Shown here: positions 1 through 64,000 of the stretch, one piece after another
Layout: each line of letters opens with the position of its first letter
How positions within the stretch are numbered: position 1 is the stretch's first letter
Origin: Blastocatellia bacterium
GTDB lineage: Bacteria; Acidobacteriota; Blastocatellia; HR10; J050
DNA length: 64,000 nt
Reading direction: 5' to 3'
NCBI GenBank assembly: GCA_026985075.1
Contig: JALSQX010000016.1
Location: 1 to 64,000 of the forward strand
Made by a program: the position numbers and the translations under genes
The notes under the pieces: generated by a model
What the model was told of the DNA's origin: nothing
What the model saw: only the letters and a program-made list of their open reading frames with translations
Database searches by the model: none

Positions 1-121
1 CACCTCCCGGTAGGGGGAGGAAGCGGTGACCGTCGCCGACCAGACCGCCTCCCTCCCCACCACCGCCGGCTCAATAACCGCCGTCACTGCCTCGGACTGC
101 CGCCTCATCGCTCCTCACTCC

Positions 122-1723
122 TTAATGATCATCACCCCCATCATGCCCATGATCGTCATCGTTCTCATTCTCGTTGTCATTGGCATTACCATTATGGTTC
201 CCATTATCGTTGTCATTCATGTTGCCATTGTCGTTATCGTTCATGTTGCCGTTGTCATTGCCATTGCCATTGTCATTGTCGTTATCGTTCATGTTGCCGT
301 TGTCATTGATATTGCCATTGTCGTTATCGTTCATGTTGCCGTTGTCATTGCCATTGCCATTGTCGTTGTCGTTCATGTTGCCGTTGTCATTGCCATTGCC
401 ATTGTCGTTGTCGTTCATGTTGCCGTTGTCATTGCCATTGCCATTGTCGTTATCGTTCATGTTGCCGTTGTCATTGCCATTGTCATTGTCGTTCGTGTTG
501 CCGTTGTCATTGCCATTGCCATTGTCGTTGTCGTTCGCGTTGCCGTTACCATTTGGATTCTGCTCTTCAGCTTGGTCAGCCGCATCCATAGCTGAAAGGC
601 TAGCCTCACGAGCGGTGCGTTCCGCTGACAGTGCGGCATCAATGCTCGTATCGAATTCACCTCCTTGAAGGGCGGCTTGAGCGTCATCCAATTGACTTTG
701 CGCTTGATCCAGCAATAGTTGTGGACGAGTGACATCGGCGCCGAAGTCTTCGGCTCGACGAATCTCTCGCTGCGCCTGAAGGATTCTGAACTCGGCGTCG
801 GCGATGGCTGTTTCAGCCTCGATGGGACCGGCTTGAGTCTCGAACCGTCCTTCATAGGCGATGTCAGCGCGTCCGGAGAAGTTAGTTGTGAAGAGAGCCA
901 CGGCACCGCCATTCACTTCCAATGTGAATGGGGGATCGACGTCCAGGTCATCAATGCTCAATTCGAAATCCTGATCGAAACCACCCGCCGAGAGTTCGGT
1001 GAATTCGATCGTGGCCGTGCCGGTAGCATCTGGATCAGCTTGAGCGGTTAACTGGGCTTGGAGAGTGACTCGCTCATCCTGAGTGGTGGGAACGAATGTT
1101 CCCTCCAGCACAACCTGACCTGTGGCATTGAGAATGCGAATGGTGTGACTGGTGAGCAGGCTCTCACGGGCCAACTCGTACGATCCACCGAGAACGGTCT
1201 CGCCCTCGGCGGTGACGAGTTCGATCGTATCAAACTCGGTCACCGGGGGAGCCAGGTAGGGCAGCCGACGTTGCCCCGGGCCAGCGTGCTGGCCGCGAAC
1301 AAATTCAACGCGAAAGCGCCCCTGCTCATCGGTGCGAACAACGCCTTGCGCACTTCGAGCCAAAGGTTGACCATTCACGTAGAGCGTGAAATCTTGACTT
1401 GGCGGCAGGTTCGCTCCTTCAACGACGAATAATTCAATGGTACGTCGATCCTGCGTCATTGATTCGATGATGGCGCTTCCACGCTCTCGCTTGATCAGTC
1501 CACTCCCGGTCAGTTCGATGCGTCGGTAGGTCAACTGCCTATTGGGAACCTGAAGGGCGTAAGCCGATTGCCGCTGGGCGCCCTGAGCGGCCATAACCGT
1601 GAGTGATGGTCGCATCATGTCCCGATGCATGAAAGTGGCCACCGCCACGAGGCTAATAAACGCAAAGATGATGCCCTGTCGAAAAACATTCATCCCTTTG
1701 GAGTCTTGCCATCGCATGTTCAT
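122..1723 (-). CDS. Secreted protein with C-terminal Asn/Asp/Gly repeats (paralogue of 51078-52853)
   Basis: About 533 residues. I start it at the ATG at 1723 because GGAGGA (1731-1736) lies 7 bases upstream; a longer reading frame exists but has no ribosome site. A hydrophobic segment (IIFAFISLVAVATF) near the N-terminus looks like a signal sequence or anchor. The body has beta-rich stretches (TYRRIELTGSGL, ATIEFTELSAGGFDQDFEL), then a heptad-like helical region (around AEFRILQAQREIRRAEDFGADV). The last ~130 residues are repeats of the type NGNDNGNMNDND. The body aligns along its whole length with the protein at 51078-52853 (shared TYRRIEL, SAGGFDQ, DLDV/KLDV, GADV). No known family recognised; the function is unknown, probably at the cell surface. 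It follows the subtilase gene in the same direction after 163 bases. Confidence 0.8.
   Translation of the reverse strand: MNMRWQDSKGMNVFRQGIIFAFISLVAVATFMHRDMMRPSLTVMAAQGAQRQSAYALQVPNRQLTYRRIELTGSGLIKRERGSAIIESMTQDRRTIELFVVEGANLPPSQDFTLYVNGQPLARSAQGVVRTDEQGRFRVEFVRGQHAGPGQRRLPYLAPPVTEFDTIELVTAEGETVLGGSYELARESLLTSHTIRILNATGQVVLEGTFVPTTQDERVTLQAQLTAQADPDATGTATIEFTELSAGGFDQDFELSIDDLDVDPPFTLEVNGGAVALFTTNFSGRADIAYEGRFETQAGPIEAETAIADAEFRILQAQREIRRAEDFGADVTRPQLLLDQAQSQLDDAQAALQGGEFDTSIDAALSAERTAREASLSAMDAADQAEEQNPNGNGNANDNDNGNGNDNGNTNDNDNGNDNGNMNDNDNGNGNDNGNMNDNDNGNGNDNGNMNDNDNGNGNDNGNMNDNDNGNINDNGNMNDNDNDNGNGNDNGNMNDNDNGNMNDNDNGNHNGNANDNENENDDDHGHDGGDDH
154..532 (-). repeat. Tandem coding repeat, Asn/Asp/Gly-rich
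   Basis: Imperfect tandem repeat with a period near 36 bases, built from 6-base subunits (gttgcc, attgtc, gttatc on the plus strand). It encodes N/D/G-rich sequence at the C-terminus of the minus-strand gene. The long hydrophobic ORFs on the opposite strand are by-products of this repeat. Confidence 0.85.
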
Positions 1724-1886
1724 TTTCGTCTCCTCCGAAACATGATCTCCCACATTCATATAGTGGGGTGAGACGGTGAAAAAATACATGCTCGATAAGG
1801 AGCGAGCCTTCTCTCAATCGGCGGAGTGGGGAAGTCATTCACCTCCAGAGGGCCAATTGGCTACATCGACCTGCGGAGCTCGCCCT

Positions 1887-3671
<1,785 letters not shown>

Positions 3672-3885
3672 ACCAATCCTCATAACCATAGCATCATGTA
3701 GAACTTCCGGTCAAGCTGATTACGGTTGAATGAATCATCACCGCTCATCTCCTCTCTCTGTGACATTCCCATCCTCAGTAATAGAGAGCGATGGCGCTCG
3801 AATGATACACATTTTTTGCGGAAAATGTGCTCCGGCGGCGGGAGACGTTCGAGACTTGCAATCCCGGTGAAAAAGTGAAAAACTA

Positions 3886-3897
3886 CTCACCGGTGAG
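3886..3897. promoter_or_regulatory. 12-bp perfect palindrome upstream of the sigma-factor gene
   Basis: CTCACCGGTGAG is a perfect palindrome about 50 bases before the ECF sigma-factor ATG. It overlaps a looser inverted repeat, GTGAGCC (3893-3899) with GGCTCAC (3914-3920). It could be an operator or a leader hairpin; no binding protein can be named. Confidence 0.3.
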
Positions 3898-3947
3898 CCG
3901 GCCTGGAGTCAGAGGCTCACACTCAGCCGGGGCTGCTCGTAGATGCG

Positions 3948-4523
3948 ATGAGCGATTATGGGAAAGCTACGGATACGCAGCTGATTGCTGCGTGTCTGGA
4001 TGGTGAGGCGGAGGCCTGGGAAGAACTCTTGAAGCGCTATCGGCGGCTCATTTACTCTATTCCTTATAAATACGGCCTCTCCCCCGATCAGGCTGCCGAT
4101 ATCTTTCAGTCTGTCTGCGTCACGATGTTGGAGCAGTTGCGAACGCTCCGGGATGAGAGGAAGCTCAGTTCCTGGCTGATCACGACGACATTGCGCGAGT
4201 GCTGGAAGGTCAAGCGGCGCGAGCAACGGGAGATCTCCAACCCCGATGATGAAGGGGAGGCGCTGGCCGCTCTTCCGGCTGATGGGCCGTTGCCCGATGA
4301 GCTCGTCCAAACGCTGGAAGAGCAGCACCTGGTGCGACAGGCCATCCAGCGACTCGATGATCGGTGTCGAGCGCTGCTCACCTATCTTTTCTACGAGAAA
4401 GAAGAGTGGTCCTACGAGCGGATCTCCCGACAACTGGGAATGCCGGTGGCCAGCATTGGCCCCACGCGCGGGCGTTGCCTGGAGAAGCTGAAGCGCATTT
4501 TGCGGAAATGGGGGATTTCTTAA
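3948..4523 (+). CDS. ECF-type RNA polymerase sigma factor
   Basis: 191 residues, a normal size for the family. Region 2 is seen in DTQLIAACLDGEAEAWEELLKRY and DIFQSVCVTMLEQL, with the region 2.3-2.4 signature KLSSWLITTTLRECWKVKRR. Region 4 is the helix-turn-helix YERISRQLGMPVASIGPTRGRCLEKLKRIL near the C-terminus. It directs RNA polymerase to a small regulon. It is the first gene of a three-gene plus-strand operon: 83 bases to the anti-sigma-like gene, which then overlaps the CHAT gene. No good ribosome site precedes the ATG, so the start is less certain than the family call. Confidence 0.92.
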   Translation: MSDYGKATDTQLIAACLDGEAEAWEELLKRYRRLIYSIPYKYGLSPDQAADIFQSVCVTMLEQLRTLRDERKLSSWLITTTLRECWKVKRREQREISNPDDEGEALAALPADGPLPDELVQTLEEQHLVRQAIQRLDDRCRALLTYLFYEKEEWSYERISRQLGMPVASIGPTRGRCLEKLKRILRKWGIS

Positions 4524-4606
4524 AGGGAAGTATTTTTTGAGACGATTGGCGCTCTACTGTTCTGGAGGAGCGTGAATGGGGGAGAACGCGAGGAGAAAAT
4601 GAGACG

Positions 4607-5233
4607 ATGCGTTGTTGGCGTATGGAACAACTTTTAGATTTCATTCAAGGCCGGGCCGACACCGAGGTGGCTGACGCAATTCGAGCCCATGTGGATAGTG
4701 GGTGTTCTCGCTGCCGGGCGAATCTGGACTGGTTGAGCAAGATCGTTCAACTCACGGCCACCGACGATTCGGTCGATCCTCCGGAGTGGGTCTTCCATCG
4801 TGCCGTCCGATTATTCCACGAGCTGGGGCCGAAGCGGAAGCCGGGAATGATCGAGCGATTAGTGGCGGCGCTCGCCTTCGATAGCTGGGCGAGCCTGCAA
4901 CCAGCGGTGGTGAGGCAAAGTGGAGCTGCTCCCCGCCAATGCTTGTACCGCGCTGAGCAGTGGGAACTCGATCTTCAATTCGAGCCCGGAGAGATCCCCG
5001 ATACCATCGACTTGACCGGACAGATCCTCAAAGCCGGAGGGACTGGACGGGAGGCCGCGCATCGTCCGGTTCGATTGGTGAGAGAAGACGCCGTAGTAGC
5101 CGAAGCGGTGACCGATGAACTCGGCGAATTCACCATGGATCAACTCGCTCCCGGCCTCTACAATCTCTGCGTGGAGCTCCCCGAACAGGAAATATGGATC
5201 GAGCGCCTGGAAGTCAAATTGAGCAATGAGTGA
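4607..5233 (+). CDS. Soluble anti-sigma-like protein with zinc-finger-like motif and C-terminal beta-sandwich
   Basis: 208 residues; AGGAG at 4591-4595 supports the ATG at 4607. Near residue 30 it has AHVDSGCSRCRANLDWL, an H-x4-C-x2-C arrangement close to the zf-HC2 motif (H-x3-C-x2-C) of anti-sigma factors. There is no membrane segment, so it should be cytoplasmic. The last ~75 residues (DLTGQILKAGG ... DELGEFTMDQLAPGLYNLCVEL) resemble a carboxypeptidase-regulatory or Cna-B-like beta-sandwich. Position straight after an ECF sigma gene supports an anti-sigma role (inference). The 3' end overlaps the CHAT gene by 8 bases (ATGAGTGA), which implies translational coupling. Confidence 0.7.
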   Translation: MRCWRMEQLLDFIQGRADTEVADAIRAHVDSGCSRCRANLDWLSKIVQLTATDDSVDPPEWVFHRAVRLFHELGPKRKPGMIERLVAALAFDSWASLQPAVVRQSGAAPRQCLYRAEQWELDLQFEPGEIPDTIDLTGQILKAGGTGREAAHRPVRLVREDAVVAEAVTDELGEFTMDQLAPGLYNLCVELPEQEIWIERLEVKLSNE

Positions 5234-8120
5234 CGTCGATCCGGACACGACGGACGCTGAGGTCCATCAGGTCCATCAACTCGTCGATCAGCTCCTCGGT
5301 TTTCCCTCGCGCGAGGACGCCTTCGCTTTCCTTCAACAGCACCGAGAACGCATCAATTACACGCTCATTAAACTGCTCAAGGACCAGATCAGTCATCTGG
5401 TTCGCGTCGATTTGAATCGGGCGCTCGAAGTCGCCGATTTGATCACCGTAGCGGCGGAGTTGGCCGGCGATCCGCTCAGCCGCGCCCTGAGCGCACACGC
5501 CCGGGCGATGGCGTTGGACCGTTCGGGGAAATGCGCCGAGGCGCTGAAGCTCTATAATCAAGCGGAGACCATCTATCAGTCTCTGGGCCAGGAGGTGGAA
5601 GCCGCGCGAGTGGCCCGAGCCAAGTTGCCGGTTCTCATGTACCTCGGGCATTACGACCGGGCCCTCCAGGTCGCCGCCGAAGCGCGCCGCGTCCTTCAAC
5701 AGCACGATCAATGGGCTCTGGTGGCTCAGGTCGATGCCAACGTCGGAAGCATCTACGAGCGACTGGCTCAGTATCACACGGCCTTGCGCTACTATCAGCA
5801 GGCGGCCGAAGTGTTCGAGCGACTGAACGATCGGCGGAGCCTGGCACTGGTTCAAGCCAACGAGGCCGTCGTCTACTCCCACCTGAACGAGTTCGAGCGT
5901 TCGTTGGCCCTTTATGAACAGGCGCGACGAATTTACTCCGAACTGGGACTGCACTTATGGGCCATTCGAGTGGACCACAACGTCGCCTGGCTGCACTTCC
6001 TGCGAGGAAAGTTTGATCTGGCGCTCCGGCAATTCCATCGCGTGGAACAAGAAGCGGAAAGGCATGGGGATATCACCCAGGTGGCCGTCTGTCAGCTCGA
6101 TCTGGCCGAAGTCTATCTTCAGCTCAACGCCTTCGAAGACGCCCTGAGGGCCTCGCAGACGGCCATCGAACAATTCGCTCAACTGCAAATGACGGCCGAG
6201 TTGGCCAAGGCCCAAATGTATCATGGCGTCGCTCACCTTCACCTGGGAGCCCTCGACCGCGCCACTCAATCATTGGAGCAGGCGCGCGCGCTCTTCTCCC
6301 AAGAGGGCAATCAGATCTATCAAGCCCTCTGTGATCTCTACTTGGGCGAAGTGGCGCTGAGGGAAGGCGCCTGGTCCCGAGCCTTCGAGCTCTGTCGGGC
6401 CGCCAGTCAAACATTCGAAGCGCATCAGTTGGATAACAAGGCCGCTTATGCTCAATTTCAATTGGCTCGCATTCGGTTCCACGCCGGCGACGTCCAGGCC
6501 GCTCAGCGGTTTTGCCAGCAGGCGCTCCAGAAGATCGAATCTCTGGAAGCGCCTTGGCTGCACTATCAGTGTTTTCATCTGGAAGGGAACATTGCCGAGC
6601 GCCTCGGCGATGAGAGGGCCGCATATCGGAGTTATGAACGGGCCATCCATCACATCGAAGAGATGCGGAGCAGCATCCGGGTAGACGAATTCAAAGCCTC
6701 CTTCGTCAGAGACAAGCTGAAGGTCTACGAGGACATGGTGGCGCTGTGTCTGGAGGACGGTTCGCCGGAGAAGAAACAGCGCGCCTTCGGCTTCGCCGAG
6801 GCGGCCAAATCCCGGGCCCTGGTCGATCTTCTGTCCAATGCGCTGAAGATCAAAAGCCGAGCCGAGTCCCAGATTGACCGGGCATTGATTGAGCGGTGGA
6901 ATGCGCTGCGGGAAGAGCTGGATTGGTATTATAACAAACTCAACGAATATGAATCGCAGCCGCCGCCGCGACCCGTCGAATGGGGTCGAGACCTGCGCCA
7001 GAACATCCGCCAGCGTGAGGAGGAACTGAGCAATCTGCTGCGACAGCTCCAGGTGCAAGATCCGGAGTACTTCTCTCTGCAGAGCGTCCCTCACGTGGCC
7101 AGCGAGGACATCGCCGGCGACCTGGCCGCCGGCGAGATCCTGCTCGAATACAGCATCGCGGGCGATCGCATTGGCGTCTTCGTCATCGATGCCCGTGGCC
7201 TCCGGGTGGCGCAGTTCCTCGGTCCAGCGTCACCAGTGCGCGATTCGCTGAGGAAGCTCCGATTTCAATTGAACAAACACCTCCTTGGCGTCGATTATCT
7301 CGATGCGCATCGGGCTGCGTTACACCGGTTCGTCAATGAACATTTGCGCGAACTCCATCGCGCTCTCATTGAGCCGGTAGCCGACGCCTTAAAAGGAAAG
7401 CGATTGATCATCGTCCCTCACGGATTCCTCCACTACATCCCATTCCACGCCTTGTATGATGGGGAGCACTATGTGATCGATGATTACGAAGTCTCTTATG
7501 CGCCCAGCGCCCATGTGTTTCGGCTGTGCCGCCAGCGCCGCCGAAGGCCGCAGAACGGGTGGACGCCAGCGCTCATCGTCGGCGTGCCGGACGAAAAGCT
7601 CGTCCACATTCGCCAGGAAGTGGAATATATTCGCCGGCTCATCCCCGGCGCCGAGGCGCTGGTGGGCGAGGAAGCGACCCTGGAGCGATTCAGGCGGCGG
7701 GCCCAACAGGCGCGGCTCTTACATCTGGCCTCTCATGCTGTTTTTCGGCGAGATAATCCCCTGTTTTCGGCCATTCAATTATCTCATTCCTGGCTCAATT
7801 TTTACGACATGTTTCACCTGGACCTCCAGGCCGAATTGGTCGTGCTCAGCGCCTGTCAAACGGGCGTGAGCAAGGTGTTCGCCGGCGATGAGCTCATCGG
7901 TCTGATGCGGGGATTTCTGTACGCGGGAGCACCTTCTTTGATTCTCAGTCTCTGGGCCGTTCACGATCAATCGACGGCCGAGATGATGCGCGTCTTCTAC
8001 ACCGAGTTGCAACGGGATCATTCTGCTCGAGCGGCGCTCCGGAAAGCACAACTGGCCATTCGAGAGAGGTATCCGCATCCCTATTACTGGGCTCCATTCG
8101 TGCTCATGGGACGGCCGTGA
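5226..8120 (+). CDS. TPR-CHAT caspase-like protease
   Basis: 964 residues. The N-terminal half (about 20-480) is a run of tetratricopeptide repeats (for example AARVARAKLPVLMYLGHYDRAL and QVDANVGSIYERLAQYHTAL). A charged helical linker follows, then a C-terminal CHAT domain. The predicted dyad is intact: His837 in LLHLASHAVF and Cys877 in VVLSACQTG, followed by AGDELIGLMRGFLYAGAPS and SLWAVHDQSTAEMM, and it ends with YYWAPFVLMG as CHAT proteins do. CHAT proteins are caspase/separase relatives; known members cleave target proteins when a sensor domain is triggered. Here the TPRs would bind the trigger or substrate, and the coupled sigma/anti-sigma genes suggest the target may be the anti-sigma protein (inference). 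Confidence 0.93.
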   Translation: MSDVDPDTTDAEVHQVHQLVDQLLGFPSREDAFAFLQQHRERINYTLIKLLKDQISHLVRVDLNRALEVADLITVAAELAGDPLSRALSAHARAMALDRSGKCAEALKLYNQAETIYQSLGQEVEAARVARAKLPVLMYLGHYDRALQVAAEARRVLQQHDQWALVAQVDANVGSIYERLAQYHTALRYYQQAAEVFERLNDRRSLALVQANEAVVYSHLNEFERSLALYEQARRIYSELGLHLWAIRVDHNVAWLHFLRGKFDLALRQFHRVEQEAERHGDITQVAVCQLDLAEVYLQLNAFEDALRASQTAIEQFAQLQMTAELAKAQMYHGVAHLHLGALDRATQSLEQARALFSQEGNQIYQALCDLYLGEVALREGAWSRAFELCRAASQTFEAHQLDNKAAYAQFQLARIRFHAGDVQAAQRFCQQALQKIESLEAPWLHYQCFHLEGNIAERLGDERAAYRSYERAIHHIEEMRSSIRVDEFKASFVRDKLKVYEDMVALCLEDGSPEKKQRAFGFAEAAKSRALVDLLSNALKIKSRAESQIDRALIERWNALREELDWYYNKLNEYESQPPPRPVEWGRDLRQNIRQREEELSNLLRQLQVQDPEYFSLQSVPHVASEDIAGDLAAGEILLEYSIAGDRIGVFVIDARGLRVAQFLGPASPVRDSLRKLRFQLNKHLLGVDYLDAHRAALHRFVNEHLRELHRALIEPVADALKGKRLIIVPHGFLHYIPFHALYDGEHYVIDDYEVSYAPSAHVFRLCRQRRRRPQNGWTPALIVGVPDEKLVHIRQEVEYIRRLIPGAEALVGEEATLERFRRRAQQARLLHLASHAVFRRDNPLFSAIQLSHSWLNFYDMFHLDLQAELVVLSACQTGVSKVFAGDELIGLMRGFLYAGAPSLILSLWAVHDQSTAEMMRVFYTELQRDHSARAALRKAQLAIRERYPHPYYWAPFVLMGRP

Positions 8121-8251
8121 TGGCCCGGCTCCTTGCAGGGCCACGAGGCCAACAGACCCGGCTCTTGGCCTCCAGAGTTGAAGGTCTCCTCACTCTCGAC
8201 GCTGCCCTTCCCCGGAAATAGAGGGTGGCGCCGCTCCATTTCCCCAAGTCC

Positions 8252-8318
8252 TCTCTCATCCCCTCGGTGTAGTACTCCAGCGCCATGAGCGACGTCCTCG
8301 AAAACTGGACAGCACCGG
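8252..8318 (+). repeat. Copy of a dispersed intergenic repeat
   Basis: Begins TCTCATCCCCTCGGTGTAG and continues through GCCATGAGCGACGTCCTCGAAAA. Related, degenerate copies lie near 22972-23040, 23064-23150 and 23671-23712. It occupies part of the 244-base gap between the CHAT gene and the CoA-disulfide reductase gene; nothing else was recognised there. Confidence 0.5.
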
Positions 8319-8364
8319 AAACATTCTGTACCATACGCCCGAACGTTCATCGCGAGGGGAAGAT

Positions 8365-9729
8365 ATGGCTCACCGAGAACGGGTCGTCGTGATCGGAGGG
8401 GTAGCCGGGGGCATGTCGGCGGCGGCGCGGGCCAAGCGCGTCAATCCTCATCTGGACGTAGTGGTGCTGGAGCGGAGCCCGCACGTCTCCTACGGCGCTT
8501 GTGGGCTACCGTATTTCATTGCCGGACTCATTCCCGATTATCGTCGGCTGATTGTCTATACGCCGGAATACCTCCGCCGGGAACGCGGCCTCGATGTTCG
8601 CACCAACACCGAAGTCGTCCAGATCCGACCGGCGGAACGGGCGGTCATCGCGCGCGACCTCCAGAGTGGTCGGGAGGAGAAAATCGGCTACGACTATCTC
8701 GTCGTCGCCACCGGAGCCAGGCCAATTCGTCCCTCGCTGCCGGGGATTGAGCTGGACAATGTCTTCGTGCTCCGCAGCCTCGAACACGGCATTCATGTGC
8801 AACGGGCCATCGCCGAGATGTCGCCGCGCCGAGCGGTCATCATCGGCGCGGGATACATTGGCTTGGAAATGGCCGAAGCGCTGCGCCTGCGCGGCCTGGC
8901 CGTCACCGTGGTGGAAGCGCTGGATCGCGTTCTCGGTCACCTGGAGCCAGACATCAGTCGCCTCGTCGAAGAGGAGTTGGCGGCTAACGGTGTGCAGTTG
9001 CTCAAGATGACCAAGGTCACCGCTCTGGAAGGCGATGCTCAAGGGCGCGTTCGGCGCGTCCTGACCGATCGCGACGAGCCGATAGACGCCGAACTCGTGC
9101 TCATCGGCGTGGGGATTCGCCCCGAGGTGGCGCTGGCCGAAGAAGCCGGGCTCGCTCTCGGACCGACCGGCGCCATCGCCGTCAATGAACGGCAGGAGAC
9201 CAATATCGCTCGGATTTATGCGGCCGGCGATTGCTGTGAGGCGAGGCACCTGGTGACCGGTCAACCCGCCTGGATTCCCCTGGGACCGGCAGCCAATAAG
9301 CAGGGGAGGGTCGTGGGAGACAATGTGGCCGGTCGCCGCGCTCGATTCGCCGGCGTGGTGGGAACGGCGGTGACGAAGGTATTCGATCTGGCCGTCGCCC
9401 GCACCGGCCTCTCCGTCGACCAGGCCAGGAAAGCGGGATTCAAGCCGGGAGCGGCCGCGATCACCGCTTCATCGCGAGCGGGTTACTATCCCGGCGGACA
9501 GCCGATCACCGTGAAAGTGATCTTCGATCGCGAGAGCGAGCGATTACTCGGCGCGCAGATGGTGGGCCGCGAGGGGGTGGCCAAGCGCATCGATATCTTC
9601 GCCACCGCCCTCCACGCCGGTATGACGCTCTCGGAGATGGCCGGACTCGATCTCAGCTATGCTCCCCCCTTTGCGCCCGTCTGGGACCCCGTTTTGATCG
9701 CCGTCAACGCCGCGTGGAAACAGCGCTAG
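8365..9729 (+). CDS. CoA-disulfide reductase / NADH oxidase-type flavoprotein
   Basis: 454 residues, typical length; ATG preceded by AGGGGA. N-terminal FAD Rossmann motif VVIGGVAGGMSAAARAKR, then SYGACGLPYFIAG, whose Cys aligns with the single redox Cys of CoA-disulfide reductases (SFANCGLPY). The central NAD(P)H-binding motif is RAVIIGAGYIGLEMAEALR, and the second FAD motif is IYAAGDCCEA. A C-terminal dimerisation domain is present. Expected reaction: NAD(P)H-dependent reduction of CoA disulfide, persulfide or oxygen. It cannot be separated from NADH oxidase or persulfide reductase by sequence alone. It is probably a single-gene unit, with repeat and IS sequence directly downstream. Confidence 0.88.
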   Translation: MAHRERVVVIGGVAGGMSAAARAKRVNPHLDVVVLERSPHVSYGACGLPYFIAGLIPDYRRLIVYTPEYLRRERGLDVRTNTEVVQIRPAERAVIARDLQSGREEKIGYDYLVVATGARPIRPSLPGIELDNVFVLRSLEHGIHVQRAIAEMSPRRAVIIGAGYIGLEMAEALRLRGLAVTVVEALDRVLGHLEPDISRLVEEELAANGVQLLKMTKVTALEGDAQGRVRRVLTDRDEPIDAELVLIGVGIRPEVALAEEAGLALGPTGAIAVNERQETNIARIYAAGDCCEARHLVTGQPAWIPLGPAANKQGRVVGDNVAGRRARFAGVVGTAVTKVFDLAVARTGLSVDQARKAGFKPGAAAITASSRAGYYPGGQPITVKVIFDRESERLLGAQMVGREGVAKRIDIFATALHAGMTLSEMAGLDLSYAPPFAPVWDPVLIAVNAAWKQR

Positions 9730-9787
9730 CCCGGACGGCGTCGCCTCCACTGACATCATCGAGCGGCGCTCGCGATCGCGGACGCCG
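9728..9787 (+). repeat. 60-bp direct repeat, copy 1
   Basis: From the stop codon of the CoA-disulfide reductase gene (starts AGCCCGGACGGCGTCGCC, ends GACGCCG). It matches 12925-12984 at 58 of 60 positions in the same orientation. The two copies bracket the IS/MNT-HEPN island. Confidence 0.88.
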
Positions 9788-9880
9788 GGACCTCTCCAGA
9801 GCACCCGATCATGCCTCAAACGAGTCGGCGCGGTGTGATGTTGCTCTCGAATCAGCCTTTAATTCTTAGGGAAGGGGAAA

Positions 9881-9904
9881 AGGTAGCACCACATTAAACC
9901 GTGG
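9881..9904 (+). repeat. Left terminal inverted repeat of the IS1-like element
   Basis: Pairs with 11091-11114 at 20 of 24 positions; defines the left end of the element. Confidence 0.7.
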
Positions 9905-9979
9905 AGAAAAGAGAGTTGGATAAAAGGGCGGGTCCAGCGATAATCCTTGGTTATGAAAGACCAAGAAAGGATTATCCCG

Positions 9980-11090
9980 ATGGACCCGACGAATACACTT
10001 TGTCCCAATCCGGAGTGTCCCGCCAGGGGCCAAATTGGCCAAGGCAACATCGGAGTGCACTCCATCAAAGAGAGACGGTACATCTGCCACGTCTGTCACA
10101 AGACGTTTGCCGAGACCGAGGGAATGATGTTTTACCGGCTGCACAAAGCGCGTGATCTGGTGACGACGGTGGTCACGTTGTTGGCCCACGGGTGTCCGGT
10201 CCAAGCCATCGTGGCCGCCTTTGGGTTGGATGAGCGGACGGTCAGTGACTGGCCGGAGCGAGCCGGCGGGCACTGTCAGTCGGTGCATGAGCACCTGGTG
10301 GAACAGCCACTGGATCTGGGCCACGTCCAGGCCGATGAGCTGCGGGTCAAGGGGGCCTCGTCTGGGTGGCCCTGGCCCTGATGGTCAGCACGCGGCTGTG
10401 GTTGGGCGGGGTGGTATCGCCCCAGCGAGACCTGGATCTGATCCGCGCGTTGATCCGGAAGGTGCGCGCCTGCGCCTCGGCGTTGACCGAGGGGGTGCTG
10501 TTCTGTACCGATGGTTGGCGGGCTTATGTCCGGGCCATCGCTGAGGTGTTTCGCCAAGCCATTCCCACGGGTCGGCGCGGGCGACGCGGTTGCAGCCCTG
10601 GAAGAACATCTGTATTGCCCAGGTCGTCAAGCAATACGCCCACCGCCGTGTGGTCGGCATCACCCGCCGTATTCTCCAAGGAGCGGAGACTCAGGTTCAG
10701 GTGTTGCTTCGACGCTCCCACCACACCAGCACTCTCAATACGGCGTTCATTGAACGGCTCAACGCCACCTTCCGCCAACGCCTGGCCGCGCTGACGCGCC
10801 GGGGTCGCGCCTCGGCCCGTCTGACCCCCGCCCTGGAACAGAGCCTGTAGCTGGTCGGCACGGTCTATAACTTTTGCACTGAGCATCGGAGTTTGCGCTT
10901 GCCCGGTCTCATTGGCGGTCATAAATGGCTGGAGCGCACGCCAGCCATGGCCGCCAGCATCACTGACCACTGTTGGACTGTGGCTGAACTGTTGTCCTTT
11001 CATGTGCCACCCCTGCCCTGGCAACCGCCCAAGCGTCGTGGCCGTCCCTCGAAGGCCACCAAACTGCTTATTGCGAGGTGGTGTCGATGA
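9980..11090 (+). pseudogene. Broken IS1-like transposase
   Basis: Reading starts at MDPTNTLCPNPECPARGQ, a zinc-ribbon (CPNPEC ... CHVCHKTF) followed by a helix-turn-helix-like stretch (VQAIVAAFGLDERTVSDW), as in IS1-type transposases. The frame then breaks at a run of five G at 10351-10355; after a shift it continues as GLVWVALALMVSTRLWLGG. A second frame change lies near 10575-10592 (continuing LQPWKNICIAQVVKQY), and an in-frame TAG occurs at 10848-10850 before LVGTVYNFCTEHRSLRLPG. With two frameshifts and a stop it cannot make a full transposase. The first shift alone might have been programmed, as in IS1, but the others argue for decay. Confidence 0.8.
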
Positions 11091-11114
11091 CCACGATTAA
11101 CTGTGGCGCTACCT
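11091..11114 (-). repeat. Right terminal inverted repeat of the IS1-like element
   Basis: Reverse complement reads AGGTAGCGCCACAGTTAATC...; partner of 9881-9904. Confidence 0.7.
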
Positions 11115-11171
11115 CCCTGGACTCGATACGCTTCAAATAAGGACCGGGCTCTGGGCGTCGGCTGCGCCGCA

Positions 11172-11430
11172 TTGTAGTGACTCCCTAAAACTGGACAGGG
11201 TTTGAACCAATTTTAGTGATGAAGCGAGTTGATATTGCTGCCTCCTCCATTGTTGCTCAAACTCGGCTGGGATCAAGTATCCCAGCCGAGGGATGGATTC
11301 GTTTGTGCATGTAGGCCTCGTCAAGGAACCGTCCGATTGGGCGCCGGGCATCATAGTAATCTTCGTAGTCCGATGGGCCCACCTCTTCCTCTTTACTGCC
11401 AGATGAGGTGATATAAACGCACTTTGCCGA
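11172..11430 (-). pseudogene. IS3-family transposase C-terminal remnant
   Basis: On the minus strand one frame gives DYEDYYDARRPIGRFLDEAY followed by MHKRIHPS, and another gives RLGYLIPAEFEQQWRRQQ. Joined by one frameshift near 11285-11300 these match the end of IS3-type integrases (R-I-H-S-x-LGYLTPAEFE). The end nearest 11172 carries TGACTCCCTAAAACTGGACA, which may be the old IS terminus. Only the last ~80 residues survive, so it is inactive. Confidence 0.65.
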
Positions 11431-11503
11431 AGCTCGAATACCTCCCCGACCTGTCCACAGTCCCGACAGGAAGAGAGTGAGTGGGGTCCTTGGGATACCG
11501 ATT

Positions 11504-11902
11504 TCATCTCGTCTCCTGACTTTTCTCCCATTGATCCAGGTACTCTTTTACCTTCCGAACGAACGTCCTCGCCGTCTGCAACAATTCCTCGGTTTCTTCT
11601 TCTGATAGGAAGATTCCCGCGCTGTAGTCACCGATGAGCCGCATATCGTACGCTTCACTCAAAGCCTTCCCCAATTCCCGGTCAAAAATACCCGTCTTCA
11701 CGAAGTGCTGCCCGAATAATCCAATGACACCCTTATGGGACGAAGCGGTGAGTTCCTTTGTCAGGAGTGCGGCTTCAGCCATGAAAAACATGGCATAGTA
11801 GCAGCGGGAGACACACGAGTCATAGTCGCCCAACTCCATGGCCTTCTCGGCCGTTTTCAAAAACCGTTCCGCCTTCTCATAGAGATCAGTCAGTTCCTTC
11901 AT
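11504..11902 (-). CDS. HEPN-domain protein (MNT/HEPN pair)
   Basis: 132 residues, all-helical. The HEPN (PF05168-like) core is DSCVSRCYYAMFFMAEAALL, followed by SSHKGVIGLFGQHFVKTG and YDMRLIGDYS, a pattern typical of HEPN proteins encoded next to small nucleotidyltransferases. Such pairs act as toxin-antitoxin or RNA-modifying modules. The usual R-x4-6-H ribonuclease motif is not intact: where many relatives read YYAMFHAA, this one reads YYAMFFMA. The start codon overlaps the stop of the nucleotidyltransferase gene (ATGA), so the two are co-translated. Confidence 0.85.
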   Translation of the reverse strand: MKELTDLYEKAERFLKTAEKAMELGDYDSCVSRCYYAMFFMAEAALLTKELTASSHKGVIGLFGQHFVKTGIFDRELGKALSEAYDMRLIGDYSAGIFLSEEETEELLQTARTFVRKVKEYLDQWEKSQETR

Positions 11903-12219
11903 ACGGCTACTCCTTCTCGCCGTATGTTCACCAGTAGAGGCGAGTTATAGTGGTCGAACGTGTTCCTTGGAACCACGATGACCGAAACGAGTTCTCCTTC
12001 CTCGAGGAGGATCTCGAGGAGAAGATCGTTCAGACTGCGGCGTACTTCTCGAGCATCAAGAGACTCGTCAACGACGACGAGCAGGTCAATATCAGAGCCT
12101 TCCTCTGCTTCTCCCCTGGCCTGAGAACCATAGAGCAGAACGCGGTCAATGCCTCGGCCATATCTCCGAACCAACTCTTCTTTCACCCGGCCCACAAGGT
12201 ATTTCAATTTTTCATCCAT
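11899..12219 (-). CDS. Minimal nucleotidyltransferase (MNT)
   Basis: 106 residues from the ATG at 12219, preceded by GAGGGGG. The signature LLYGSQARGEAEEGSDIDLL shows the G-S-x10-D-x-D catalytic motif of pol-beta-type nucleotidyltransferases. In MNT/HEPN pairs this enzyme adds AMP to the HEPN partner and silences it (known for MntA/HepT). The downstream gene overlaps it by 4 bases; an upstream small ORF ends 28 bases before it. Confidence 0.88.
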   Translation of the reverse strand: MDEKLKYLVGRVKEELVRRYGRGIDRVLLYGSQARGEAEEGSDIDLLVVVDESLDAREVRRSLNDLLLEILLEEGELVSVIVVPRNTFDHYNSPLLVNIRREGVAV

Positions 12220-12247
12220 GGGTACCCCCCTCTGAGAATGAGACATC

Positions 12248-12574
12248 TCATTCTTCCACAACGTCAAGGACTTGGCGTTCTCGCCCCGGTAGGACAACGG
12301 CCATCTCCAGGGGGGGATCAGCGCCCCCCTTTGTCACTAACATGTTCGGCATTTCCTTTCGTGCCAATATCATAGGGAGTGAGTCCCGGCAAATCGGGGA
12401 ACTCATGATGTGCCGATGAAGCCTGATGGCGATTCGCGACGGGTAGACGTGACCAAATCCTCCAAACTCAAAGCCTGATCCCGAGGCAGTGAAAAAAATC
12501 CCTGCTCTGTGGGAGTGAACGGCGACGATTTCTGGTTTTTGATGTCGCGTCGTTTTCGACTCTTTCTTTATCAT
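12248..12574 (-). CDS. Small hypothetical protein upstream of the MNT/HEPN pair
   Basis: 108 residues from the ATG at 12574, with GGAG about 7 bases upstream. Begins MIKKESKTTRHQKPEIVAVH. Same strand and close spacing (28 bases) put it in a possible operon with MNT and HEPN. No family recognised, no membrane segment, no clear motif. It may be a true third gene or part of decayed DNA in this island; coding status is uncertain. Confidence 0.4.
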   Translation of the reverse strand: MIKKESKTTRHQKPEIVAVHSHRAGIFFTASGSGFEFGGFGHVYPSRIAIRLHRHIMSSPICRDSLPMILARKEMPNMLVTKGGADPPLEMAVVLPGRERQVLDVVEE

Positions 12575-12791
12575 CGTGCATCTCCGCAATATTAGCAACC
12601 CTGGTTAAAATGATAGCACTTTTGTTAAAGGCGGGCAGCGGTTATTTATTCGGAGTTTTTCTCTTTTCGGAAAGAGTCACTCATAGCCTGGCGAACCACG
12701 GAGCGAGGATGAGAGTGAGCTCTTTTCGAAGGAGCCGCCCATGGCTTCCAGGTCACCCCGCGAGAATGAAAAGGAACTCGCTGGGGAAGGA

Positions 12792-12812
12792 GCGCAAGTT
12801 GGCAACTTGCGC
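12792..12812. repeat. REP-like hairpin
   Basis: GCGCAAGTT-GGC-AACTTGCGC, 9-bp perfect arms with a 3-base loop. A relative lies at 23641-23665. Confidence 0.6.
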
Positions 12813-12924
12813 CCCCCTCTATTGTTCGAAGGAGATCCTCAGGCAACTCGGCGATGGGAGAGCTGGGGTCTCTCGGGACAACGACTCGGTGCGCGAGGCG
12901 CTCGAGCCAGAAGGTGAGAGAGGG

Positions 12925-12984
12925 AGCCCGGACGGCGTCGCCTCCACTGACATCATCGAGCGGCACTCGCGATCGTGGACGCCG
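12925..12984 (+). repeat. 60-bp direct repeat, copy 2
   Basis: 58 of 60 positions match 9728-9787. It ends the island that begins directly after the CoA-disulfide reductase gene. Confidence 0.88.
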
Positions 12985-13158
12985 AGGCGCTCTCCGGGAC
13001 GTTGGCCATGTGCGAAATGCGTCGGCGCATTCATCGATGGGAAAGTTGCTCAATCGCTCGATTCCGGAATAGGGTCCGCTTCTGGTCGGCATTTTCGCCT
13101 TCCCGTGCTCCTTCGCCGCTCGGCGACCGCATCACCTCTTCGTCCGAGCGCCCACCCT

Positions 13159-14871
13159 TCATCTTTTGACGAACCGAAGATGCTTGACGCGGTCGGTATT
13201 CATCGTGAAAGCCGTGATGTTGCCGCGCTCGTCGCGAAGGAAGTGAAGATGGAGACCGGCGACCGTGAACCAATCGGCGAGAGTCGGTTGAAGAGGCTCC
13301 CTCGGGGAATGTTTGTATTTATTCTCGTGGCGCAAGAATAACCGGCCGTCTTTCAGGACCACGTTGTAGCTCACCTGTAACTCCTCGCTGAAATAGGTTC
13401 CCACGTACTCCCGCAGTGTGTCCGGCGTTGGGGAGACAAGGCGTACTCTTTCCAAAACCGCCGGTCGTCGCCCCTCGACGTGAACGCGCAGGCGAACGGG
13501 AGCGGCACCACTTCGTCCTTCGAAACTGACCTCGATGGGGACGGGCGCGTTCACCGCACGAAATCGCTGCTTGGTGATGGGCATGAGCCGGAAGCGCCAA
13601 CGCCCCACCTTGGCGATCAATGTCCCTTCGGCCACCGAGAGCTGCCAGAGAGCGCCCGTCTCAGGGTCATGGAAGGCCCCCGCCTTGGCGCTCAGCTCTC
13701 GTTCGGAGAGTTCCACCGATGGCCGCTCCTGGGCTCGGGCCGCTTTCGCCTCAGGTGTCATCTGATCGGCCAGAAAGATGTCGGCCACCCGTCGGGCTAA
13801 TCGACTGGGATTGATCGTGCTCAGGTTGCACAGGCAGATCACCGAGAATCGGTGTTCGGGAAAGCGCATCATCTCGGCCCGGAAACCGACAAAGGCGCCG
13901 CCATGACTGATCATTCTCAGCCCTTTGTACTCGCCGAGGCGCAAACCGAATGCGTAATCGAGCCTCTTTCCGTCATTGAGCGTACCCGGCGTGAGGAGCT
14001 GATCGATCAGGGCGCGCCCACCGACTTCAGGATGATAGAAATTCTGGTCCCATCGAAACAGATCTTCGACGGACGTGAACAGGCCGCCGTCACCGACCAT
14101 ATCCAGGGTGGTCATGGAGATCTTGAATCCACCTCCTTTCTTCGGCGCATAACCGGATGCGCGATTCTCGACGATCATCGTGTGATCATCGTGAAAGTGA
14201 GTGTGATTCATGCCCAGCGGCTCGAAGATGAGCTCCCTGGCCACCTCGCGCAACGATTTTCCCGTGACTCGTTTGACGATGAGGGAGAGCAGGAAATATC
14301 CGGAGTTACTGTACAGGAAATCGTCACCGGGTTTGAAGTTGAGTTCCTTCTGTCGGGCCAGCAGGTCGAGGACTTCTCCGTCGGTGTAGAAATCGTCCTG
14401 GCGCATTCCGGCCAGATCCATCAGGGTGAGATAATCGCGAATGCCGCTGGTGTGATGAATGAGGTGGCGGATCGTGATGGGCGTCCCGTAGTCGGGCATT
14501 TCGGGGAGATATTTTCGAATATCATCGTCCAATGAGAGCTTCCCTTGCTGGGCCAGAAGGACGACCGTGGCCGCGGTGAACTGTTTGGAAGTTGAACCGA
14601 TGCGGAATACCGTCGTGGGCGAAATGGGAATGTGGTGTTCCAGATTGGCCATGCCGTATCCCCGTTTGTAAATGAATCGCCCGTCTTTGATGATGCCCAG
14701 GGCACACCCTGGGGAATCGGGTCGATCCCAGGGAGCGAACAACTCATCGACGCGGGCTATCTGCGCCTCTCGGTCATGCTGGTTCTCCGGTTGACCGACG
14801 AAGGCCAGAGAGCTCATCGCCAGGAGAAACAAGAGAATGTGCAACGCGCTCTTCCTCATCATTGGTCTCAT
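13159..14871 (-). CDS. Secreted serine hydrolase, class C beta-lactamase fold
   Basis: About 570 residues from the ATG at 14871, chosen because GAGGTG lies 6 bases upstream; a longer frame has no ribosome site. A signal peptide follows (MRKSALHILLFLLAMSSLAF). Catalytic motifs of the beta-lactamase/DD-peptidase (S12) family: S-x-x-K in FRIGSTSKQFTAATVVLL, Y-x-N in LYSNSGYFLLSLI, and HGG in MISHGGAFVGF. The last ~180 residues (VELSERELSAKAGAFHDPET onwards) form a lipocalin-like beta domain common in this family. It acts outside the cytoplasmic membrane; substrate unknown (D-peptides, esters or cell-wall peptides). Confidence 0.9.
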   Translation of the reverse strand: MRPMMRKSALHILLFLLAMSSLAFVGQPENQHDREAQIARVDELFAPWDRPDSPGCALGIIKDGRFIYKRGYGMANLEHHIPISPTTVFRIGSTSKQFTAATVVLLAQQGKLSLDDDIRKYLPEMPDYGTPITIRHLIHHTSGIRDYLTLMDLAGMRQDDFYTDGEVLDLLARQKELNFKPGDDFLYSNSGYFLLSLIVKRVTGKSLREVARELIFEPLGMNHTHFHDDHTMIVENRASGYAPKKGGGFKISMTTLDMVGDGGLFTSVEDLFRWDQNFYHPEVGGRALIDQLLTPGTLNDGKRLDYAFGLRLGEYKGLRMISHGGAFVGFRAEMMRFPEHRFSVICLCNLSTINPSRLARRVADIFLADQMTPEAKAARAQERPSVELSERELSAKAGAFHDPETGALWQLSVAEGTLIAKVGRWRFRLMPITKQRFRAVNAPVPIEVSFEGRSGAAPVRLRVHVEGRRPAVLERVRLVSPTPDTLREYVGTYFSEELQVSYNVVLKDGRLFLRHENKYKHSPREPLQPTLADWFTVAGLHLHFLRDERGNITAFTMNTDRVKHLRFVKR

Positions 14872-15191
14872 GGCATTCACCTCGCATGGCCGTCTTGGCC
14901 GCTCAACCCGCCCGCGACCAGACCGGTTCATCAACCATCCGTCAGATTGAGTATCAAAGTTCGCTCTCTCTGTCAACGGATGCAGCGGCAGAAGCGACTC
15001 CAGCGAACGCCGGGGCGCAGCATTCGTGAATGCGGAACTCGTCAGATGAGATCGGTCGCTCCCTCGCTCGCTGGAGCGGCCAAGGGTAGCGACGTTAGGG
15101 AGAGCGGGCGAGATGCGTGGCTCGCGATTCGTTCGTCATGCCGGGTGTGATGCATTCATTCTGATCCGCGAACGGAAAACGAAGGCGGAGA
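14872..15191. other. 320-base gap without a recognised gene
   Basis: Lies between the queC-like stop and the serine hydrolase start, both on the minus strand. It probably holds the serine hydrolase promoter; no clear motif or repeat seen. Confidence 0.5.
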
Positions 15192-15848
15192 CTATCCGGC
15201 GTAGTCGGTCGGGTCGGGAAGGCCCGCTCGCCGGAAAGCCTCTCGTCGCTCGGCGCACTTGGTACATCGGCCGCAATGCCGGCGATTGACGGGCGCCAGA
15301 CAGGAAAACGTCAGTCCCAATGGCCAGGAGCGGCCGCGTCGGACGACGTCACTTTTGGTGAGCTGCGCATACGGCGTGATGATGCGCAGGGAGCTGTTGA
15401 GTCCCTGGCCGAGGAGTTGTTCGCAGTGGCGGAAAAAACCGGGCGTGCTATCCGGGAATGGATTCGAGCGAAGAACGCCCAGGGCGATCACGGGAATCCG
15501 GTGAAGAGCGCAATAGACGGCGGCTTTGGCCAACAGGATGAGATTTCGTCCGGGGAGGTAGTTGGCGTCCAGCGGAGCTCGAGCATCGGGAACCTGGTCG
15601 CCGGTCGTGCTCCAATGCCGGCCGTAGACGTCCTCCATGGGGAAATGAAGCTGTTTCAGCGGATGGATGTTGGGTTGATGAACCGCGTTGAGGAACCTGG
15701 CGAGCCAGAATAGCTCGGCCGATTCCCAAACCAGTCCATTCCTGACGAATACAGGATGGACCTCTCCATAGTTTTGAGCCAACTCGCAGGCGAGCACGCT
15801 GCTATCGAGCCCGCCACTGATGAGGACGCAGACTTTTTCCTGTGACAT
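15192..15848 (-). CDS. QueC-like / ExsB-family ATP-dependent synthase
   Basis: 218 residues from the ATG at 15848. The PP-loop motif is VCVLISGGLDSSVLACELA. NYLPGRNLILLAKAAVY matches the QueC stretch (YVPGRNTIFLS), and FPDSTPGFF replaces the usual YPDCRPEF. The C-terminal zinc-binding cysteines are present in FSCLAPVNRRHCGRCTKC, followed by DPTDY as in QueC. QueC makes 7-cyano-7-deazaguanine for queuosine; the changed substrate-site residues and lack of other queuosine genes nearby leave the product open. It follows birA by 44 bases. Confidence 0.75.
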   Translation of the reverse strand: MSQEKVCVLISGGLDSSVLACELAQNYGEVHPVFVRNGLVWESAELFWLARFLNAVHQPNIHPLKQLHFPMEDVYGRHWSTTGDQVPDARAPLDANYLPGRNLILLAKAAVYCALHRIPVIALGVLRSNPFPDSTPGFFRHCEQLLGQGLNSSLRIITPYAQLTKSDVVRRGRSWPLGLTFSCLAPVNRRHCGRCTKCAERREAFRRAGLPDPTDYAG

Positions 15849-15892
15849 CGCTCGCGCCGTCGGGTCTCGCGGCCGCGCCCGGTATGAGGCGG

Positions 15893-16669
15893 TCACTGTT
15901 TCTTTCTCAAGCTACGCACATCCCCGGAGAGGATCGTTTCTCGCGCTCCGGTCGGCGTTTCCACGATCAACGCCCCTTCCGGCGTGAGGCCCCGCGTCAC
16001 GCCGACGATGGTCCGATCACAGGTGACCACCTTCACCGGTTTATCTTCGGCATACGTGGACAGTTGACACCACCGATGGACGATATCGCTCGCGCCCTGA
16101 CTGAGGAACAGATCGTACCAGGCATCGAGCTGGACGTAGAGCCGTTGTCGGAAGTCGTCGGCATCGATGGCCCGACCCGTCTCCAGTTTGAGAGACGTCG
16201 CTTCGGCGGCCAGTTCCGGCGGGAACGAGGTTTGGTTGAGGTTCACGCCGATGCCGCTGATGACATAGGCCAGCCGATGATGCTTCACTTCGGCTTCGGC
16301 CAATATCCCGGCGAACTTGCGATCGCCAATGAGCAAATCGTTGGGCCACTTGATGTCGGCGGTCAATTGATACTGTTGAGAGACCAGCTCGGCCAGCGCT
16401 ACAGCGATGACCAGGCTGAGCACGGGCAGATCCGAGGGAGGGATGGTCGGCCTCAGAATGATGGAATGATAAAGTCCTTCGCTTTTCGGAGAGAGCCACG
16501 TTCGGCCCAACCGTCCGCGTCCGGCGGTTTGCTCTTCGGCCACGACGACGGTTCCCTCCCCGGCGCCGCATTCGGCCAACTCGCGGGCGACGTCATTGGT
16601 CGAGGTGACGGACGCGTAATGATAAACGATGTTATTAAAGCGTCGCAATTTAGGAGCTGGAGTGCTCAT
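15893..16669 (-). CDS. birA: Biotin--[acetyl-CoA-carboxylase] ligase
   Basis: 258 residues. The catalytic signature is EEQTAGRGRLGRTWLSP (biotinyl-5'-AMP binding GRGRxGR), followed by SIILRP and IKWPNDLLIGDRKFAGIL with the conserved KWPND. SVTSTNDVARELAE lies near the N-terminus. The N-terminal DNA-binding domain of bifunctional BirA is absent, so this is a ligase only. It attaches biotin to carboxyl-carrier proteins. Only 3 bases separate it from the nadC stop. Confidence 0.95.
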   Translation of the reverse strand: MSTPAPKLRRFNNIVYHYASVTSTNDVARELAECGAGEGTVVVAEEQTAGRGRLGRTWLSPKSEGLYHSIILRPTIPPSDLPVLSLVIAVALAELVSQQYQLTADIKWPNDLLIGDRKFAGILAEAEVKHHRLAYVISGIGVNLNQTSFPPELAAEATSLKLETGRAIDADDFRQRLYVQLDAWYDLFLSQGASDIVHRWCQLSTYAEDKPVKVVTCDRTIVGVTRGLTPEGALIVETPTGARETILSGDVRSLRKKQ

Positions 16670-16672
16670 GGC

Positions 16673-17524
16673 TCATATGGTCGTGATCTTGAAACTGATA
16701 TCCACGGCGGGCGCCGAGTGAGTGATGGCGCCCACCGAGATGTAATCGACGCCAGCTTCGGCATACTGGCGCACATTGTCTAGTGTGATGGAGCCGGAGG
16801 CCTCCAACAGCACGTGAGGAGCCGTGGCGCGGGCGATCTGAACGGCTTCCCGCACCATCTCCGGCGTCATATTGTCGAGCAGAATGAGATCGGCCGAGGC
16901 GGCCAGGGCTTCGCGCAGTTCGTTCAGGTTCTTCACCTCGACTTCGATTTTGTGCAGATGACCCAGGTGCCGGCGCGCGCGCTCAATCGCCGTCCGAACG
17001 TCGCCGACCAGCGCCAGATGATTGTCTTTGATGAGCACGCCATCATCGAGTCCGAATCGGTGATTATGCCCACCGCCCATGAGGACGGCATATTTTTCCA
17101 GCATTCTCAGGCCCGGCGTCGTCTTGCGGGTATCCAGGATCTTGGCTTTGGTTCCCGCCACCGCATCGACATAGGCCCGGGTGAGCGTGGCGATGCCCGA
17201 CAGATGGCGGAGCACGTTGAGGGCCGTGCGCTCGCCCATGAGCAATATATCGGCAGGACCTTTCACCCGGGCGAACACATCGCCCTGGCGAACCCGTTCG
17301 CCATCGGCAGCAAAGGCTTCGATCTCCACCGGCGATTCCAGCACGCCGAACACGGCATCGGCCACCTCCAGGCCGGCCAACACGAGATCCTGTTTGGCGA
17401 TGAATCGCCCGCGCGCCGTGACTGCCGCGGTGAGCACGGCCTGGGTAGTGATATCGCCACGCCCGAGGTCCTCGGCGATGAATTCGCTGGCCAGTTTGAA
17501 AAGCTCAGAGGTGTTCAGTCTCAT
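16673..17524 (-). CDS. nadC: Nicotinate-nucleotide pyrophosphorylase (quinolinate phosphoribosyltransferase)
   Basis: 283 residues, normal length. EDLGRGDITTQAVL near the N-terminus, ILDTRKTTPGLRMLEKYAV and MGGGHNHRFGLDDGVLIKDN in the middle, and LLEASGSITLDNVRQYAEAG near the end are all hallmarks of NadC. It converts quinolinate and PRPP to nicotinate mononucleotide in NAD synthesis. It forms an operon with birA and lies 136 bases after valS. Confidence 0.97.
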   Translation of the reverse strand: MRLNTSELFKLASEFIAEDLGRGDITTQAVLTAAVTARGRFIAKQDLVLAGLEVADAVFGVLESPVEIEAFAADGERVRQGDVFARVKGPADILLMGERTALNVLRHLSGIATLTRAYVDAVAGTKAKILDTRKTTPGLRMLEKYAVLMGGGHNHRFGLDDGVLIKDNHLALVGDVRTAIERARRHLGHLHKIEVEVKNLNELREALAASADLILLDNMTPEMVREAVQIARATAPHVLLEASGSITLDNVRQYAEAGVDYISVGAITHSAPAVDISFKITTI

Positions 17525-17660
17525 TCGTCTTGGCTATGGGATGAACGGGCCATAGATTGACCCAGAAGGCGGGGCATCGTCGATGTCCTCTCGGTCTGTG
17601 CCTCGTCGGCGACTTCTGCGTTCATCTGTGTCCCGTTCATGGGTTCACGCTACAGGGTGG

Positions 17661-20369
<2,709 letters not shown>

Positions 20370-20385
20370 AGGCTTCAAAATGAGT

Positions 20386-20413
20386 GGGGATCAAGCGCGA
20401 CCACTTGATCCCC
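20386..20413 (-). promoter_or_regulatory. Hairpin just upstream of valS
   Basis: GGGGATCAAG and CTTGATCCCC form a perfect 10-bp stem around an 8-base loop, ending 16 bases before the valS ATG. On the transcribed strand a short T run (ATTTTG) follows. It could attenuate read-through from the upstream gene or mask the weak ribosome site. It is not a T-box: the conserved T-box bulge sequence is absent. Confidence 0.5.
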
Positions 20414-20530
20414 TCGCTGGATGACTGCTGCTTTGGCCTCGAGGGCCGGCTCGGAGAACGGCCACGCCGAGGAGATCTCCGGCGATGGCCGCCGACCGCG
20501 GGCCCGTGGCGTCACCGGTTGGCTCGCCCA

Positions 20531-21709
20531 TCACTTTTTGGTCTGGCTCTTTTTCTTCCGCTTCTTTTTGTTCTTTTTCGTCTCTTTCGCCTTCTTGGTT
20601 TTCTTCATCTTGGTCTGGCGGGAGGATTGTTCGGCCCCGCCGACGCGAACTTTTTGTTCACCCCGCGCACCGGCCTTGGCGCCCGGCGTGATCGGGCCGG
20701 ATGGACCGACCACGACGGTGCTCGACGTCGGCGTCACCACGGTCTTGGGTCGCGAGTATTGTTCGGCCGTGGCGATGAGGTCTTCGGTAGTCGTGTCTCG
20801 CTTGAGCAACAGGCCATTGCGGGGCACGTGCATGTTGGGATTGGCGATGAGGCTGAGCACGGGTCCGAAAATAGAGCCGAAGAATCCCGGATCGGGGCGT
20901 TCCACTCGCGCGGCGATCTCGACCGGCTCGGCTTCGGGGACCGGCTTGCCCATCATCTCGATCATGTTGGCCGCCCGCTGGCGATAGGGACTGTCCGGGA
21001 ATTGGCGGACCAGCCGCGCCAGATATTTGGCTGCTTCATCCGGCTCTTCCAATTCAAACAACACTTTTCCCAACCGGAACAGCGTTTCGTCCATCTTGGA
21101 ATATTCGGGATACTCCTCGGCCACCTCCTGTAATCGACTCCGCGCGCCCTTGAGCCGTTTCCGCTTCATCTGCAGCCGGGCGATTTCCATATCGTGTTCG
21201 GCGATGTGATCGCGCACCCGCCGCAGCCACTCCTGGATCTCTTCTTTCCGATCGGTGTTGGGATACCGCTGGAGCACGGTGAGCAGCGCCTTTTCCGCCT
21301 TCTTGGCCGCGGTCACATCGCGATTGGGGGCGAGGATCTGTCGGAGGTGAATGAACGCCACCTGCATCAGCGCATCATCGGCGAGCGGGTGGGTGGGGAA
21401 GAAATTGGCGAAGTCCTTGTATTCTACGCGAGCCTGGGCTAATGCCTCGGTGGTCCCCTCCCGGTAAAACGAGTCGGCGATGGCCAGCTTGGCCATGGGC
21501 ACGTAGGCGCTATCCGGATAGGTGGTGATGAGCGTATTGAGCAATAACCGGCCTACGATGTACCGATTCTTATTCAATTCATGCAAACCTTGTTCGAAGA
21601 GTTCGATGTCCCGTGGCGTCTCTTTGCCGACATTTTTCTTTCCCCGACCGCAGCCGGTCGCCAGCAGTCCGACGATCAAAACCAAGGTCACAATCTTTGC
21701 CCACTTCAT
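20531..21709 (-). CDS. BamD-like outer-membrane assembly lipoprotein
   Basis: 392 residues. The signal peptide ends in a lipobox (LIVGLLATGCGRGKK), so Cys21 or so is the lipidated residue. TPR-like helices follow with BamD-type spacing (FEQGLHELNKNRYIVGRLLL, NTLITTYPDSAYVPMAKLAI, RQFPDSPYRQRAANM). BamD is an essential part of the BAM complex that inserts outer-membrane proteins. It is longer than standard BamD (~245 residues): the extra C-terminal part is low-complexity and ends in a strongly basic tail (KKTKKAKETKKNKKKRKKKS). ATG preceded by AGGTAGGACCT. It lies 34 bases after rpe. Confidence 0.85.
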   Translation of the reverse strand: MKWAKIVTLVLIVGLLATGCGRGKKNVGKETPRDIELFEQGLHELNKNRYIVGRLLLNTLITTYPDSAYVPMAKLAIADSFYREGTTEALAQARVEYKDFANFFPTHPLADDALMQVAFIHLRQILAPNRDVTAAKKAEKALLTVLQRYPNTDRKEEIQEWLRRVRDHIAEHDMEIARLQMKRKRLKGARSRLQEVAEEYPEYSKMDETLFRLGKVLFELEEPDEAAKYLARLVRQFPDSPYRQRAANMIEMMGKPVPEAEPVEIAARVERPDPGFFGSIFGPVLSLIANPNMHVPRNGLLLKRDTTTEDLIATAEQYSRPKTVVTPTSSTVVVGPSGPITPGAKAGARGEQKVRVGGAEQSSRQTKMKKTKKAKETKKNKKKRKKKSQTKK

Positions 21710-21743
21710 AGGTCCTACCTCCTCCTTCGATCCTGATCGAAGG

Positions 21744-22421
21744 TCACGTGAAGGCTCGCGCTTGCTGCTGCCGGGCGATATCGAGCATCTGCCGGACCAC
21801 AGCAGCCGGATCGGGCGCTCCGAAGATGGCCGATCCGGCGACGATCATGTGGGCCCCGCTGGCGATGACCTGTTCCAGATTGTCCGGCGAGATACCGCCA
21901 TCAATCTCGATTCGCACCGGAAGACCTCGTTGGCGAATGAGTTGATCCAGCCGACGGACCTTTTCGCAAGATGAGGGGATGAACTGCTGTCCGCCGAATC
22001 CCGGATTCACCGACATCACCAGCACATAATCGGCATAGGCCAATCCCTCCTCCACGGCCATGAGCGGCGTCGCCGGATTGAGGGCAATGCCCGCCTGGCA
22101 GCCCAGCTCCCGAATCCGCGTGAGCGCGCGATGAAGATGAGGCGTGGCCTCCACATGGACGGAGATGAGATTGGCCCCCGCCGCCGCGAATTCCTCCAGA
22201 TAGCGTTCCGGCTCGACGATCATCAGATGAACGTCCAGCGGCAATGTCGTCGACCGACGCGCCGCGTCCACAATGAGCGGCCCCACCGTGATGTTGGGCA
22301 CAAAGCGCCCATCCATCACATCGATGTGAATGAGCGAAGCGCCCGCCTGCTCAACGAGGTGGATTTGTTCGCCCAGGCGAGTGAAATCAGCCGATAGAAT
22401 CGATGGCGCAATCTCGATCAT
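21744..22421 (-). CDS. rpe: Ribulose-phosphate 3-epimerase
   Basis: 225 residues from the ATG at 22421 (MIEIAPSILSADFTRLGEQ), which matches the usual Rpe start and avoids overlap with the upstream gene. Signature stretches: LIHIDVMDGRFVPNITVGP, DVHLMIVEPERYLEEFA, VMSVNPGFGGQQF and IEIDGGISPDN, with the metal-binding His/Asp residues present. It interconverts ribulose-5-phosphate and xylulose-5-phosphate in the pentose phosphate pathway. In an operon with the PASTA gene (31-base gap) and the bamD-like gene. Confidence 0.97.
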   Translation of the reverse strand: MIEIAPSILSADFTRLGEQIHLVEQAGASLIHIDVMDGRFVPNITVGPLIVDAARRSTTLPLDVHLMIVEPERYLEEFAAAGANLISVHVEATPHLHRALTRIRELGCQAGIALNPATPLMAVEEGLAYADYVLVMSVNPGFGGQQFIPSSCEKVRRLDQLIRQRGLPVRIEIDGGISPDNLEQVIASGAHMIVAGSAIFGAPDPAAVVRQMLDIARQQQARAFT

Positions 22422-22452
22422 AAACCGAGTCTCAGTTGGCAAAGATACAATT

Positions 22453-22815
22453 TTATCTTCTCGAGCGCAATTGGCCAATGTCGCGCGGTCCGATGCTCAC
22501 CTGAACCCGAAGAGGTTGGCCGCGTTTGGCCGTCATGCCCGCGGGCGGCCATTGCTTGACGATGGTGTTGGCCGGTTGCCTCGCATGAATGGTGCTTTTC
22601 ACCTCCAGATGCAGCCCCGCCTGGCTGGCTCGTCGCTGAGCCGGACCGAGTTTTTGACCCACCACATTGGGCACCGTCACCGTCGGTTGATGCATGGCCA
22701 AATAGAGGGCGACCGCTGCGCTGGTCACAAACACGAAACCCAGCAGGATCAGAACCAGTGCATCTCTGACGGCGCCGATGGCGACTTCCAAGATGCGTGC
22801 TCGCACTATTTTCAT
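22453..22815 (-). CDS. Short single-pass membrane protein with one PASTA domain
   Basis: 120 residues. One membrane helix (ALVLILLGFVFVTSAAVALYLA), then a single PASTA domain: VTVPNVVGQKLGPAQRRASQ, HARQPANTIVKQWPPAG and KRGQPLRVQVSIG. PASTA domains bind peptidoglycan stem peptides in Ser/Thr kinases and penicillin-binding proteins, but neither is attached here. The PASTA part is predicted to lie outside the cytoplasmic membrane. It heads the run rpe, bamD-like, valS. Role unknown; perhaps an envelope tether. Confidence 0.85.
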   Translation of the reverse strand: MKIVRARILEVAIGAVRDALVLILLGFVFVTSAAVALYLAMHQPTVTVPNVVGQKLGPAQRRASQAGLHLEVKSTIHARQPANTIVKQWPPAGMTAKRGQPLRVQVSIGPRDIGQLRSRR

Positions 22816-22971
22816 CCCTGAGCTTCTTAACCCTGAAGTCTACCACCTCCTCAAACCGGGTTTCAACTGCGATATGCCACCCCTCGCCGACCCTGCTGGC
22901 CCGAGCGCGTCGTGGACTCTCCCGTGAAAATAGACGACGGACGACCGACGACGGATGACCGACGTTCTCTC

Positions 22972-23150
22972 TTCATCCCCTCGGTGCGGCTTGCAAAGCC
23001 ATGAAGGACCCCTTCAATAATAAGTGGCGCGGGCTGCTGGCTTGCATTACATTCCCCGAACGTCCATTTTCATCCTTTCGGTGTGCTTCCCGGGCCATGA
23101 GGAACGCCATCGAAAAATAAGTGGGGCAAGCTGGCAGCTCGTGCTCCGCC
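22972..23150 (+). repeat. Two adjacent copies of the dispersed intergenic repeat
   Basis: Copy 1: CATCCCCTCGGTGCGGCTTG, then AGCCATGAAGGAC and AATAATAAGTGGCGC. Copy 2: CATCCTTTCGGTGTGCTTCC, then GGCCATGAGGAACG and AAAAATAAGTGGGGC. Both share order and spacing and resemble 8252-8318. Confidence 0.6.
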
Positions 23151-23343
23151 GTTCAGCGGGTCGATTGTGTCATGTGATCTCCGGGCCGTGGGCGATTCTG
23201 GTGAAGAAGGAAAAATCCACATCCACCCTCGCTGCCGCTCTCCGAGAGAGCCTGTGTTGCTCCTTCCTCGTTCTTTTCATTGTTCAGCCTTGGCAACGGA
23301 CTCATCGTCCATGAGTGATGCTCCCGTGGGGCGAAGCGTGACT

Positions 23344-23618
23344 CCTCCCCGCCGACCGGCGGCGGGGCTTCCAGGAGGGAGGGGAGCGGTCCGCGGGACG
23401 AGCTAGCCACGTGATGGCTCCCCGCCGACCGGCAGCGGGGTCTCTCCTGGGTGAGGGATGAGCCTTTCCACGAGCTGACGACTCTCCGCCAGCCATCGGC
23501 GAGGTTTCATGGGGCGGGCCCCGGAGCTGGTCTCCGGAGTCTCTGACGATGGTCAGTTCCTCACCTGGGAGCTTCCCCCCACTCTCCGAATACCCTGGGG
23601 CTGGCCTCCGGGGATCGT
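23344..23618 (+). repeat. 275-bp dispersed element, copy A
   Basis: Matches the reverse complement of 33696-33970 along its length. The core 23399-23512 agrees at 112 of 114 positions. Made of GC-rich palindromic blocks (CCCCGCCGACCGGCGGCGGGG; CCCCGGAGCTGGTCTCCGGAG). Confidence 0.85.
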
Positions 23619-23640
23619 TGCGCTCTCGCCTTGATACGCG

Positions 23641-23665
23641 TGGCGCAAGTCGCCAACTTGCGCCA
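23641..23665. repeat. REP-like hairpin
   Basis: TGGCGCAAGT-CGCCA-ACTTGCGCCA, 10-bp perfect arms; related to 12792-12812. Confidence 0.6.
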
Positions 23666-23923
23666 CGCATTTTCACCCCCTCGGCGTGGCCTATGGGATC
23701 ATGGCCGACTCCGGTGATCATCACCACAGAGGAAAGGCGCTCTGCGGTCTCCGCCATTTCGGTATCCTATTTTCGCCGCTCGTCGCGCGGATTCGTCGAC
23801 GGCTCCCTCGATCCACGTGGGACGAATGGCGAGGCTTGCTTCTCATCGCTGCCGGTGACATACTCTCTCTGGCGCTCGTTCGAAGCGGATCGCTGACAGA
23901 GATACTGGAAGGGGAGTAACATC

Positions 23924-25216
23924 ATGCACAGGAATCATCGCCGGGTCGCCATCGTCGATGGATGCCGAACGCCGTTTGCCAAAGCCGGAACGCTGTTCAA
24001 GCATCTGACGGCTTATGAATTGGGCCGGATCGCCACCGTCGAATTGCTCAATCGAACCGAACTCGACCCCAACGAGATCGATGAAGTGATCTTCGGGACG
24101 GTGATGCCGAGCATCAAAACGTCCAACATTGCCCGCGAGATCGCCCTGGACGCCGGAATTCCCAAGCATGTGCCCGCGTTCTCCGTGGCTCGTGCCTGCG
24201 CTTCGGCCAACCAGGCCATCGTCAGCGCGGCCGAGGCCATCATGGTTGGTCGATGCGATACGATCATCGCCGGCGGCGCCGAATCGCTGTCCGATCCGCC
24301 CATTCTCTTTTCTCCGGCGATGCGCCAGGCCTTTCTCAAGGCGTCCAAGGCCAAATCGCTCGGCGAGAAGATCGGCGCGTTTCGCGGGATCGGCTGGCGC
24401 GATCTGGCGCCCGAGGCGCCGGCCATCGCCGAGCGGGTCACGGGATTGACCATGGGCGAGTCGGCGGAGAAGATGGCCAAAGAGAACGGCATCTCGCGGG
24501 AGGAGCAAGATCGATTCGCCTATCGCAGTCACCGGCTGGCTGCCGCCGCCACCGATGACGGTCGCCTCACCCGGGAAATCGTTCCCACCCATGTGCCACC
24601 CGACTTCACCATCACCGTCAAAAGCGATAACGGCATCCGCCGCGACACGAGCTTGGAAGCCCTCGCCGCGCTCCCTCCGGTGTTCGATCGACAATATGGA
24701 TCGGTCACCGCCGGGAACTCATCGCCGTTGACCGATGGCGCTTCGGCGTTGCTCATCATGTCCGAAGAAAAAGCGAAAGCGCTCGGATATGAACCGCTCG
24801 GCTATATTCGCTCGTACGCCTTCGCCGCTCTATCGCCCTGGGATCAGTTGCTGATGGGACCGGCTTATGCTGCGCCCCTGGCGCTGGACCGCGCCGGATT
24901 GACGCTCAAGGAGATGGATCTCATCGAGATGCACGAAGCCTTCGCCGCTCAGGTCCTCTCTAATATTCGCGCCTTCGAATCGCGCACGTTCGCCCGGGAA
25001 AAACTGGGTCGCGAAGAACCGCTGGGCGAGGTCGATATGGAGAAAGTGAACGTCTGCGGCGGCTCCATCGCCATCGGTCATCCGTTCGGTGCTACCGGTG
25101 GACGGCTCACCATCACCATTCTCAATGAACTGAAGCGCCGGAGCGGACAGTTTGGCCTCATCACCGTGTGCGCCGCCGGGGCCATGGGATTCGCCATGGT
25201 CGTCGAGCGAGAGTGA
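23924..25216 (+). CDS. Acetyl-CoA acyltransferase (thiolase), FadI-like
   Basis: 430 residues; ATG preceded by GGAAGGGGAG. Catalytic Cys in SVARACASANQAIVS, His in CGGSIAIGHPFGATGGRL, and second Cys in TVCAAGAMGFAMV. The N-terminus VAIVDGCRTPFAKAGTLF and the MHEAFAAQVLSN stretch are typical of FadI-type thiolases of beta-oxidation. It splits 3-ketoacyl-CoA or condenses acetyl-CoA. No partner dehydrogenase/hydratase gene is adjacent. It converges on the S46 peptidase gene, 118 bases away. Confidence 0.93.
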   Translation: MHRNHRRVAIVDGCRTPFAKAGTLFKHLTAYELGRIATVELLNRTELDPNEIDEVIFGTVMPSIKTSNIAREIALDAGIPKHVPAFSVARACASANQAIVSAAEAIMVGRCDTIIAGGAESLSDPPILFSPAMRQAFLKASKAKSLGEKIGAFRGIGWRDLAPEAPAIAERVTGLTMGESAEKMAKENGISREEQDRFAYRSHRLAAAATDDGRLTREIVPTHVPPDFTITVKSDNGIRRDTSLEALAALPPVFDRQYGSVTAGNSSPLTDGASALLIMSEEKAKALGYEPLGYIRSYAFAALSPWDQLLMGPAYAAPLALDRAGLTLKEMDLIEMHEAFAAQVLSNIRAFESRTFAREKLGREEPLGEVDMEKVNVCGGSIAIGHPFGATGGRLTITILNELKRRSGQFGLITVCAAGAMGFAMVVERE

Positions 25217-25334
25217 GAGCCCTCGAAAAATGTTGTGGAGTGGCGTCTTCTCCCGCAACCATTGCTGGACGGCGCCCGACTTCCCCTCGGACGCACTCCT
25301 GCCCGACGAGAGAGAGGCCGTCCTCGATCGCATC

Positions 25335-27518
25335 CTAGCGCCCTCGGAGGCGAAGCTCCTTGAGGATGTTCTCGGCGTGGCCGACTTTTTCGGTCACAAA
25401 TAACACGTAACGAATGTCGACGGCGATGCCACGTGAGAGCGCCGGATTGAACACGTAATCGCTCCCCAATCCTTCGTAGTTGCCATCGAAGATGACGCCG
25501 ATGAGTTCGCCCCGCCCATTCATAACCGGGCTGCCGGAATTGCCGCCGGTGATATCCACGTCGGAGATGAATGCCACCGGCACATCGCCCAATCGCGGGT
25601 CGGCGTAAGGGCCGAAATCCTTGGCTCGTTCCAGCGCCTTGAGCGACTCGGGGACGTCGAACGGCTCTCGACCGGTGTCTTTCTCAATGACGCCTCGGAG
25701 CGTCGTCACATAGTCGTAGAAGACGGCATCGCGCGGCTTGTATCCCCGGATTCGCCCGTAGGTGAAGCGCAACGTCCGGTTGGCGTCGGGATAAAGCGGC
25801 GTCTTCTTCCATCGGTTCATCCCTTCGATGTAGAGCGGACGAAGCCGGGTCACCGTCGCGACGAATTTCTGGAACCGTCGGTTCAACTGGTCTAATTCAG
25901 CCTGCGCGTCGGCGACGAACGTGAGGATAGGGTCATCGAGCGCCCGCCATTCCGCAACCGTCATATCGAAGAATGTGATGATGGCTTCAGCAGAGGCGAA
26001 GCGAGGACTCTCCAGCACCTGACGGGCGAATGCCTCTTCCGCTCGTCGCCGCTCCTGGCCGCTCTTGCCGGCGAACAATTTTTCTACTGCTTCGATCTTC
26101 TGCCCCTTGGGCAGCTCATCGGCCTTGGCCAGAAACAGTTCGATGAACGCGCGCTCGGTCTCGACATCGCGGCGTTTCCACTGTTCGGGAAGCGATCGTT
26201 TGATCCGTTCTATTGCTCGCTCCGACAGTTGAGGCGAACGCTCAGATTCGGGCTTGTCTCGCTCCAGAGCGTAAGCCCATGCGGTGGACAGCAGGCTGAG
26301 CGTGTCGCTCGCGTTGAGCAAACTGCCGAGCACGTTTTGCCGCATGTCGTATCGTTCCAGATCTCGATATGCCTCGGCGAATTCATCGAGCAGATGCCCA
26401 TATCGCGCTTTCCATTTCGGCCTGTCGTTCACCGCCTGCATGAACGCTGCCTCTTCCGCTCGACGCCGCTCCAGCAAGTGAGAGCGACGCAGTCCTTGCA
26501 GAGAGCCCTGAAAATTTTTCAACGCATTGCTCAAGCCGAAAACCTGGCTGGCGTAGCGGAGGGCCAGTTCGGGGTCGCGCTTCTCGGCGCGTCGGAGCAG
26601 ATCGATCTGACGTTGCAGGATGTCAATTTGATAAGGGTAGAGTCGTCGCTGGCGATAAGCGATGGAAGCGGATTCGCGATGACGGAACGTGGTGCCCGGA
26701 TAGCCGAGAACCATGACGAAGTCGCCCTCCCGGTATCCGTGCAAAGAGAGGGTGAGAAATTTCTCCGGCGTGTACGGGATGTTCTTCTCCGAATACGGAG
26801 CCGGCCGACCATCCGGTCCAACGTAAGCGCGCAGGAAAGCGAAATCGCCCGAGTGTCGGGGCCATTCGAAGTTATCGGGATCGCCGCCGAAATACCCGAT
26901 GGCCCGCGGCGGCGCGTAGACGATGCGAACATCGGGGAGCACCTGGAAGGTGATGAGATAATATCGAAGCCCGTGGAGCATCTCGACGACGCGCGCCCGA
27001 ATGCCCTCGTCTTTCTTCTCCGCCGCTCGGGCGATCTCTCGGCGTCGAGCCGCGATGGCCCGCTCCCGTTCGTCGGGAGACATCTTCTCGGTCACCGCCG
27101 AGAGGACGTCACCGGTGACGTCTCGGAGGCTCCTGGTGATGGAGACGGTGTAATTGGGGGCCGGCAATTCCTCGGCGCGGGTTCGAGCCAGGAATCCCGT
27201 TCGGCTGTAATCTTTGGCCGGCGTGCTGGCGGCGACCAGCGCTTCGTAGGCCACATGATGGTTGGTCAGGATGAGGCCTTCGGGGGAGACGAACGCGCCG
27301 GTGCCGCCATCGACGATGACGACGGCATCAGAGAGGCTCGGCCTCTGAGGGTCGTAGATGTCCCGAGGCGCGAGCTTGAATCCCATCTTTCGCATTTTGG
27401 CCAGAGGCAGCTCCTTCACCGTATTCGGGAGCCACATGCCCTCGTCGGCCCAGAACGAGAATGGAGCGGCCAATACCATGAAACCGATGAGCAAAGCGGT
27501 CACGATTCGATATCGCAT
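25335..27518 (-). CDS. S46-family dipeptidyl peptidase (DPP7/DPP11 type)
   Basis: About 727 residues from the ATG at 27518 (GAGGA 8 bases upstream); ATG at 27533 and GTG at 27536 are also possible. Signal peptide (TALLIGFMVLAAPFSFW). Chymotrypsin-like triad: His in SPEGLILTNHHVAYEAL, Ser in DITGGNSGSPVMNGRGELIG. Downstream, FDGNYEGLGSDY carries Gly where DPP11 enzymes have Arg (FDRNWE), which favours DPP7-like specificity for hydrophobic residues (family knowledge, not tested). It releases dipeptides from peptide N-termini in the periplasm. Part of a cluster of peptidases. Confidence 0.93.
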   Translation of the reverse strand: MRYRIVTALLIGFMVLAAPFSFWADEGMWLPNTVKELPLAKMRKMGFKLAPRDIYDPQRPSLSDAVVIVDGGTGAFVSPEGLILTNHHVAYEALVAASTPAKDYSRTGFLARTRAEELPAPNYTVSITRSLRDVTGDVLSAVTEKMSPDERERAIAARRREIARAAEKKDEGIRARVVEMLHGLRYYLITFQVLPDVRIVYAPPRAIGYFGGDPDNFEWPRHSGDFAFLRAYVGPDGRPAPYSEKNIPYTPEKFLTLSLHGYREGDFVMVLGYPGTTFRHRESASIAYRQRRLYPYQIDILQRQIDLLRRAEKRDPELALRYASQVFGLSNALKNFQGSLQGLRRSHLLERRRAEEAAFMQAVNDRPKWKARYGHLLDEFAEAYRDLERYDMRQNVLGSLLNASDTLSLLSTAWAYALERDKPESERSPQLSERAIERIKRSLPEQWKRRDVETERAFIELFLAKADELPKGQKIEAVEKLFAGKSGQERRRAEEAFARQVLESPRFASAEAIITFFDMTVAEWRALDDPILTFVADAQAELDQLNRRFQKFVATVTRLRPLYIEGMNRWKKTPLYPDANRTLRFTYGRIRGYKPRDAVFYDYVTTLRGVIEKDTGREPFDVPESLKALERAKDFGPYADPRLGDVPVAFISDVDITGGNSGSPVMNGRGELIGVIFDGNYEGLGSDYVFNPALSRGIAVDIRYVLFVTEKVGHAENILKELRLRGR

Positions 27519-28052
27519 ATTCGTTTTCCTCATCACGTGGGAATGGATTCGGCCACCGTCTTATTGGCGTGGCAGGTGATCGGGGGGTTGACTTCGAGCA
27601 AGTGGGCGGCGGCTTTGATCGATTCAGTGAGCCAGTGCATAGCGAGCAGGACAGTGTACGCCAACCGATCCGGAATGTTCAATTGGCGTGAAGAATTTTC
27701 TCGATCGCTTCTCACATACAAATCGCTCGAGTAATCACCCATCTTCTCTTCCTGTTAGGCCCAATGGTGAAAATGATGTGACATGAGCAAGCTGCTTGTG
27801 TCACACTCTTCCTTCGCTGGGATTGGCAATGGTCTGCAGGCGTTGCGTCGCAATGCCATGATGATAAAAGTGAGCGTTTCTCGAGGGAATCACTCGTGGA
27901 CTTGGAGGCTACACCGAATGGACGAAAACGAACTATTTTTGAAGGAGGCGCCCATGACCTCGTGAGCCACACCCCAAGGATGTAAATGGGCTCGTTGGAG
28001 GACGTCGCGCAAGAGGCTATCTTACGTCACACTATCGTCGAAGGAGCTCACC
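27519..28052. other. 534-base divergent promoter region
   Basis: Between the S46 peptidase and GH31 genes, which point apart. Contains AAGGAGG at 27942-27948 before a tiny frame (ATG ACC TCG TGA), ending a 60-codon ORF of low credibility. No other feature seen. Confidence 0.5.
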
Positions 28053-30635
28053 ATGAAGAACCCGCATCGCCCATTTCGCCTTTGCCTGAGAGTGGCCGTA
28101 GCGGTCGCTCTTCTGGGAATCATGGCCGCCGAGACTCATTCAGTCCGGCGGCGCATCCATCGGATCGCGTTCACCGCTCCGGAGAAACATCTCATTATGG
28201 AGTTCCTGGACGATGATCTCCTCCACTTCGAGTTGGCCGCCGGGCGAGGGCCGAGCGCCGATGAACCCATTTATACCACGCCGATGATCTTCAAGACGAA
28301 TTATCCCGGTCCTCGTCAGTTCGCGCGCTCGGGAGCCGAGGGCCACATTCTGGAGACGGCCGAGATGAAGGTCATCGTCGACCGCCGCCGCCTTTGCCTC
28401 ACCGTCATCGATAAGACGAAGAACCTGGAACTCACCACGCTGTGCCCCCACGACCTTCATCGCCGGTGGAAAGGCTTGACGCTCGCGCCCAATGGCATGC
28501 GTCACGTCTACGGATTGGGCGAGCAGTTCGTCGCGCCGGGATCGCCCGACGGCGACTGGGTTGGGCGCGTGCGGGTGTCCGGCAACACGGAAGGGAATGC
28601 CCTGGTTCCCTTCGAAGGCGGAGCGGTGGAGAATGCGCAATTCCCCATTCTCTATGCGCTGGGAAGAGATTACGAAAACTATGCCCTGTTTCTCGATGAC
28701 GTGTATAAACAGCGGTGGGATTTCACCGGTCGACCATGGAGAGTGAACACCTGGAACGATCAGATCCGCGGATATCTGATGACCGGTCCGAACCTGCTCG
28801 ACCTGAGAAGAGATTACATGGAACTGGTGGGCCGCCCGCCCGTGCCACCGAAGAAGATGTTCGGCTTGTGGATCTCAGAATATGGCTTCGACGATTGGGC
28901 TGAACTCGAAGAGAAGCTTCGCAGCCTGCGCGCGAACCGCTTCCCCGTCGATGGTTTCATTTTGGACCTGCAGTGGTTCGGCGGCATCACTCCCAACTCC
29001 GATCACACGCGCATGGGCACGCTCGCCTGGGATACCACGCACTTTCCTCATCCGGCGGCGACAATCGCCCGGCTGCGCGACACACAGGGCATCGGGCTCA
29101 TCCTCATCGAAGAGTCGTACATTGGTCGAGCGCTCCCCGAACACGAACTCATGGAGCGCAAAGGCTATCTGGTGAAGGATTGCCAGGGCTGCGGAGCGAC
29201 CTATATCGCCAAGAATCCCTGGTGGGGCAAAGGAGGCATGATCGATTGGACCAACGACGCCGCCGGCGATTACTGGCACGACTGGAAGCGGCAGCCGCTC
29301 ATCGAGATGGGTATTCTGGGACATTGGACGGATCTGGGAGAGCCCGAGGCGTATAACCGATGGGCCTGGTATTACGGGTTTCCCGAGTTGGGCAAGCACG
29401 CTCACGTCGACGTGCACAATCTGTACAATTTCAAGTGGAGCGAGAGCATCTTTCGCGGCCGGCGACGTCACGGCGTCACCGGTCGGCCGTTCATCCTCTC
29501 CCGCTCCGGCGCGCCGGGCAGTCAGCGATTCGGCGTCAGCATGTGGTCGGGCGATATCGGCTCCAATGTGAAGAGCCTGGCGGCGCATCTCAACGTGCAT
29601 CTCCACATGTCGTTCTCGGGCATCGATTATTTTGGCGCCGACATCGGCGGCTTTCATCGCGAAGCGCTCGATGGTGATCTCCATCAACTGTACACGCGCT
29701 GGTTCGCCATCGGAGCGGCTCTGGATGTTCCCGTCCGGCCGCATACGGAGAATCTCTGTAATTGCAAGGAGACGGCTCCGGACCGAATCGGAGATCGGGC
29801 CAGCAATCTGGCCAATCTGCGCCTCCGATACGCGTTGAGCCCATACCTCTATTCGTTGGCCCATCGAGCCTATCTCTATGGCGAGCCGGTGATGCCGCCG
29901 CTGGTTTTTTACTATCAAACGGATACGAATGTTCGTAAGATGGGCCGGGAGCGGTTGATCGGACGCGATCTATTAGTCGTCACCGTCACCCGGTATGGCC
30001 GCTCCAAGTGTGATGTCTATCTGCCCGCGGGGACGTGGATTCGCTATCACACCAACGAATGGTTCCATAGCGATGGTCAGTGGTTCCGGGGAATTCCGGT
30101 CCTGGTGAACGGTCGGTTCACGTTGCCCCTGTTCGCTCGCGCCGGAGCGATCATTCCTGAGATGTACGTCGATGAGCAGACGATGAACATCATGGGGCGG
30201 CGGCGCGATGGGCGCCGGCACGATGAATTGAGAGTGAGAGTGTATGCCCATCGGTCGCCGAGCCAGTTCACGCTCTACGAAGACGACGGCGAGACCATCG
30301 CCTATCAGAGAGGAGCCGTGCGGACGACCGTCATCTCGCAACGGCAGATGGATGACCGCGTGGTGGTGACCGTTCGGGGAGCGTCCGGAACCTATGCCGG
30401 CGCGCCGGCGCGCCGCGATACGATTGTGAAGTTGATCGTAGAAAAGAGAGACGTCGAGCAGGTGTCGGTGAACGGCGAACCGTTACCCTCATATGAGACG
30501 CGCCAGGCGTTCGCTGCCGCTCATCGAGGATGGTTCAAGGCCGGCCCCCATGTCATCATCGCCAAATCAGGGCCCGTGGCGGTGAAGCGAACGAAGCGCT
30601 TCATCTTCACCCTGTCGCCGCTCACCGCCCGATGA
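28053..30635 (+). CDS. Secreted GH31 glycoside hydrolase (alpha-glucosidase type)
   Basis: 860 residues; ATG preceded by AAGGAG. Signal peptide (LRVAVAVALLGIMAAETHS). An N-terminal galactose-mutarotase-like domain leads into the GH31 barrel: PVDGFILDLQWFGG, the nucleophile region ILGHWTDLGEPEAYN, the acid/base Asp in VSMWSGDIGSNVKSL, and IDYFGADIGGF. The C-terminal beta domains end the chain. GH31 enzymes cut alpha-linked sugars from non-reducing ends; the exact substrate (glucoside or xyloside) cannot be read. It converges with the M1 aminopeptidase gene 54 bases downstream. Confidence 0.93.
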   Translation: MKNPHRPFRLCLRVAVAVALLGIMAAETHSVRRRIHRIAFTAPEKHLIMEFLDDDLLHFELAAGRGPSADEPIYTTPMIFKTNYPGPRQFARSGAEGHILETAEMKVIVDRRRLCLTVIDKTKNLELTTLCPHDLHRRWKGLTLAPNGMRHVYGLGEQFVAPGSPDGDWVGRVRVSGNTEGNALVPFEGGAVENAQFPILYALGRDYENYALFLDDVYKQRWDFTGRPWRVNTWNDQIRGYLMTGPNLLDLRRDYMELVGRPPVPPKKMFGLWISEYGFDDWAELEEKLRSLRANRFPVDGFILDLQWFGGITPNSDHTRMGTLAWDTTHFPHPAATIARLRDTQGIGLILIEESYIGRALPEHELMERKGYLVKDCQGCGATYIAKNPWWGKGGMIDWTNDAAGDYWHDWKRQPLIEMGILGHWTDLGEPEAYNRWAWYYGFPELGKHAHVDVHNLYNFKWSESIFRGRRRHGVTGRPFILSRSGAPGSQRFGVSMWSGDIGSNVKSLAAHLNVHLHMSFSGIDYFGADIGGFHREALDGDLHQLYTRWFAIGAALDVPVRPHTENLCNCKETAPDRIGDRASNLANLRLRYALSPYLYSLAHRAYLYGEPVMPPLVFYYQTDTNVRKMGRERLIGRDLLVVTVTRYGRSKCDVYLPAGTWIRYHTNEWFHSDGQWFRGIPVLVNGRFTLPLFARAGAIIPEMYVDEQTMNIMGRRRDGRRHDELRVRVYAHRSPSQFTLYEDDGETIAYQRGAVRTTVISQRQMDDRVVVTVRGASGTYAGAPARRDTIVKLIVEKRDVEQVSVNGEPLPSYETRQAFAAAHRGWFKAGPHVIIAKSGPVAVKRTKRFIFTLSPLTAR

Positions 30636-30689
30636 GAGGAGTCACGAGAGCGGATCTTCTCTCTCGGCGCCGCCTGAGCCCGTTGTGCA

Positions 30690-33260
30690 TCAGGGCAATG
30701 CCACCGTCGCCATCGCCGATGTTCGGGAGTGCTCTTTCTTCTCTCCCGGCTGCTCCTGCGCCTTCTTGATGCGATTGATGGCGTTAGTGATGATCGACTT
30801 GGCGAATGGCGGCAGACCGGGCGCTCGGGCCGCTTCCTCCAGCGCCGGGAGCGCTCGCCGATCTCCCAATGCTCCCAGGGCCTGCGCGGCGCTGAAGCCG
30901 AGCTGGAACGATCGATTCCGGATGCCTTCCTCGAGTCCTTTGAGGAGGATGTCGAGCACGCGGTCATCGCCTTTGCCGATGGCGCCGAGCAATTGAAACG
31001 CCGAACTCCGCACCGTCGCTCGATGGCCCGGAGCGGCGTACTCCATAGCGATGTCCAGCGCCCGCGGGTCTTGAAGCGCGGCCAGTCCATCCATCGCCCC
31101 GGCGCGAATCACATCCCGCCAGGAATCCCGTTTCATGAGATCGACGAGTACATCATAGGCCCGTGGCGCGCGACTCTGCCCTAACGCTCGCGCCGCTTCG
31201 GCCACGGCAAAATAGCTGGGATCGGTCTGAATGATCTTGACGAAGAGATCGGCTAGCTCAGGATCTTTCAGAGCAGCCAGTCCACGAATCGCCGCCCGGC
31301 GGACGCGCGACTGTTCATCTTTCAGCGCTTTGAGCAATGCAGCCCGCACCGCTTCGGTCTGCTTCCCGGCCAAGGCCCTCACCGCCTCCAATCGCACGCC
31401 CCAGAAGGCATCGTGCAGAGCGGCTTCGGTCAACGCCTCGATGGCCGCGTCGCTGGATCGCGAGGCGAGTTCGACCGCTGCGCGAATGCGGCCGGTGACA
31501 TCTCGATCGTGGAGCAGTTGATAGGCCAGCGCCGCATCGCTGCGATCGAATTTCACTTCCTTGAGGATGTAATTCCCGCGATCGAAATTGATGATGAGCG
31601 GCTCACCGTCCACCGGGAAGGTGAACGTCTCTCGACGTTCATCGATCCACACGCGATGCACTTTCTCGCCCGAAGCCGTGGTGATGGCGATATCCACCGG
31701 GGTGATGAAGACGTCCGGCGATTGAAACCAGGGCCGCGTCTCATCGGGTTTCTGCGTTTGCGTGACGGTGAGGGTGAGCGTGTGGGCGCGCTCATCATAT
31801 TGAGAGGTGATTTCGAATCGGGGATGGCCCATCTTGTACACCCACTCATCGAAAAACCACTGAAGGTTCTGGCCCGTCGCCTCTTCGATGGCGATGACCA
31901 GTTGTGGCGTCTCGACGTTCTGCCAGGCGTATTTCTCCACGTAATGATGGATGGCGCGCCAGAAGAGTTCCTCGCCGAGCACGAACCGCAACATGTTGAG
32001 GACCGCGGCGCCGTGTGGATAGGCGTGGGTATCGAACATCGACCAGGGATTATCGTAGCGTTTGGTCACAATGGGTCGCCGGTTCCCGCGGCGCCAGGCC
32101 TGAAAGTATTGCCGCTGATTGCCGAACATTTCGTAGAGGTATTCCTCTTTCCCTTTGTCATGTTCGGTCCACACGTTGGCCATGAACGTGGCGAACGATT
32201 CGTTGAGCCAGATCTCGCCCCAATCGCGGCAGGTGAGCAGATCGCCGAACCACTGATGAGCGAGCTCGTGAGAGACGACGCCGTCGGAGGAGATGTCCAG
32301 ATGGGCGCGGCGATCGTGAACGAAGTTGTCGCCCAGCGTGGTGGCCGAGATGTTCTCCAGCCCTCCGGGAAAGCCGCGCACGGTCGTCTGGGCGTACTTG
32401 GGATAGGGATAGTCGTAGCCGAGCTTTTCGGAGAAGAACGCGACCATGTCCTTTAGCTTGCCGAACGAGAGGCGCGCGTTCTCTACCTGATCGGGATAGA
32501 CGTAAGAAATCACCGGAATATTCTTGAACCGATCCCTGAGTTCGGCGAATTGGCCGACGACGATGGAGATGAGGTAACTGGAGAAGGGTTTGTCTAATCG
32601 CCAATGCCAGGTCTTGGTCTTCTTCTCCGGATGGGGCGTCACGCTCACCAACGCTCCATTAGAGATCACCGTGTACTGATCTGCGACGGTGGCGATGACC
32701 TCGGCGGACGCGCGATCATTGGGGTAATCGTAGCAGGGGAACCAGTAGTGATTCGCTTCCGGTTGACCGGCCGTCCATATCTGATAAGGACGATCCGGCT
32801 CGCTCTCGGTCGGCGTGACGAACCTCAATCCTTCCCGGGGCACGGCTGTGTAGTTGATCGTGATGGCGATATCCTGACCGGCGGGATAGGCGCGATCCAA
32901 AGTAACGAAGAGCTTCTCGTCATCCTGATAGCGAAACCGAAGGGGCGTGCCATCGGCCAGCGTGACCGAGTGGATGGTCATGTGACCGGCGTCGAGTTGA
33001 ATCTCCTTCACATCGCTGCTGAACGGGCGCAGGATGATGGTCGTTTCGCCGGTCACCGATTTTTGAGCCCAATCGAAGCTGAGAACCAGGCGATAGTGCT
33101 GGACATCATAGGAATGACTGCGCGGCCATCGATAGGGCGGTGGCTCGGCAGTGGGCGCATGACCGGGGGCTTGCGCGAAGACGCCGTTCGAAAAGACGAA
33201 GAGGATGAGGACGAGCATGATGACTCGCCCGCGCTTCCCAGAGGGCCAAACATCGAACAT
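30690..33260 (-). CDS. Secreted M1-family aminopeptidase with C-terminal HEAT repeats
   Basis: 856 residues; GGAGG stands 7 bases before the ATG. Signal peptide (MLVLILFVFSNGVFAQ). M1 zinc site HELAHQWFGD followed by WLNESFATFMANVW, giving H-E-x2-H-x18-E. The exopeptidase motif reads FPGGLENISATTLG (GGLEN instead of GAMEN). Residues about 560-850 form HEAT-like helical repeats (AVRAALLKALKDEQSRVRRA, AIRGLAALKDPELADLF). It removes N-terminal residues from peptides. Together with the S46 and S9 enzymes it forms an exported peptide-degradation set. Confidence 0.95.
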   Translation of the reverse strand: MFDVWPSGKRGRVIMLVLILFVFSNGVFAQAPGHAPTAEPPPYRWPRSHSYDVQHYRLVLSFDWAQKSVTGETTIILRPFSSDVKEIQLDAGHMTIHSVTLADGTPLRFRYQDDEKLFVTLDRAYPAGQDIAITINYTAVPREGLRFVTPTESEPDRPYQIWTAGQPEANHYWFPCYDYPNDRASAEVIATVADQYTVISNGALVSVTPHPEKKTKTWHWRLDKPFSSYLISIVVGQFAELRDRFKNIPVISYVYPDQVENARLSFGKLKDMVAFFSEKLGYDYPYPKYAQTTVRGFPGGLENISATTLGDNFVHDRRAHLDISSDGVVSHELAHQWFGDLLTCRDWGEIWLNESFATFMANVWTEHDKGKEEYLYEMFGNQRQYFQAWRRGNRRPIVTKRYDNPWSMFDTHAYPHGAAVLNMLRFVLGEELFWRAIHHYVEKYAWQNVETPQLVIAIEEATGQNLQWFFDEWVYKMGHPRFEITSQYDERAHTLTLTVTQTQKPDETRPWFQSPDVFITPVDIAITTASGEKVHRVWIDERRETFTFPVDGEPLIINFDRGNYILKEVKFDRSDAALAYQLLHDRDVTGRIRAAVELASRSSDAAIEALTEAALHDAFWGVRLEAVRALAGKQTEAVRAALLKALKDEQSRVRRAAIRGLAALKDPELADLFVKIIQTDPSYFAVAEAARALGQSRAPRAYDVLVDLMKRDSWRDVIRAGAMDGLAALQDPRALDIAMEYAAPGHRATVRSSAFQLLGAIGKGDDRVLDILLKGLEEGIRNRSFQLGFSAAQALGALGDRRALPALEEAARAPGLPPFAKSIITNAINRIKKAQEQPGEKKEHSRTSAMATVALP

Positions 33261-34263
33261 ACATTACCTCCACCCAATGATGTTTTCTCCGATTCTCAGA
33301 CGCACGGCCGGATATTACACCACGCCTCATATGGATGTCTAGAGCCAGCGCGCCGCCCGGTGCGTCAAGTGAGAGCTGGGAGTTCCGGCGGCCCATGCCC
33401 TCTCCCAGGTGGCCGTGGGGTCAGCCGGTTCCGTCGGAGCCCGGCCACCGGCAACGCCACGCGGACATCACCCACCAGATTCGCTCCGCCACCAGGGACG
33501 GCCACCGTCACATCCTCGACCCTCAGTTCGCTTGATGGTCATGGGGGCGCCGGCATTCTTTGCGTTCTCGGGGAACTGCATTGACCGGGTATCGGATGGT
33601 TTCACTTCTCACGACCACCTGTCATCTGGCGCCCCCCGAGACCATCGCCGCTGGGCGGTGGGGAGCTGCGCGGCTGGTGGGGTGAGCGGGGAAGGAACGA
33701 TTCCCGGAGGTGAGTTCCGGGGTTTCCGGAGGGTGGGGGGAGTTCCGGGTGAGTAGCTGCCCATCGTCAGAGACCCCGGAGGCGAGCTCCGGGGCCTGCG
33801 CCATGACACCTCGCCGATGGCTGGCGGAGAGTCGTCAGCTCGTGGAAAGGCTCATCCCTCACCCAGGAGAGACCCCGCCGCCGGTCGGCGGGGAGCCATC
33901 ACGTGGCTAGCTCGTTCCGCGGGCGGTTCCCCTCCCTTCAGGAGGCCCCGCTGCTGGACGGTGGGGAGGGTCGGTTGTCAGCCAGTTTGCGGCACCCCCC
34001 TTCCTCTCCGGAGACATCCCGCCGCTCGCCCACAGGCCCAGAGGGGGCCGCCGGGCGCGTCCCCCGGCTTCGTGGTGTCCATTCGGAGTGAGTCGTCGTC
34101 TGGGGATGCTGCTGTGCTCTGCCCCTGACTCTCCTACGGCACTCCTGACTTCTGTCGGGCGCACTCCCGCGTCACCTTCCATCGAACGAAGCGGGCGCGA
34201 TTGCACAGCGCAAGTGGAATGAAATCGGCTCGCCCATCGTCGCATTTCGACAAACGAACCCTC
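33261..34263. other. 1.0-kb non-coding stretch with the inverted partner repeat
   Basis: Between the S9 hydrolase stop and the M1 aminopeptidase start. It holds copy B of the 275-bp element and further GC-rich palindromes. Plus-strand ORFs here follow the repeat and lack ribosome sites. Confidence 0.7.
33696..33970 (-). repeat. 275-bp dispersed element, copy B
   Basis: Reverse complement of 23344-23618. Contains GACCCCGCCGCCGGTCGGCG and repeated CCCGGAGGTGAGTTCCGGGG-type palindromes. Copies A and B are about 10 kb apart, facing each other around the thiolase-to-M1 segment. Confidence 0.85.
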
Positions 34264-35247
34264 TCACTTCAAATAGCGCGCCAGGAAGGCCTTGATTTTC
34301 CGCCAACTGTCGGCCGCCGTCCTGGTGTTGAGGCGATTGAACTGATGGCCGCCGGGAGGTTCTTCATAGATCTCGTATTCGAATTTCTTCCCGGCGGCCT
34401 TCAGCGCGTCGATGAGATGCATGAGTTCGTGGAGGCGCACGTCCCGGTCATTGGTCGCCGCATGGATGAGCAAAGGCGTTTGTAACCGATGAGCCTGATG
34501 CGCCGGGGAACGCTCCAGATAGGGCCGGAGATTCTCCCAGGGCGTGCCGCCGAATCCTCGTTGCTCGGCGAACGTGCGTCGATACCGCTCCGATTTATAT
34601 CCCATTCGCTCGACCAGATCGGAGACGCCCACAACGTTGACGCCGACGCGAAATTTCTCCGGCGCGCGATAGAGCGCGTGCATGGTGATGAAGCCGCCGT
34701 GCGACCAGCCGATGATGCCGATGCGATGGGGATCCACGTTAGGATGCATCTCCACCAGCCAGTCGCGGCCGCTGATGCAATCTTCGACCTCTTTGCCACC
34801 ATAGTCCAGCGCATGGTAATGACGGGCGCCATGATGGGTGCTTCCTCGATATTCGGGAGCGAGCACGATGTATCCCTCTCGGAGCATGTCGCGGATCAGC
34901 GGCCAGTAGTAATGATCCAGATGGCCATGGACGCCACCGTGAACCCAAATGAGGGCCGGTCGCTTCTCGTTGCCGATATTCAGGGGCGTCCATACATGCG
35001 CCGGGATGATATGTTCATCGGCCGAACTGGGATAGCGAATCTTCTCGTAGCGGGCGATGCCTTGCGCCTCGAGGAAGAAGCTGAGCTCCAGGCTTCGTTG
35101 CTCGGCCGCTTGCACGGCGAACTGAAGCGAGCGGATCTGACGTTCCAATCTCTCCAACCGAGCCTTCAGGTCATCCTGCTGCGCTTGCACGCGGGGAAGA
35201 CAGCACAGGACACTCCAAACCGCGATGATCACGTCTCGACGTCTCAT
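34264..35247 (-). CDS. Secreted S9-like prolyl-oligopeptidase-family hydrolase
   Basis: 327 residues; GAGGGAGCT precedes the ATG. Short signal segment (VIIAVWSVLCCLPRVQA), then a coiled coil (DDLKARLERLERQIRSLQFA). The alpha/beta-hydrolase domain carries the nucleophile GIIGWSHGGFITMHALY, an acid in AATNDRDVRLHEL and the His in PPGGHQFNRL. LIWVHGGVHGHLD gives the oxyanion-hole HG motif. Likely cleaves short peptides or esters in the periplasm. Downstream of the TonB receptor in the same direction (84 bases), so perhaps co-transcribed. Confidence 0.88.
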   Translation of the reverse strand: MRRRDVIIAVWSVLCCLPRVQAQQDDLKARLERLERQIRSLQFAVQAAEQRSLELSFFLEAQGIARYEKIRYPSSADEHIIPAHVWTPLNIGNEKRPALIWVHGGVHGHLDHYYWPLIRDMLREGYIVLAPEYRGSTHHGARHYHALDYGGKEVEDCISGRDWLVEMHPNVDPHRIGIIGWSHGGFITMHALYRAPEKFRVGVNVVGVSDLVERMGYKSERYRRTFAEQRGFGGTPWENLRPYLERSPAHQAHRLQTPLLIHAATNDRDVRLHELMHLIDALKAAGKKFEYEIYEEPPGGHQFNRLNTRTAADSWRKIKAFLARYLK

Positions 35248-35331
35248 AGCTCCCTCTCAACGTTGCGCCTGACTCACGGTATCTCCACCCACTAGGGGCG
35301 AACCTGGGCGGAGGTTCGCCGCCCGTGGGAC

Positions 35332-38300
35332 TCAGAAGTTGATTTTCAGAGCGAACTGCATCAGCCGCGGATTAGTGATCGTGCACGTGGTCTGTCCGAA
35401 ACTGAGACTGAAAATATTGGTGTTCGGCACGCAGAAATTCACGTTATTGAACGCATTGAACACCTCCCAGCGGAACTCCAGATCGGCCGTCTCCGTCATC
35501 TTGGTGCGCTTCGACAGGTTGAAGTCGAAAGTGAACCGACGCGGCCCGAAGATGGGCGTATGCCCCAGCTCGCCCAACTCTCCGGGGCGCGGCAATTGGA
35601 ACAGTCCTGGCGTGGCATCGGGGTCTGAGCACTGACCGCCGACGATGCTGGAGAGACACGGATCGAGCCAGAAGACGCCGCCGCCAATGGTCCGTCGACC
35701 GACCAGGCGGCGAAGTTCGTCGACGGTCAGCGGTTGAGAGAGGTTCACCGTGTTATCGTCGGAGATGGTGGAGCGATGGAATGTTCCCACGCCCGATGTG
35801 ATCGACAGCGGTCGGCCACTGCGCCAGTTGATGATGCCACCAAATTGCCACCCACTGATCAATGTCCTCCAAAAACCGGTCATACCGGCTCCCAGGGGTT
35901 TGTCCACACCGAAGGGCAGCTCATAAATCCAGTTGGCCTTGAACAGGTGGCGCGGCATGAACTCCTGGATGCTGTTGCGGGCGAACCGCACGGAACTCGC
36001 CCGGGTCGCATTAATCAACGTGTTCTCATCGCCATCGAAGTCGGCCAATGCTCTCCCGTACGTGTAGTTGGCCTGGAGAGTGAAACCACCTGAGAACCGT
36101 CGGCGCACCTCGATCTCCAAGGCATGATAGGTGGAGAAGCCATCGTTGACCATTCGGCGGGAACTGTGGACGAACGGATTGGCTTGGAAGAAATTGGCCG
36201 GGAAGCGACCTTGAAGGACGGCCCCCCAGAAACTCCCTCCGCGAATGCGCGGCTGGCCGGGGGCCGGTCGCGATGTCTCCCGTTGGGTGAGACGATAGAC
36301 GAATTCGCCCGTCTCATTGAAATCGAGGGCATCGATGAGCGCCGTCCGGCTGCGCAAGCGACTCGGATCGCCGGCGATGAGCGCATCCATGAGCGGATTG
36401 GGCACGCTACAGGGAAAATTCAGCGTATCGAAGCGATTGCCCGCTCCGTTGGCGCGATTGCACGCCAAGTTCTGTTTGGCGAGGATGAACGCCTCTAAGA
36501 ACGTCATGCCCGTCACCGGATCGAACGCCAGCACGTTGATCTCGTTGAAATCGGCGACGCGACGGAGTTTGACGCCGCGATTGCCCACGTACCGGATCTC
36601 GATGGCCGTGTTGGCGAACAGTTCCCGCTGGATACCCAGCGTCCACTCGTTGTAGTACGGCGTCTCCAGGTCGTCGGCGAAGGTCCGGAAATCCTGCGCC
36701 GTGCTGTCCAGGATGGTGCGCGTCACCGGCAGAACGAACGGCGGCACCGGAGCGACCGGAGGGCCGGTGGAGAGGACGTCGCGGAGCAGAGTGGGATTGT
36801 TCAGGCAATCGCCTTCGACGGGGATACAATCCTGATCGACGCGCAACCCTTCGTTGTCATCGACGTTCCCGTCGATGATGTTGAAGTGGTCTTGCATGTA
36901 GCTGATGCGAAATCCGGCGCGAATGGACGTCTTCCCATCGCCCCAGGGGTCCCAGGCGAAGCCGATGACCGGACCGAAATTATCCAGATCGTTCTTCCAC
37001 AACGGACGGCCATTGTTGGACCCCCCTGGACCATATCGGGTGGCACAGGTAGTGATCAGATTGATGGCGTTGCTCGTCGTCGGGTCCAGGGGAAGCTGTT
37101 CCAGGAGATCGCACGGCTGGCCAGCGAAGACGCCGGGATGGAAAAAGCCCTCGGGCCCGGAGATGCCGAATATGGCGTTTTCACCGCCTTCGGGGAGCAA
37201 CAGCAGCCCTTGCGTCTCGAAGGGCACGGTGGCGAATTCCCAGCGCAGGCCGAGATTGAGCGTGAAATGGGGACGCACATTCCAGTTGTCCTGGATGAAC
37301 CAGTCGAACTCCCGAACCTGATATCGTCGCCGTTCGGGGGCGTTGGGCACGAAGCCCGAGAAGAGCGAAGTGACGTTATAGCGAACTTCGACTTCGGCCA
37401 GGGCGCCAACCAGGTTATTGATCAGATCGCGGGCCGTCTCCATGTCCTGCGATTCAATATCCGAGCCGCCGGAGAGCGCGCGCAGATCCGCCTCGCTGAA
37501 TCCCGGAGGATTGTCGTTGTCGTCGAAGTCGATTTCTCCAAATGGATTGACCTCGTCAAAGCTATAGGTATCCACCCAGCGGTGGCGGAACTCGCCCCCA
37601 AACTTGATCTGGTGATTGCCGCGTACCCAACTGACCGTATCGCGGAGGTGGACGGTCACATTGTCACGAACCTCATCGTTGTTGCTCGAATCATAAGGAT
37701 CGGTGATCGTATTCAAGTCGAGCGTGAAGGGCGTACCGAACGGCTGGTTGACGAGAAAAGCATTCTCGCCTCCCAGATACCCGAAGCGGAATTCATTGAT
37801 GAGCGTCGGCGCGAACGTGGAGGTCACGCCGACGCTGTATCCGCGGGAGTGCGTGACGCGATCGCCCAGCGACCCCAGATCGGGATAGCGCGGTTCTCGA
37901 TTATTGATGAAATCGCCTTCGATGTTGCGATCGATGTAATTGAATGTGACATAGAAGGAGTGATTCTCATTGAAGCGATGATCCAGTCTGAAAGATGGGA
38001 GGTGTTCAACAGTAATCGATGGAGCATTGAAACGGAATCCACCGGTGTTGAGTCCGTCGCCGATGTCGAAATTATTGGGTAACGGAATGGCGCCGAACAC
38101 GGTCCCGGTGATGAAGGGATCGGGAGTGGCCGGACGGGTACCATCGAAGCGACCATCTACGCACTCTCGTCCCAACGCCGCCTGGATGGCTCCACCGCAT
38201 TCCATGAGGTCGACGCTTCGAATGAGCTCCGGATGGGCCGCGACATTCTCCGGCGTCGTGCGCAAGTTATCCAAGTACCGAAAGAGACCACGGCGCGCCT

Positions 38301-39321
38301 CGGCCGTATAGACGAGTCGATTGACGGCCACGCCTCGAGATTCGCGCGTCTGTTGATAGCCGAAGAAGAAGAAGGTCTTATCTTTGAAAATCGGTCCGCC
38401 AATGCGCCCGCCAAACTGGTTGCGGATGAGCTTGGGGCGCTCCACGCCCGCCGCGTTGTTGAAAAAGTCATTGGCGTTGAGCACGTCGTTGCGATGAAAC
38501 TCGAAGATCGAGCCGTGGAACTCGTTCGAGCCGGAACGGGTGACGGCGGTGATTTGAGCTCCACCACGGCTATACTCGGCCGAGGAGATGCCGGTGACCA
38601 CCTGGAACTCCTGCACATTCTCCGCCGCCAAGGCCAGCAGAGGTTGATCGAGCATGATCGAAGACGCACGATTGAAATTGTCCTGCGTATCAATACCGTC
38701 CAGTGTGATATTGATGGAGCGATGGCGCTGACCATGAACGAACAGCTTGTTCCCTTGACCGTCGGGACTCCGCTCGAAGTAGACGCCGGCCTGAAGAAAC
38801 GCCAGGTGCGAAGCGTTGCGCCCATTGAGCGGAAGTTCCAGGACCCGGCGCTCATCGACCACTGTACTCAATTCAGCATCCACCGTATTGACGATTTCCT
38901 GAGCCATGCCGGCCGTGATCTCCACCTCTTCCTGGAGTTCGCCGACTTGCAAGGTGATATTCAGGTCGGCCGTTTGACCGACTTCCACAATCGCGTCTCG
39001 CACGACGGCGCGACGGAAATTGGGCGCTTCCACGGCCACGGTGTACCGTCCCAGGCGGACGTTGGGAATGACGAACGTCCCGATGGCCGAGGTCTTAGCC
39101 CGATAGACGGTATTGGTGGCCACGTGGGTGGCGATGACGCTGGCGCCGGGAATGACCGCGCCGGTCTCATCCATCACGACCCCTTCGATGCGACCGGTCA
39201 GCTCCTGAGCGGCCATTGCTCCCACCCCGAGGAGGAGCATCAGGCATCCGCTCACCAGCAGTCGTCTGACTGGCCGCGGTTGGGTGCGCGTTGATTCGAA
39301 TCTGCCCATCATTATCCTCAT
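35332..39321 (-). CDS. TonB-dependent receptor, Oar-like, with carboxypeptidase-regulatory domain
   Basis: About 1329 residues from the ATG at 39321, fixed by AAGGAGGT (39326-39333). Signal segment (LLVSGCLMLLLGVGAMAAQ). A carboxypeptidase-regulatory beta-sandwich (GRIEGVVMDETGAVIPGASV ... VAVEAPNFRRAVV) precedes the plug (LELPLNGRNASHLAFLQAG; VTRSGSNEFHGSIFEFHRND) and a long outer-membrane barrel ending in QFALKINF with a terminal Phe. Such receptors are abundant in Acidobacteriota and import or bind sugars and peptides using TonB energy. Its place between the sigma/FGase-like locus and secreted hydrolases suggests it may be a regulon member (inference). Confidence 0.95.
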   Translation of the reverse strand: MRIMMGRFESTRTQPRPVRRLLVSGCLMLLLGVGAMAAQELTGRIEGVVMDETGAVIPGASVIATHVATNTVYRAKTSAIGTFVIPNVRLGRYTVAVEAPNFRRAVVRDAIVEVGQTADLNITLQVGELQEEVEITAGMAQEIVNTVDAELSTVVDERRVLELPLNGRNASHLAFLQAGVYFERSPDGQGNKLFVHGQRHRSINITLDGIDTQDNFNRASSIMLDQPLLALAAENVQEFQVVTGISSAEYSRGGAQITAVTRSGSNEFHGSIFEFHRNDVLNANDFFNNAAGVERPKLIRNQFGGRIGGPIFKDKTFFFFGYQQTRESRGVAVNRLVYTAEARRGLFRYLDNLRTTPENVAAHPELIRSVDLMECGGAIQAALGRECVDGRFDGTRPATPDPFITGTVFGAIPLPNNFDIGDGLNTGGFRFNAPSITVEHLPSFRLDHRFNENHSFYVTFNYIDRNIEGDFINNREPRYPDLGSLGDRVTHSRGYSVGVTSTFAPTLINEFRFGYLGGENAFLVNQPFGTPFTLDLNTITDPYDSSNNDEVRDNVTVHLRDTVSWVRGNHQIKFGGEFRHRWVDTYSFDEVNPFGEIDFDDNDNPPGFSEADLRALSGGSDIESQDMETARDLINNLVGALAEVEVRYNVTSLFSGFVPNAPERRRYQVREFDWFIQDNWNVRPHFTLNLGLRWEFATVPFETQGLLLLPEGGENAIFGISGPEGFFHPGVFAGQPCDLLEQLPLDPTTSNAINLITTCATRYGPGGSNNGRPLWKNDLDNFGPVIGFAWDPWGDGKTSIRAGFRISYMQDHFNIIDGNVDDNEGLRVDQDCIPVEGDCLNNPTLLRDVLSTGPPVAPVPPFVLPVTRTILDSTAQDFRTFADDLETPYYNEWTLGIQRELFANTAIEIRYVGNRGVKLRRVADFNEINVLAFDPVTGMTFLEAFILAKQNLACNRANGAGNRFDTLNFPCSVPNPLMDALIAGDPSRLRSRTALIDALDFNETGEFVYRLTQRETSRPAPGQPRIRGGSFWGAVLQGRFPANFFQANPFVHSSRRMVNDGFSTYHALEIEVRRRFSGGFTLQANYTYGRALADFDGDENTLINATRASSVRFARNSIQEFMPRHLFKANWIYELPFGVDKPLGAGMTGFWRTLISGWQFGGIINWRSGRPLSITSGVGTFHRSTISDDNTVNLSQPLTVDELRRLVGRRTIGGGVFWLDPCLSSIVGGQCSDPDATPGLFQLPRPGELGELGHTPIFGPRRFTFDFNLSKRTKMTETADLEFRWEVFNAFNNVNFCVPNTNIFSLSFGQTTCTITNPRLMQFALKINF

Positions 39322-39325
39322 GGCG

Positions 39326-39333
39326 ACCTCCTT
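39326..39333 (-). promoter_or_regulatory. Strong ribosome binding site of the TonB receptor gene
   Basis: AAGGAGGT with 4 bases to the ATG at 39321; decides this start over an upstream in-frame one at 39360. Confidence 0.75.
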
Positions 39334-39423
39334 CCTTGAGACCTCCCGGATCGTTCGCATTGCGCCACAATGGGCAGTGCGGGTACCCCAGGGCGCAAGG
39401 CCGGGGCCACCGAGTCCCCGAAT

Positions 39424-41097
39424 TCACTCAGGAAGCCGGGAGACCCGAACAGTGTATGATCCCACGCCAATACTCAGGCGCCGGCGCATGGCTCCACTCA
39501 AGTAGAGGCGACCAGCCGGACTCTCATAAGGGTAGACCCGAGCCACGGCTTGCCTTTCTCCAGATGAGACGAGGGCCGGATCGCCGGCGCGCAGTTGCAG
39601 TCGCTCCATACTCGATCGGTTCATCAGGATGGCGTTGTGCCCATACTTGGCCAGCAGATCGAGGGGGACTTTGGCCACGGTTGTGAAAGTGAGCACCGTC
39701 TGGCGTCCCGGTCGAGCGTAAGAGGAGATGATCTCGACATCCACATTACCGAGAACGCCCGCTAAGGCGTCAATGAGTCGAGCGCGCACCGCCGGATCGC
39801 GCCGCACGGCGCGACTGAATTCGATGTGGGCGAACAGGGAATTCACCGATGACGTCAAGATCCCCTGCTGATCCATCGTTCCAGAGATGTCGGCATAATG
39901 CTTCCCATCGTAGACGCCCACGCGAACGAATTGCTCCATCTCGCTGGCCAAGGCGACGTGGAGTTGCCGCACCACCGGTTCGGTGATGGCGCCCGAAGAG
40001 ATGACCACATCGGGATATTCGGCGCGGCCGGGCCTCTTCTCATCGAACCCGTGGAGAGAGAGACAAATGGCCTGAGGGCGCATGGCGGCGCGAAAGACGG
40101 CATTGAAGATCGAGCGGCGCGTATGAGCCTCATCGACATAATCGCTCCGCGCCCCGCTCAGGAGAAAGGCATCGGCGCCGGGAATGCGGCTGAAGCACTC
40201 AAAACCGAGCCATCCCGTGCCGACGTCCCGGAGCGCATGAGAGGCGACAATGATGAGTCGGCCATCGTAGTGATCGCGTCGAAAGAAAAACGTACCCCGG
40301 CCGCGAACCCGATCGGGTTTTTCCTCGAGGATGAGCGCCTTCAGGCCATTCGTATCCTCGAAATCCACAATCCGGTAACCCGCTTGATCGGCCGCCTGAC
40401 TGGCTTCGGCCAGGAGCGATTCGTTGTGGACGCGAAGGCTCAGCGTGACCAACTCGACCGCTTCCTCCATAGCTCTCAACTCGGCTTCCGAGGGAGCAAC
40501 ATAAATGACCCGCTCAGACTGCCGGAGCAAGGCGGCGACCTTATCGGCCAAGCGACCGCGCTCTTTCACCAGGGGTTTCGGTTGACCGCTGAAGCGGAGA
40601 ATGGCGTTAGCATTGGGGAAAAACCAGGGCAAGACCAGGAGCGCGACAGAGACGGTCAGCAAGCAGGTAATGGCGCCCATGGCGAAAGGCTTCCAGTGAG
40701 CGCGAGGTAGCACTCTCAATCGACGACTGAGTGAGAGATGGTGACTCGACGTCGCGGAAGGAAGGCGTTCTCCGGATGGAGCGTCTCTTTCTCCTCCCGA
40801 GTGGCCGAAGCTTTGATAGTGTCTCCGGAACGCCTCCAGGATGCGCGCACACTGCCGACAATGCAAGGAAGAACGAATGTCCTCCAACGACGCATCGCCC
40901 ACCAGATAGGCCTGCCATGCGATCTGATCTCTCACCCGAGACCACAACTGCTGTTCATCCGATGGGCTTCTCTGTCCTGCCTCGGTCTCCAGCCACTGCC
41001 CAACCTGATGCAGGATCTCGGCATCGCTCGGTTCCCGGGCCGGAGAACCTCGGCTCCTCCCCGTGCGACGCCATGGAGGCCAAATGCGTTTCACCAT
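39424..41097 (-). CDS. Membrane anti-sigma-like protein with extracytoplasmic FGase-like domain
   Basis: 557 residues. Cytoplasmic part 1-137 with LEDIRSSLHCRQCARILEAF, an H-C-x2-C motif reminiscent of zinc-finger anti-sigma factors. One membrane helix at 138-160 (FAMGAITCLLTVSVALLVLP). The external region about 235-445 resembles N-formylglutamate-amidohydrolase-type folds: VASHA, DEAHT, CLSLHGF, PDVVISSGA and AHIEFSRAV. These stretches also align with the protein at 41861-42973. The last ~70 residues (NAILMNRSSMERLQLRAGDP, YLSGAMRRRLSIGVG) suggest a double-psi beta-barrel. Its start overlaps the sigma-factor stop by 7 bases. I infer an anti-sigma factor whose sensor is a retooled peptidase-like domain; the family is not established. 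Confidence 0.65.
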   Translation of the reverse strand: MVKRIWPPWRRTGRSRGSPAREPSDAEILHQVGQWLETEAGQRSPSDEQQLWSRVRDQIAWQAYLVGDASLEDIRSSLHCRQCARILEAFRRHYQSFGHSGGERDAPSGERLPSATSSHHLSLSRRLRVLPRAHWKPFAMGAITCLLTVSVALLVLPWFFPNANAILRFSGQPKPLVKERGRLADKVAALLRQSERVIYVAPSEAELRAMEEAVELVTLSLRVHNESLLAEASQAADQAGYRIVDFEDTNGLKALILEEKPDRVRGRGTFFFRRDHYDGRLIIVASHALRDVGTGWLGFECFSRIPGADAFLLSGARSDYVDEAHTRRSIFNAVFRAAMRPQAICLSLHGFDEKRPGRAEYPDVVISSGAITEPVVRQLHVALASEMEQFVRVGVYDGKHYADISGTMDQQGILTSSVNSLFAHIEFSRAVRRDPAVRARLIDALAGVLGNVDVEIISSYARPGRQTVLTFTTVAKVPLDLLAKYGHNAILMNRSSMERLQLRAGDPALVSSGERQAVARVYPYESPAGRLYLSGAMRRRLSIGVGSYTVRVSRLPE

Positions 41098-41753
41098 GAT
41101 GACTTCATCCCTCCCAGGCGATGGAGTTCGGTGCGTATTTTCCGACAGGCCGCGCGGCGACGATTATCAACCCAGTGAGGTTTCCGTCCAACAATCTCGG
41201 CCACCTCACAGCGGTCGAGGCCCATGGCCAGCAGATCCAATACGCGCCGCTCATCGGGTGTGCAGACACGAAGCGCCACCTGCATGATGTGATGATAGTT
41301 GAGTCGCGCTTCGGCGTGACGGATGTCCTTACTCGTGGATTCGATCAGGCATTGCGGCGGGATCTCCTCAAGCGGCAGATGAGGGAATTGGTGCGCGTGC
41401 CGCTTCATGTTGCGCGTGAGGTTCTCGCAGGTCTTGATGAGAAATGCGAGAATTGGTTTCCGGCTCGGACACGTCGAGCGCCGCCGGAAGAAGGTTCCCC
41501 GTCGGAGATCGGTCCACAAAATGACCCAGGCCGATTGGAGCACGTCTTCGATGGTCGCTTCATCCCAGGACCACCGTTGCAGGTAGGCGGCCAAATAGCG
41601 GTTATAAGCGAAAAAGAGTCTCTCCAAAAGTTGATCGAGCGACAGAATCAATTGCTGGTACTCGCGGAGGAGTTTCCCCTCATCGAGCGTGAGGAGCGGA
41701 GCCTCTCGGGGGCGAGCCTCGCGCAATTGAAATGTCAACAGCTTGGGCGACAT
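41091..41753 (-). CDS. ECF-type sigma factor
   Basis: 220 residues from the ATG at 41753 (AGGA 7 bases upstream); a GTG two codons earlier is also in frame. Region 2: LLERLFFAYNRYLAAYLQRW, TIEDVLQSAWVILWTDLRR and KPILAFLIKTCENLTRNMKR. Region 4: CTPDERRVLDLLAMGLDRCE, VAEIVGRKPHWVDNRRRAAC. It diverges from the sigma factor at 3948. TATATA at 41765-41770 could belong to its promoter. Translationally coupled to the membrane anti-sigma-like gene. Confidence 0.85.
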   Translation of the reverse strand: MSPKLLTFQLREARPREAPLLTLDEGKLLREYQQLILSLDQLLERLFFAYNRYLAAYLQRWSWDEATIEDVLQSAWVILWTDLRRGTFFRRRSTCPSRKPILAFLIKTCENLTRNMKRHAHQFPHLPLEEIPPQCLIESTSKDIRHAEARLNYHHIMQVALRVCTPDERRVLDLLAMGLDRCEVAEIVGRKPHWVDNRRRAACRKIRTELHRLGGMKSSW

Positions 41754-41860
41754 AACCACGTCCTATATATACGTGTCACGAGTCGCACAATGTTGTAAGT
41801 GGGCGAACGTTTCTCTTGACACTCAGCCCCTCTCGCCAGGGTGGGCGCGATCCCGTTTCC

Positions 41861-42973
41861 TCACCGACGAGTTTCCCGGAGTGGGGTCATCGAGGCGGAC
41901 TCCGCGCGCGGCGGAAATAGAGCGGCGAACGCCTCTACGGCAACTTGATATGAGACGGCGTCGGGTCGCGCGCAACTCGACATCTGTCGTAGCGCACAAC
42001 TCTGTTCCAGGTGGATGAATCTTTCCGGCAGGGATGGATGGGCGACGCCTTGCCGACAGATATCGAGCGACCCATTGACGAATCGTCCTTGTACATTGGT
42101 CGTTCCGCAGAGCCGATCCGGGCCATCCACCTGGTTGCAACTCGCCGCTCGCAATGAGACGCCGAGGTGGTGAAAGAGGCGATTATACTCCGCGGCCAGC
42201 TCGATACTCAGGCTCTCGAGGCGATCGGCGCGCGTTCCATTACTGACGATGACATCGGGATCTCCTGGTCGCCATCGAAATCCGTGGACGGAGACGCTAA
42301 TCACGTCGAGGAAGTGCATGACGATCTCTTCGTGAGCCGGCTCGAAGAAATTTTGAGTGTAATGGGCGACGTCGGAGATGGGATAGGGCGCGCGACTCCC
42401 CGTACAGGTCGTCGTCGTTCCATCGCACGGGCTCGGCTCTGAGTTGGCACAACGGTGCGTACCAGCGATGAGTAAAGCCACAGCATCGAGGTCAAGGAAT
42501 AGCGCGATGCTCTCAGGGCGCGTATTCGCATCGCCGCCCGCATGTGGGGCGTGAATGCTGAGAGGACGACGGGCCTCCGGATTATAGATGTAGGTGCCTA
42601 ATCCGCGGAGTGGTTGGCCCTCGGCATCAGTTCGTTCACTGAGAATATAGTAGAGGTGGGCTCGCCCCTGATCGGTGAAGGCGATGAGGTCATATCCCAA
42701 GGGATCAGCCAGCGCCGCCGCCCGTTCATACTGACCGTCGAGCAGTGCCTCTATGGTCTGACGCCAACCGAGAACGTCGGCATCGCTCGGAGGAATGAAC
42801 GCTTCCGTTCGTCGTCCGGGAAGTGGCCGCTGATTGAGGAACGCTTCTATATCGCCGGACATCCTCATGACCGACGACCGATGAAGAGGAAGATCGGGAG
42901 ATGAGAATCCGGGCAATAGGACGATCAACGTCGCTGCCCATATCGCGGTCAACGCGGTCCGCGAGTCATTCAT
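41861..42973 (-). CDS. Secreted FGase-like domain protein, paralogue of the sensor at 39424
   Basis: 370 residues; GGGAG precedes the ATG. Signal peptide (ALTAIWAATLIVLLPGFSS). The single domain shows candidate metal and catalytic residues: LSIHAPHAGGDANT, ALLIAGTHRC, SDVAHYTQNFFEPAHEEIV, SVSVHGFRW, PDVIVSNGT and RFIHLEQSCALR. These follow the order of the His, Asp, His-rich, LDLHS and Q-I-E-x-N/S motifs of N-formylglutamate amidohydrolases. Cysteines may form disulfides. Active-site-like residues look better kept here than in the 39424-41097 protein, so this may be the working enzyme. It lies 42 bases after the GT2 gene and 107 before the sigma gene. Confidence 0.6.
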   Translation of the reverse strand: MNDSRTALTAIWAATLIVLLPGFSSPDLPLHRSSVMRMSGDIEAFLNQRPLPGRRTEAFIPPSDADVLGWRQTIEALLDGQYERAAALADPLGYDLIAFTDQGRAHLYYILSERTDAEGQPLRGLGTYIYNPEARRPLSIHAPHAGGDANTRPESIALFLDLDAVALLIAGTHRCANSEPSPCDGTTTTCTGSRAPYPISDVAHYTQNFFEPAHEEIVMHFLDVISVSVHGFRWRPGDPDVIVSNGTRADRLESLSIELAAEYNRLFHHLGVSLRAASCNQVDGPDRLCGTTNVQGRFVNGSLDICRQGVAHPSLPERFIHLEQSCALRQMSSCARPDAVSYQVAVEAFAALFPPRAESASMTPLRETRR

Positions 42974-43015
42974 GAGGCTCCCCCCTCCCCATGGCCCTGA
43001 TGTCGTCGCGCGACG

Positions 43016-44608
43016 TCAGAGCCGAAGGTGATCCCCTCTCGTCACTTCGGTTGTTGAGAGTTGAGATGAGCGCATTCTCTGCCGGGCGCGGATTTCCATC
43101 GACCGCAGCCAGTCTTTGTAGGCGTCGTAGCGATTCATCGTCGCCAGCGGGAGAGCACGATCGGTATTCTCCTCCCACCGTCGCGCCAGGTAGAGGGAAT
43201 CAAAGATCCGACCGATTTCATACTCTCGACTGATACGCAATCCCACGGCGTAATCCTCGCCATAACTCACATTGGGGAAGCCGAAGCGTCGCAAGAGCGG
43301 GACATAGAACGCGCGCGGCGCGCCCAATCCATTGATGCGGAGTGCGTTATTCCGACCATTTTCTCGGGTCCACTCGCGGTGATCGACGAGCCCCGGCGGG
43401 ATCTCCTCCAGATCAACGTTGACCGTCGTGTACGAGCCGATGACCATGGCATAGCGAGGAATCCCCCGTTGCCGGGGATCGGAGCCATCAGGCCACGGTT
43501 CCCAGAACTTCTCGATGATCCTCTCCAGCACGTGCGTGTCGGCGTAGAGGTCGTCCGAATCGAGCTGAACGGCAAACATTCCACATTCGGGGGCGGTGAT
43601 CGCTTCGTTCCAGCAACCACCAATGCCCAGATCCGTCCGCCGAGGAATCTTGTGGATGAGGCGCTCGTGCCGGGCGGCCAATGTGCGCAAAATCCCGGTC
43701 GTTCCATCCGTGGAGTGATTATCGATCACGATGACGTTGTATGCGAATGATGTCGATTGACCAAGGGCACTGTGCACAGCCTCGGCGATGGTCTTCTCTC
43801 GATTGCGAACCGGAATGACGACGCTCGCCGTCACCGGAAAATCCTCGCCAGGAGGGGGCGGCAGCGCAAACACCGGATCCAGATAAGCGCCTAATCGCCG
43901 GAGATGTGCCGTGGCCACGCGTTCCATCTCCAACTGGTAGGATCGATTTCGCGGATCGACATACTCGAAAATCTTCTCGGCCGCCGAGGGCGAGGGGGTC
44001 TCGCTCGTGCTACTGGCTGTGTACAGTGATTCGGGAATGCGCACCAGAGGAGCATCAAGCGAGAGCTTCAATCGCAGATCGTAGAAGCCAGCCCACCGCA
44101 GCGCGGGATCAATCGCACCGTGGGCGTCCAGAGCCCGTCCGGCCGCCCTCCGGGAGATCACGACGAGCGGGCCAAAATCGAACGTATCCCGAATGCTTCC
44201 CAGTTGATAGGCGATCGTGGGATGCTCCACGATCTGGTGATCGCGCCGCTCATGGAAGTCCGAATAGACGAGCCCCGCTCCCGCCTCTTCGATGACGGCG
44301 AGGAATCGTTCCAGCGTTCGTTGTCCGAGGTCGATGTCATAGCCCGGTCGAATGAGCACCAGCGCCTCGCTCTCCACCGCCTCGAGAAGGCGATGCACGT
44401 CGATGCCCGATAGCCAGGTGGCCATCTGAAGGCGCTGTATTTTTCTCTGTCGATCGGCGGTGAGGTTCATCGCCGGCGCGGAATCCTGACAGAAGATCAG
44501 CACGCGCGCAACCAGAGCTTCCGCGGCGAACATCTCGACCTGTCGGGAGAGTTGGGTCGGCGTCCTCCACGTTGACGAATGAGGCAGAATGACGGTGAAT
44601 GGTTCCAT
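43016..44608 (-). CDS. Glycosyltransferase family 2 protein with two GT-A-like halves
   Basis: 530 residues, cytoplasmic. The C-terminal half (about 265-510) is a clear GT2 domain: TASVVIPVRNREKTIAEAVH, VIDNHSTDGTTGILR and FAVQLDSDDLYAD, where DSDD is the metal/UDP-sugar motif. The N-terminal half (about 1-240) has a GT-like fold without that motif (GLVYSDFHERRDHQIVEHPT, DTFDFGPLVVISRRAA), so it may be a degenerate second GT-A domain. No membrane helix. Donor and acceptor unknown; envelope or glycan synthesis is likely from its neighbours gmhA and DUF1460. No strong ribosome site was found. Confidence 0.87.
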   Translation of the reverse strand: MEPFTVILPHSSTWRTPTQLSRQVEMFAAEALVARVLIFCQDSAPAMNLTADRQRKIQRLQMATWLSGIDVHRLLEAVESEALVLIRPGYDIDLGQRTLERFLAVIEEAGAGLVYSDFHERRDHQIVEHPTIAYQLGSIRDTFDFGPLVVISRRAAGRALDAHGAIDPALRWAGFYDLRLKLSLDAPLVRIPESLYTASSTSETPSPSAAEKIFEYVDPRNRSYQLEMERVATAHLRRLGAYLDPVFALPPPPGEDFPVTASVVIPVRNREKTIAEAVHSALGQSTSFAYNVIVIDNHSTDGTTGILRTLAARHERLIHKIPRRTDLGIGGCWNEAITAPECGMFAVQLDSDDLYADTHVLERIIEKFWEPWPDGSDPRQRGIPRYAMVIGSYTTVNVDLEEIPPGLVDHREWTRENGRNNALRINGLGAPRAFYVPLLRRFGFPNVSYGEDYAVGLRISREYEIGRIFDSLYLARRWEENTDRALPLATMNRYDAYKDWLRSMEIRARQRMRSSQLSTTEVTRGDHLRL

Positions 44609-44865
44609 CAGTCAACGCGCGTTGGATCACCAGGACCACGACATTCGCCATTCCATCCTCGGATGACGACGTGGTCCTCGATGGAAAGAATGTACAGCAA
44701 GCTATTGTATCACTGGGATTCGAAGGACTCCAGGCCCTCGGTGTGCGCATCAGAGGGTGTGGACCTCGAAGGATCAGAGGACGCGGAGGAGAGAGACGTG
44801 GGGGCTTCAGCGATGTGGGCGGTTCCAGGTCATGGTTTGTGGCGGAACGATACCCGTCGATGAGG

Positions 44866-45600
44866 CTATGCGTTCCTGGAAGATCCTCTCGGTCGCACCA
44901 GAATGAATCCGGACATGCTGTGTTGCTGCAGGAATGTCTCCACGGGCTGCTCGACCACGCTTCCTCGGCGACGCGAGGCGTGCCGTAAGATGAGGCCGTC
45001 TCGCCCTCGGAAGAGCAATCCCATGTGGAAGACATCGAGATGCTTCCGCGTGGAAACGAAGAAGATCACGTCTCCATCGACAATTCGATCCTCAATACGG
45101 GGGAAGGCGCGTTTGCGAAAACAGCGAAACGTCACCGAGCGGGGCGGGAGTTCTGGGATCGTACTCAACACCCGCGTCTTGTTCACCGTGCCCCGTCCCT
45201 CACTGATGTTCAGGATGAACCCTTGTTCGACATTACGAGCGATCCAATCGATCATATAGTGATTTCGCGTTCGCCAGCCGACCTGACCTCCCTGATAGCG
45301 GAGATGGCGAAGAGTGTCGATGAATTGAGGGATGGTGTCAGAGAGGGCCAGGGCGAGGACGGTCTCCACATAGGTCACGCAGTCGAACCCGGTGAGCGAA
45401 ATAGTGAACACTTCGGGCGTCTCGGCGGAACCGATGAGCGGATGGACGATGTAGGGAGAACCCAGAAACTGAGCGGAGACGATGTTCAGGCGTTCGCCTA
45501 TGACGGGCACATCGCGGATCCGTTCGAGGATTTCCTCGGCCCGGGTGGGATCGAAATTTTCGGGATAGGGGGTGATGATGTCCGTCGCCTTTTCGGTCAT
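44866..45600 (-). CDS. DUF1460 NlpC/P60-like amidase
   Basis: 244 residues. DUF1460 hallmarks: FTISLTGFDCVTYVETVLAL with the catalytic Cys, NHYMIDWIARN, and FHMGLLFRGRDGLILRHAS with the catalytic His. Characterised relatives act as N-acetylmuramoyl-L-alanine amidases or cut cell-wall peptides. Members are normally exported, but no signal peptide is visible from the ATG at 45600, and only 36 bases separate it from the gmhA stop, leaving little room for one. Either it acts inside the cell or the start is in an unusual place. Confidence 0.85.
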   Translation of the reverse strand: MTEKATDIITPYPENFDPTRAEEILERIRDVPVIGERLNIVSAQFLGSPYIVHPLIGSAETPEVFTISLTGFDCVTYVETVLALALSDTIPQFIDTLRHLRYQGGQVGWRTRNHYMIDWIARNVEQGFILNISEGRGTVNKTRVLSTIPELPPRSVTFRCFRKRAFPRIEDRIVDGDVIFFVSTRKHLDVFHMGLLFRGRDGLILRHASRRRGSVVEQPVETFLQQHSMSGFILVRPRGSSRNA

Positions 45601-45636
45601 AAGAGGGCTCTCCCCGTGCGATGGAGGAACGGTGCA

Positions 45637-46257
45637 TTAACCGAGCGAGTGTTCGATCAGATCACACCAGATATGCCCGATGGTGATGTGCACCTCCTGA
45701 ATACGCGCCGTCGAGGGACTGGGAACGATGATGGGCACGTCGACGAGATCTTTCACCAGGCCTCCGTCTTTTCCCAGGAGACCGATGGTCTGGAGTCCTC
45801 GTTCCCTGGCCGTGTGGACGGCGCGGACGATATTGGCCGAGCGACCACTGGTGGTGATGGCGATGGCCACATCGCCCTCCTCACCGAGAGCTTCGATTTG
45901 TCGGCTGAACACGTCTTCGAATGTCGTGTCATTGGAAATAGAGGTCAGAATCGACGTATCGGTCGACAGAGCGATGGCGGCGATCGCCGATCGTTCCATC
46001 TGATACCGGTTCACCAGTTCGGCGGCGAGATGTTGCGCATCGGCGGCGCTCCCTCCATTTCCGAACAGGAGAATTTTTCTTCTCGCGCGTACGGCATCGA
46101 TGAGCAGCAACGCGGCGCGCGCCAGATCATTGGCATGTTGGGAGAAGAAGCGAATCTTCAGGTCCACCGTGGCATTGGCGATCTCGACGATGCGATTGGT
46201 CAATCGTTCATCGACCGATTCGCTGGGTCGTCGAATGAAATCTGCTCTCTTGCTCAT
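45637..46257 (-). CDS. gmhA: SIS-domain sedoheptulose-7-phosphate isomerase
   Basis: 206 residues, normal GmhA length. SIS fold with KILLFGNGGSAADAQHLAAE, NRYQMERSAIAAIALSTDTS, NDTTFEDVFSRQIEALG and ITTSGRSANIVRAVHTARER. GmhA makes heptose-7-phosphate, the precursor of ADP-heptose and of other activated heptoses for lipopolysaccharide or surface glycans. It precedes the DUF1460 gene by 36 bases and follows uvrA by 110. Confidence 0.92.
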   Translation of the reverse strand: MSKRADFIRRPSESVDERLTNRIVEIANATVDLKIRFFSQHANDLARAALLLIDAVRARRKILLFGNGGSAADAQHLAAELVNRYQMERSAIAAIALSTDTSILTSISNDTTFEDVFSRQIEALGEEGDVAIAITTSGRSANIVRAVHTARERGLQTIGLLGKDGGLVKDLVDVPIIVPSPSTARIQEVHITIGHIWCDLIEHSLG

Positions 46258-46367
46258 AGCGAATGTCCATTTTCGATCTCCCCACCAGGATGCACGGGAC
46301 GCCGAGATCGCTCAGGACGACGCGGTCCCGTTCCCGGAGCGCTCTGGCCTCTTCGGGGAGTCGATCA

Positions 46368-49187
<2,820 letters not shown>

Positions 49188-49323
49188 GGCCTCGTTCCCC
49201 CAGCGAGCGAAGTAGTATTTGGTTCAAACTGCAAATTGTATGAACCTCCGAAGAGATTGGTCAAGCCATATCGCTATTCTCTCTTGATCGGCGGGGCGTC
49301 TGCGCCTACAATGTCGCCCTCCG

Positions 49324-50400
49324 ATGATGGCCTGGCGAGGTGTCATAGAGGAATTTCGAGAGTTCTTGCCGCTGAGCAAAAGGGTGAAACCGGTCACCTT
49401 GCTGGAAGGCAACACCCCGTTGATCCCCTCCCGTGCGCTCAGTCATCAACTCGGTCTCTCGGCGAAAGTATATTTCAAATTCGAAGGACTCAACCCGACC
49501 GCTTCATTCAAAGATCGGGGTATGACCGTGGCCGTATCCCAGGCGGTTTGGGAAGGTGCCCGAGCGGTCATTTGCGCCTCCACGGGCAATACGGCGGCCT
49601 CGGCGGCTGCCTATGCCGCCCGAGCGGGCCTGGAGTGCATCATCGTCTTGCCTCAGGGCGCGTTCGCTAAAGGGAAGTTGGTCCAAGCTCTCATGCATGG
49701 CGCAAAAGTCGTCGCCATCGACGGGAACTTTGACGCCGCCCTCTCCATCGTTCGCGAGATTGCCGCCACCTATCCCATCACCCTGGTCAACTCGGTCAAT
49801 CCGTATCGGCTCGAGGGACAAAAGACGGCCGCCTTTGAAATATGCGCCCAGTTGGGTGGAAGAGCCCCTGATTATCTTCTCCTGCCGGTGGGAAACGCCG
49901 GCAACATCACCGCCTACTGGATGGGATTCACCGAATATTACCAGCACGGCTTGATCTCCCGGCGTCCCCGGATGCTGGGATTCCAGGCCAGCGGCGCCGC
50001 TCCCATTGTACGAGGGCGGCCCATCGCTCATCCCAAGACGATCGCCAGCGCGATTCGCATCGGTCATCCAGCCAGTTGGGACAGGGCCATTCGCGCCAGA
50101 GACGAATCGGGGGGAATGATCACCACAGTCACCGATCGCCAAATCCTGCGAGCCTATCGATTATTAGCCAAGCATGAGGGAATCTTTGCCGAGCCCGCCT
50201 CAGCGGCCTCCGTCGCTGGACTCATTAAACTGGCCAATGAAGGCTACTTCACCGGAAGGAAGACCATCGTCTGTGTCCTCACCGGCCACGGACTCAAAGA
50301 TCCGGATACCGCACTCTCACGGGGTCAACGGGTGGTCACGGCCCGGGCCGATGTGAATGCTGTCGTCAGGGCAGCGCAGCTCCATCGTTGGCGGTCATAG
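49324..50400 (+). CDS. thrC: Threonine synthase
   Basis: 358 residues; ATG at 49324 or the adjacent one at 49327. The PLP lysine is in KFEGLNPTASFKDRGMTVA. CASTGNTAASAAAYAARAGL binds the PLP phosphate region, and LPVGNAGNITAYWMGF and AEPASAASVAGLIKLA follow. Length and motifs fit the short bacterial threonine synthase. It converts O-phosphohomoserine to threonine. Same strand as thrB, lysC and asd, but two unrelated secreted-protein genes intervene. Confidence 0.95.
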   Translation: MMAWRGVIEEFREFLPLSKRVKPVTLLEGNTPLIPSRALSHQLGLSAKVYFKFEGLNPTASFKDRGMTVAVSQAVWEGARAVICASTGNTAASAAAYAARAGLECIIVLPQGAFAKGKLVQALMHGAKVVAIDGNFDAALSIVREIAATYPITLVNSVNPYRLEGQKTAAFEICAQLGGRAPDYLLLPVGNAGNITAYWMGFTEYYQHGLISRRPRMLGFQASGAAPIVRGRPIAHPKTIASAIRIGHPASWDRAIRARDESGGMITTVTDRQILRAYRLLAKHEGIFAEPASAASVAGLIKLANEGYFTGRKTIVCVLTGHGLKDPDTALSRGQRVVTARADVNAVVRAAQLHRWRS

Positions 50401-50811
50401 GCGGCGCGATTCCAGGGGCTCTCTCGACAGGGGGCGGCGCGAATTGCTGACTCGCGTGACATCGCTCTCATCCCCGCCATGGAGTTCGCCAGGCTGTGGG
50501 CGATTTCCATGAAAAGAGCGCGTAGTGCACCTGGACCGCTTGGTACTCTGCCACATTTGTCCTTCCATAGGGGACCCATGGCTCAGAGACAGGTTCCGGG
50601 AAAGGAGGTTCGTGGCCCTTCATCCTCATCTCTGCGTGCGGCGAAGTTCACCATGGCGAATCACTCATTGTCGTCCTTCGCCGCGGACGGGAATCCCCGA
50701 GCCCTTCTCTCAAGACCGCTCCAGGAATGCGCTTCTGATGAGCAACTCGATTTGAAATGGCCATGAGACGTGGTGATTAAAACAGCAGACGCCCTTTTCC
50801 TGACTTTGATC

Positions 50812-50840
50812 GTATGTGACCTCCATCAACCGTCACATAC
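50812..50840. promoter_or_regulatory. 9-bp inverted repeat
   Basis: GTATGTGAC - 11 bases - GTCACATAC, perfect arms, about 240 bases before the repeat-protein start. Candidate operator or hairpin; no T run follows. Confidence 0.35.
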
Positions 50841-51058
50841 CCAGCGCGCCGGTGATTCGCCCTCAATAATTCCGTAAAGCCGGAATATTCGGGCATCTCG
50901 ATGTATTTTTTCGGCTTCTGGTCCGTCTATAGATATGGAGTATGAGTGACGAGGTTGAAATCATGGAGGTATGCCGAGATCGAGGAAAAGGGGTTCGCTC
51001 AATATAGTGGTTGGATGAGATCTTGCCCACTACTCTCCTCTTCATCGGCTCATTCTAC

Positions 51059-51065
51059 AAGGAGG
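51059..51065 (+). promoter_or_regulatory. Ribosome binding site deciding the repeat-protein start
   Basis: AAGGAGG, 12 bases before the ATG at 51078; in-frame ATG at 50946 has none. Confidence 0.65.
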
Positions 51066-51077
51066 TTACGAAAAGTC

Positions 51078-52853
51078 ATGAATCAGAGGCACCGTTCGAG
51101 GCTCCGGCAAAGGGATGTTCTCCTGTTCATCGGCATGACGGTCTTCATCTTAGGGGTGGTCGGACGAGTCATCGAGTCTCCATCAGTCGTTTCCGCGGAT
51201 TACGGATCGAGCCGGGAGCTCACCTACAGGCGCATCGAACTCGTGGGGAACAGCTTATCGTCACATGGGCGGGGATGTGCGATCGTTCAATCCATCCTTC
51301 AAGACGGACATGCGGTTGAGTCGTTCATGGTGAGAGGAGTGGATCTTCCTCCTGATGAGGAGATCTGGGTGGTCGTCAACGGTCGCCCACTTCATCACAT
51401 TCCTCTCCGAACAGACGATCGTGGGCGATTGGAAATGACGTTCGTGCGAGGCGAAGAACTCGCAGATGGAGAGCAGCCACTCCCGGCAACCACTTCATCC
51501 GTAGTCGAGTTCGAGACGGTTGAACTATTGACCAGCTCTCAACAGGTCTTGTTGAGTGGATCATACGAGCTGATCCAGGACACGACGCTCTCCATCAATA
51601 CGATTCGCATTCTCGATGCCACCGGAGAGGTCGCGCTGCGAGGGGAATTCTCTCCAATTTCAGAAGATGGAGAGGTCCTCCTGATCGCCGATTTAATCCC
51701 GGAAAGTGACCCCGATGCCACGGGACGCGCCATCATCCGCTTCAGCGAGCTCTCCGCCGGTGGATTCGATCAAACGTTCGAACTGAACGTTCAGAAGTTG
51801 GATGTGAATCCACCATTCGTGCTGGAGTTGAATCAAGGAGAGGTAACCCTGTTCACGACCACCATCACAGGGCGTGCGGAACTCGCTTATCAAGGGCGGT
51901 TCGAAGCACAGGCAACTCCCCTGGAGGCCGCCTCGGCCTTGGCTCAGGCAGAGATGAGACTCGACCAAGCCGATGAAGCGGTCCAACAGGCCAGAGATTT
52001 GGGCGCCGATGTGAGCCTCGCCCAGCAGGAGTTGGTTGAGGCTAGAGATCGCTTTCGGGCCGCAGAACAGTCCTTGGCCACCGGTGCGTTCAGTGCCAGC
52101 GTTGATATTGCGTTGGCCGTGGCCGATGAAGCTCGAGACGCCAAGCTCGAGGCTGAAGATGCCGCCGATCGGGCCTATATGCAGGACGATGGAGAGGACG
52201 ATAACGACAACGGCGATGACGATGGTGGGGTCGACAACACTAACGACAACGGCGACGATGATGGTGACGTCGACAACACTAACGACAACGGTGATGACGA
52301 TGGTGGGGTCGACAACACCAACGACAACGGCGATGACGATGGTGGGGTCGACAACACTAACGACAACGGCGATGATGATGGTGACGTCGACAACACTAAC
52401 GACAACGGTGATGACGATGGTGGGGTCGACAACACTAACGACAACGGCGATGACGATGGTGACGTCGACAACACCAACGACAACGGCGATGACGATGGTG
52501 GAGTCGATAACACCAACGACAATGGCGATGACGATGGTGGAGTCGACAACACTAACGACAACGGCGATGACGATGGTGGAGTCGACAACACCAACGACAA
52601 CGGCGACGATGATGGTGGGGTCGATAACACCAACGACAACGGCGATGACGATGGTGGAGTCGATAACACCAACGACAATGGCAATGACGATGGTGGGGTC
52701 GACAACACCAACGACAACGGCAATGACAATGGGACGGGTGGTAATGACAACAGCAGTGACAGCGGAGACAATGAGAATAGCGATACCGAAAATGACAATG
52801 GTGAGAGCGAAAGCGAAGCACCACCACCGGTTCGCCGGCGACCTTGCTCATAA
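51078..52853 (+). CDS. Secreted protein with C-terminal Asp/Asn/Gly tandem repeats (paralogue of 122-1723)
   Basis: About 591 residues from the ATG at 51078. A hydrophobic signal or anchor segment (VLLFIGMTVFILGVVG) is followed by a body homologous over its whole length to the protein at 122-1723: TYRRIELVGNSL, ESDPDATGRAIIRFSELSAG, VNPPFVLELNQGEVTLFTTT. A predicted coiled coil (LAQAEMRLDQADEAVQQARD) then leads into 13 units of a 13-residue repeat (NDNGDDDGGVDNT), very acidic here, where the paralogue is Asn-rich. Ends with ESEAPPPVRRRPCS. Family and function unknown; the acidic repeats could bind calcium or act as a spacer (inference). Confidence 0.8.
   Translation: MNQRHRSRLRQRDVLLFIGMTVFILGVVGRVIESPSVVSADYGSSRELTYRRIELVGNSLSSHGRGCAIVQSILQDGHAVESFMVRGVDLPPDEEIWVVVNGRPLHHIPLRTDDRGRLEMTFVRGEELADGEQPLPATTSSVVEFETVELLTSSQQVLLSGSYELIQDTTLSINTIRILDATGEVALRGEFSPISEDGEVLLIADLIPESDPDATGRAIIRFSELSAGGFDQTFELNVQKLDVNPPFVLELNQGEVTLFTTTITGRAELAYQGRFEAQATPLEAASALAQAEMRLDQADEAVQQARDLGADVSLAQQELVEARDRFRAAEQSLATGAFSASVDIALAVADEARDAKLEAEDAADRAYMQDDGEDDNDNGDDDGGVDNTNDNGDDDGDVDNTNDNGDDDGGVDNTNDNGDDDGGVDNTNDNGDDDGDVDNTNDNGDDDGGVDNTNDNGDDDGDVDNTNDNGDDDGGVDNTNDNGDDDGGVDNTNDNGDDDGGVDNTNDNGDDDGGVDNTNDNGDDDGGVDNTNDNGNDDGGVDNTNDNGNDNGTGGNDNSSDSGDNENSDTENDNGESESEAPPPVRRRPCS
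52203..52709 (+). repeat. Coding tandem repeat, 13 x 39 bp
   Basis: Thirteen 39-base units, each encoding NDNGDDDGGVDNT or a variant with D for G (units 2, 5, 7) or N for D (unit 13). The period is exact, so copy number could change without frameshift. Confidence 0.92.
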
Positions 52854-52996
52854 GCGAATAAAGTGACAAAAAAGATCGCTCAACTCTTGAGATGGGGGGC
52901 GCAAAGGCACGTGACGAACATGGACCTTTGCGACCTCCCTATTTTTCAATTGGGCCTACACTCGAATCCATGAATCATTGGCGAGGAGAATCAATC

Positions 52997-53974
52997 GTGA
53001 CATTACCGAGCAAGATGATCATCAGTTTAGTCGTTGCACTCATGGTGACCATGATGGGAACGCCATATGAAGGCTCATCGGCTGCTCCAGGCAGAGTATC
53101 TGCTGGTCGGGACGCCTCGAAGTCGCTCACGAGCTTTCCTCTTTTTGCGGCGTTAAGCGAGGGAATTGCGTGTGGTGAAATGAAGTCCGGATTGATCGAG
53201 GATTCGGACGAACTCCTTCCGGATGGTACGCCTTTCGATCGCTATCGCTTTTTGACCGAACGACCGGGACAGCCGTACATTGTTTCCCTCCAAGCCGATT
53301 TCAGCGTGGCGGTGAATATCTTTTTCATCGATCCAGAGCAAAGTGAGCCCGTATTCGTTCAGGGCGGATTTGCCGATCCGCTGAGCACGGAGATTCCCGC
53401 GCACATACAGCTTTCTGGCATTCTATCCATGCCGGGAGACTATAGGATCGTCGTGTTCCCCGATCCACCGGAGGGACGAGGATCTTACGAACTGGGTTTC
53501 CGGTGTCAACGTTGTGAATCTTCCCAAGGTGATGGAGACAATCCTGATTCTATTCTCAGTCAACGTCGAAGGAGTCTCGCTTGCGGCGAGACGAGGGAGG
53601 GGAGAATCAGTGGCTTTGATCCTCGTCTTCCGGATAATACTCCTTTTGATCAATACGCGCTCACCGTCGAACAAGGGGGGCAGCCATACATAATCACCGT
53701 TGAGGCGAATTTCAACGTAGCCTCCGTCTTGCTCTTCACCGATGCGCAACGAGGAAATATATTCGTTCAAAGTGCTATCGCCGATGTTCCCGATCCGGAT
53801 AATCCAGCGCGGATTCAGTATTCGGGTATCTTGGATATCCCGGGCAGGTATAAACTCAACGTGCTTCCGGCTACTCCCCAGGGCCGTGGATCTTATACCA
53901 TCACATTCAAGTGCCAGCGCTGCGGCGAGGCGTCGTCTCCGAGTGGCGGCGACTCCAGCGCCTTCAACCGATGA
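52997..53974 (+). CDS. Secreted protein with two tandem PPC-like domains
   Basis: About 325 residues from the GTG at 52997, favoured because GAGGAG (52983-52988) sits 8 bases upstream; ATG at 52970 is possible. Signal peptide (MIISLVVALMVTMMGTPYEG). Two ~120-residue repeats follow, each starting ACGE, with DNTPFDQY or DGTPFDRY, then QPYIV/QPYII, and ending FRCQRC or FKCQRC. The layout resembles bacterial pre-peptidase C-terminal (PPC) beta domains that ride on secreted proteases, but here no protease is attached. The paired Cys motifs may bind metal or form disulfides. Follows the repeat-protein gene after 143 bases. Confidence 0.75.
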   Translation: MTLPSKMIISLVVALMVTMMGTPYEGSSAAPGRVSAGRDASKSLTSFPLFAALSEGIACGEMKSGLIEDSDELLPDGTPFDRYRFLTERPGQPYIVSLQADFSVAVNIFFIDPEQSEPVFVQGGFADPLSTEIPAHIQLSGILSMPGDYRIVVFPDPPEGRGSYELGFRCQRCESSQGDGDNPDSILSQRRRSLACGETREGRISGFDPRLPDNTPFDQYALTVEQGGQPYIITVEANFNVASVLLFTDAQRGNIFVQSAIADVPDPDNPARIQYSGILDIPGRYKLNVLPATPQGRGSYTITFKCQRCGEASSPSGGDSSAFNR

Positions 53975-54678
53975 ATGTATCATCGGGATTCACACGGGAA
54001 ATACGTCGAGGGAACGGGTGGACGGCACGGGCATGACCCTGCTGCCGTCTGGCCGGTGGAGATGAATGAGCACGTGCCGGGAAAGCATCTCCAGGCTTAG
54101 AACCTATCCCAAAACCTGACTGAGTCATTGAAAACACGAGATCACCAGGGGATTGGGGATAGGGAGTTAATGGGAGAACGGTACGCGTTCATCACCGTCA
54201 CCCCACCGAGACGGGAGCGAGTGGAGCGTCCTCCTCTTCTCCGCGGTGGAGCCCGCCTCTACTGAGATTACGACTCCCAGGACTTACCAATCGTAAAGCT
54301 CACATTCGCCAGTAGCCATTGCTGGTAGAGGCTCATCGCGTCGTGGGTGATCTTGTCCTTCGGGACTCGTGATGATGAGGTGATCAGCGTCCCGGGCGTG
54401 TGTCCTCGGGTTGTTCATCGTACTCTTCGGGCCCAGTCCCGGTGGGCACGCGGCCGATCTGGAGAGTGCTTGACGAGACTTCGAGGAGTACATAGAATCT
54501 TCGATCTCCTCGAGCTTCTGCCCGGGTGGCCTTGAAGGGGATCCGCCGGGGATATCGACGTGTCAGGGAGATCATCGGCGATAGATCTAGCGTGGGCGAT
54601 TGGCGGGTGGAGTCATGAAAACGGCCAACCTGTTGAGTCCCGCGCGGTCACCATGATGAAACGCGTGGTTGGAGATCC
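53975..54678. other. 704-base gap before thrB
   Basis: Contains a minus-strand gene remnant (54274-54575) but nothing else recognised. The thrB promoter is expected near its 3' end. Confidence 0.5.
54274..54575 (-). pseudogene. Possible frameshifted gene remnant
   Basis: One minus-strand frame reads MISLTRRYPRRIPFKATRAE ... QPEDTRPG; after a one-base shift near 54390 another continues LITSSSRVPKDKITHDAM and ends LLANVSFTIGKSWES. The join is plausible but no family was recognised. It could equally be chance reading frames. Confidence 0.25.
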
Positions 54679-55599
54679 ATGATCACTATTCGCGTCCCGG
54701 CAACGACGGCCAATCTCGGATCGGGCTTCGATGTGTTCGGTCTGGCTCTCAAACTCTATCTCACCATCAGGGTGAGAGAGACGTCCGGGCCGCTCTCCAT
54801 CATCTATCGCGGGCGCGGTGTCGGAGAGGTTCCGGTGGATGAGCGAAATCTCATCTGGCGAGCATACCAATGGGTTATCGAGCGAGAGGGGAAACGAGGA
54901 CCTCACCTCGTCATAGAGATCGAGAACGAGATCCCCTTGGCGCGAGGCTTGGGCAGCAGTGGAGCAGCCATCGTCGCTGGCGTCATGGCGGCTGATGCCG
55001 TTTGCCAATTGGGATTGAGTGATGAGCGACTATTGGCCCACGCTCTGGCATTAGAGCCTCACCCAGACAATATCACGGCCGCGCTCGTCGGGGGATTCGT
55101 CGCCTGCTGTGTCACCGATGAGGGGCGAACGCTCTACGCCAGCCTGCCCATTTCCCCGGACATCAAAGCCATCATCGTCGTGCCTGATTTTGAACTCCCC
55201 ACCAGGGAAGCGCGCGCTGTGTTGCCCGACCGGTATTCGCGGGAAGATGCCGTTTTCAATCTTCAGCGCGTCGCCCTGCTGGCGACGGCGCTCCAGCATC
55301 CTCATCCCGACCTCGTCGCTGAAGCGATGCGCGATCGATGGCATCAGCCATACCGGCAAGCGCTCATTCCCGGATTGGAGGAGATTTTGCAGCTCACCTC
55401 GATGCCCGGTCTCCTGGGCGTGAGCTTGAGCGGAGCCGGTCCGAGCGTGTTGGCTCTGGCCATAGACAATTTTGAACAAATCGGTCAAAATATCCAATTT
55501 CAATTTTCGCGTCATGGCATTCAATCTGAGGTGTTGATCCTCGAGATTGAGCGGCGGGGCGCGGTGATAGAGACCGGGGGCGAGAGGCTGGAGAAGTAG
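54679..55599 (+). CDS. thrB: Homoserine kinase
   Basis: 306 residues, normal length. GHMP-kinase motifs: VPATTANLGSGFDVFGLAL at the N-terminus, ATP-binding EIPLARGLGSSGAAIVAGVM, and C-terminal SMPGLLGVSLSGAGPSVLAL. It phosphorylates homoserine for threonine synthase. lysC follows after 143 bases on the same strand. Confidence 0.96.
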   Translation: MITIRVPATTANLGSGFDVFGLALKLYLTIRVRETSGPLSIIYRGRGVGEVPVDERNLIWRAYQWVIEREGKRGPHLVIEIENEIPLARGLGSSGAAIVAGVMAADAVCQLGLSDERLLAHALALEPHPDNITAALVGGFVACCVTDEGRTLYASLPISPDIKAIIVVPDFELPTREARAVLPDRYSREDAVFNLQRVALLATALQHPHPDLVAEAMRDRWHQPYRQALIPGLEEILQLTSMPGLLGVSLSGAGPSVLALAIDNFEQIGQNIQFQFSRHGIQSEVLILEIERRGAVIETGGERLEK

Positions 55600-55742
55600 G
55601 GAGCTGAGAAGAGAGGACGTGCTCGAAAGCCTCATGTCCTCTGGCCACCCAGGTGGGAATACCGAGGAGCGTTCATAAAGACCGGCGAGCCTCACCGTCT
55701 CCCTCCCGGCCTCTCGCGGTAAGGCGTCTGTATCGGTGTGAG

Positions 55743-56972
55743 ATGGATATCATCGTTCAAAAGTATGGTGGGACTTCGGTAGGGACACCGGAGAAAATCC
55801 AGCGCGTGGCCGAGCGCATCCTGGGATTGGAGGCGTCGGGAATGGGCGTGGTGGCCGTCGTTTCCGCCATGGGAGACACCACCGATCGCCTGATCGATAT
55901 GGCGCGGAAAATCTCATCGAATCCTCCGCGCCGGGAACTGGACATGCTCCTCTCCACCGGCGAGCAGATTTCGATCTCGCTTCTCTCCATGGCCATCCAT
56001 GAGCGGGGCGGACGGGCCATCTCCATGACCGGATTGCAGAGCGGGATCATCACCGACAGCCGATATAGCGAAGCGAAAATTCGGGAGATCAAAACGCATC
56101 GTATTTTGAAGCCACTCGAAGAGGGCAAAGTCGTCATCGTGGCCGGTTTTCAGGGCGTGAGTCGAGGAGCTGAGATCACGACCCTGGGACGAGGCGGATC
56201 GGATACCACGGCGGCCGCCCTGGCGGCGGCGCTCAAGGCCAAAAGCTGCGAGATCTACACCGATGTCGATGGTGTGTTCACCGCCGATCCCAACCTGGTG
56301 CCTGAGGCGGTCAAACTGGATTACATCTCGCACGAGGAGATGTTGGAATTGGCCGGTTCGGGAGCTCAGGTTTTACATCCGCGCGCCGTCGAAATCGCCA
56401 TGAAATTCGGCCTGCCGCTCAAAGTGAAGCCCGCTCACTCGTTCGGCAGCGGAACAACGATTCTGGAGGGTAGCATGCTGGAGAAGGTCGTCGTCACTGG
56501 CGTCACCGCCGATAAAGATATGGCCAAGATCGCCATTCAAAAAGTGCCCGATCGCCCGGGCATCGCTGCCAAGCTGTTCGGCGCGCTGGCCCGCGAGGGC
56601 ATCAGCGTCCATCTCATCATTCAAAGCATCGGCGAAGGGAATGTCACCGATGTCACCATCGTGCTCAAGCGCGAATATATGGAGAGAGCGGTGGAGGTGC
56701 TGCGGCGGCTGAGCAAGCAACTCAAAGCTCAAGGCGTCATTTTTGATGCCAACGTGGCCGAGGTCTCCATCGTGGGATCGGGCATGGTCACCGAACCGGG
56801 AGTGGCGGCGCGGATGTTTCGCGCCCTGGCCAAGAGAAAAATCAACATTGAGCTCATCAGCACATCCCACATTCGCATTTCCTGTGTGATTCATAAACGA
56901 CACGTTCGCGAGGCGGTTCGCGCCATTCACGAGGATTTCAAACTCGGTAAACTGAAGAGGCGATTGGCATGA
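55743..56972 (+). CDS. lysC: Aspartate kinase
   Basis: 409 residues from the ATG at 55743 (MDIIVQKYGGTSVGTPEKIQ), the usual aspartokinase N-terminus. Further motifs are STGEQISISLLSMAI, TLGRGGSDTTAAALAAALKA and EIYTDVDGVFTADPNLV. Two C-terminal ACT domains (KIAIQKVPDRPGIAAKLFGA; VSIVGSGMVTEPGVAARMF) allow feedback control by threonine or lysine. It makes aspartyl phosphate, the first step to Thr, Met and Lys. Overlaps asd by 4 bases (ATGA), so the products are co-translated. Confidence 0.97.
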   Translation: MDIIVQKYGGTSVGTPEKIQRVAERILGLEASGMGVVAVVSAMGDTTDRLIDMARKISSNPPRRELDMLLSTGEQISISLLSMAIHERGGRAISMTGLQSGIITDSRYSEAKIREIKTHRILKPLEEGKVVIVAGFQGVSRGAEITTLGRGGSDTTAAALAAALKAKSCEIYTDVDGVFTADPNLVPEAVKLDYISHEEMLELAGSGAQVLHPRAVEIAMKFGLPLKVKPAHSFGSGTTILEGSMLEKVVVTGVTADKDMAKIAIQKVPDRPGIAAKLFGALAREGISVHLIIQSIGEGNVTDVTIVLKREYMERAVEVLRRLSKQLKAQGVIFDANVAEVSIVGSGMVTEPGVAARMFRALAKRKINIELISTSHIRISCVIHKRHVREAVRAIHEDFKLGKLKRRLA

Positions 56973-58027
56973 CGTCATCGGGGAAATTGAAGGTCGGCAT
57001 TTTGGGAGCGACGGGAACGGTGGGACAGCGGTTCGTTCAACTGTTGGCCGACCATCCCTGGTTTGAAGTTGCGGAACTCGCCGCTTCCGATCGTTCGGCC
57101 GGCCAGCCGTATGAACGAGCGTGCCGCTGGAAGCTCTCCACGCCCATGCCCGAGAGCGTCAGGTCCCTCATGGTCAAATCGCCGGAGCCGGAGCTGGCCT
57201 GTGATCTGGTGTTTTCCAGCTTACCATCGAGCGTGGCGGGCGAGATCGAAGCGGCATTCGCCCGGGCCGGATACCCTGTCATTAGTAACTCCAGTAACCA
57301 TCGCCTGGATGAGGATGTCCCGTTGCTCATTCCGGAGATCAACGCCGATCATATCCGGATCATACCCGTTCAACAGCGGCGCCGCGGCTACGATCGCGGA
57401 TTCCTGGTGACGAATCCCAATTGTTCGACGATCGCGCTGGCGCTGGCGCTGGCCCCGCTCCATCGCGCCTTCGGGTTACGCGCCATCATGGTCACCACCA
57501 TGCAGGCCCTCTCCGGAGCGGGATACCCGGGCGTGGCCTCGCTCGATATCGTGGATAACGTCATTCCATACATCAAGAACGAGGAAGAGAAAATTCAAAC
57601 CGAACCCTTGAAGATCTTCGGCGCCCTGGCGGACGATCGCTTCGTTCCCGCCTCATTCCAGATCAGCGCCCAGTGCCATCGCGTCAATGTCAGCGATGGC
57701 CACCTGGAAGCGGTGTCGGTGAAGCTGGAGCGCCCGGCCCATAAGGAGGAGATCATCGAAGCCTTCCGTCAGTTCACCTCGCCCATTCAGGAGTTGCAGC
57801 TCCCCAGCGCTCCCTCGCACCCCGTCATCCTCAAGGAAGAAGAGGATCGCCCGCAGCCTCGATTAGACAGGGAGCTGGCCGCCGGCATGGCCGCAGTGGT
57901 AGGAAGAGTGCGAGCCTGTCCCATCCTGGATTACAAATTCCTGGTCCTCGGTCACAATACCATTCGCGGTGCGGCGGGCGCCGCCATTCTCAATGCGGAA
58001 CTCTTGAAGGCCAAGGGCTATCTGTAA
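56969..58027 (+). CDS. asd: Aspartate-semialdehyde dehydrogenase
   Basis: 352 residues. NADP-binding VGILGATGTVGQRFVQLL, catalytic Cys in FLVTNPNCSTIALALALA, and the substrate His in SAQCHRVNVSDGH. Length and motif spacing fit the archaeal/fungal-like branch found in several bacterial phyla. It reduces aspartyl phosphate to aspartate semialdehyde. Convergent with nuoN, 83 bases away. Confidence 0.96.
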   Translation: MTSSGKLKVGILGATGTVGQRFVQLLADHPWFEVAELAASDRSAGQPYERACRWKLSTPMPESVRSLMVKSPEPELACDLVFSSLPSSVAGEIEAAFARAGYPVISNSSNHRLDEDVPLLIPEINADHIRIIPVQQRRRGYDRGFLVTNPNCSTIALALALAPLHRAFGLRAIMVTTMQALSGAGYPGVASLDIVDNVIPYIKNEEEKIQTEPLKIFGALADDRFVPASFQISAQCHRVNVSDGHLEAVSVKLERPAHKEEIIEAFRQFTSPIQELQLPSAPSHPVILKEEEDRPQPRLDRELAAGMAAVVGRVRACPILDYKFLVLGHNTIRGAAGAAILNAELLKAKGYL

Positions 58028-58082
58028 GCCCAACCGGTCGATGCCATCCAGACGTTTCGAGCGTATTCACCAACGAGGGGGT

Positions 58083-58120
58083 GATCGGCGTTGACCGATC
58101 CCTCGATCCATTAATGGATC
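58083..58120. terminator. Possible terminator structures between asd and nuoN
   Basis: GATCGG-CGTTGA-CCGATC (58083-58100) and the palindrome GATCCATTAATGGATC (58105-58120), which spans the nuoN stop codon. No T run, so a classical intrinsic terminator is not shown. Confidence 0.3.
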
Positions 58121-59604
58121 AGATGGGCGATGGCCGTTTGCGCCTGATTGAGATAGTAGAACACTCGGGTGGGAAGGAGACCGAGATAGAACGTCCCCAG
58201 GACCGTCACCGCCAGAGTGAAGCCAAATGCGCCGGGCAGAGGGACCGGTTCGATCTCCCGCTTGGCTTCGCGGAAGAACATGACGATCACGACGTAGAGA
58301 TAATAGTAGGCGGAGATCACCGTATTGATGACGGCGATGATCACCAGCATGGAGAAGCCCGCTTCCCAGGCCGACTTGAACAGCCAGAACTTCCCCACGA
58401 ACCCTGCCGTTCCAGGAATGCCGGTGAGACTGATCAAGAATACGGTGAGGGGAAAGCTCAATGTCGGTTGCCGAAAGCCCAGTCCGCTGTAATCCTCGAT
58501 GAGAACGTGCTCATCACCTCGACGAGCGATGAGAGCGACGACGGCAAAGGCGCCAATGTTCATCACCGTGTAAGCGATCATGTAGAACGCCACCGCTTGC
58601 CAGTCGCGAGCCACGATGCCCATCAACACGTACCCGGCATGAGCGATGGACGAGTAGGCCAGCATGCGCTTGATATTCGTTTGGGCGATGGCGATGAGAT
58701 TACCGAACGTCATGGTCAGAATGGCCATCACCGCCAGGGCGGAAATCCAGTCCGATTGCAGGGCGCGGCCCGCACTGGCCAGGTCGAAATCGGCGCCAAA
58801 GATGAGCGAGGAGACGCGCAGGAAGGCAGCGAACCCGGCGGCTTTGGGACCCACAGAGAGAAAAGCGGTGACGGGCGTGGGCGCGCCTTCGTAGACGTCC
58901 GGCGTCCAGACGTGGAAAGGCACCGCGGTCACTTTGAAGCCGAAACCGATGAGGAGCATCGCCGCGCCCACCATCATCAACGCGCGCTCGGCCTCGCCGA
59001 GCGGTTGATTCAATGCGGCTTGGATCGCGCTCAAGTTCGTCGTGTGCGTCGCTCCATAGACGAGCGCAATGCCGTAGAGCAAAAAGGCCGAAGAGAAGGC
59101 GCCCAGGATGAAATACTTGAGCGCAGCTTCCGTCGAGCGGAGATCATTGCGCCGATATCCGGCCAGCACGTAAGTGGAGATGGTGACCGTCTCGATGCCC
59201 AGGAACACCATGATGAGATCATGGCTACTGGTGAGCAGCGCCATTCCCACGGCGCAGAACAGGAGGAGGGCAAAATAAGCCGTCGGTTGAATGCGCTCCT
59301 CTTCCAGAAAGTTCCAGGAAAGAAAGACAGCTAGGACCGAGGCGATGATCACAATCGCGGTAAATAACAAGCGAAAGTCATCGATGATGACCATGCCCGC
59401 ATAGGCCGTCTGTCGGGGCGCTCCCCACAACTGCAGCGTCGCCATCAGGGCGATCCCCAATCCGGCGAGGGTGACGAGGCCGGCGCGCCGCTTGCTGCGA
59501 CTCGGCCAGAACGCCTCCATGAGCATCAACGCGACGCCAGTGAGCGCCAGGATGATTTCGGGTAAGATGGCGCTGTAGTTAATTCCCAAGCCTTCTATTC
59601 CCAT
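58111..59604 (-). CDS. nuoN: NADH-quinone oxidoreductase subunit N
   Basis: 497 residues with about 14 membrane helices. ALKYFILGAFSSAFLLYGIA, VPFHVWTPDVYEGAPTPVTA with the conserved W-x-P-D, and the proton-path Lys in TNIKRMLAYSSIAHAGYVLM identify this antiporter-like subunit of complex I. Its start lies inside the nuoM 3' end (26-base overlap). Confidence 0.96.
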   Translation of the reverse strand: MGIEGLGINYSAILPEIILALTGVALMLMEAFWPSRSKRRAGLVTLAGLGIALMATLQLWGAPRQTAYAGMVIIDDFRLLFTAIVIIASVLAVFLSWNFLEEERIQPTAYFALLLFCAVGMALLTSSHDLIMVFLGIETVTISTYVLAGYRRNDLRSTEAALKYFILGAFSSAFLLYGIALVYGATHTTNLSAIQAALNQPLGEAERALMMVGAAMLLIGFGFKVTAVPFHVWTPDVYEGAPTPVTAFLSVGPKAAGFAAFLRVSSLIFGADFDLASAGRALQSDWISALAVMAILTMTFGNLIAIAQTNIKRMLAYSSIAHAGYVLMGIVARDWQAVAFYMIAYTVMNIGAFAVVALIARRGDEHVLIEDYSGLGFRQPTLSFPLTVFLISLTGIPGTAGFVGKFWLFKSAWEAGFSMLVIIAVINTVISAYYYLYVVIVMFFREAKREIEPVPLPGAFGFTLAVTVLGTFYLGLLPTRVFYYLNQAQTAIAHLIH

Positions 59605-61240
59605 CGGCGGTCACCTCTTCCGTCTCAGATTGCCCGTTCACGATCGTCGTGGATGCCGAGACCCGTTGATTGGAGAAATCTCGCCGCGGTTGGTGGAGTT
59701 CGGCGACACCGGCCATTCGCCGCTCCAGGGCGAGCACGGTCATATCCATTTTGCGCATGAACCAGTTGGGCACAACGCCCAGGACGATGACCAGCGCCAC
59801 CGCGGGCAAAAGCATGGCTTTCTCGCGCCCGTTCACATCGGGCAAGGCGGCATTCTCCGGATGCTTGATCTCGCCGAAGAAGACGCGCTGGAACATCCAC
59901 AAGATGTAAGCGGCCGAAAGGATCATGCCCGTGGCGGCGAGGACGGTGAAGGCATGCGCATGCTCGATCGGCGAAGTGAACGTTCCCACCAGCACGAGGA
60001 ACTCCCCGACGAAGCCGCTCAACAGGGGTAGCCCAATGGAGGCCAGAGCCAGGATACCCACCATGCCCGTATATACGGGCATGGATTGGCCCAGGCCACC
60101 GAACTCGGCGATCAATCGCGTGTGGCGGCGCTCATAAATCACGCCCACAGCCAGGAATAATCCGCCAGTCGCCAATCCGTGACTGAGCATCTGGAAGATC
60201 GCCCCATGGAGGGCCTGCTCCGTGTGGGCAAACGTGCCCAGCACCACGAATCCCATGTGGCTGACCGAAGAATAGGCGACGAGTTTCTTCAGATCAGGCT
60301 GCACCATGGCCACCAAGGCGCCGTAAATGATGCCGATGATGGCCAACACGCAAATGGGCATCGTCAATTCCGCGGCCGCGTGGGGAAACATGGGCAGATT
60401 GAATCGCAGCAATCCATATGTCCCCATCTTCAACAAAACGCCAGCCAGCATGACCGATCCGGCCGTCGGCGCCTCCACGTGGGCGTCGGGCAACCAGGTG
60501 TGAAGTGGAAAGAGAGGCACCTTGACGAAGAAAGCCAGGGCGAAACCCAGGAAGAGCCAGAACTCCACCCGCGGATCGAGCTGCAGGACGCCCGTCTTCA
60601 AGTTCTCGGTGATCCGGACCAGATCGAACGTCGGCTGGCCCGTCGCTTGTTCATGGAGATAATAGAGGCTGATGATGGCCACCAACATGAGGACCGACCC
60701 GGCCATGGTGTAGATGATGAACTTGATCGCCGCATAGATGCGCCGCTCCGCGCCCCAGACGCCGATGAGAAAATACATGGGGACCAGCATGATCTCCCAG
60801 AACAGGTAGAAGAGGAACATGTCCAGAGAGACGAAGACGCCCAGGACGCCGGTCTCCAACAGCAACATGAAGATGAGAAATTCGCGCACGTGATGCTCGA
60901 TCGCTCGCCAGCCGGAGAGTATGGAGACCACCGTCAACACGGTCGTCAGGATGATGAGCCACAGACTCAATCCATCGATACCCAGGTAGTAATCCACATT
61001 CAATCCGAAGCTGCGAATCCAGGGCACGCGTTCCACAAATTGCATGCCCGGATGCAAGCGATCGAATCCGGCGATCAAAGGCAGCGACAAGATGAAGGTG
61101 ATCACGGCCACCCACAGCGCGATCCAGCGCATCAGCGCTTCGCTCTTCCCGCCGAAGAGGCGGTGTAGCAGAAGGATGACGGCGCCCACCGTGGGCGTGA
61201 AAACGATCACCGTGAGGAGATGATGGATGACAAACTCCAT
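59579..61240 (-). CDS. nuoM: NADH-quinone oxidoreductase subunit M
   Basis: 553 residues, about 14 membrane helices. VPMYFLIGVWGAERRIYAAI, VPLFPLHTWLPDAHVEAPTA and LKKLVAYSSVSHMGFVVLGT are NuoM hallmarks. It is a proton-pumping antiporter-like subunit. A hydrophilic C-terminal tail of roughly 50 residues (ELHQPRRDFSNQRVSASTTI onwards) goes past the usual end. Stops 4 bases after the nuoL end (61245). Confidence 0.97.
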   Translation of the reverse strand: MEFVIHHLLTVIVFTPTVGAVILLLHRLFGGKSEALMRWIALWVAVITFILSLPLIAGFDRLHPGMQFVERVPWIRSFGLNVDYYLGIDGLSLWLIILTTVLTVVSILSGWRAIEHHVREFLIFMLLLETGVLGVFVSLDMFLFYLFWEIMLVPMYFLIGVWGAERRIYAAIKFIIYTMAGSVLMLVAIISLYYLHEQATGQPTFDLVRITENLKTGVLQLDPRVEFWLFLGFALAFFVKVPLFPLHTWLPDAHVEAPTAGSVMLAGVLLKMGTYGLLRFNLPMFPHAAAELTMPICVLAIIGIIYGALVAMVQPDLKKLVAYSSVSHMGFVVLGTFAHTEQALHGAIFQMLSHGLATGGLFLAVGVIYERRHTRLIAEFGGLGQSMPVYTGMVGILALASIGLPLLSGFVGEFLVLVGTFTSPIEHAHAFTVLAATGMILSAAYILWMFQRVFFGEIKHPENAALPDVNGREKAMLLPAVALVIVLGVVPNWFMRKMDMTVLALERRMAGVAELHQPRRDFSNQRVSASTTIVNGQSETEEVTADGNRRLGN

Positions 61241-61244
61241 ATGT

Positions 61245-63206
61245 TCACCGTCCCGCTAGCATGAAGTAGGTGATGACGATGAGCGCCCCGAGGAAAATCA
61301 TCACCACGTAGCTGCGCACGGCTCCCGTCTGGATATGTCGGAGCGCTCGTCCTCCAGCCCGCACCAGAGCCGCCGTTCCATTGACCGCTCCATCGATGAT
61401 GCGGACGTCGAAAACCTGCCAGAGCAACACGGTCGAGATCGCTCTGATCGGTCGAACGAACAGGCGATCGTACGCTTCATCCACCCAGTACTTGTGAACC
61501 AACACGCTCGGTGGCTGCCAGAGCGGCTGACGTTGATAAAATCGGTAGGCCCATACGAGCGCGGCCACGACGAGCAACAACGTCCCCAGAGCCAGCCCGA
61601 TTTCCGACCCCTGGCTCGCGGGCTCCATCGTCGTCTGTCCCTCCGAGACCGTGGCAATGGCTGGGTGGAGGAAATGCTCAATCCAATTGGGAAGAGTCCC
61701 GGCCGAGAAGCCTTCCGGGATTCCCAACCAGCCTCCCACGACCGAGAGCACGGCCAGCACGATCAGGGGAATAGTCATCGTGCGCGGCGACTCCTGTGGG
61801 GAGAGAGGGCCTCCGTGGTGTCCGGCCGCCGATCCCGCCTCTCCATGGCGAAATCGCTCCTCTCCATGGAACGTCATCACGACCAGACGCGTCATATAGA
61901 TGGCCGTGAGAATGGCCGTGATCACACCGAGAAGCCATAACGCTCGTCCCCAGCCTGGAGGAAGAACCGCACTGTTGGCCGTGCGCCAGAGGATCTCGTC
62001 TTTGCTGAAGAAGCCGGCCAATGGGAACACGCCGGCGATGGCCAACCAGGCGATGATGAATGTCTTGTAGGTGATGGGCATGTACTTTTTCAGGCCGCCC
62101 ATCTGGCGCATGTCTTCATTGTGGTGCAGGGCGATGATCACGCTGCCCGCGCCCAGGAAGAGGAGGGCTTTGAAAAAGGCGTGCGTGACGACGTGGAAAA
62201 TTCCAGCGATGAAGGCCCCGGCGCCACACGCCATGAACATATAGCCGAGCTGCGAGATCGTCGAATACGCCAGAACTTTCTTGATGTTATCTTGCCCGAG
62301 AGCGATGGTCGCCGCAAAAAACGCCGTGAGACCACCAACGAGCGCTACGATGAATAAGGCCGTCAGTGATCGCGTGTACATCTGGCTCGTCCGGGCCACC
62401 ATATAGACGCCCGCCGTGACCATGGTGGCCGCGTGGATGAGCGCCGAGACCGGCGTCGGACCAGCCATAGCGTCGGGGAGCCACACGTAGAGTGGGATCT
62501 GGGCGCTCTTGCCCGTCGCTCCCACGAACAGGAGGAGGCAGATGGCCGTCAACGTCCCCATCGTCCACAGCGCTTCGGTCGGCATGTGCGCGGCTCGGGC
62601 CATCACTTCGGCGAACCGGATGGTGTGAAATGTCGCGAAGATGAAAATAATCCCCAGGGCGAATCCGAAGTCGCCGATGCGATTGACGATGAAAGCCTTT
62701 TTGGCGGCGTCGGCCGCATACTGGCGGGTGAAATAGTGACCGATGAGCAGATAGGAACAGAGGCCGACGCCTTCCCATCCCACGAACATGAGGAGGAAAT
62801 TATCCGCCAGCACGAGCAGGAGCATCATGAACATGAACAGGTTCATGTAAGCGAAGAACCGATAATACCCCGAATCACCGTGCATGTAACCGACGCCGAA
62901 GACGTGAATCCAGAAGCCCACGAAAGTCACAAACAGAATGTAGACGCCAGAGAGGGGATCGAGCTGGAAGCCGAAGTCGGCGTGCAGGCGGCCCGAGGCA
63001 ATCCAATTGTAGAACGGCTCGAAAATGAGCCGGTGCTCGGGATCGAGCGGCAACAGTCGGGCGAAAAACACGTAAAAGGCCAGCACCGTTGAGAGTCCCA
63101 CCGTCGCGCATCCCACCGTGCCGATGATCCGTTCACTCCAACGGCGCCCCCCGAGGCCGATGAGCGCCGCCCCCACCAGCGGACTGAATACGATGAGCTT
63201 TAACAT
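61245..63206 (-). CDS. nuoL: NADH-quinone oxidoreductase subunit L
   Basis: 653 residues. GWEGVGLCSYLLIGHYFTRQ, IPLYVWLPDAMAGPTPVSAL, IHAATMVTAGVYMVAR and DNIKKVLAYSTISQLGYMFM are all standard. The long C-terminal lateral helix is present. GAGGTGAAGGG precedes the ATG. Largest proton-pumping subunit of complex I. Confidence 0.98.
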   Translation of the reverse strand: MLKLIVFSPLVGAALIGLGGRRWSERIIGTVGCATVGLSTVLAFYVFFARLLPLDPEHRLIFEPFYNWIASGRLHADFGFQLDPLSGVYILFVTFVGFWIHVFGVGYMHGDSGYYRFFAYMNLFMFMMLLLVLADNFLLMFVGWEGVGLCSYLLIGHYFTRQYAADAAKKAFIVNRIGDFGFALGIIFIFATFHTIRFAEVMARAAHMPTEALWTMGTLTAICLLLFVGATGKSAQIPLYVWLPDAMAGPTPVSALIHAATMVTAGVYMVARTSQMYTRSLTALFIVALVGGLTAFFAATIALGQDNIKKVLAYSTISQLGYMFMACGAGAFIAGIFHVVTHAFFKALLFLGAGSVIIALHHNEDMRQMGGLKKYMPITYKTFIIAWLAIAGVFPLAGFFSKDEILWRTANSAVLPPGWGRALWLLGVITAILTAIYMTRLVVMTFHGEERFRHGEAGSAAGHHGGPLSPQESPRTMTIPLIVLAVLSVVGGWLGIPEGFSAGTLPNWIEHFLHPAIATVSEGQTTMEPASQGSEIGLALGTLLLVVAALVWAYRFYQRQPLWQPPSVLVHKYWVDEAYDRLFVRPIRAISTVLLWQVFDVRIIDGAVNGTAALVRAGGRALRHIQTGAVRSYVVMIFLGALIVITYFMLAGR

Positions 63207-63231
63207 AATCCCTTCACCTCGCGTTCGGCTT

Positions 63232-63534
63232 TCAGAGCTTCAGCATGCTGGCCTGATCGACGTCCACCGTCTGCCGATTGCGAAACAGGAGGACGACGAT
63301 GGCCAGCCCCACGCCCGCTTCCGCCGCCGCCACGACCATGACGAAGAACACCAGGATCTGCCCGCTCAGTTCCCGGAAGTAGCTGGAAAAAGTGACCAGC
63401 GTCAAGTTGACCGAGTTGAGCATCAGCTCGATGGCCAACAGCATGGAGAGGATGTCGCGCTTCACAATGACGCTGACGGCGCCAATAGTGAACAGCACGG
63501 CTCCCAGAGCCAGATACCATGACATCGGAACCAT
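63232..63534 (-). CDS. nuoK: NADH-quinone oxidoreductase subunit K
   Basis: 100 residues, three membrane helices. YLALGAVLFTIGAVSVIVKR, LSMLLAIELMLNSVNLTLVT with the conserved Glu, and VFFVMVVAAAEAGVGLAIVV with the second conserved Glu. A second ATG at 63525 is possible. Completes the J-K-L-M-N order seen in most bacteria. Confidence 0.96.
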   Translation of the reverse strand: MVPMSWYLALGAVLFTIGAVSVIVKRDILSMLLAIELMLNSVNLTLVTFSSYFRELSGQILVFFVMVVAAAEAGVGLAIVVLLFRNRQTVDVDQASMLKL

Positions 63535-63597
63535 CGTTACGGCCTCCTCATGCGAATTCTGTTCGTCATTTCGGCCATCGCCCCAATCACCCGCACC

Positions 63598-64000
63598 TCA
63601 CTCCTTCTGAGCCAATACTACAGCTCCAATGATGGCCGCGAGAATCAGTACCGACGTCAACTCGAACGGCAGCAGATAGGCGGTGAAGAGCTTCCGCCCC
63701 ACCGCCTCGGTGAATCCGATCTCCGTCCCCACCGGCGTCGGGTTCTCTTCGAAGAGTCGGACGATATAGAGGAATTGCCCGATCAATATGATGGCGAAGG
63801 GCAAGGCCAACCACTTGAGATACCCGCGACGGTCCGTTTGCCGCTCCACGGCGCGAATGTTGAAGAGCATGATCACGAACAAAAACAACACCACGATGGC
63901 TCCCGCGTAGATTATGACTTGGATGACGGCGATGAAGTAGGCCTTCAGCATGATGTACAGGCCGGTCAATGCCGCCATGGTCGTCAGAAGAGACAGAGCG
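63598..64000 (-). CDS. nuoJ: NADH-quinone oxidoreductase subunit J, 5' end missing
   Basis: The open frame runs off the window edge: before the ATG at 63978 the codons continue in frame (LSLLTT), and NuoJ normally has one or two helices earlier, so that Met is internal. Visible: YFIAVIQVIIYAGAIVVLFL and FVIMLFNIR, the NuoJ core, then ALPFAIILIGQFLYIV and FELTSVLILAAIIGAVVLAQ. Membrane subunit of complex I next to nuoK (63-base gap). Confidence 0.94.
   Translation of the reverse strand, partial: ALSLLTTMAALTGLYIMLKAYFIAVIQVIIYAGAIVVLFLFVIMLFNIRAVERQTDRRGYLKWLALPFAIILIGQFLYIVRLFEENPTPVGTEIGFTEAVGRKLFTAYLLPFELTSVLILAAIIGAVVLAQKE

Follow-up and report, generated by a model that had tools for sequence, protein, structure and literature searches.

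Three plus-strand genes in the window (the whole 64-kb stretch of DNA analysed here) encode an ECF sigma factor of 191 aa (3948..4523), a soluble anti-sigma-like protein of 208 aa (4607..5233), referred to below as ASF, and a TPR-CHAT protease of 964 aa (5226..8120), at the coordinates given by an earlier note on this DNA. The second and third genes overlap by 8 bases, ORF 2 ending at 5233 and ORF 3 starting at 5226, as that note had also said; the overlap is confined to this pair, and 83 bases separate ORF 1 from ORF 2. The sigma factor matches Sigma70_r2 (1.2e-11) and sigma70-ECF (6.3e-23), and its best solved relative is SigW (5wuq_A, 1.3e-9), whose partner in that entry is RsiW. Divergent from the sigma gene lies a minus-strand gene for a putatively secreted S8 subtilase of 600 aa (1887..3689), which falls outside the region covered by the note and was absent from it, yet is the fourth member of the module described here. 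Rfam and tRNA scans of the 64-kb window were empty, and PADLOC returned a TPR match only.

The N-terminal part of ASF (residues 1-74; 4607..4828) is, judging from matches of its family profile, an RsiW-related zinc anti-sigma domain with C3, H28, C33 and C36. The H-x4-C-x2-C motif pointed out in the note is present as H28-x4-C33-x2-C36, and a profile of 90 ASFs matches RsiW with an E value of 4.4e-7 over profile positions 9-74, running through the last helix; the same profile reaches DdvA (1e-5), RskA (4e-4) and, weakly, ChrR and RsrA. ASF thus combines anti-sigma helices and an H-C-C motif with homology to RsiW, DdvA and RskA, placing it among the zinc anti-sigma (ZAS) proteins, and it would be expected to bind the neighboring sigma factor. 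The full H28/C33/C36 set is found in 73/90 members and is incomplete in the other 17, and position 3, likely the fourth zinc ligand, is occupied by C or H in 74/90, 37 of each. Pfam detects zf-HC2 in 20/90 members and CarboxypepD_reg in 27/90. The AlphaFold2 model of ASF (mean pLDDT 83.8) has three confident helices, a fourth that is less certain, and a sandwich from residue 83 onward. A fold search with it returned mostly sandwich domains with middling Z scores (about 6-8.4), the zinc domain having been detected by sequence profile and not by fold search. By CarboxypepD_reg matches and structural neighbors, the C-terminal part (residues 110-208; 4934..5230) is a transthyretin-like, carboxypeptidase-regulatory-like beta-sandwich. 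The absence of a membrane helix claimed for the 208-residue protein holds, its top 19-residue hydrophobic window scoring 1.06 (Kyte-Doolittle), and 88/90 ASFs are soluble by a hydropathy threshold of 1.6, the other two lying at 1.60 and 1.66.

Between the modeled strands 83-94 and 110-116 of ASF sits a loop (residues 95-109; 4889..4933) of low model confidence (block pLDDT 65 and 63, falling below 50 at residues 98-101) that carries R103 (codon 4913-4915). This arginine is invariant (90/90 ASFs) in a family with a mean column identity of 23%; G138 is the sole other invariant position, and no position within 94-109 besides R103 is conserved above 71/90. We regard R103 as a candidate site of CHAT cleavage or docking, although it could have a structural role instead, and R110 at the start of the following strand, kept in 85/90 ASFs, is a second candidate. 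All 17 ASFs with an incomplete zinc motif, which include all six on contigs labeled Pseudomonadota or Burkholderiales, retain R103, suggesting that this residue matters beyond the zinc anti-sigma domain. The existence of such zinc-free members makes loop and sandwich the constant part of the protein and the zinc domain the variable one, so its invariable partner may be CHAT and not sigma. At one locus (L127), CHAT and ASF are fused in a single 1215-aa ORF with R103 retained; this fusion and the invariant loop arginine together fit a CHAT that cuts or binds the anti-sigma protein.

The 964-aa protein is a CHAT protease by its domain (PF12770, E 1.5e-69) and by its His/Cys dyad, reported earlier as intact and confirmed here at H837 (7734-7736) and C877 (7854-7856). 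The dyad is present in 71/71 module rows that have letters at these positions, 3 further rows (74 in all) being gapped. Its model resembles separases first, followed by Csx29 and the anti-sigma protein DdvA, and at the sequence level its CHAT domain has matches to Csx29 (E 3e-13) and to the CHAT domain of DdvA (7e-4). In separase, the acidic D2151 reads the P1 Arg (PMC9729208). An equivalent was sought in CHAT, where D914 is invariant at Cys+37 and model quality is poor in the active-site loops (838-854 and 879-889), but D914 could not be placed as such; the tentative assignment of R103 as P1 is therefore drawn from its loop position and invariance. The N-terminus is non-hydrophobic in 67/68 module CHATs.

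Mapping the gene neighborhoods of ASF in other genomes, we found that the four-gene set recurs. At an E value of 1e-3, the ASF profile matched 104/162 genomes of the class and 116/396 genomes drawn from the phylum, many of the matches in both sets being weak and covering the sandwich part only. Loci were taken from the class matches, namely the 60 strongest not counting the own genome, and from 20 of the 23 matches listed (E up to 1.4e-8) in the phylum's other classes. A scan of named genomes added eight loci, three from one Acidobacteria MAG and five from MAGs labeled Pseudomonadota, Burkholderiales, Comamonadaceae or Aquabacterium. Loci were scored with HMMs built from genes of the own genome, except for the last 20, which were scored with HMMs from a wider set, and 90 ASFs were kept after three duplicates (L060-L062) were removed. 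As every locus was recruited via ASF, the counts tell how often ASF has partners and not the reverse: nearby genes include CHAT for 79 of the 90 ASFs, sigma for 76, S8 for 64, and all three for 58. Among the 56 ASFs flanked on either side by 4.5 kb or more of sequence, CHAT is found near 53, sigma near 51 and S8 near 47, and the neighborhood holds all four genes in 46 and is incomplete in 10. A lack of conserved sigma/ASF/CHAT linkage in other genomes had been named in the note as a refuting outcome, and the note's idea survives this test, sigma and CHAT both being present in 50/56 neighborhoods. The commonest order, sigma-ASF-CHAT-S8 on a single strand, accounts for 32/56; otherwise the order varies, and S8 is sometimes on the opposite strand.

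The own genome (5.2 Mb, 105 contigs) contains nine CHAT genes and four ASF genes. On contig C66 the set occurs again, in the order sigma-ASF-CHAT-S8 and on a single strand. On C105, ASF and CHAT have no sigma gene next to them and are accompanied by a sensor kinase gene and another ASF. Five more CHATs (on C102, C42, C1, C83 and C103) carry at the N-terminus a hydrophobic stretch that varies in strength; their genes adjoin ECF-type sigma genes, that of C103 scoring slightly below its Pfam cut-off, and anti-sigma-like genes with a hydrophobic segment, in 3/5 of which zf-HC2 is detected. In total, 7/9 CHAT genes lie no more than about 5 kb from a sigma gene, against a chance expectation of roughly 1 CHAT in 10 by our own arithmetic from 28 Sigma70_r2 matches plus two sigma factors found by another model.

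The subtilase gene scores 2e-245 with its own HMM, of which it is one of the two seeds. Its 600-aa product has an N-terminal hydrophobic segment and is probably exported; across the module, S8 genes show a signal-like segment in 63/64 and a simple triad pattern in 57/64. Since ASF and CHAT are soluble and S8 carries a signal-like segment, it is CHAT, sharing the cytosol with ASF, and not the subtilase that is placed to meet ASF, and the subtilase is likely an output of the sigma factor.

Eight related loci share a bipartite element, TAGACAA-N15/16-CTAT, immediately upstream of their sigma gene; it was not found in the 64-kb window. The best two-part word occurs in 7-8 of 65 upstream regions, compared with 4-6 in 8 resampled sets, and a genome search with the correct spacer gave 14 sites in 10 genomes versus 12 for the reversed pattern. 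Half of the sites (7/14) are at a sigma gene, and the remainder share no theme. We rejected autoregulation through this element, and no regulon follows from it.

The gene neighborhood of the module is one already described, that of group ECF54 (Huang 2015 and Casas-Pastor 2021, as cited in PMC8999054). A review reports a proposal that this group is controlled by proteolysis, with no anti-sigma factor involved, based on conserved carboxypeptidase-, subtilase- and CHAT-domain proteins nearby (PMC8999054). The likeness to ECF54, a sigma factor near carboxypeptidase-type, subtilase and CHAT proteins, is judged here from the gene neighborhood. However, ECF54 is filed in PMC8999054 as lacking an anti-sigma factor, whereas the ASF profile matches RsiW; the "carboxypeptidase" partner is read here as a regulatory-like sandwich, with a zinc anti-sigma motif in 73/90. 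In the searched titles and abstract openings, drawn mostly from outside subscription journals, neither a description of the ECF54 partner as an anti-sigma factor nor an arginine loop in it was found.

Among solved structures, SigW and RsiW are the nearest sigma and anti-sigma relatives of the module's pair. RsiW is freed through membrane proteolysis. In contrast to RsiW, ASF has no membrane helix and carries the sandwich and arginine loop instead. DdvA has DdvS as its ECF sigma partner. In DdvA of Myxococcus xanthus (PDB 8rlz, 8rot, 8rw5), a zinc anti-sigma domain and a CHAT domain, both of which occur here, are joined in one transmembrane protein according to the PDB title, whereas ASF and CHAT are soluble products of separate genes and the module is thus not of the DdvA type. 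In type III-E CRISPR systems, the TPR-CHAT protease Csx29 cuts Csx30, an inhibitor of CASP-sigma, in a small flexible loop (PMC10028731). Craspase thus shares with the module a TPR-CHAT protease, a sigma inhibitor and an ECF sigma factor, and its inhibitor is cut in a flexible loop (same source). The window CHAT is nonetheless below Csx29 grade (NCBIfam Csx29, 54.9 bits versus a cut-off of 300), its candidate substrate is a 208-aa zinc protein and not Csx30, and Csx29 works with Cas7-11 and target RNA, whereas the recurring four-gene module includes no such gene. The Csx29 cut also falls at different residues, given as 427-429 (PMC10028731) and after L407 (as cited in PMC9729208). Craspase and DdvA are relatives of the module in design; new here are the anti-sigma domain, the arginine loop and the spread of the module.

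The recurring four-gene set suggests that sigma is set free when a caspase-like enzyme cuts the protein holding it back, and we give about even credence to a cytosolic sigma/anti-sigma switch of the following kind. The N-terminal RsiW-like zinc domain of ASF would keep hold of the ECF sigma factor until a cue sensed by the TPRs activates the CHAT protease. CHAT would then engage the flexible loop of ASF and cut after Arg103, separating the anti-sigma domain and first strands from the remaining sandwich, and the ASF fragment would lose the sigma factor or be degraded. The freed sigma factor would drive its regulon or the module itself, with the adjacent exported S8 subtilase as the likely output. 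The earlier note's idea that CHAT frees sigma is plausible and partly anticipated in print, by the ECF54 proposal and by Csx29/Csx30. It gains from the anti-sigma domain, solubility and conserved linkage, but the 17/90 ASFs without a full zinc motif argue against its simple form. The C105 pair without an adjacent sigma gene and the Nonomuraea relative described below, which has no zinc domain, also count against the switch as the best explanation.

The same loop would serve a different purpose if ASF were a double inhibitor, with R103 plugging CHAT as a pseudosubstrate while the zinc domain holds sigma, so that release of ASF, not its cleavage, activates both. The invariance of R103 even where the zinc domain is missing and the CHAT-ASF fusion in L127 suit this reading, which has a precedent in the gingipain prodomain, where the arginine of an inhibitory loop plugs the protease (PMC4357240); the RgpB pro/mature complex 4ief is a weak structural neighbor (Z 6.0, tied with many unrelated rows). 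The residues following R103 vary, as is expected for a cut site too, and because of the analogy with Csx30 we tentatively favor cutting over a CHAT blocked by the loop, the double inhibitor being in our view unlikely. A sigma-cutting CHAT with ASF as its adaptor comes nearest to the published ECF54 proposal (PMC8999054) and would accommodate the ASFs that have no zinc domain, yet with the zinc motif in 73/90 ASFs and a profile that matches RsiW we consider it very improbable.

CHAT and the subtilase might also be mere outputs of sigma, with a ligand or partner on the transthyretin-like domain releasing ASF and CHAT acting elsewhere. Genes adjoining an ECF sigma gene are often its targets. The variable gene order, the S8 genes on the other strand and the CHATs that adjoin quite different, membrane-bound anti-sigma genes in the own genome are in line with such an arrangement, but it leaves the invariant loop arginine and the CHAT-ASF fusion unexplained, and we hold it to be improbable. 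Chance adjacency of unrelated genes is refuted by the 46/56 neighborhoods with all four genes and can practically be dismissed.

More broadly, we suggest, with somewhat less than even confidence, that the ECF54-type "carboxypeptidase" is the missing anti-sigma factor and that these modules, spread over Acidobacteriota, Pseudomonadota and Actinomycetota, are the equivalent of Craspase without CRISPR: TPR-CHAT would cut the soluble zinc anti-sigma protein after an invariant arginine, and the ECF sigma factor thereby set free would switch on a secreted subtilase. For most anti-sigma factors, release comes about through membrane proteolysis, a redox change or partner switching. To our knowledge, as far as the literature surveyed goes, a CHAT protease cutting a sigma inhibitor has been demonstrated only for the CRISPR-bound Csx29. 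If these widespread modules work alike without CRISPR, there would be a substrate, cut site and readout for free-standing CHAT proteases, and the kind of pathway that type III-E CRISPR may have tapped would come into view. Two point mutants, at R103 and C877, make this reading testable.

A search of 369 genomes from the class of a Burkholderiales MAG gave a clear match in the source genome only, suggesting that the module is rare in that class. The CHAT genes of three plasmids, from Azospirillum, Caballeronia and Paraburkholderia, gave neither a sigma match nor an ASF match, the Paraburkholderia stretch being unannotated, and ASF searches of the plasmid collection yielded nothing save a Nonomuraea protein retrieved with itself. 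Three further actinobacterial sigma hits comprise one with an adjacent S8 gene and two without any other module gene. The actinomycete Nonomuraea has a related set in which S8 and sigma genes accompany a relative of ASF (156 aa) and a CHAT gene that is read in two frames. This relative matches the ASF profile weakly (3e-7) and has no zinc domain; it carries two arginines six residues apart (spacing by our own reading), like R103 and R110.

The window's own genome carries a second type of sigma/anti-sigma/CHAT protease set at five loci (L016-L019 and L021, on contigs C102, C42, C1, C83 and C103), in which the anti-sigma-like protein has a hydrophobic segment, as does the CHAT protein at most of these loci, and in which some of the anti-sigma-like proteins contain TPRs. 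Another locus of the same genome (L015, C105:209000-225000) holds a pair of genes for the soluble anti-sigma-like protein (ASF) and the CHAT protease without an adjacent sigma gene; after this pair come a gene for a sensor kinase of GAF/PAS type and a second ASF gene. At L020:3878-4468, a solitary sigma with 62% identity to the window sigma lies at a contig end, adjoining methyltransferase-like and transposase-like fragments.

A promoter-like element, TAGACAA-N15/16-C(C/T)TAT, is present a short distance 5' of the sigma gene at eight loci (L090, L096, L098, L100, L101, L102, L104 and L105).

When scored with the module HMMs, a single ORF, L030:3307-5439, matches both CHAT and S8 subtilase, representing either a fusion or a MAG assembly error. 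In the window, the subtilase (1887-3689, minus strand) contains long N/D/G-rich low-complexity runs, located after a signal-like segment and before the protease domain; long runs of this kind also occur in the protein encoded at 122-1789 (minus strand).

Elsewhere in the window, two overlapping small genes (11504-12297, minus strand), which read as HEPN-like and nucleotidyltransferase-like, possibly constitute a HEPN/nucleotidyltransferase toxin-antitoxin pair.

Follow-up and report, generated by a model that had tools for sequence, protein, structure and literature searches.

A five-gene accessory module in an acidobacterial genome links an ECF-type sigma gene to two relatives of poly-gamma-glutamate hydrolases

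Organization of the locus

The window, a 64,000-nucleotide stretch from the genome of a Blastocatellia bacterium (a soil-type member of the Acidobacteriota), carries five co-directional genes on its minus strand, encoding a hydrolase-like protein (P3), a sigma factor, a membrane protein (P1), an Oar-like outer-membrane receptor and an S9-type hydrolase (Table 1). The reading frames of the sigma gene and P1 share 7 bp, and this overlap, together with the positions, strand and lengths of the P3, sigma and P1 frames, is exactly as described in the initial annotation. A genome of the same genus, G001, lacks exactly these five genes, and the flanks adjoin there across about 115 bp; the five genes are therefore one accessory module, gained or lost together. 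The base composition of the block displays no foreign signature, scans for promoters and terminators gave matches at chance level, and a quick search of the intergenic regions for an ECF-promoter pattern gave no match. An AmiA-like gene is located upstream, outside the five-gene block, in the portion common to G001.

Table 1. Features of the sigma factor locus (coordinates in the window).
Feature	Coordinates	Strand	Size or residues	Remarks
P3	41861..42973	-	370 aa	PGA-hydrolase-like, predicted secreted
Sigma gene	41091..41759	-	222 aa	GTG start; divergent ECF-type
P1	39424..41097	-	557 aa	proposed anti-sigma/sensor
HCxxC motif of P1	40849..40863	-	residues 79-83	cytoplasmic helical region, low-confidence model
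P1 transmembrane helix	40618..40686	-	residues about 138-160	hydropathy; AlphaFold helix 132-159
P1 external PghP-like domain	39754..40506	-	residues about 198-448	
P1 CDC48_N-like double-psi beta-barrel	39439..39645	-	residues 485-553	
Oar-like TonB-dependent outer-membrane receptor	35332..39360	-		likely true start 39321, behind AGGAGG
S9-type alpha/beta hydrolase	34264..35247	-	327 aa	final gene of the indel module
Block missing from G001	34215..43017	-	about 8.8 kb	

The sigma protein matches TIGR02937 over residues 44-212 (E=5e-8; 32.7 bits, under the curated cut-off of 42.9), and its match to Sigma70_r2 is weak (E=0.036). P1 possesses a single hydrophobic helix with a basic stretch just before it, and its N-terminus is therefore predicted to lie inside. 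The HCxxC motif and the single helix reported earlier for P1 are both present, but the motif differs from the canonical zinc-anti-sigma signature HxxxCxxC, which is absent from the protein. Searches of Pfam and NCBIfam gave no match of the N-terminal part to an anti-sigma family or to zf-HC2, and no match in P1 to the RsgI N-terminal domain or to its self-cleaving periplasmic domain. At the other end of P1, what had been described as barrel-like is probably a CDC48_N-type double-psi barrel, with a sub-threshold Pfam match to CDC48_N (E=3.5e-4; 21.1 bits, curated cut-off 35.1) and a PDB match to 7dg9 (E=0.011); the AlphaFold model, of low confidence in this part, does not resolve the barrel.

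Relationship between the external domain of P1 and P3

The external domain of P1 had been reported to align with P3, and this holds: BLASTP gave E=6e-7 with 23% identity over 348 aa, and in a family alignment of 15 sequences the motifs listed in the initial annotation, as well as the catalytic-type residues of both proteins, are all in register, which supports a common ancestry of the two sequences. P3 carries the family motifs HR (173-174) and NVQGR (293-297); the external domain of P1 is without the HR loop and the NVQGR motif, both of which are otherwise conserved in the family. The P1 domain is nearer to proteins linked to PgsBC/CapC, and thus to poly-gamma-glutamate (PGA) synthesis, than it is to P3, so that P1 and P3 are not recent twins; the homology behind the term paralogue stands, while "twin" was too strong.

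The hydrolase family formed by the P1 domain and P3 is undescribed and has no Pfam or NCBIfam model. Structures were compared with Foldseek, using AlphaFold models whose input was 7-8 sequences and whose mean pLDDT was 61 and 68. In the PDB, the P1 model comes closest to PGA-bound YndL/PghL (5onj; E=1.4e-5, target TM 0.61) and then, among hydrolases of this class, to PghP (3a9l; E=5.6e-5, target TM 0.60); N-formylglutamate amidohydrolase 2q7s is among its ten best matches (E=1.4e-4, target TM 0.44), and nucleoside phosphorylases and M28 aminopeptidases were matched with similar E-values and lower target TM. For P3 the top fold match is 2q7s (E=1e-3), and its likeness to PghP-class structures is weaker than that of P1 (4.6e-3, target TM 0.46). 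These results support a CPA-like zinc amidohydrolase fold, a class that takes in N-formylglutamate amidohydrolase, for both proteins. The initial annotation, which likened the motif order to N-formylglutamate amidohydrolases and proposed a comparison with their structures, was thus right about the fold class, and 2q7s was indeed recovered; the PGA hydrolases 5onj and 3a9l, however, are nearer to P1.

The residues essential in PghP/PghL (His41, Glu46, His77, His102 and Glu165; PMC6506827) correspond to H287, D291, H325, H349 and E426 of P1, which also keeps R432, and to H144, D148, H204, H230 and E323 of P3, where H144, D148 and H230 are of the Zn type, E323 is the base, and H204 is, together with R329, of the substrate type. 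The Zn ligands, base Glu and substrate His of the PghP class are therefore aligned in both proteins, one ligand being changed from Glu to Asp. At the level of sequence families, PF05908 (Gamma_PGA_hydro) gave no match in P1 or P3; the best relative, from acidobacterial genome G032, reached E=0.013 (15.4 bits, under the gathering cut-off of 22), and profile-profile comparison with PF05908 members using hhalign gave a weak match in register (P=0.022) and, with fewer sequences, no match. PF05013 (N-formylglutamate amidohydrolase) had no match in P1, P3 or their relatives, the likeness being one of fold only.

Genomic neighbourhoods of the family and conservation of the module

Members of the family adjoin PgsB/PgsC/CapC genes for PGA synthesis in three phyla: directly 3' of pgsB-pgsC on Chroococcidiopsis pCHRO.01, near pgsB/capA in Streptomyces finlayi, and beside CapC in the Acidobacteriota (G032). 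Among relatives within the Blastocatellia, family members are either fused to or located next to the polyaspartate hydrolases PahZ1/PahZ2 and an Oar-like outer-membrane receptor; two genomes (G041 and G072) encode a fusion to a PahZ1-like domain (6ve6, E=8.5e-54; 65% identity in both), and in a third (G090) the family member adjoins a PahZ2-PahZ1 fusion (7ljh, E=1e-84). DctA and DASS transporters are also present at such loci. PahZ1 was found in 8 of 161 genomes of the class, six of which also carry the hydrolase family, a co-occurrence statistic that is inflated because the PahZ1 genomes all belong to one taxonomic family (f5). Matches to the M20 enzyme PahZ2 were rejected as stand-alone evidence, the M20 family accounting for most of the 100 matching genomes among these 161. 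PahZ1 and PahZ2 are absent at the window locus, the rest of the genome gave no more than a PahZ2-like M20 match, and P3 is only about 31% identical to the PahZ-linked members, so that the substrate of the latter may not carry over. CapC was not found in the window's genome, which points to scavenging rather than synthesis. Taken together, this context supports a poly-amino-acid substrate for the module; of the formyl- or gamma-glutamyl-type peptides proposed in the initial annotation, the gamma-glutamyl-type chemistry is retained, but with PgsBC and PahZ1/2 as neighbours polymers take the place of formyl peptides.

The receptor gene 3' of P1 encodes a protein that shares 68-71% identity with the receptors of PahZ/P3 loci in three other genomes (G085, G100 and G076), against 39% with its nearest paralogue in its own genome; its N-terminus is a CarboxypepD_reg domain and gave no signalling-domain match. 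The conserved unit across relatives is P3 plus the outer-membrane receptor. P1, in contrast, was searched for in 98 relatives and, with a P1-inclusive profile, in 162 class and 396 phylum genomes, and apart from distant domain matches it was present in the window's genome only; a search with the sigma factor had the same outcome, a related-locus search with P1 as sole query found none, and plasmids and phages gave no match to P1. The pair of sigma factor and P1 is a singleton, seen in no other genome searched, and the trio of sigma factor, sensor and secreted hydrolase was likewise found in none, an outcome that the initial annotation had itself named as refuting its proposal. In G016 the gene order is P3, sigma and a zinc-finger anti-sigma.

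Proposed function and alternative explanations

We consider, with moderate confidence, that the module serves to find and use side-chain-linked acidic poly-amino acids through a substrate-sensing sigma/anti-sigma switch with RsgI-like logic, poly-gamma-glutamate or beta-linked polyaspartate being the candidate substrates. P3, if exported as predicted, would cut the polymer internally, as an endo-hydrolase with a fold of the PghP class; the fragments would cross the outer membrane through the Oar-like receptor, and the S9 hydrolase may complete their breakdown. P1 probably restrains the sigma factor, its N-terminal cytoplasmic part keeping it at the inner membrane. Binding, or slow cutting, of arriving fragments by the outer PghP-like domain would change the conformation of P1 or trigger its regulated proteolysis, and the sigma factor set free would then transcribe the receptor and hydrolase genes. 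In this way an acidic amino-acid polymer may itself be the signal that turns on its own scavenging by the cell.

P1 could instead be an active membrane-tethered hydrolase, translationally coupled to the sigma gene by chance and not an anti-sigma factor, with the sigma factor regulated otherwise, for example by its expression level. The retention of every metal and catalytic-type residue would suit such an enzyme, as would an N-terminal region that has neither an anti-sigma family match nor HxxxCxxC; the 7-bp overlap, the one helix after a basic stretch and the HCxxC motif are, however, the usual layout of a membrane anti-sigma factor, and HR and NVQGR, conserved elsewhere, are missing, which makes this explanation unlikely. 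That the module senses and degrades small cell-wall or formyl/gamma-glutamyl peptides, of the N-formylglutamate or peptidoglycan-stem type, and not a polymer, we judge to be quite improbable: 2q7s heads the fold matches of P3 and is in the top ten of P1, and an AmiA-like gene lies upstream, but PGA hydrolases are the best matches of P1, the family's neighbours are PgsB/PgsC/CapC and PahZ1/PahZ2, and the AmiA-like gene belongs to the part shared with G001. A chance juxtaposition, in which a receptor and hydrolase pair was acquired beside unrelated sigma and anti-sigma genes that do not regulate it, is very unlikely. Other genomes do not keep sigma and P1 together with P3, and divergence differs among P3, P1 and the receptor, as chance juxtaposition would have it; against this, the external domain of P1 is homologous to P3, the five co-directional genes were gained or lost as a single block, and G016 also places P3 beside a sigma/anti-sigma pair.

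Comparison with known systems

On the reading of the module as a polymer-sensing switch, it could be the first system to sense and scavenge a natural acidic poly-amino acid by having the polymer read by a catalytically competent, depolymerase-type domain on a membrane anti-sigma factor, and its hydrolase family a new, widespread class found at loci of both PgsBC synthesis and PahZ degradation; this broader claim is tentative and we judge it less likely than not. If it is true, PahZ enzymes would gain a natural poly-amino-acid context. The family, which lacks a Pfam model, joins PGA synthesis genes and polyaspartate hydrolases, and so opens both the fate of PGA in soil and the natural substrate of PahZ-type enzymes to direct tests.

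The closest enzymes are PghP/PghL (MEROPS M86, PF05908), the best fold match of P1, in which the residues for metal, substrate and base follow one another as they do here (H...D/E, H, H, E...R). At the family level their sequences gave no match (E=0.013 for the best member); they also differ in having Glu and not Asp as the first acidic metal ligand, and in lacking the extra N-terminal helices found here as well as the membrane tether and barrel of P1. PahZ1/PahZ2 share loci, and even a polypeptide, with P3 relatives in Blastocatellia, but have other folds (alpha/beta hydrolase and M20, respectively) and are not encoded at the window locus. The clustering of a sigma factor, a membrane regulator and a TonB-dependent receptor resembles systems of the FecI/FecR/FecA type, from which the module differs in that P1 has no FecR match, the receptor has no signalling-domain match, and sensing is proposed to occur through an enzyme-like domain. 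In SigI/RsgI of Clostridium thermocellum, a membrane anti-sigma factor senses the polymer to be degraded with an outer enzyme-type domain (GH10 or S1C peptidase-like; PMC12203970). The RsgI N-terminal and self-cleaving periplasmic domains were not detected in P1, the setting is Gram-negative with an outer-membrane receptor, and the proposed substrate class is a poly-amino acid and not a polysaccharide; an enzyme-type outer domain on a membrane protein proposed to be an anti-sigma factor is nevertheless common to both. The RsgI principle, by which such a domain senses the polymer, would thereby reach to poly-amino acids and into a Gram-negative phylum.

Gene organization and fold of the shared domain

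The three open reading frames of the initial annotation were recovered, all on the minus strand: P3, a predicted secreted protein resembling poly-gamma-glutamate (PGA) hydrolases, a predicted sigma factor, and P1, the proposed anti-sigma factor and sensor. The next gene after P1 encodes an Oar-like outer-membrane receptor. P1 comprises a basic N-terminal part carrying HCxxC at residues 79-83 (the canonical HxxxCxxC is absent), a single membrane helix (about 138-160), an external domain and, at its C-terminus (485-553), a putative double-psi barrel of CDC48_N-like type (Pfam E=3.5e-4). The predicted relatedness of the external domain to P3 is borne out by BLASTP (23% over 348 aa, E=6e-7).

Features of the window and of the loci compared with it
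Feature	Position	Strand	Remarks
P3	42973-41861	minus	370 aa
Divergent ECF-type sigma factor	41759-41091	minus	222 aa
P1	41097-39424	minus	557 aa; start overlaps sigma stop by 7 bp
Oar-like receptor	35332-39321
GC-rich dispersed repeat	33685-33994
Repeat copy, 87%	23344-23619
Second ECF sigma factor region	3948-8120
Canonical PF05908 PGA hydrolase gene	G000 C67:80005-80574 (L055)
Chroococcidiopsis thermalis pCHRO.01 member	L110 7887-8930		directly 3' of pgsB-pgsC
Streptomyces finlayi plasmid member	L113 4866-5771		near pgsB and capA
S. clavuligerus pSCL4 member	L112 5785-6777
Corynebacterium ureicelerivorans plasmid member	L111 3981-6197		738 aa
CapC-domain protein, G106	L053 2688-6005		1105 aa
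Tandem receptors and hydrolase gene, G085	L028 717-9858
PahZ2, PahZ1 and BhcC-like genes, G085	L089 7741-11291		consecutive

The domain shared by P1 and P3 matches no Pfam or NCBIfam family, and AlphaFold models of the two proteins, built with 7-8 relatives, were compared with the PDB (mean pLDDT 61 and 68; P1 domain blocks 53-94; the P1 barrel and much of its N-terminal part poorly modelled, below 50). The P1 model matched best the PGA-bound YndL/PghL (5onj, E=1.4e-5, target TM 0.61), PghP (3a9l) came close to this, and the match to N-formylglutamate amidohydrolase (2q7s) was weaker. Similar E-values, at lower TM-scores, were reached by nucleoside phosphorylases and M28 aminopeptidases. The P3 model matched 2q7s first (1e-3), then the phage PGA hydrolases 21dc and 3a9l. 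The zinc amidohydrolase fold and gamma-glutamyl-type chemistry initially proposed are retained, with polymer hydrolases (5onj and 3a9l for P1) as the nearest relatives instead.

PghL uses His41, Glu46 and His102 as zinc ligands, with His77 and Glu165 as further residues (PMC6506827); these align, order kept, with H287, D291, H349, H325 and E426 of P1 and with H144, D148, H230, H204 and E323 of P3. Across 13 members of this hydrolase family from four phyla, the columns H, D, HG, H-x-E and R are invariant. P1 has lost two elements present in almost all other members, the HR loop and, within NVQGR, the N and the R, so that its domain may, judging from these residues, be a better binder than cutter.

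Origin of P1 and of the module

P1 and P3 had been regarded as twins, and this is not borne out, since the P1 domain is nearer to the PgsBC-linked Chroococcidiopsis protein (E=5e-16) than to P3 (6e-7); nor was a sigma, sensor and secreted-twin trio conserved in the relatives searched. The homology with the Chroococcidiopsis protein begins just past the P1 membrane helix, and the P1 domain clusters with the CapC-linked protein of G032 and with that of G106, at a support of 0.96 in one tree and of 0.65 in another that includes PF05908 members. The closest relative of P3 (39%, in G016) is followed by a sigma gene and then a zf-HC2 anti-sigma gene. P1 looks like a fusion of an anti-sigma-type membrane anchor with a PGA-hydrolase-like protein of another branch.

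In G001, a genome of the same genus, sequences 90-91% identical to the flanks of the locus (30000-33346 and 43018-49500) adjoin one another across a gap of about 115 bp. Because P3, sigma, P1, the receptor and an S9 hydrolase are all missing there, the five genes were gained or lost together as one module. The receptor is 71%, 70% and 68% identical to cluster receptors of G100, G085 and G076; the most similar paralogue encoded by the same genome reaches 39%. Receptors of the window and of G085/G100 are 70% identical whereas P3 is only about 30% identical, which suggests very different rates or different histories. A GC-rich dispersed repeat with more than 80 partial matches in the genome adjoins the variable block, and is absent from the G001 junction. 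Elsewhere in the window, the gene of a second ECF sigma factor precedes two others, which encode a 208-aa protein weakly matching CarboxypepD_reg and a 964-aa TPR-CHAT protein; together they may form a sigma-CHAT protease system.

Genomic neighbourhoods of the hydrolase family

The family is carried by fewer than half of the Blastocatellia and sporadically by other genomes, with two kinds of recurrent neighbourhood, PGA synthesis and polyaspartate degradation. To the first belong the G032 member, whose neighbour is a CapC protein, and the C. thermalis and S. finlayi plasmid proteins, which are candidate PGA-processing enzymes of the adjoining synthesis loci. A further member of this undescribed hydrolase-like family occurs on pSCL4; all three plasmid genes are annotated as hypothetical proteins or not at all. 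The C. ureicelerivorans domain lies within a protein whose gene has phage tail genes on one side and a lysin-type gene on the other; it recalls phage-borne PghP and suggests a phage capsule depolymerase. The CapC-domain protein of G106 has, in addition, a match to the family's N-terminal half (E about 1e-10).

In the second kind, the G041 and G072 members carry a fused PahZ1-like domain (65% identical to the reference in both; G041 against 6ve6, E=8.5e-54), the G090 member is followed by a PahZ2-PahZ1 fusion (7ljh, E=1e-84; 6ve6, E=7e-53), and those of G157 and G100 share a cluster with PahZ1. PahZ1 occurs in 8 of the 161 class genomes, and the family is present in six of these eight. With 10 carriers this gives a hypergeometric p of about 3e-7, an optimistic value given that the genomes are related. 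DctA or DASS transporters lie alongside these clusters, and in five of them an Oar-like receptor is directly 5' of the hydrolase gene; at L028 of G085 the receptor stands in two tandem copies. At L089 of G085, a homologue of the 3-hydroxy-D-aspartate aldolase BhcC (E=1.7e-43, under the equivalog cut-off) adjoins PahZ2 and PahZ1, and the natural substrate may therefore be partly D- or hydroxy-aspartate.

Proposed substrate and signalling

Both PGA and beta-polyaspartate are acidic chains whose residues are linked via amides of the side chain; the bonds that PahZ1 cuts are beta-amides (PMC4456602). Our analysis fits either polymer alike as the substrate. Since no CapC was found in the window's genome, the organism probably consumes the polymer rather than making it. 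The canonical PF05908 gene elsewhere in this genome is kept in G001, adjoining an acyl-CoA-ligase-like gene.

The earlier interpretation, a sigma factor held by a membrane sensor of formyl- or gamma-glutamyl-type peptides that a secreted protein processes, was right in outline and wrong in detail. What the analysis establishes is the five-gene module, the homologies, the preserved metal-site residues and the links between clusters. We infer that P1 would bind the sigma factor, sense polymer fragments produced by P3 and delivered by the receptor, and then release sigma. The P1/sigma architecture is a new form of substrate-sensing anti-sigma system, in which the sensing itself is putative. The closest working precedent is provided by the RsgI sensors of Clostridium thermocellum, which include GH10 and a cellulose-binding peptidase-like domain (PMC12203970), although P1 lies outside the RsgI family.
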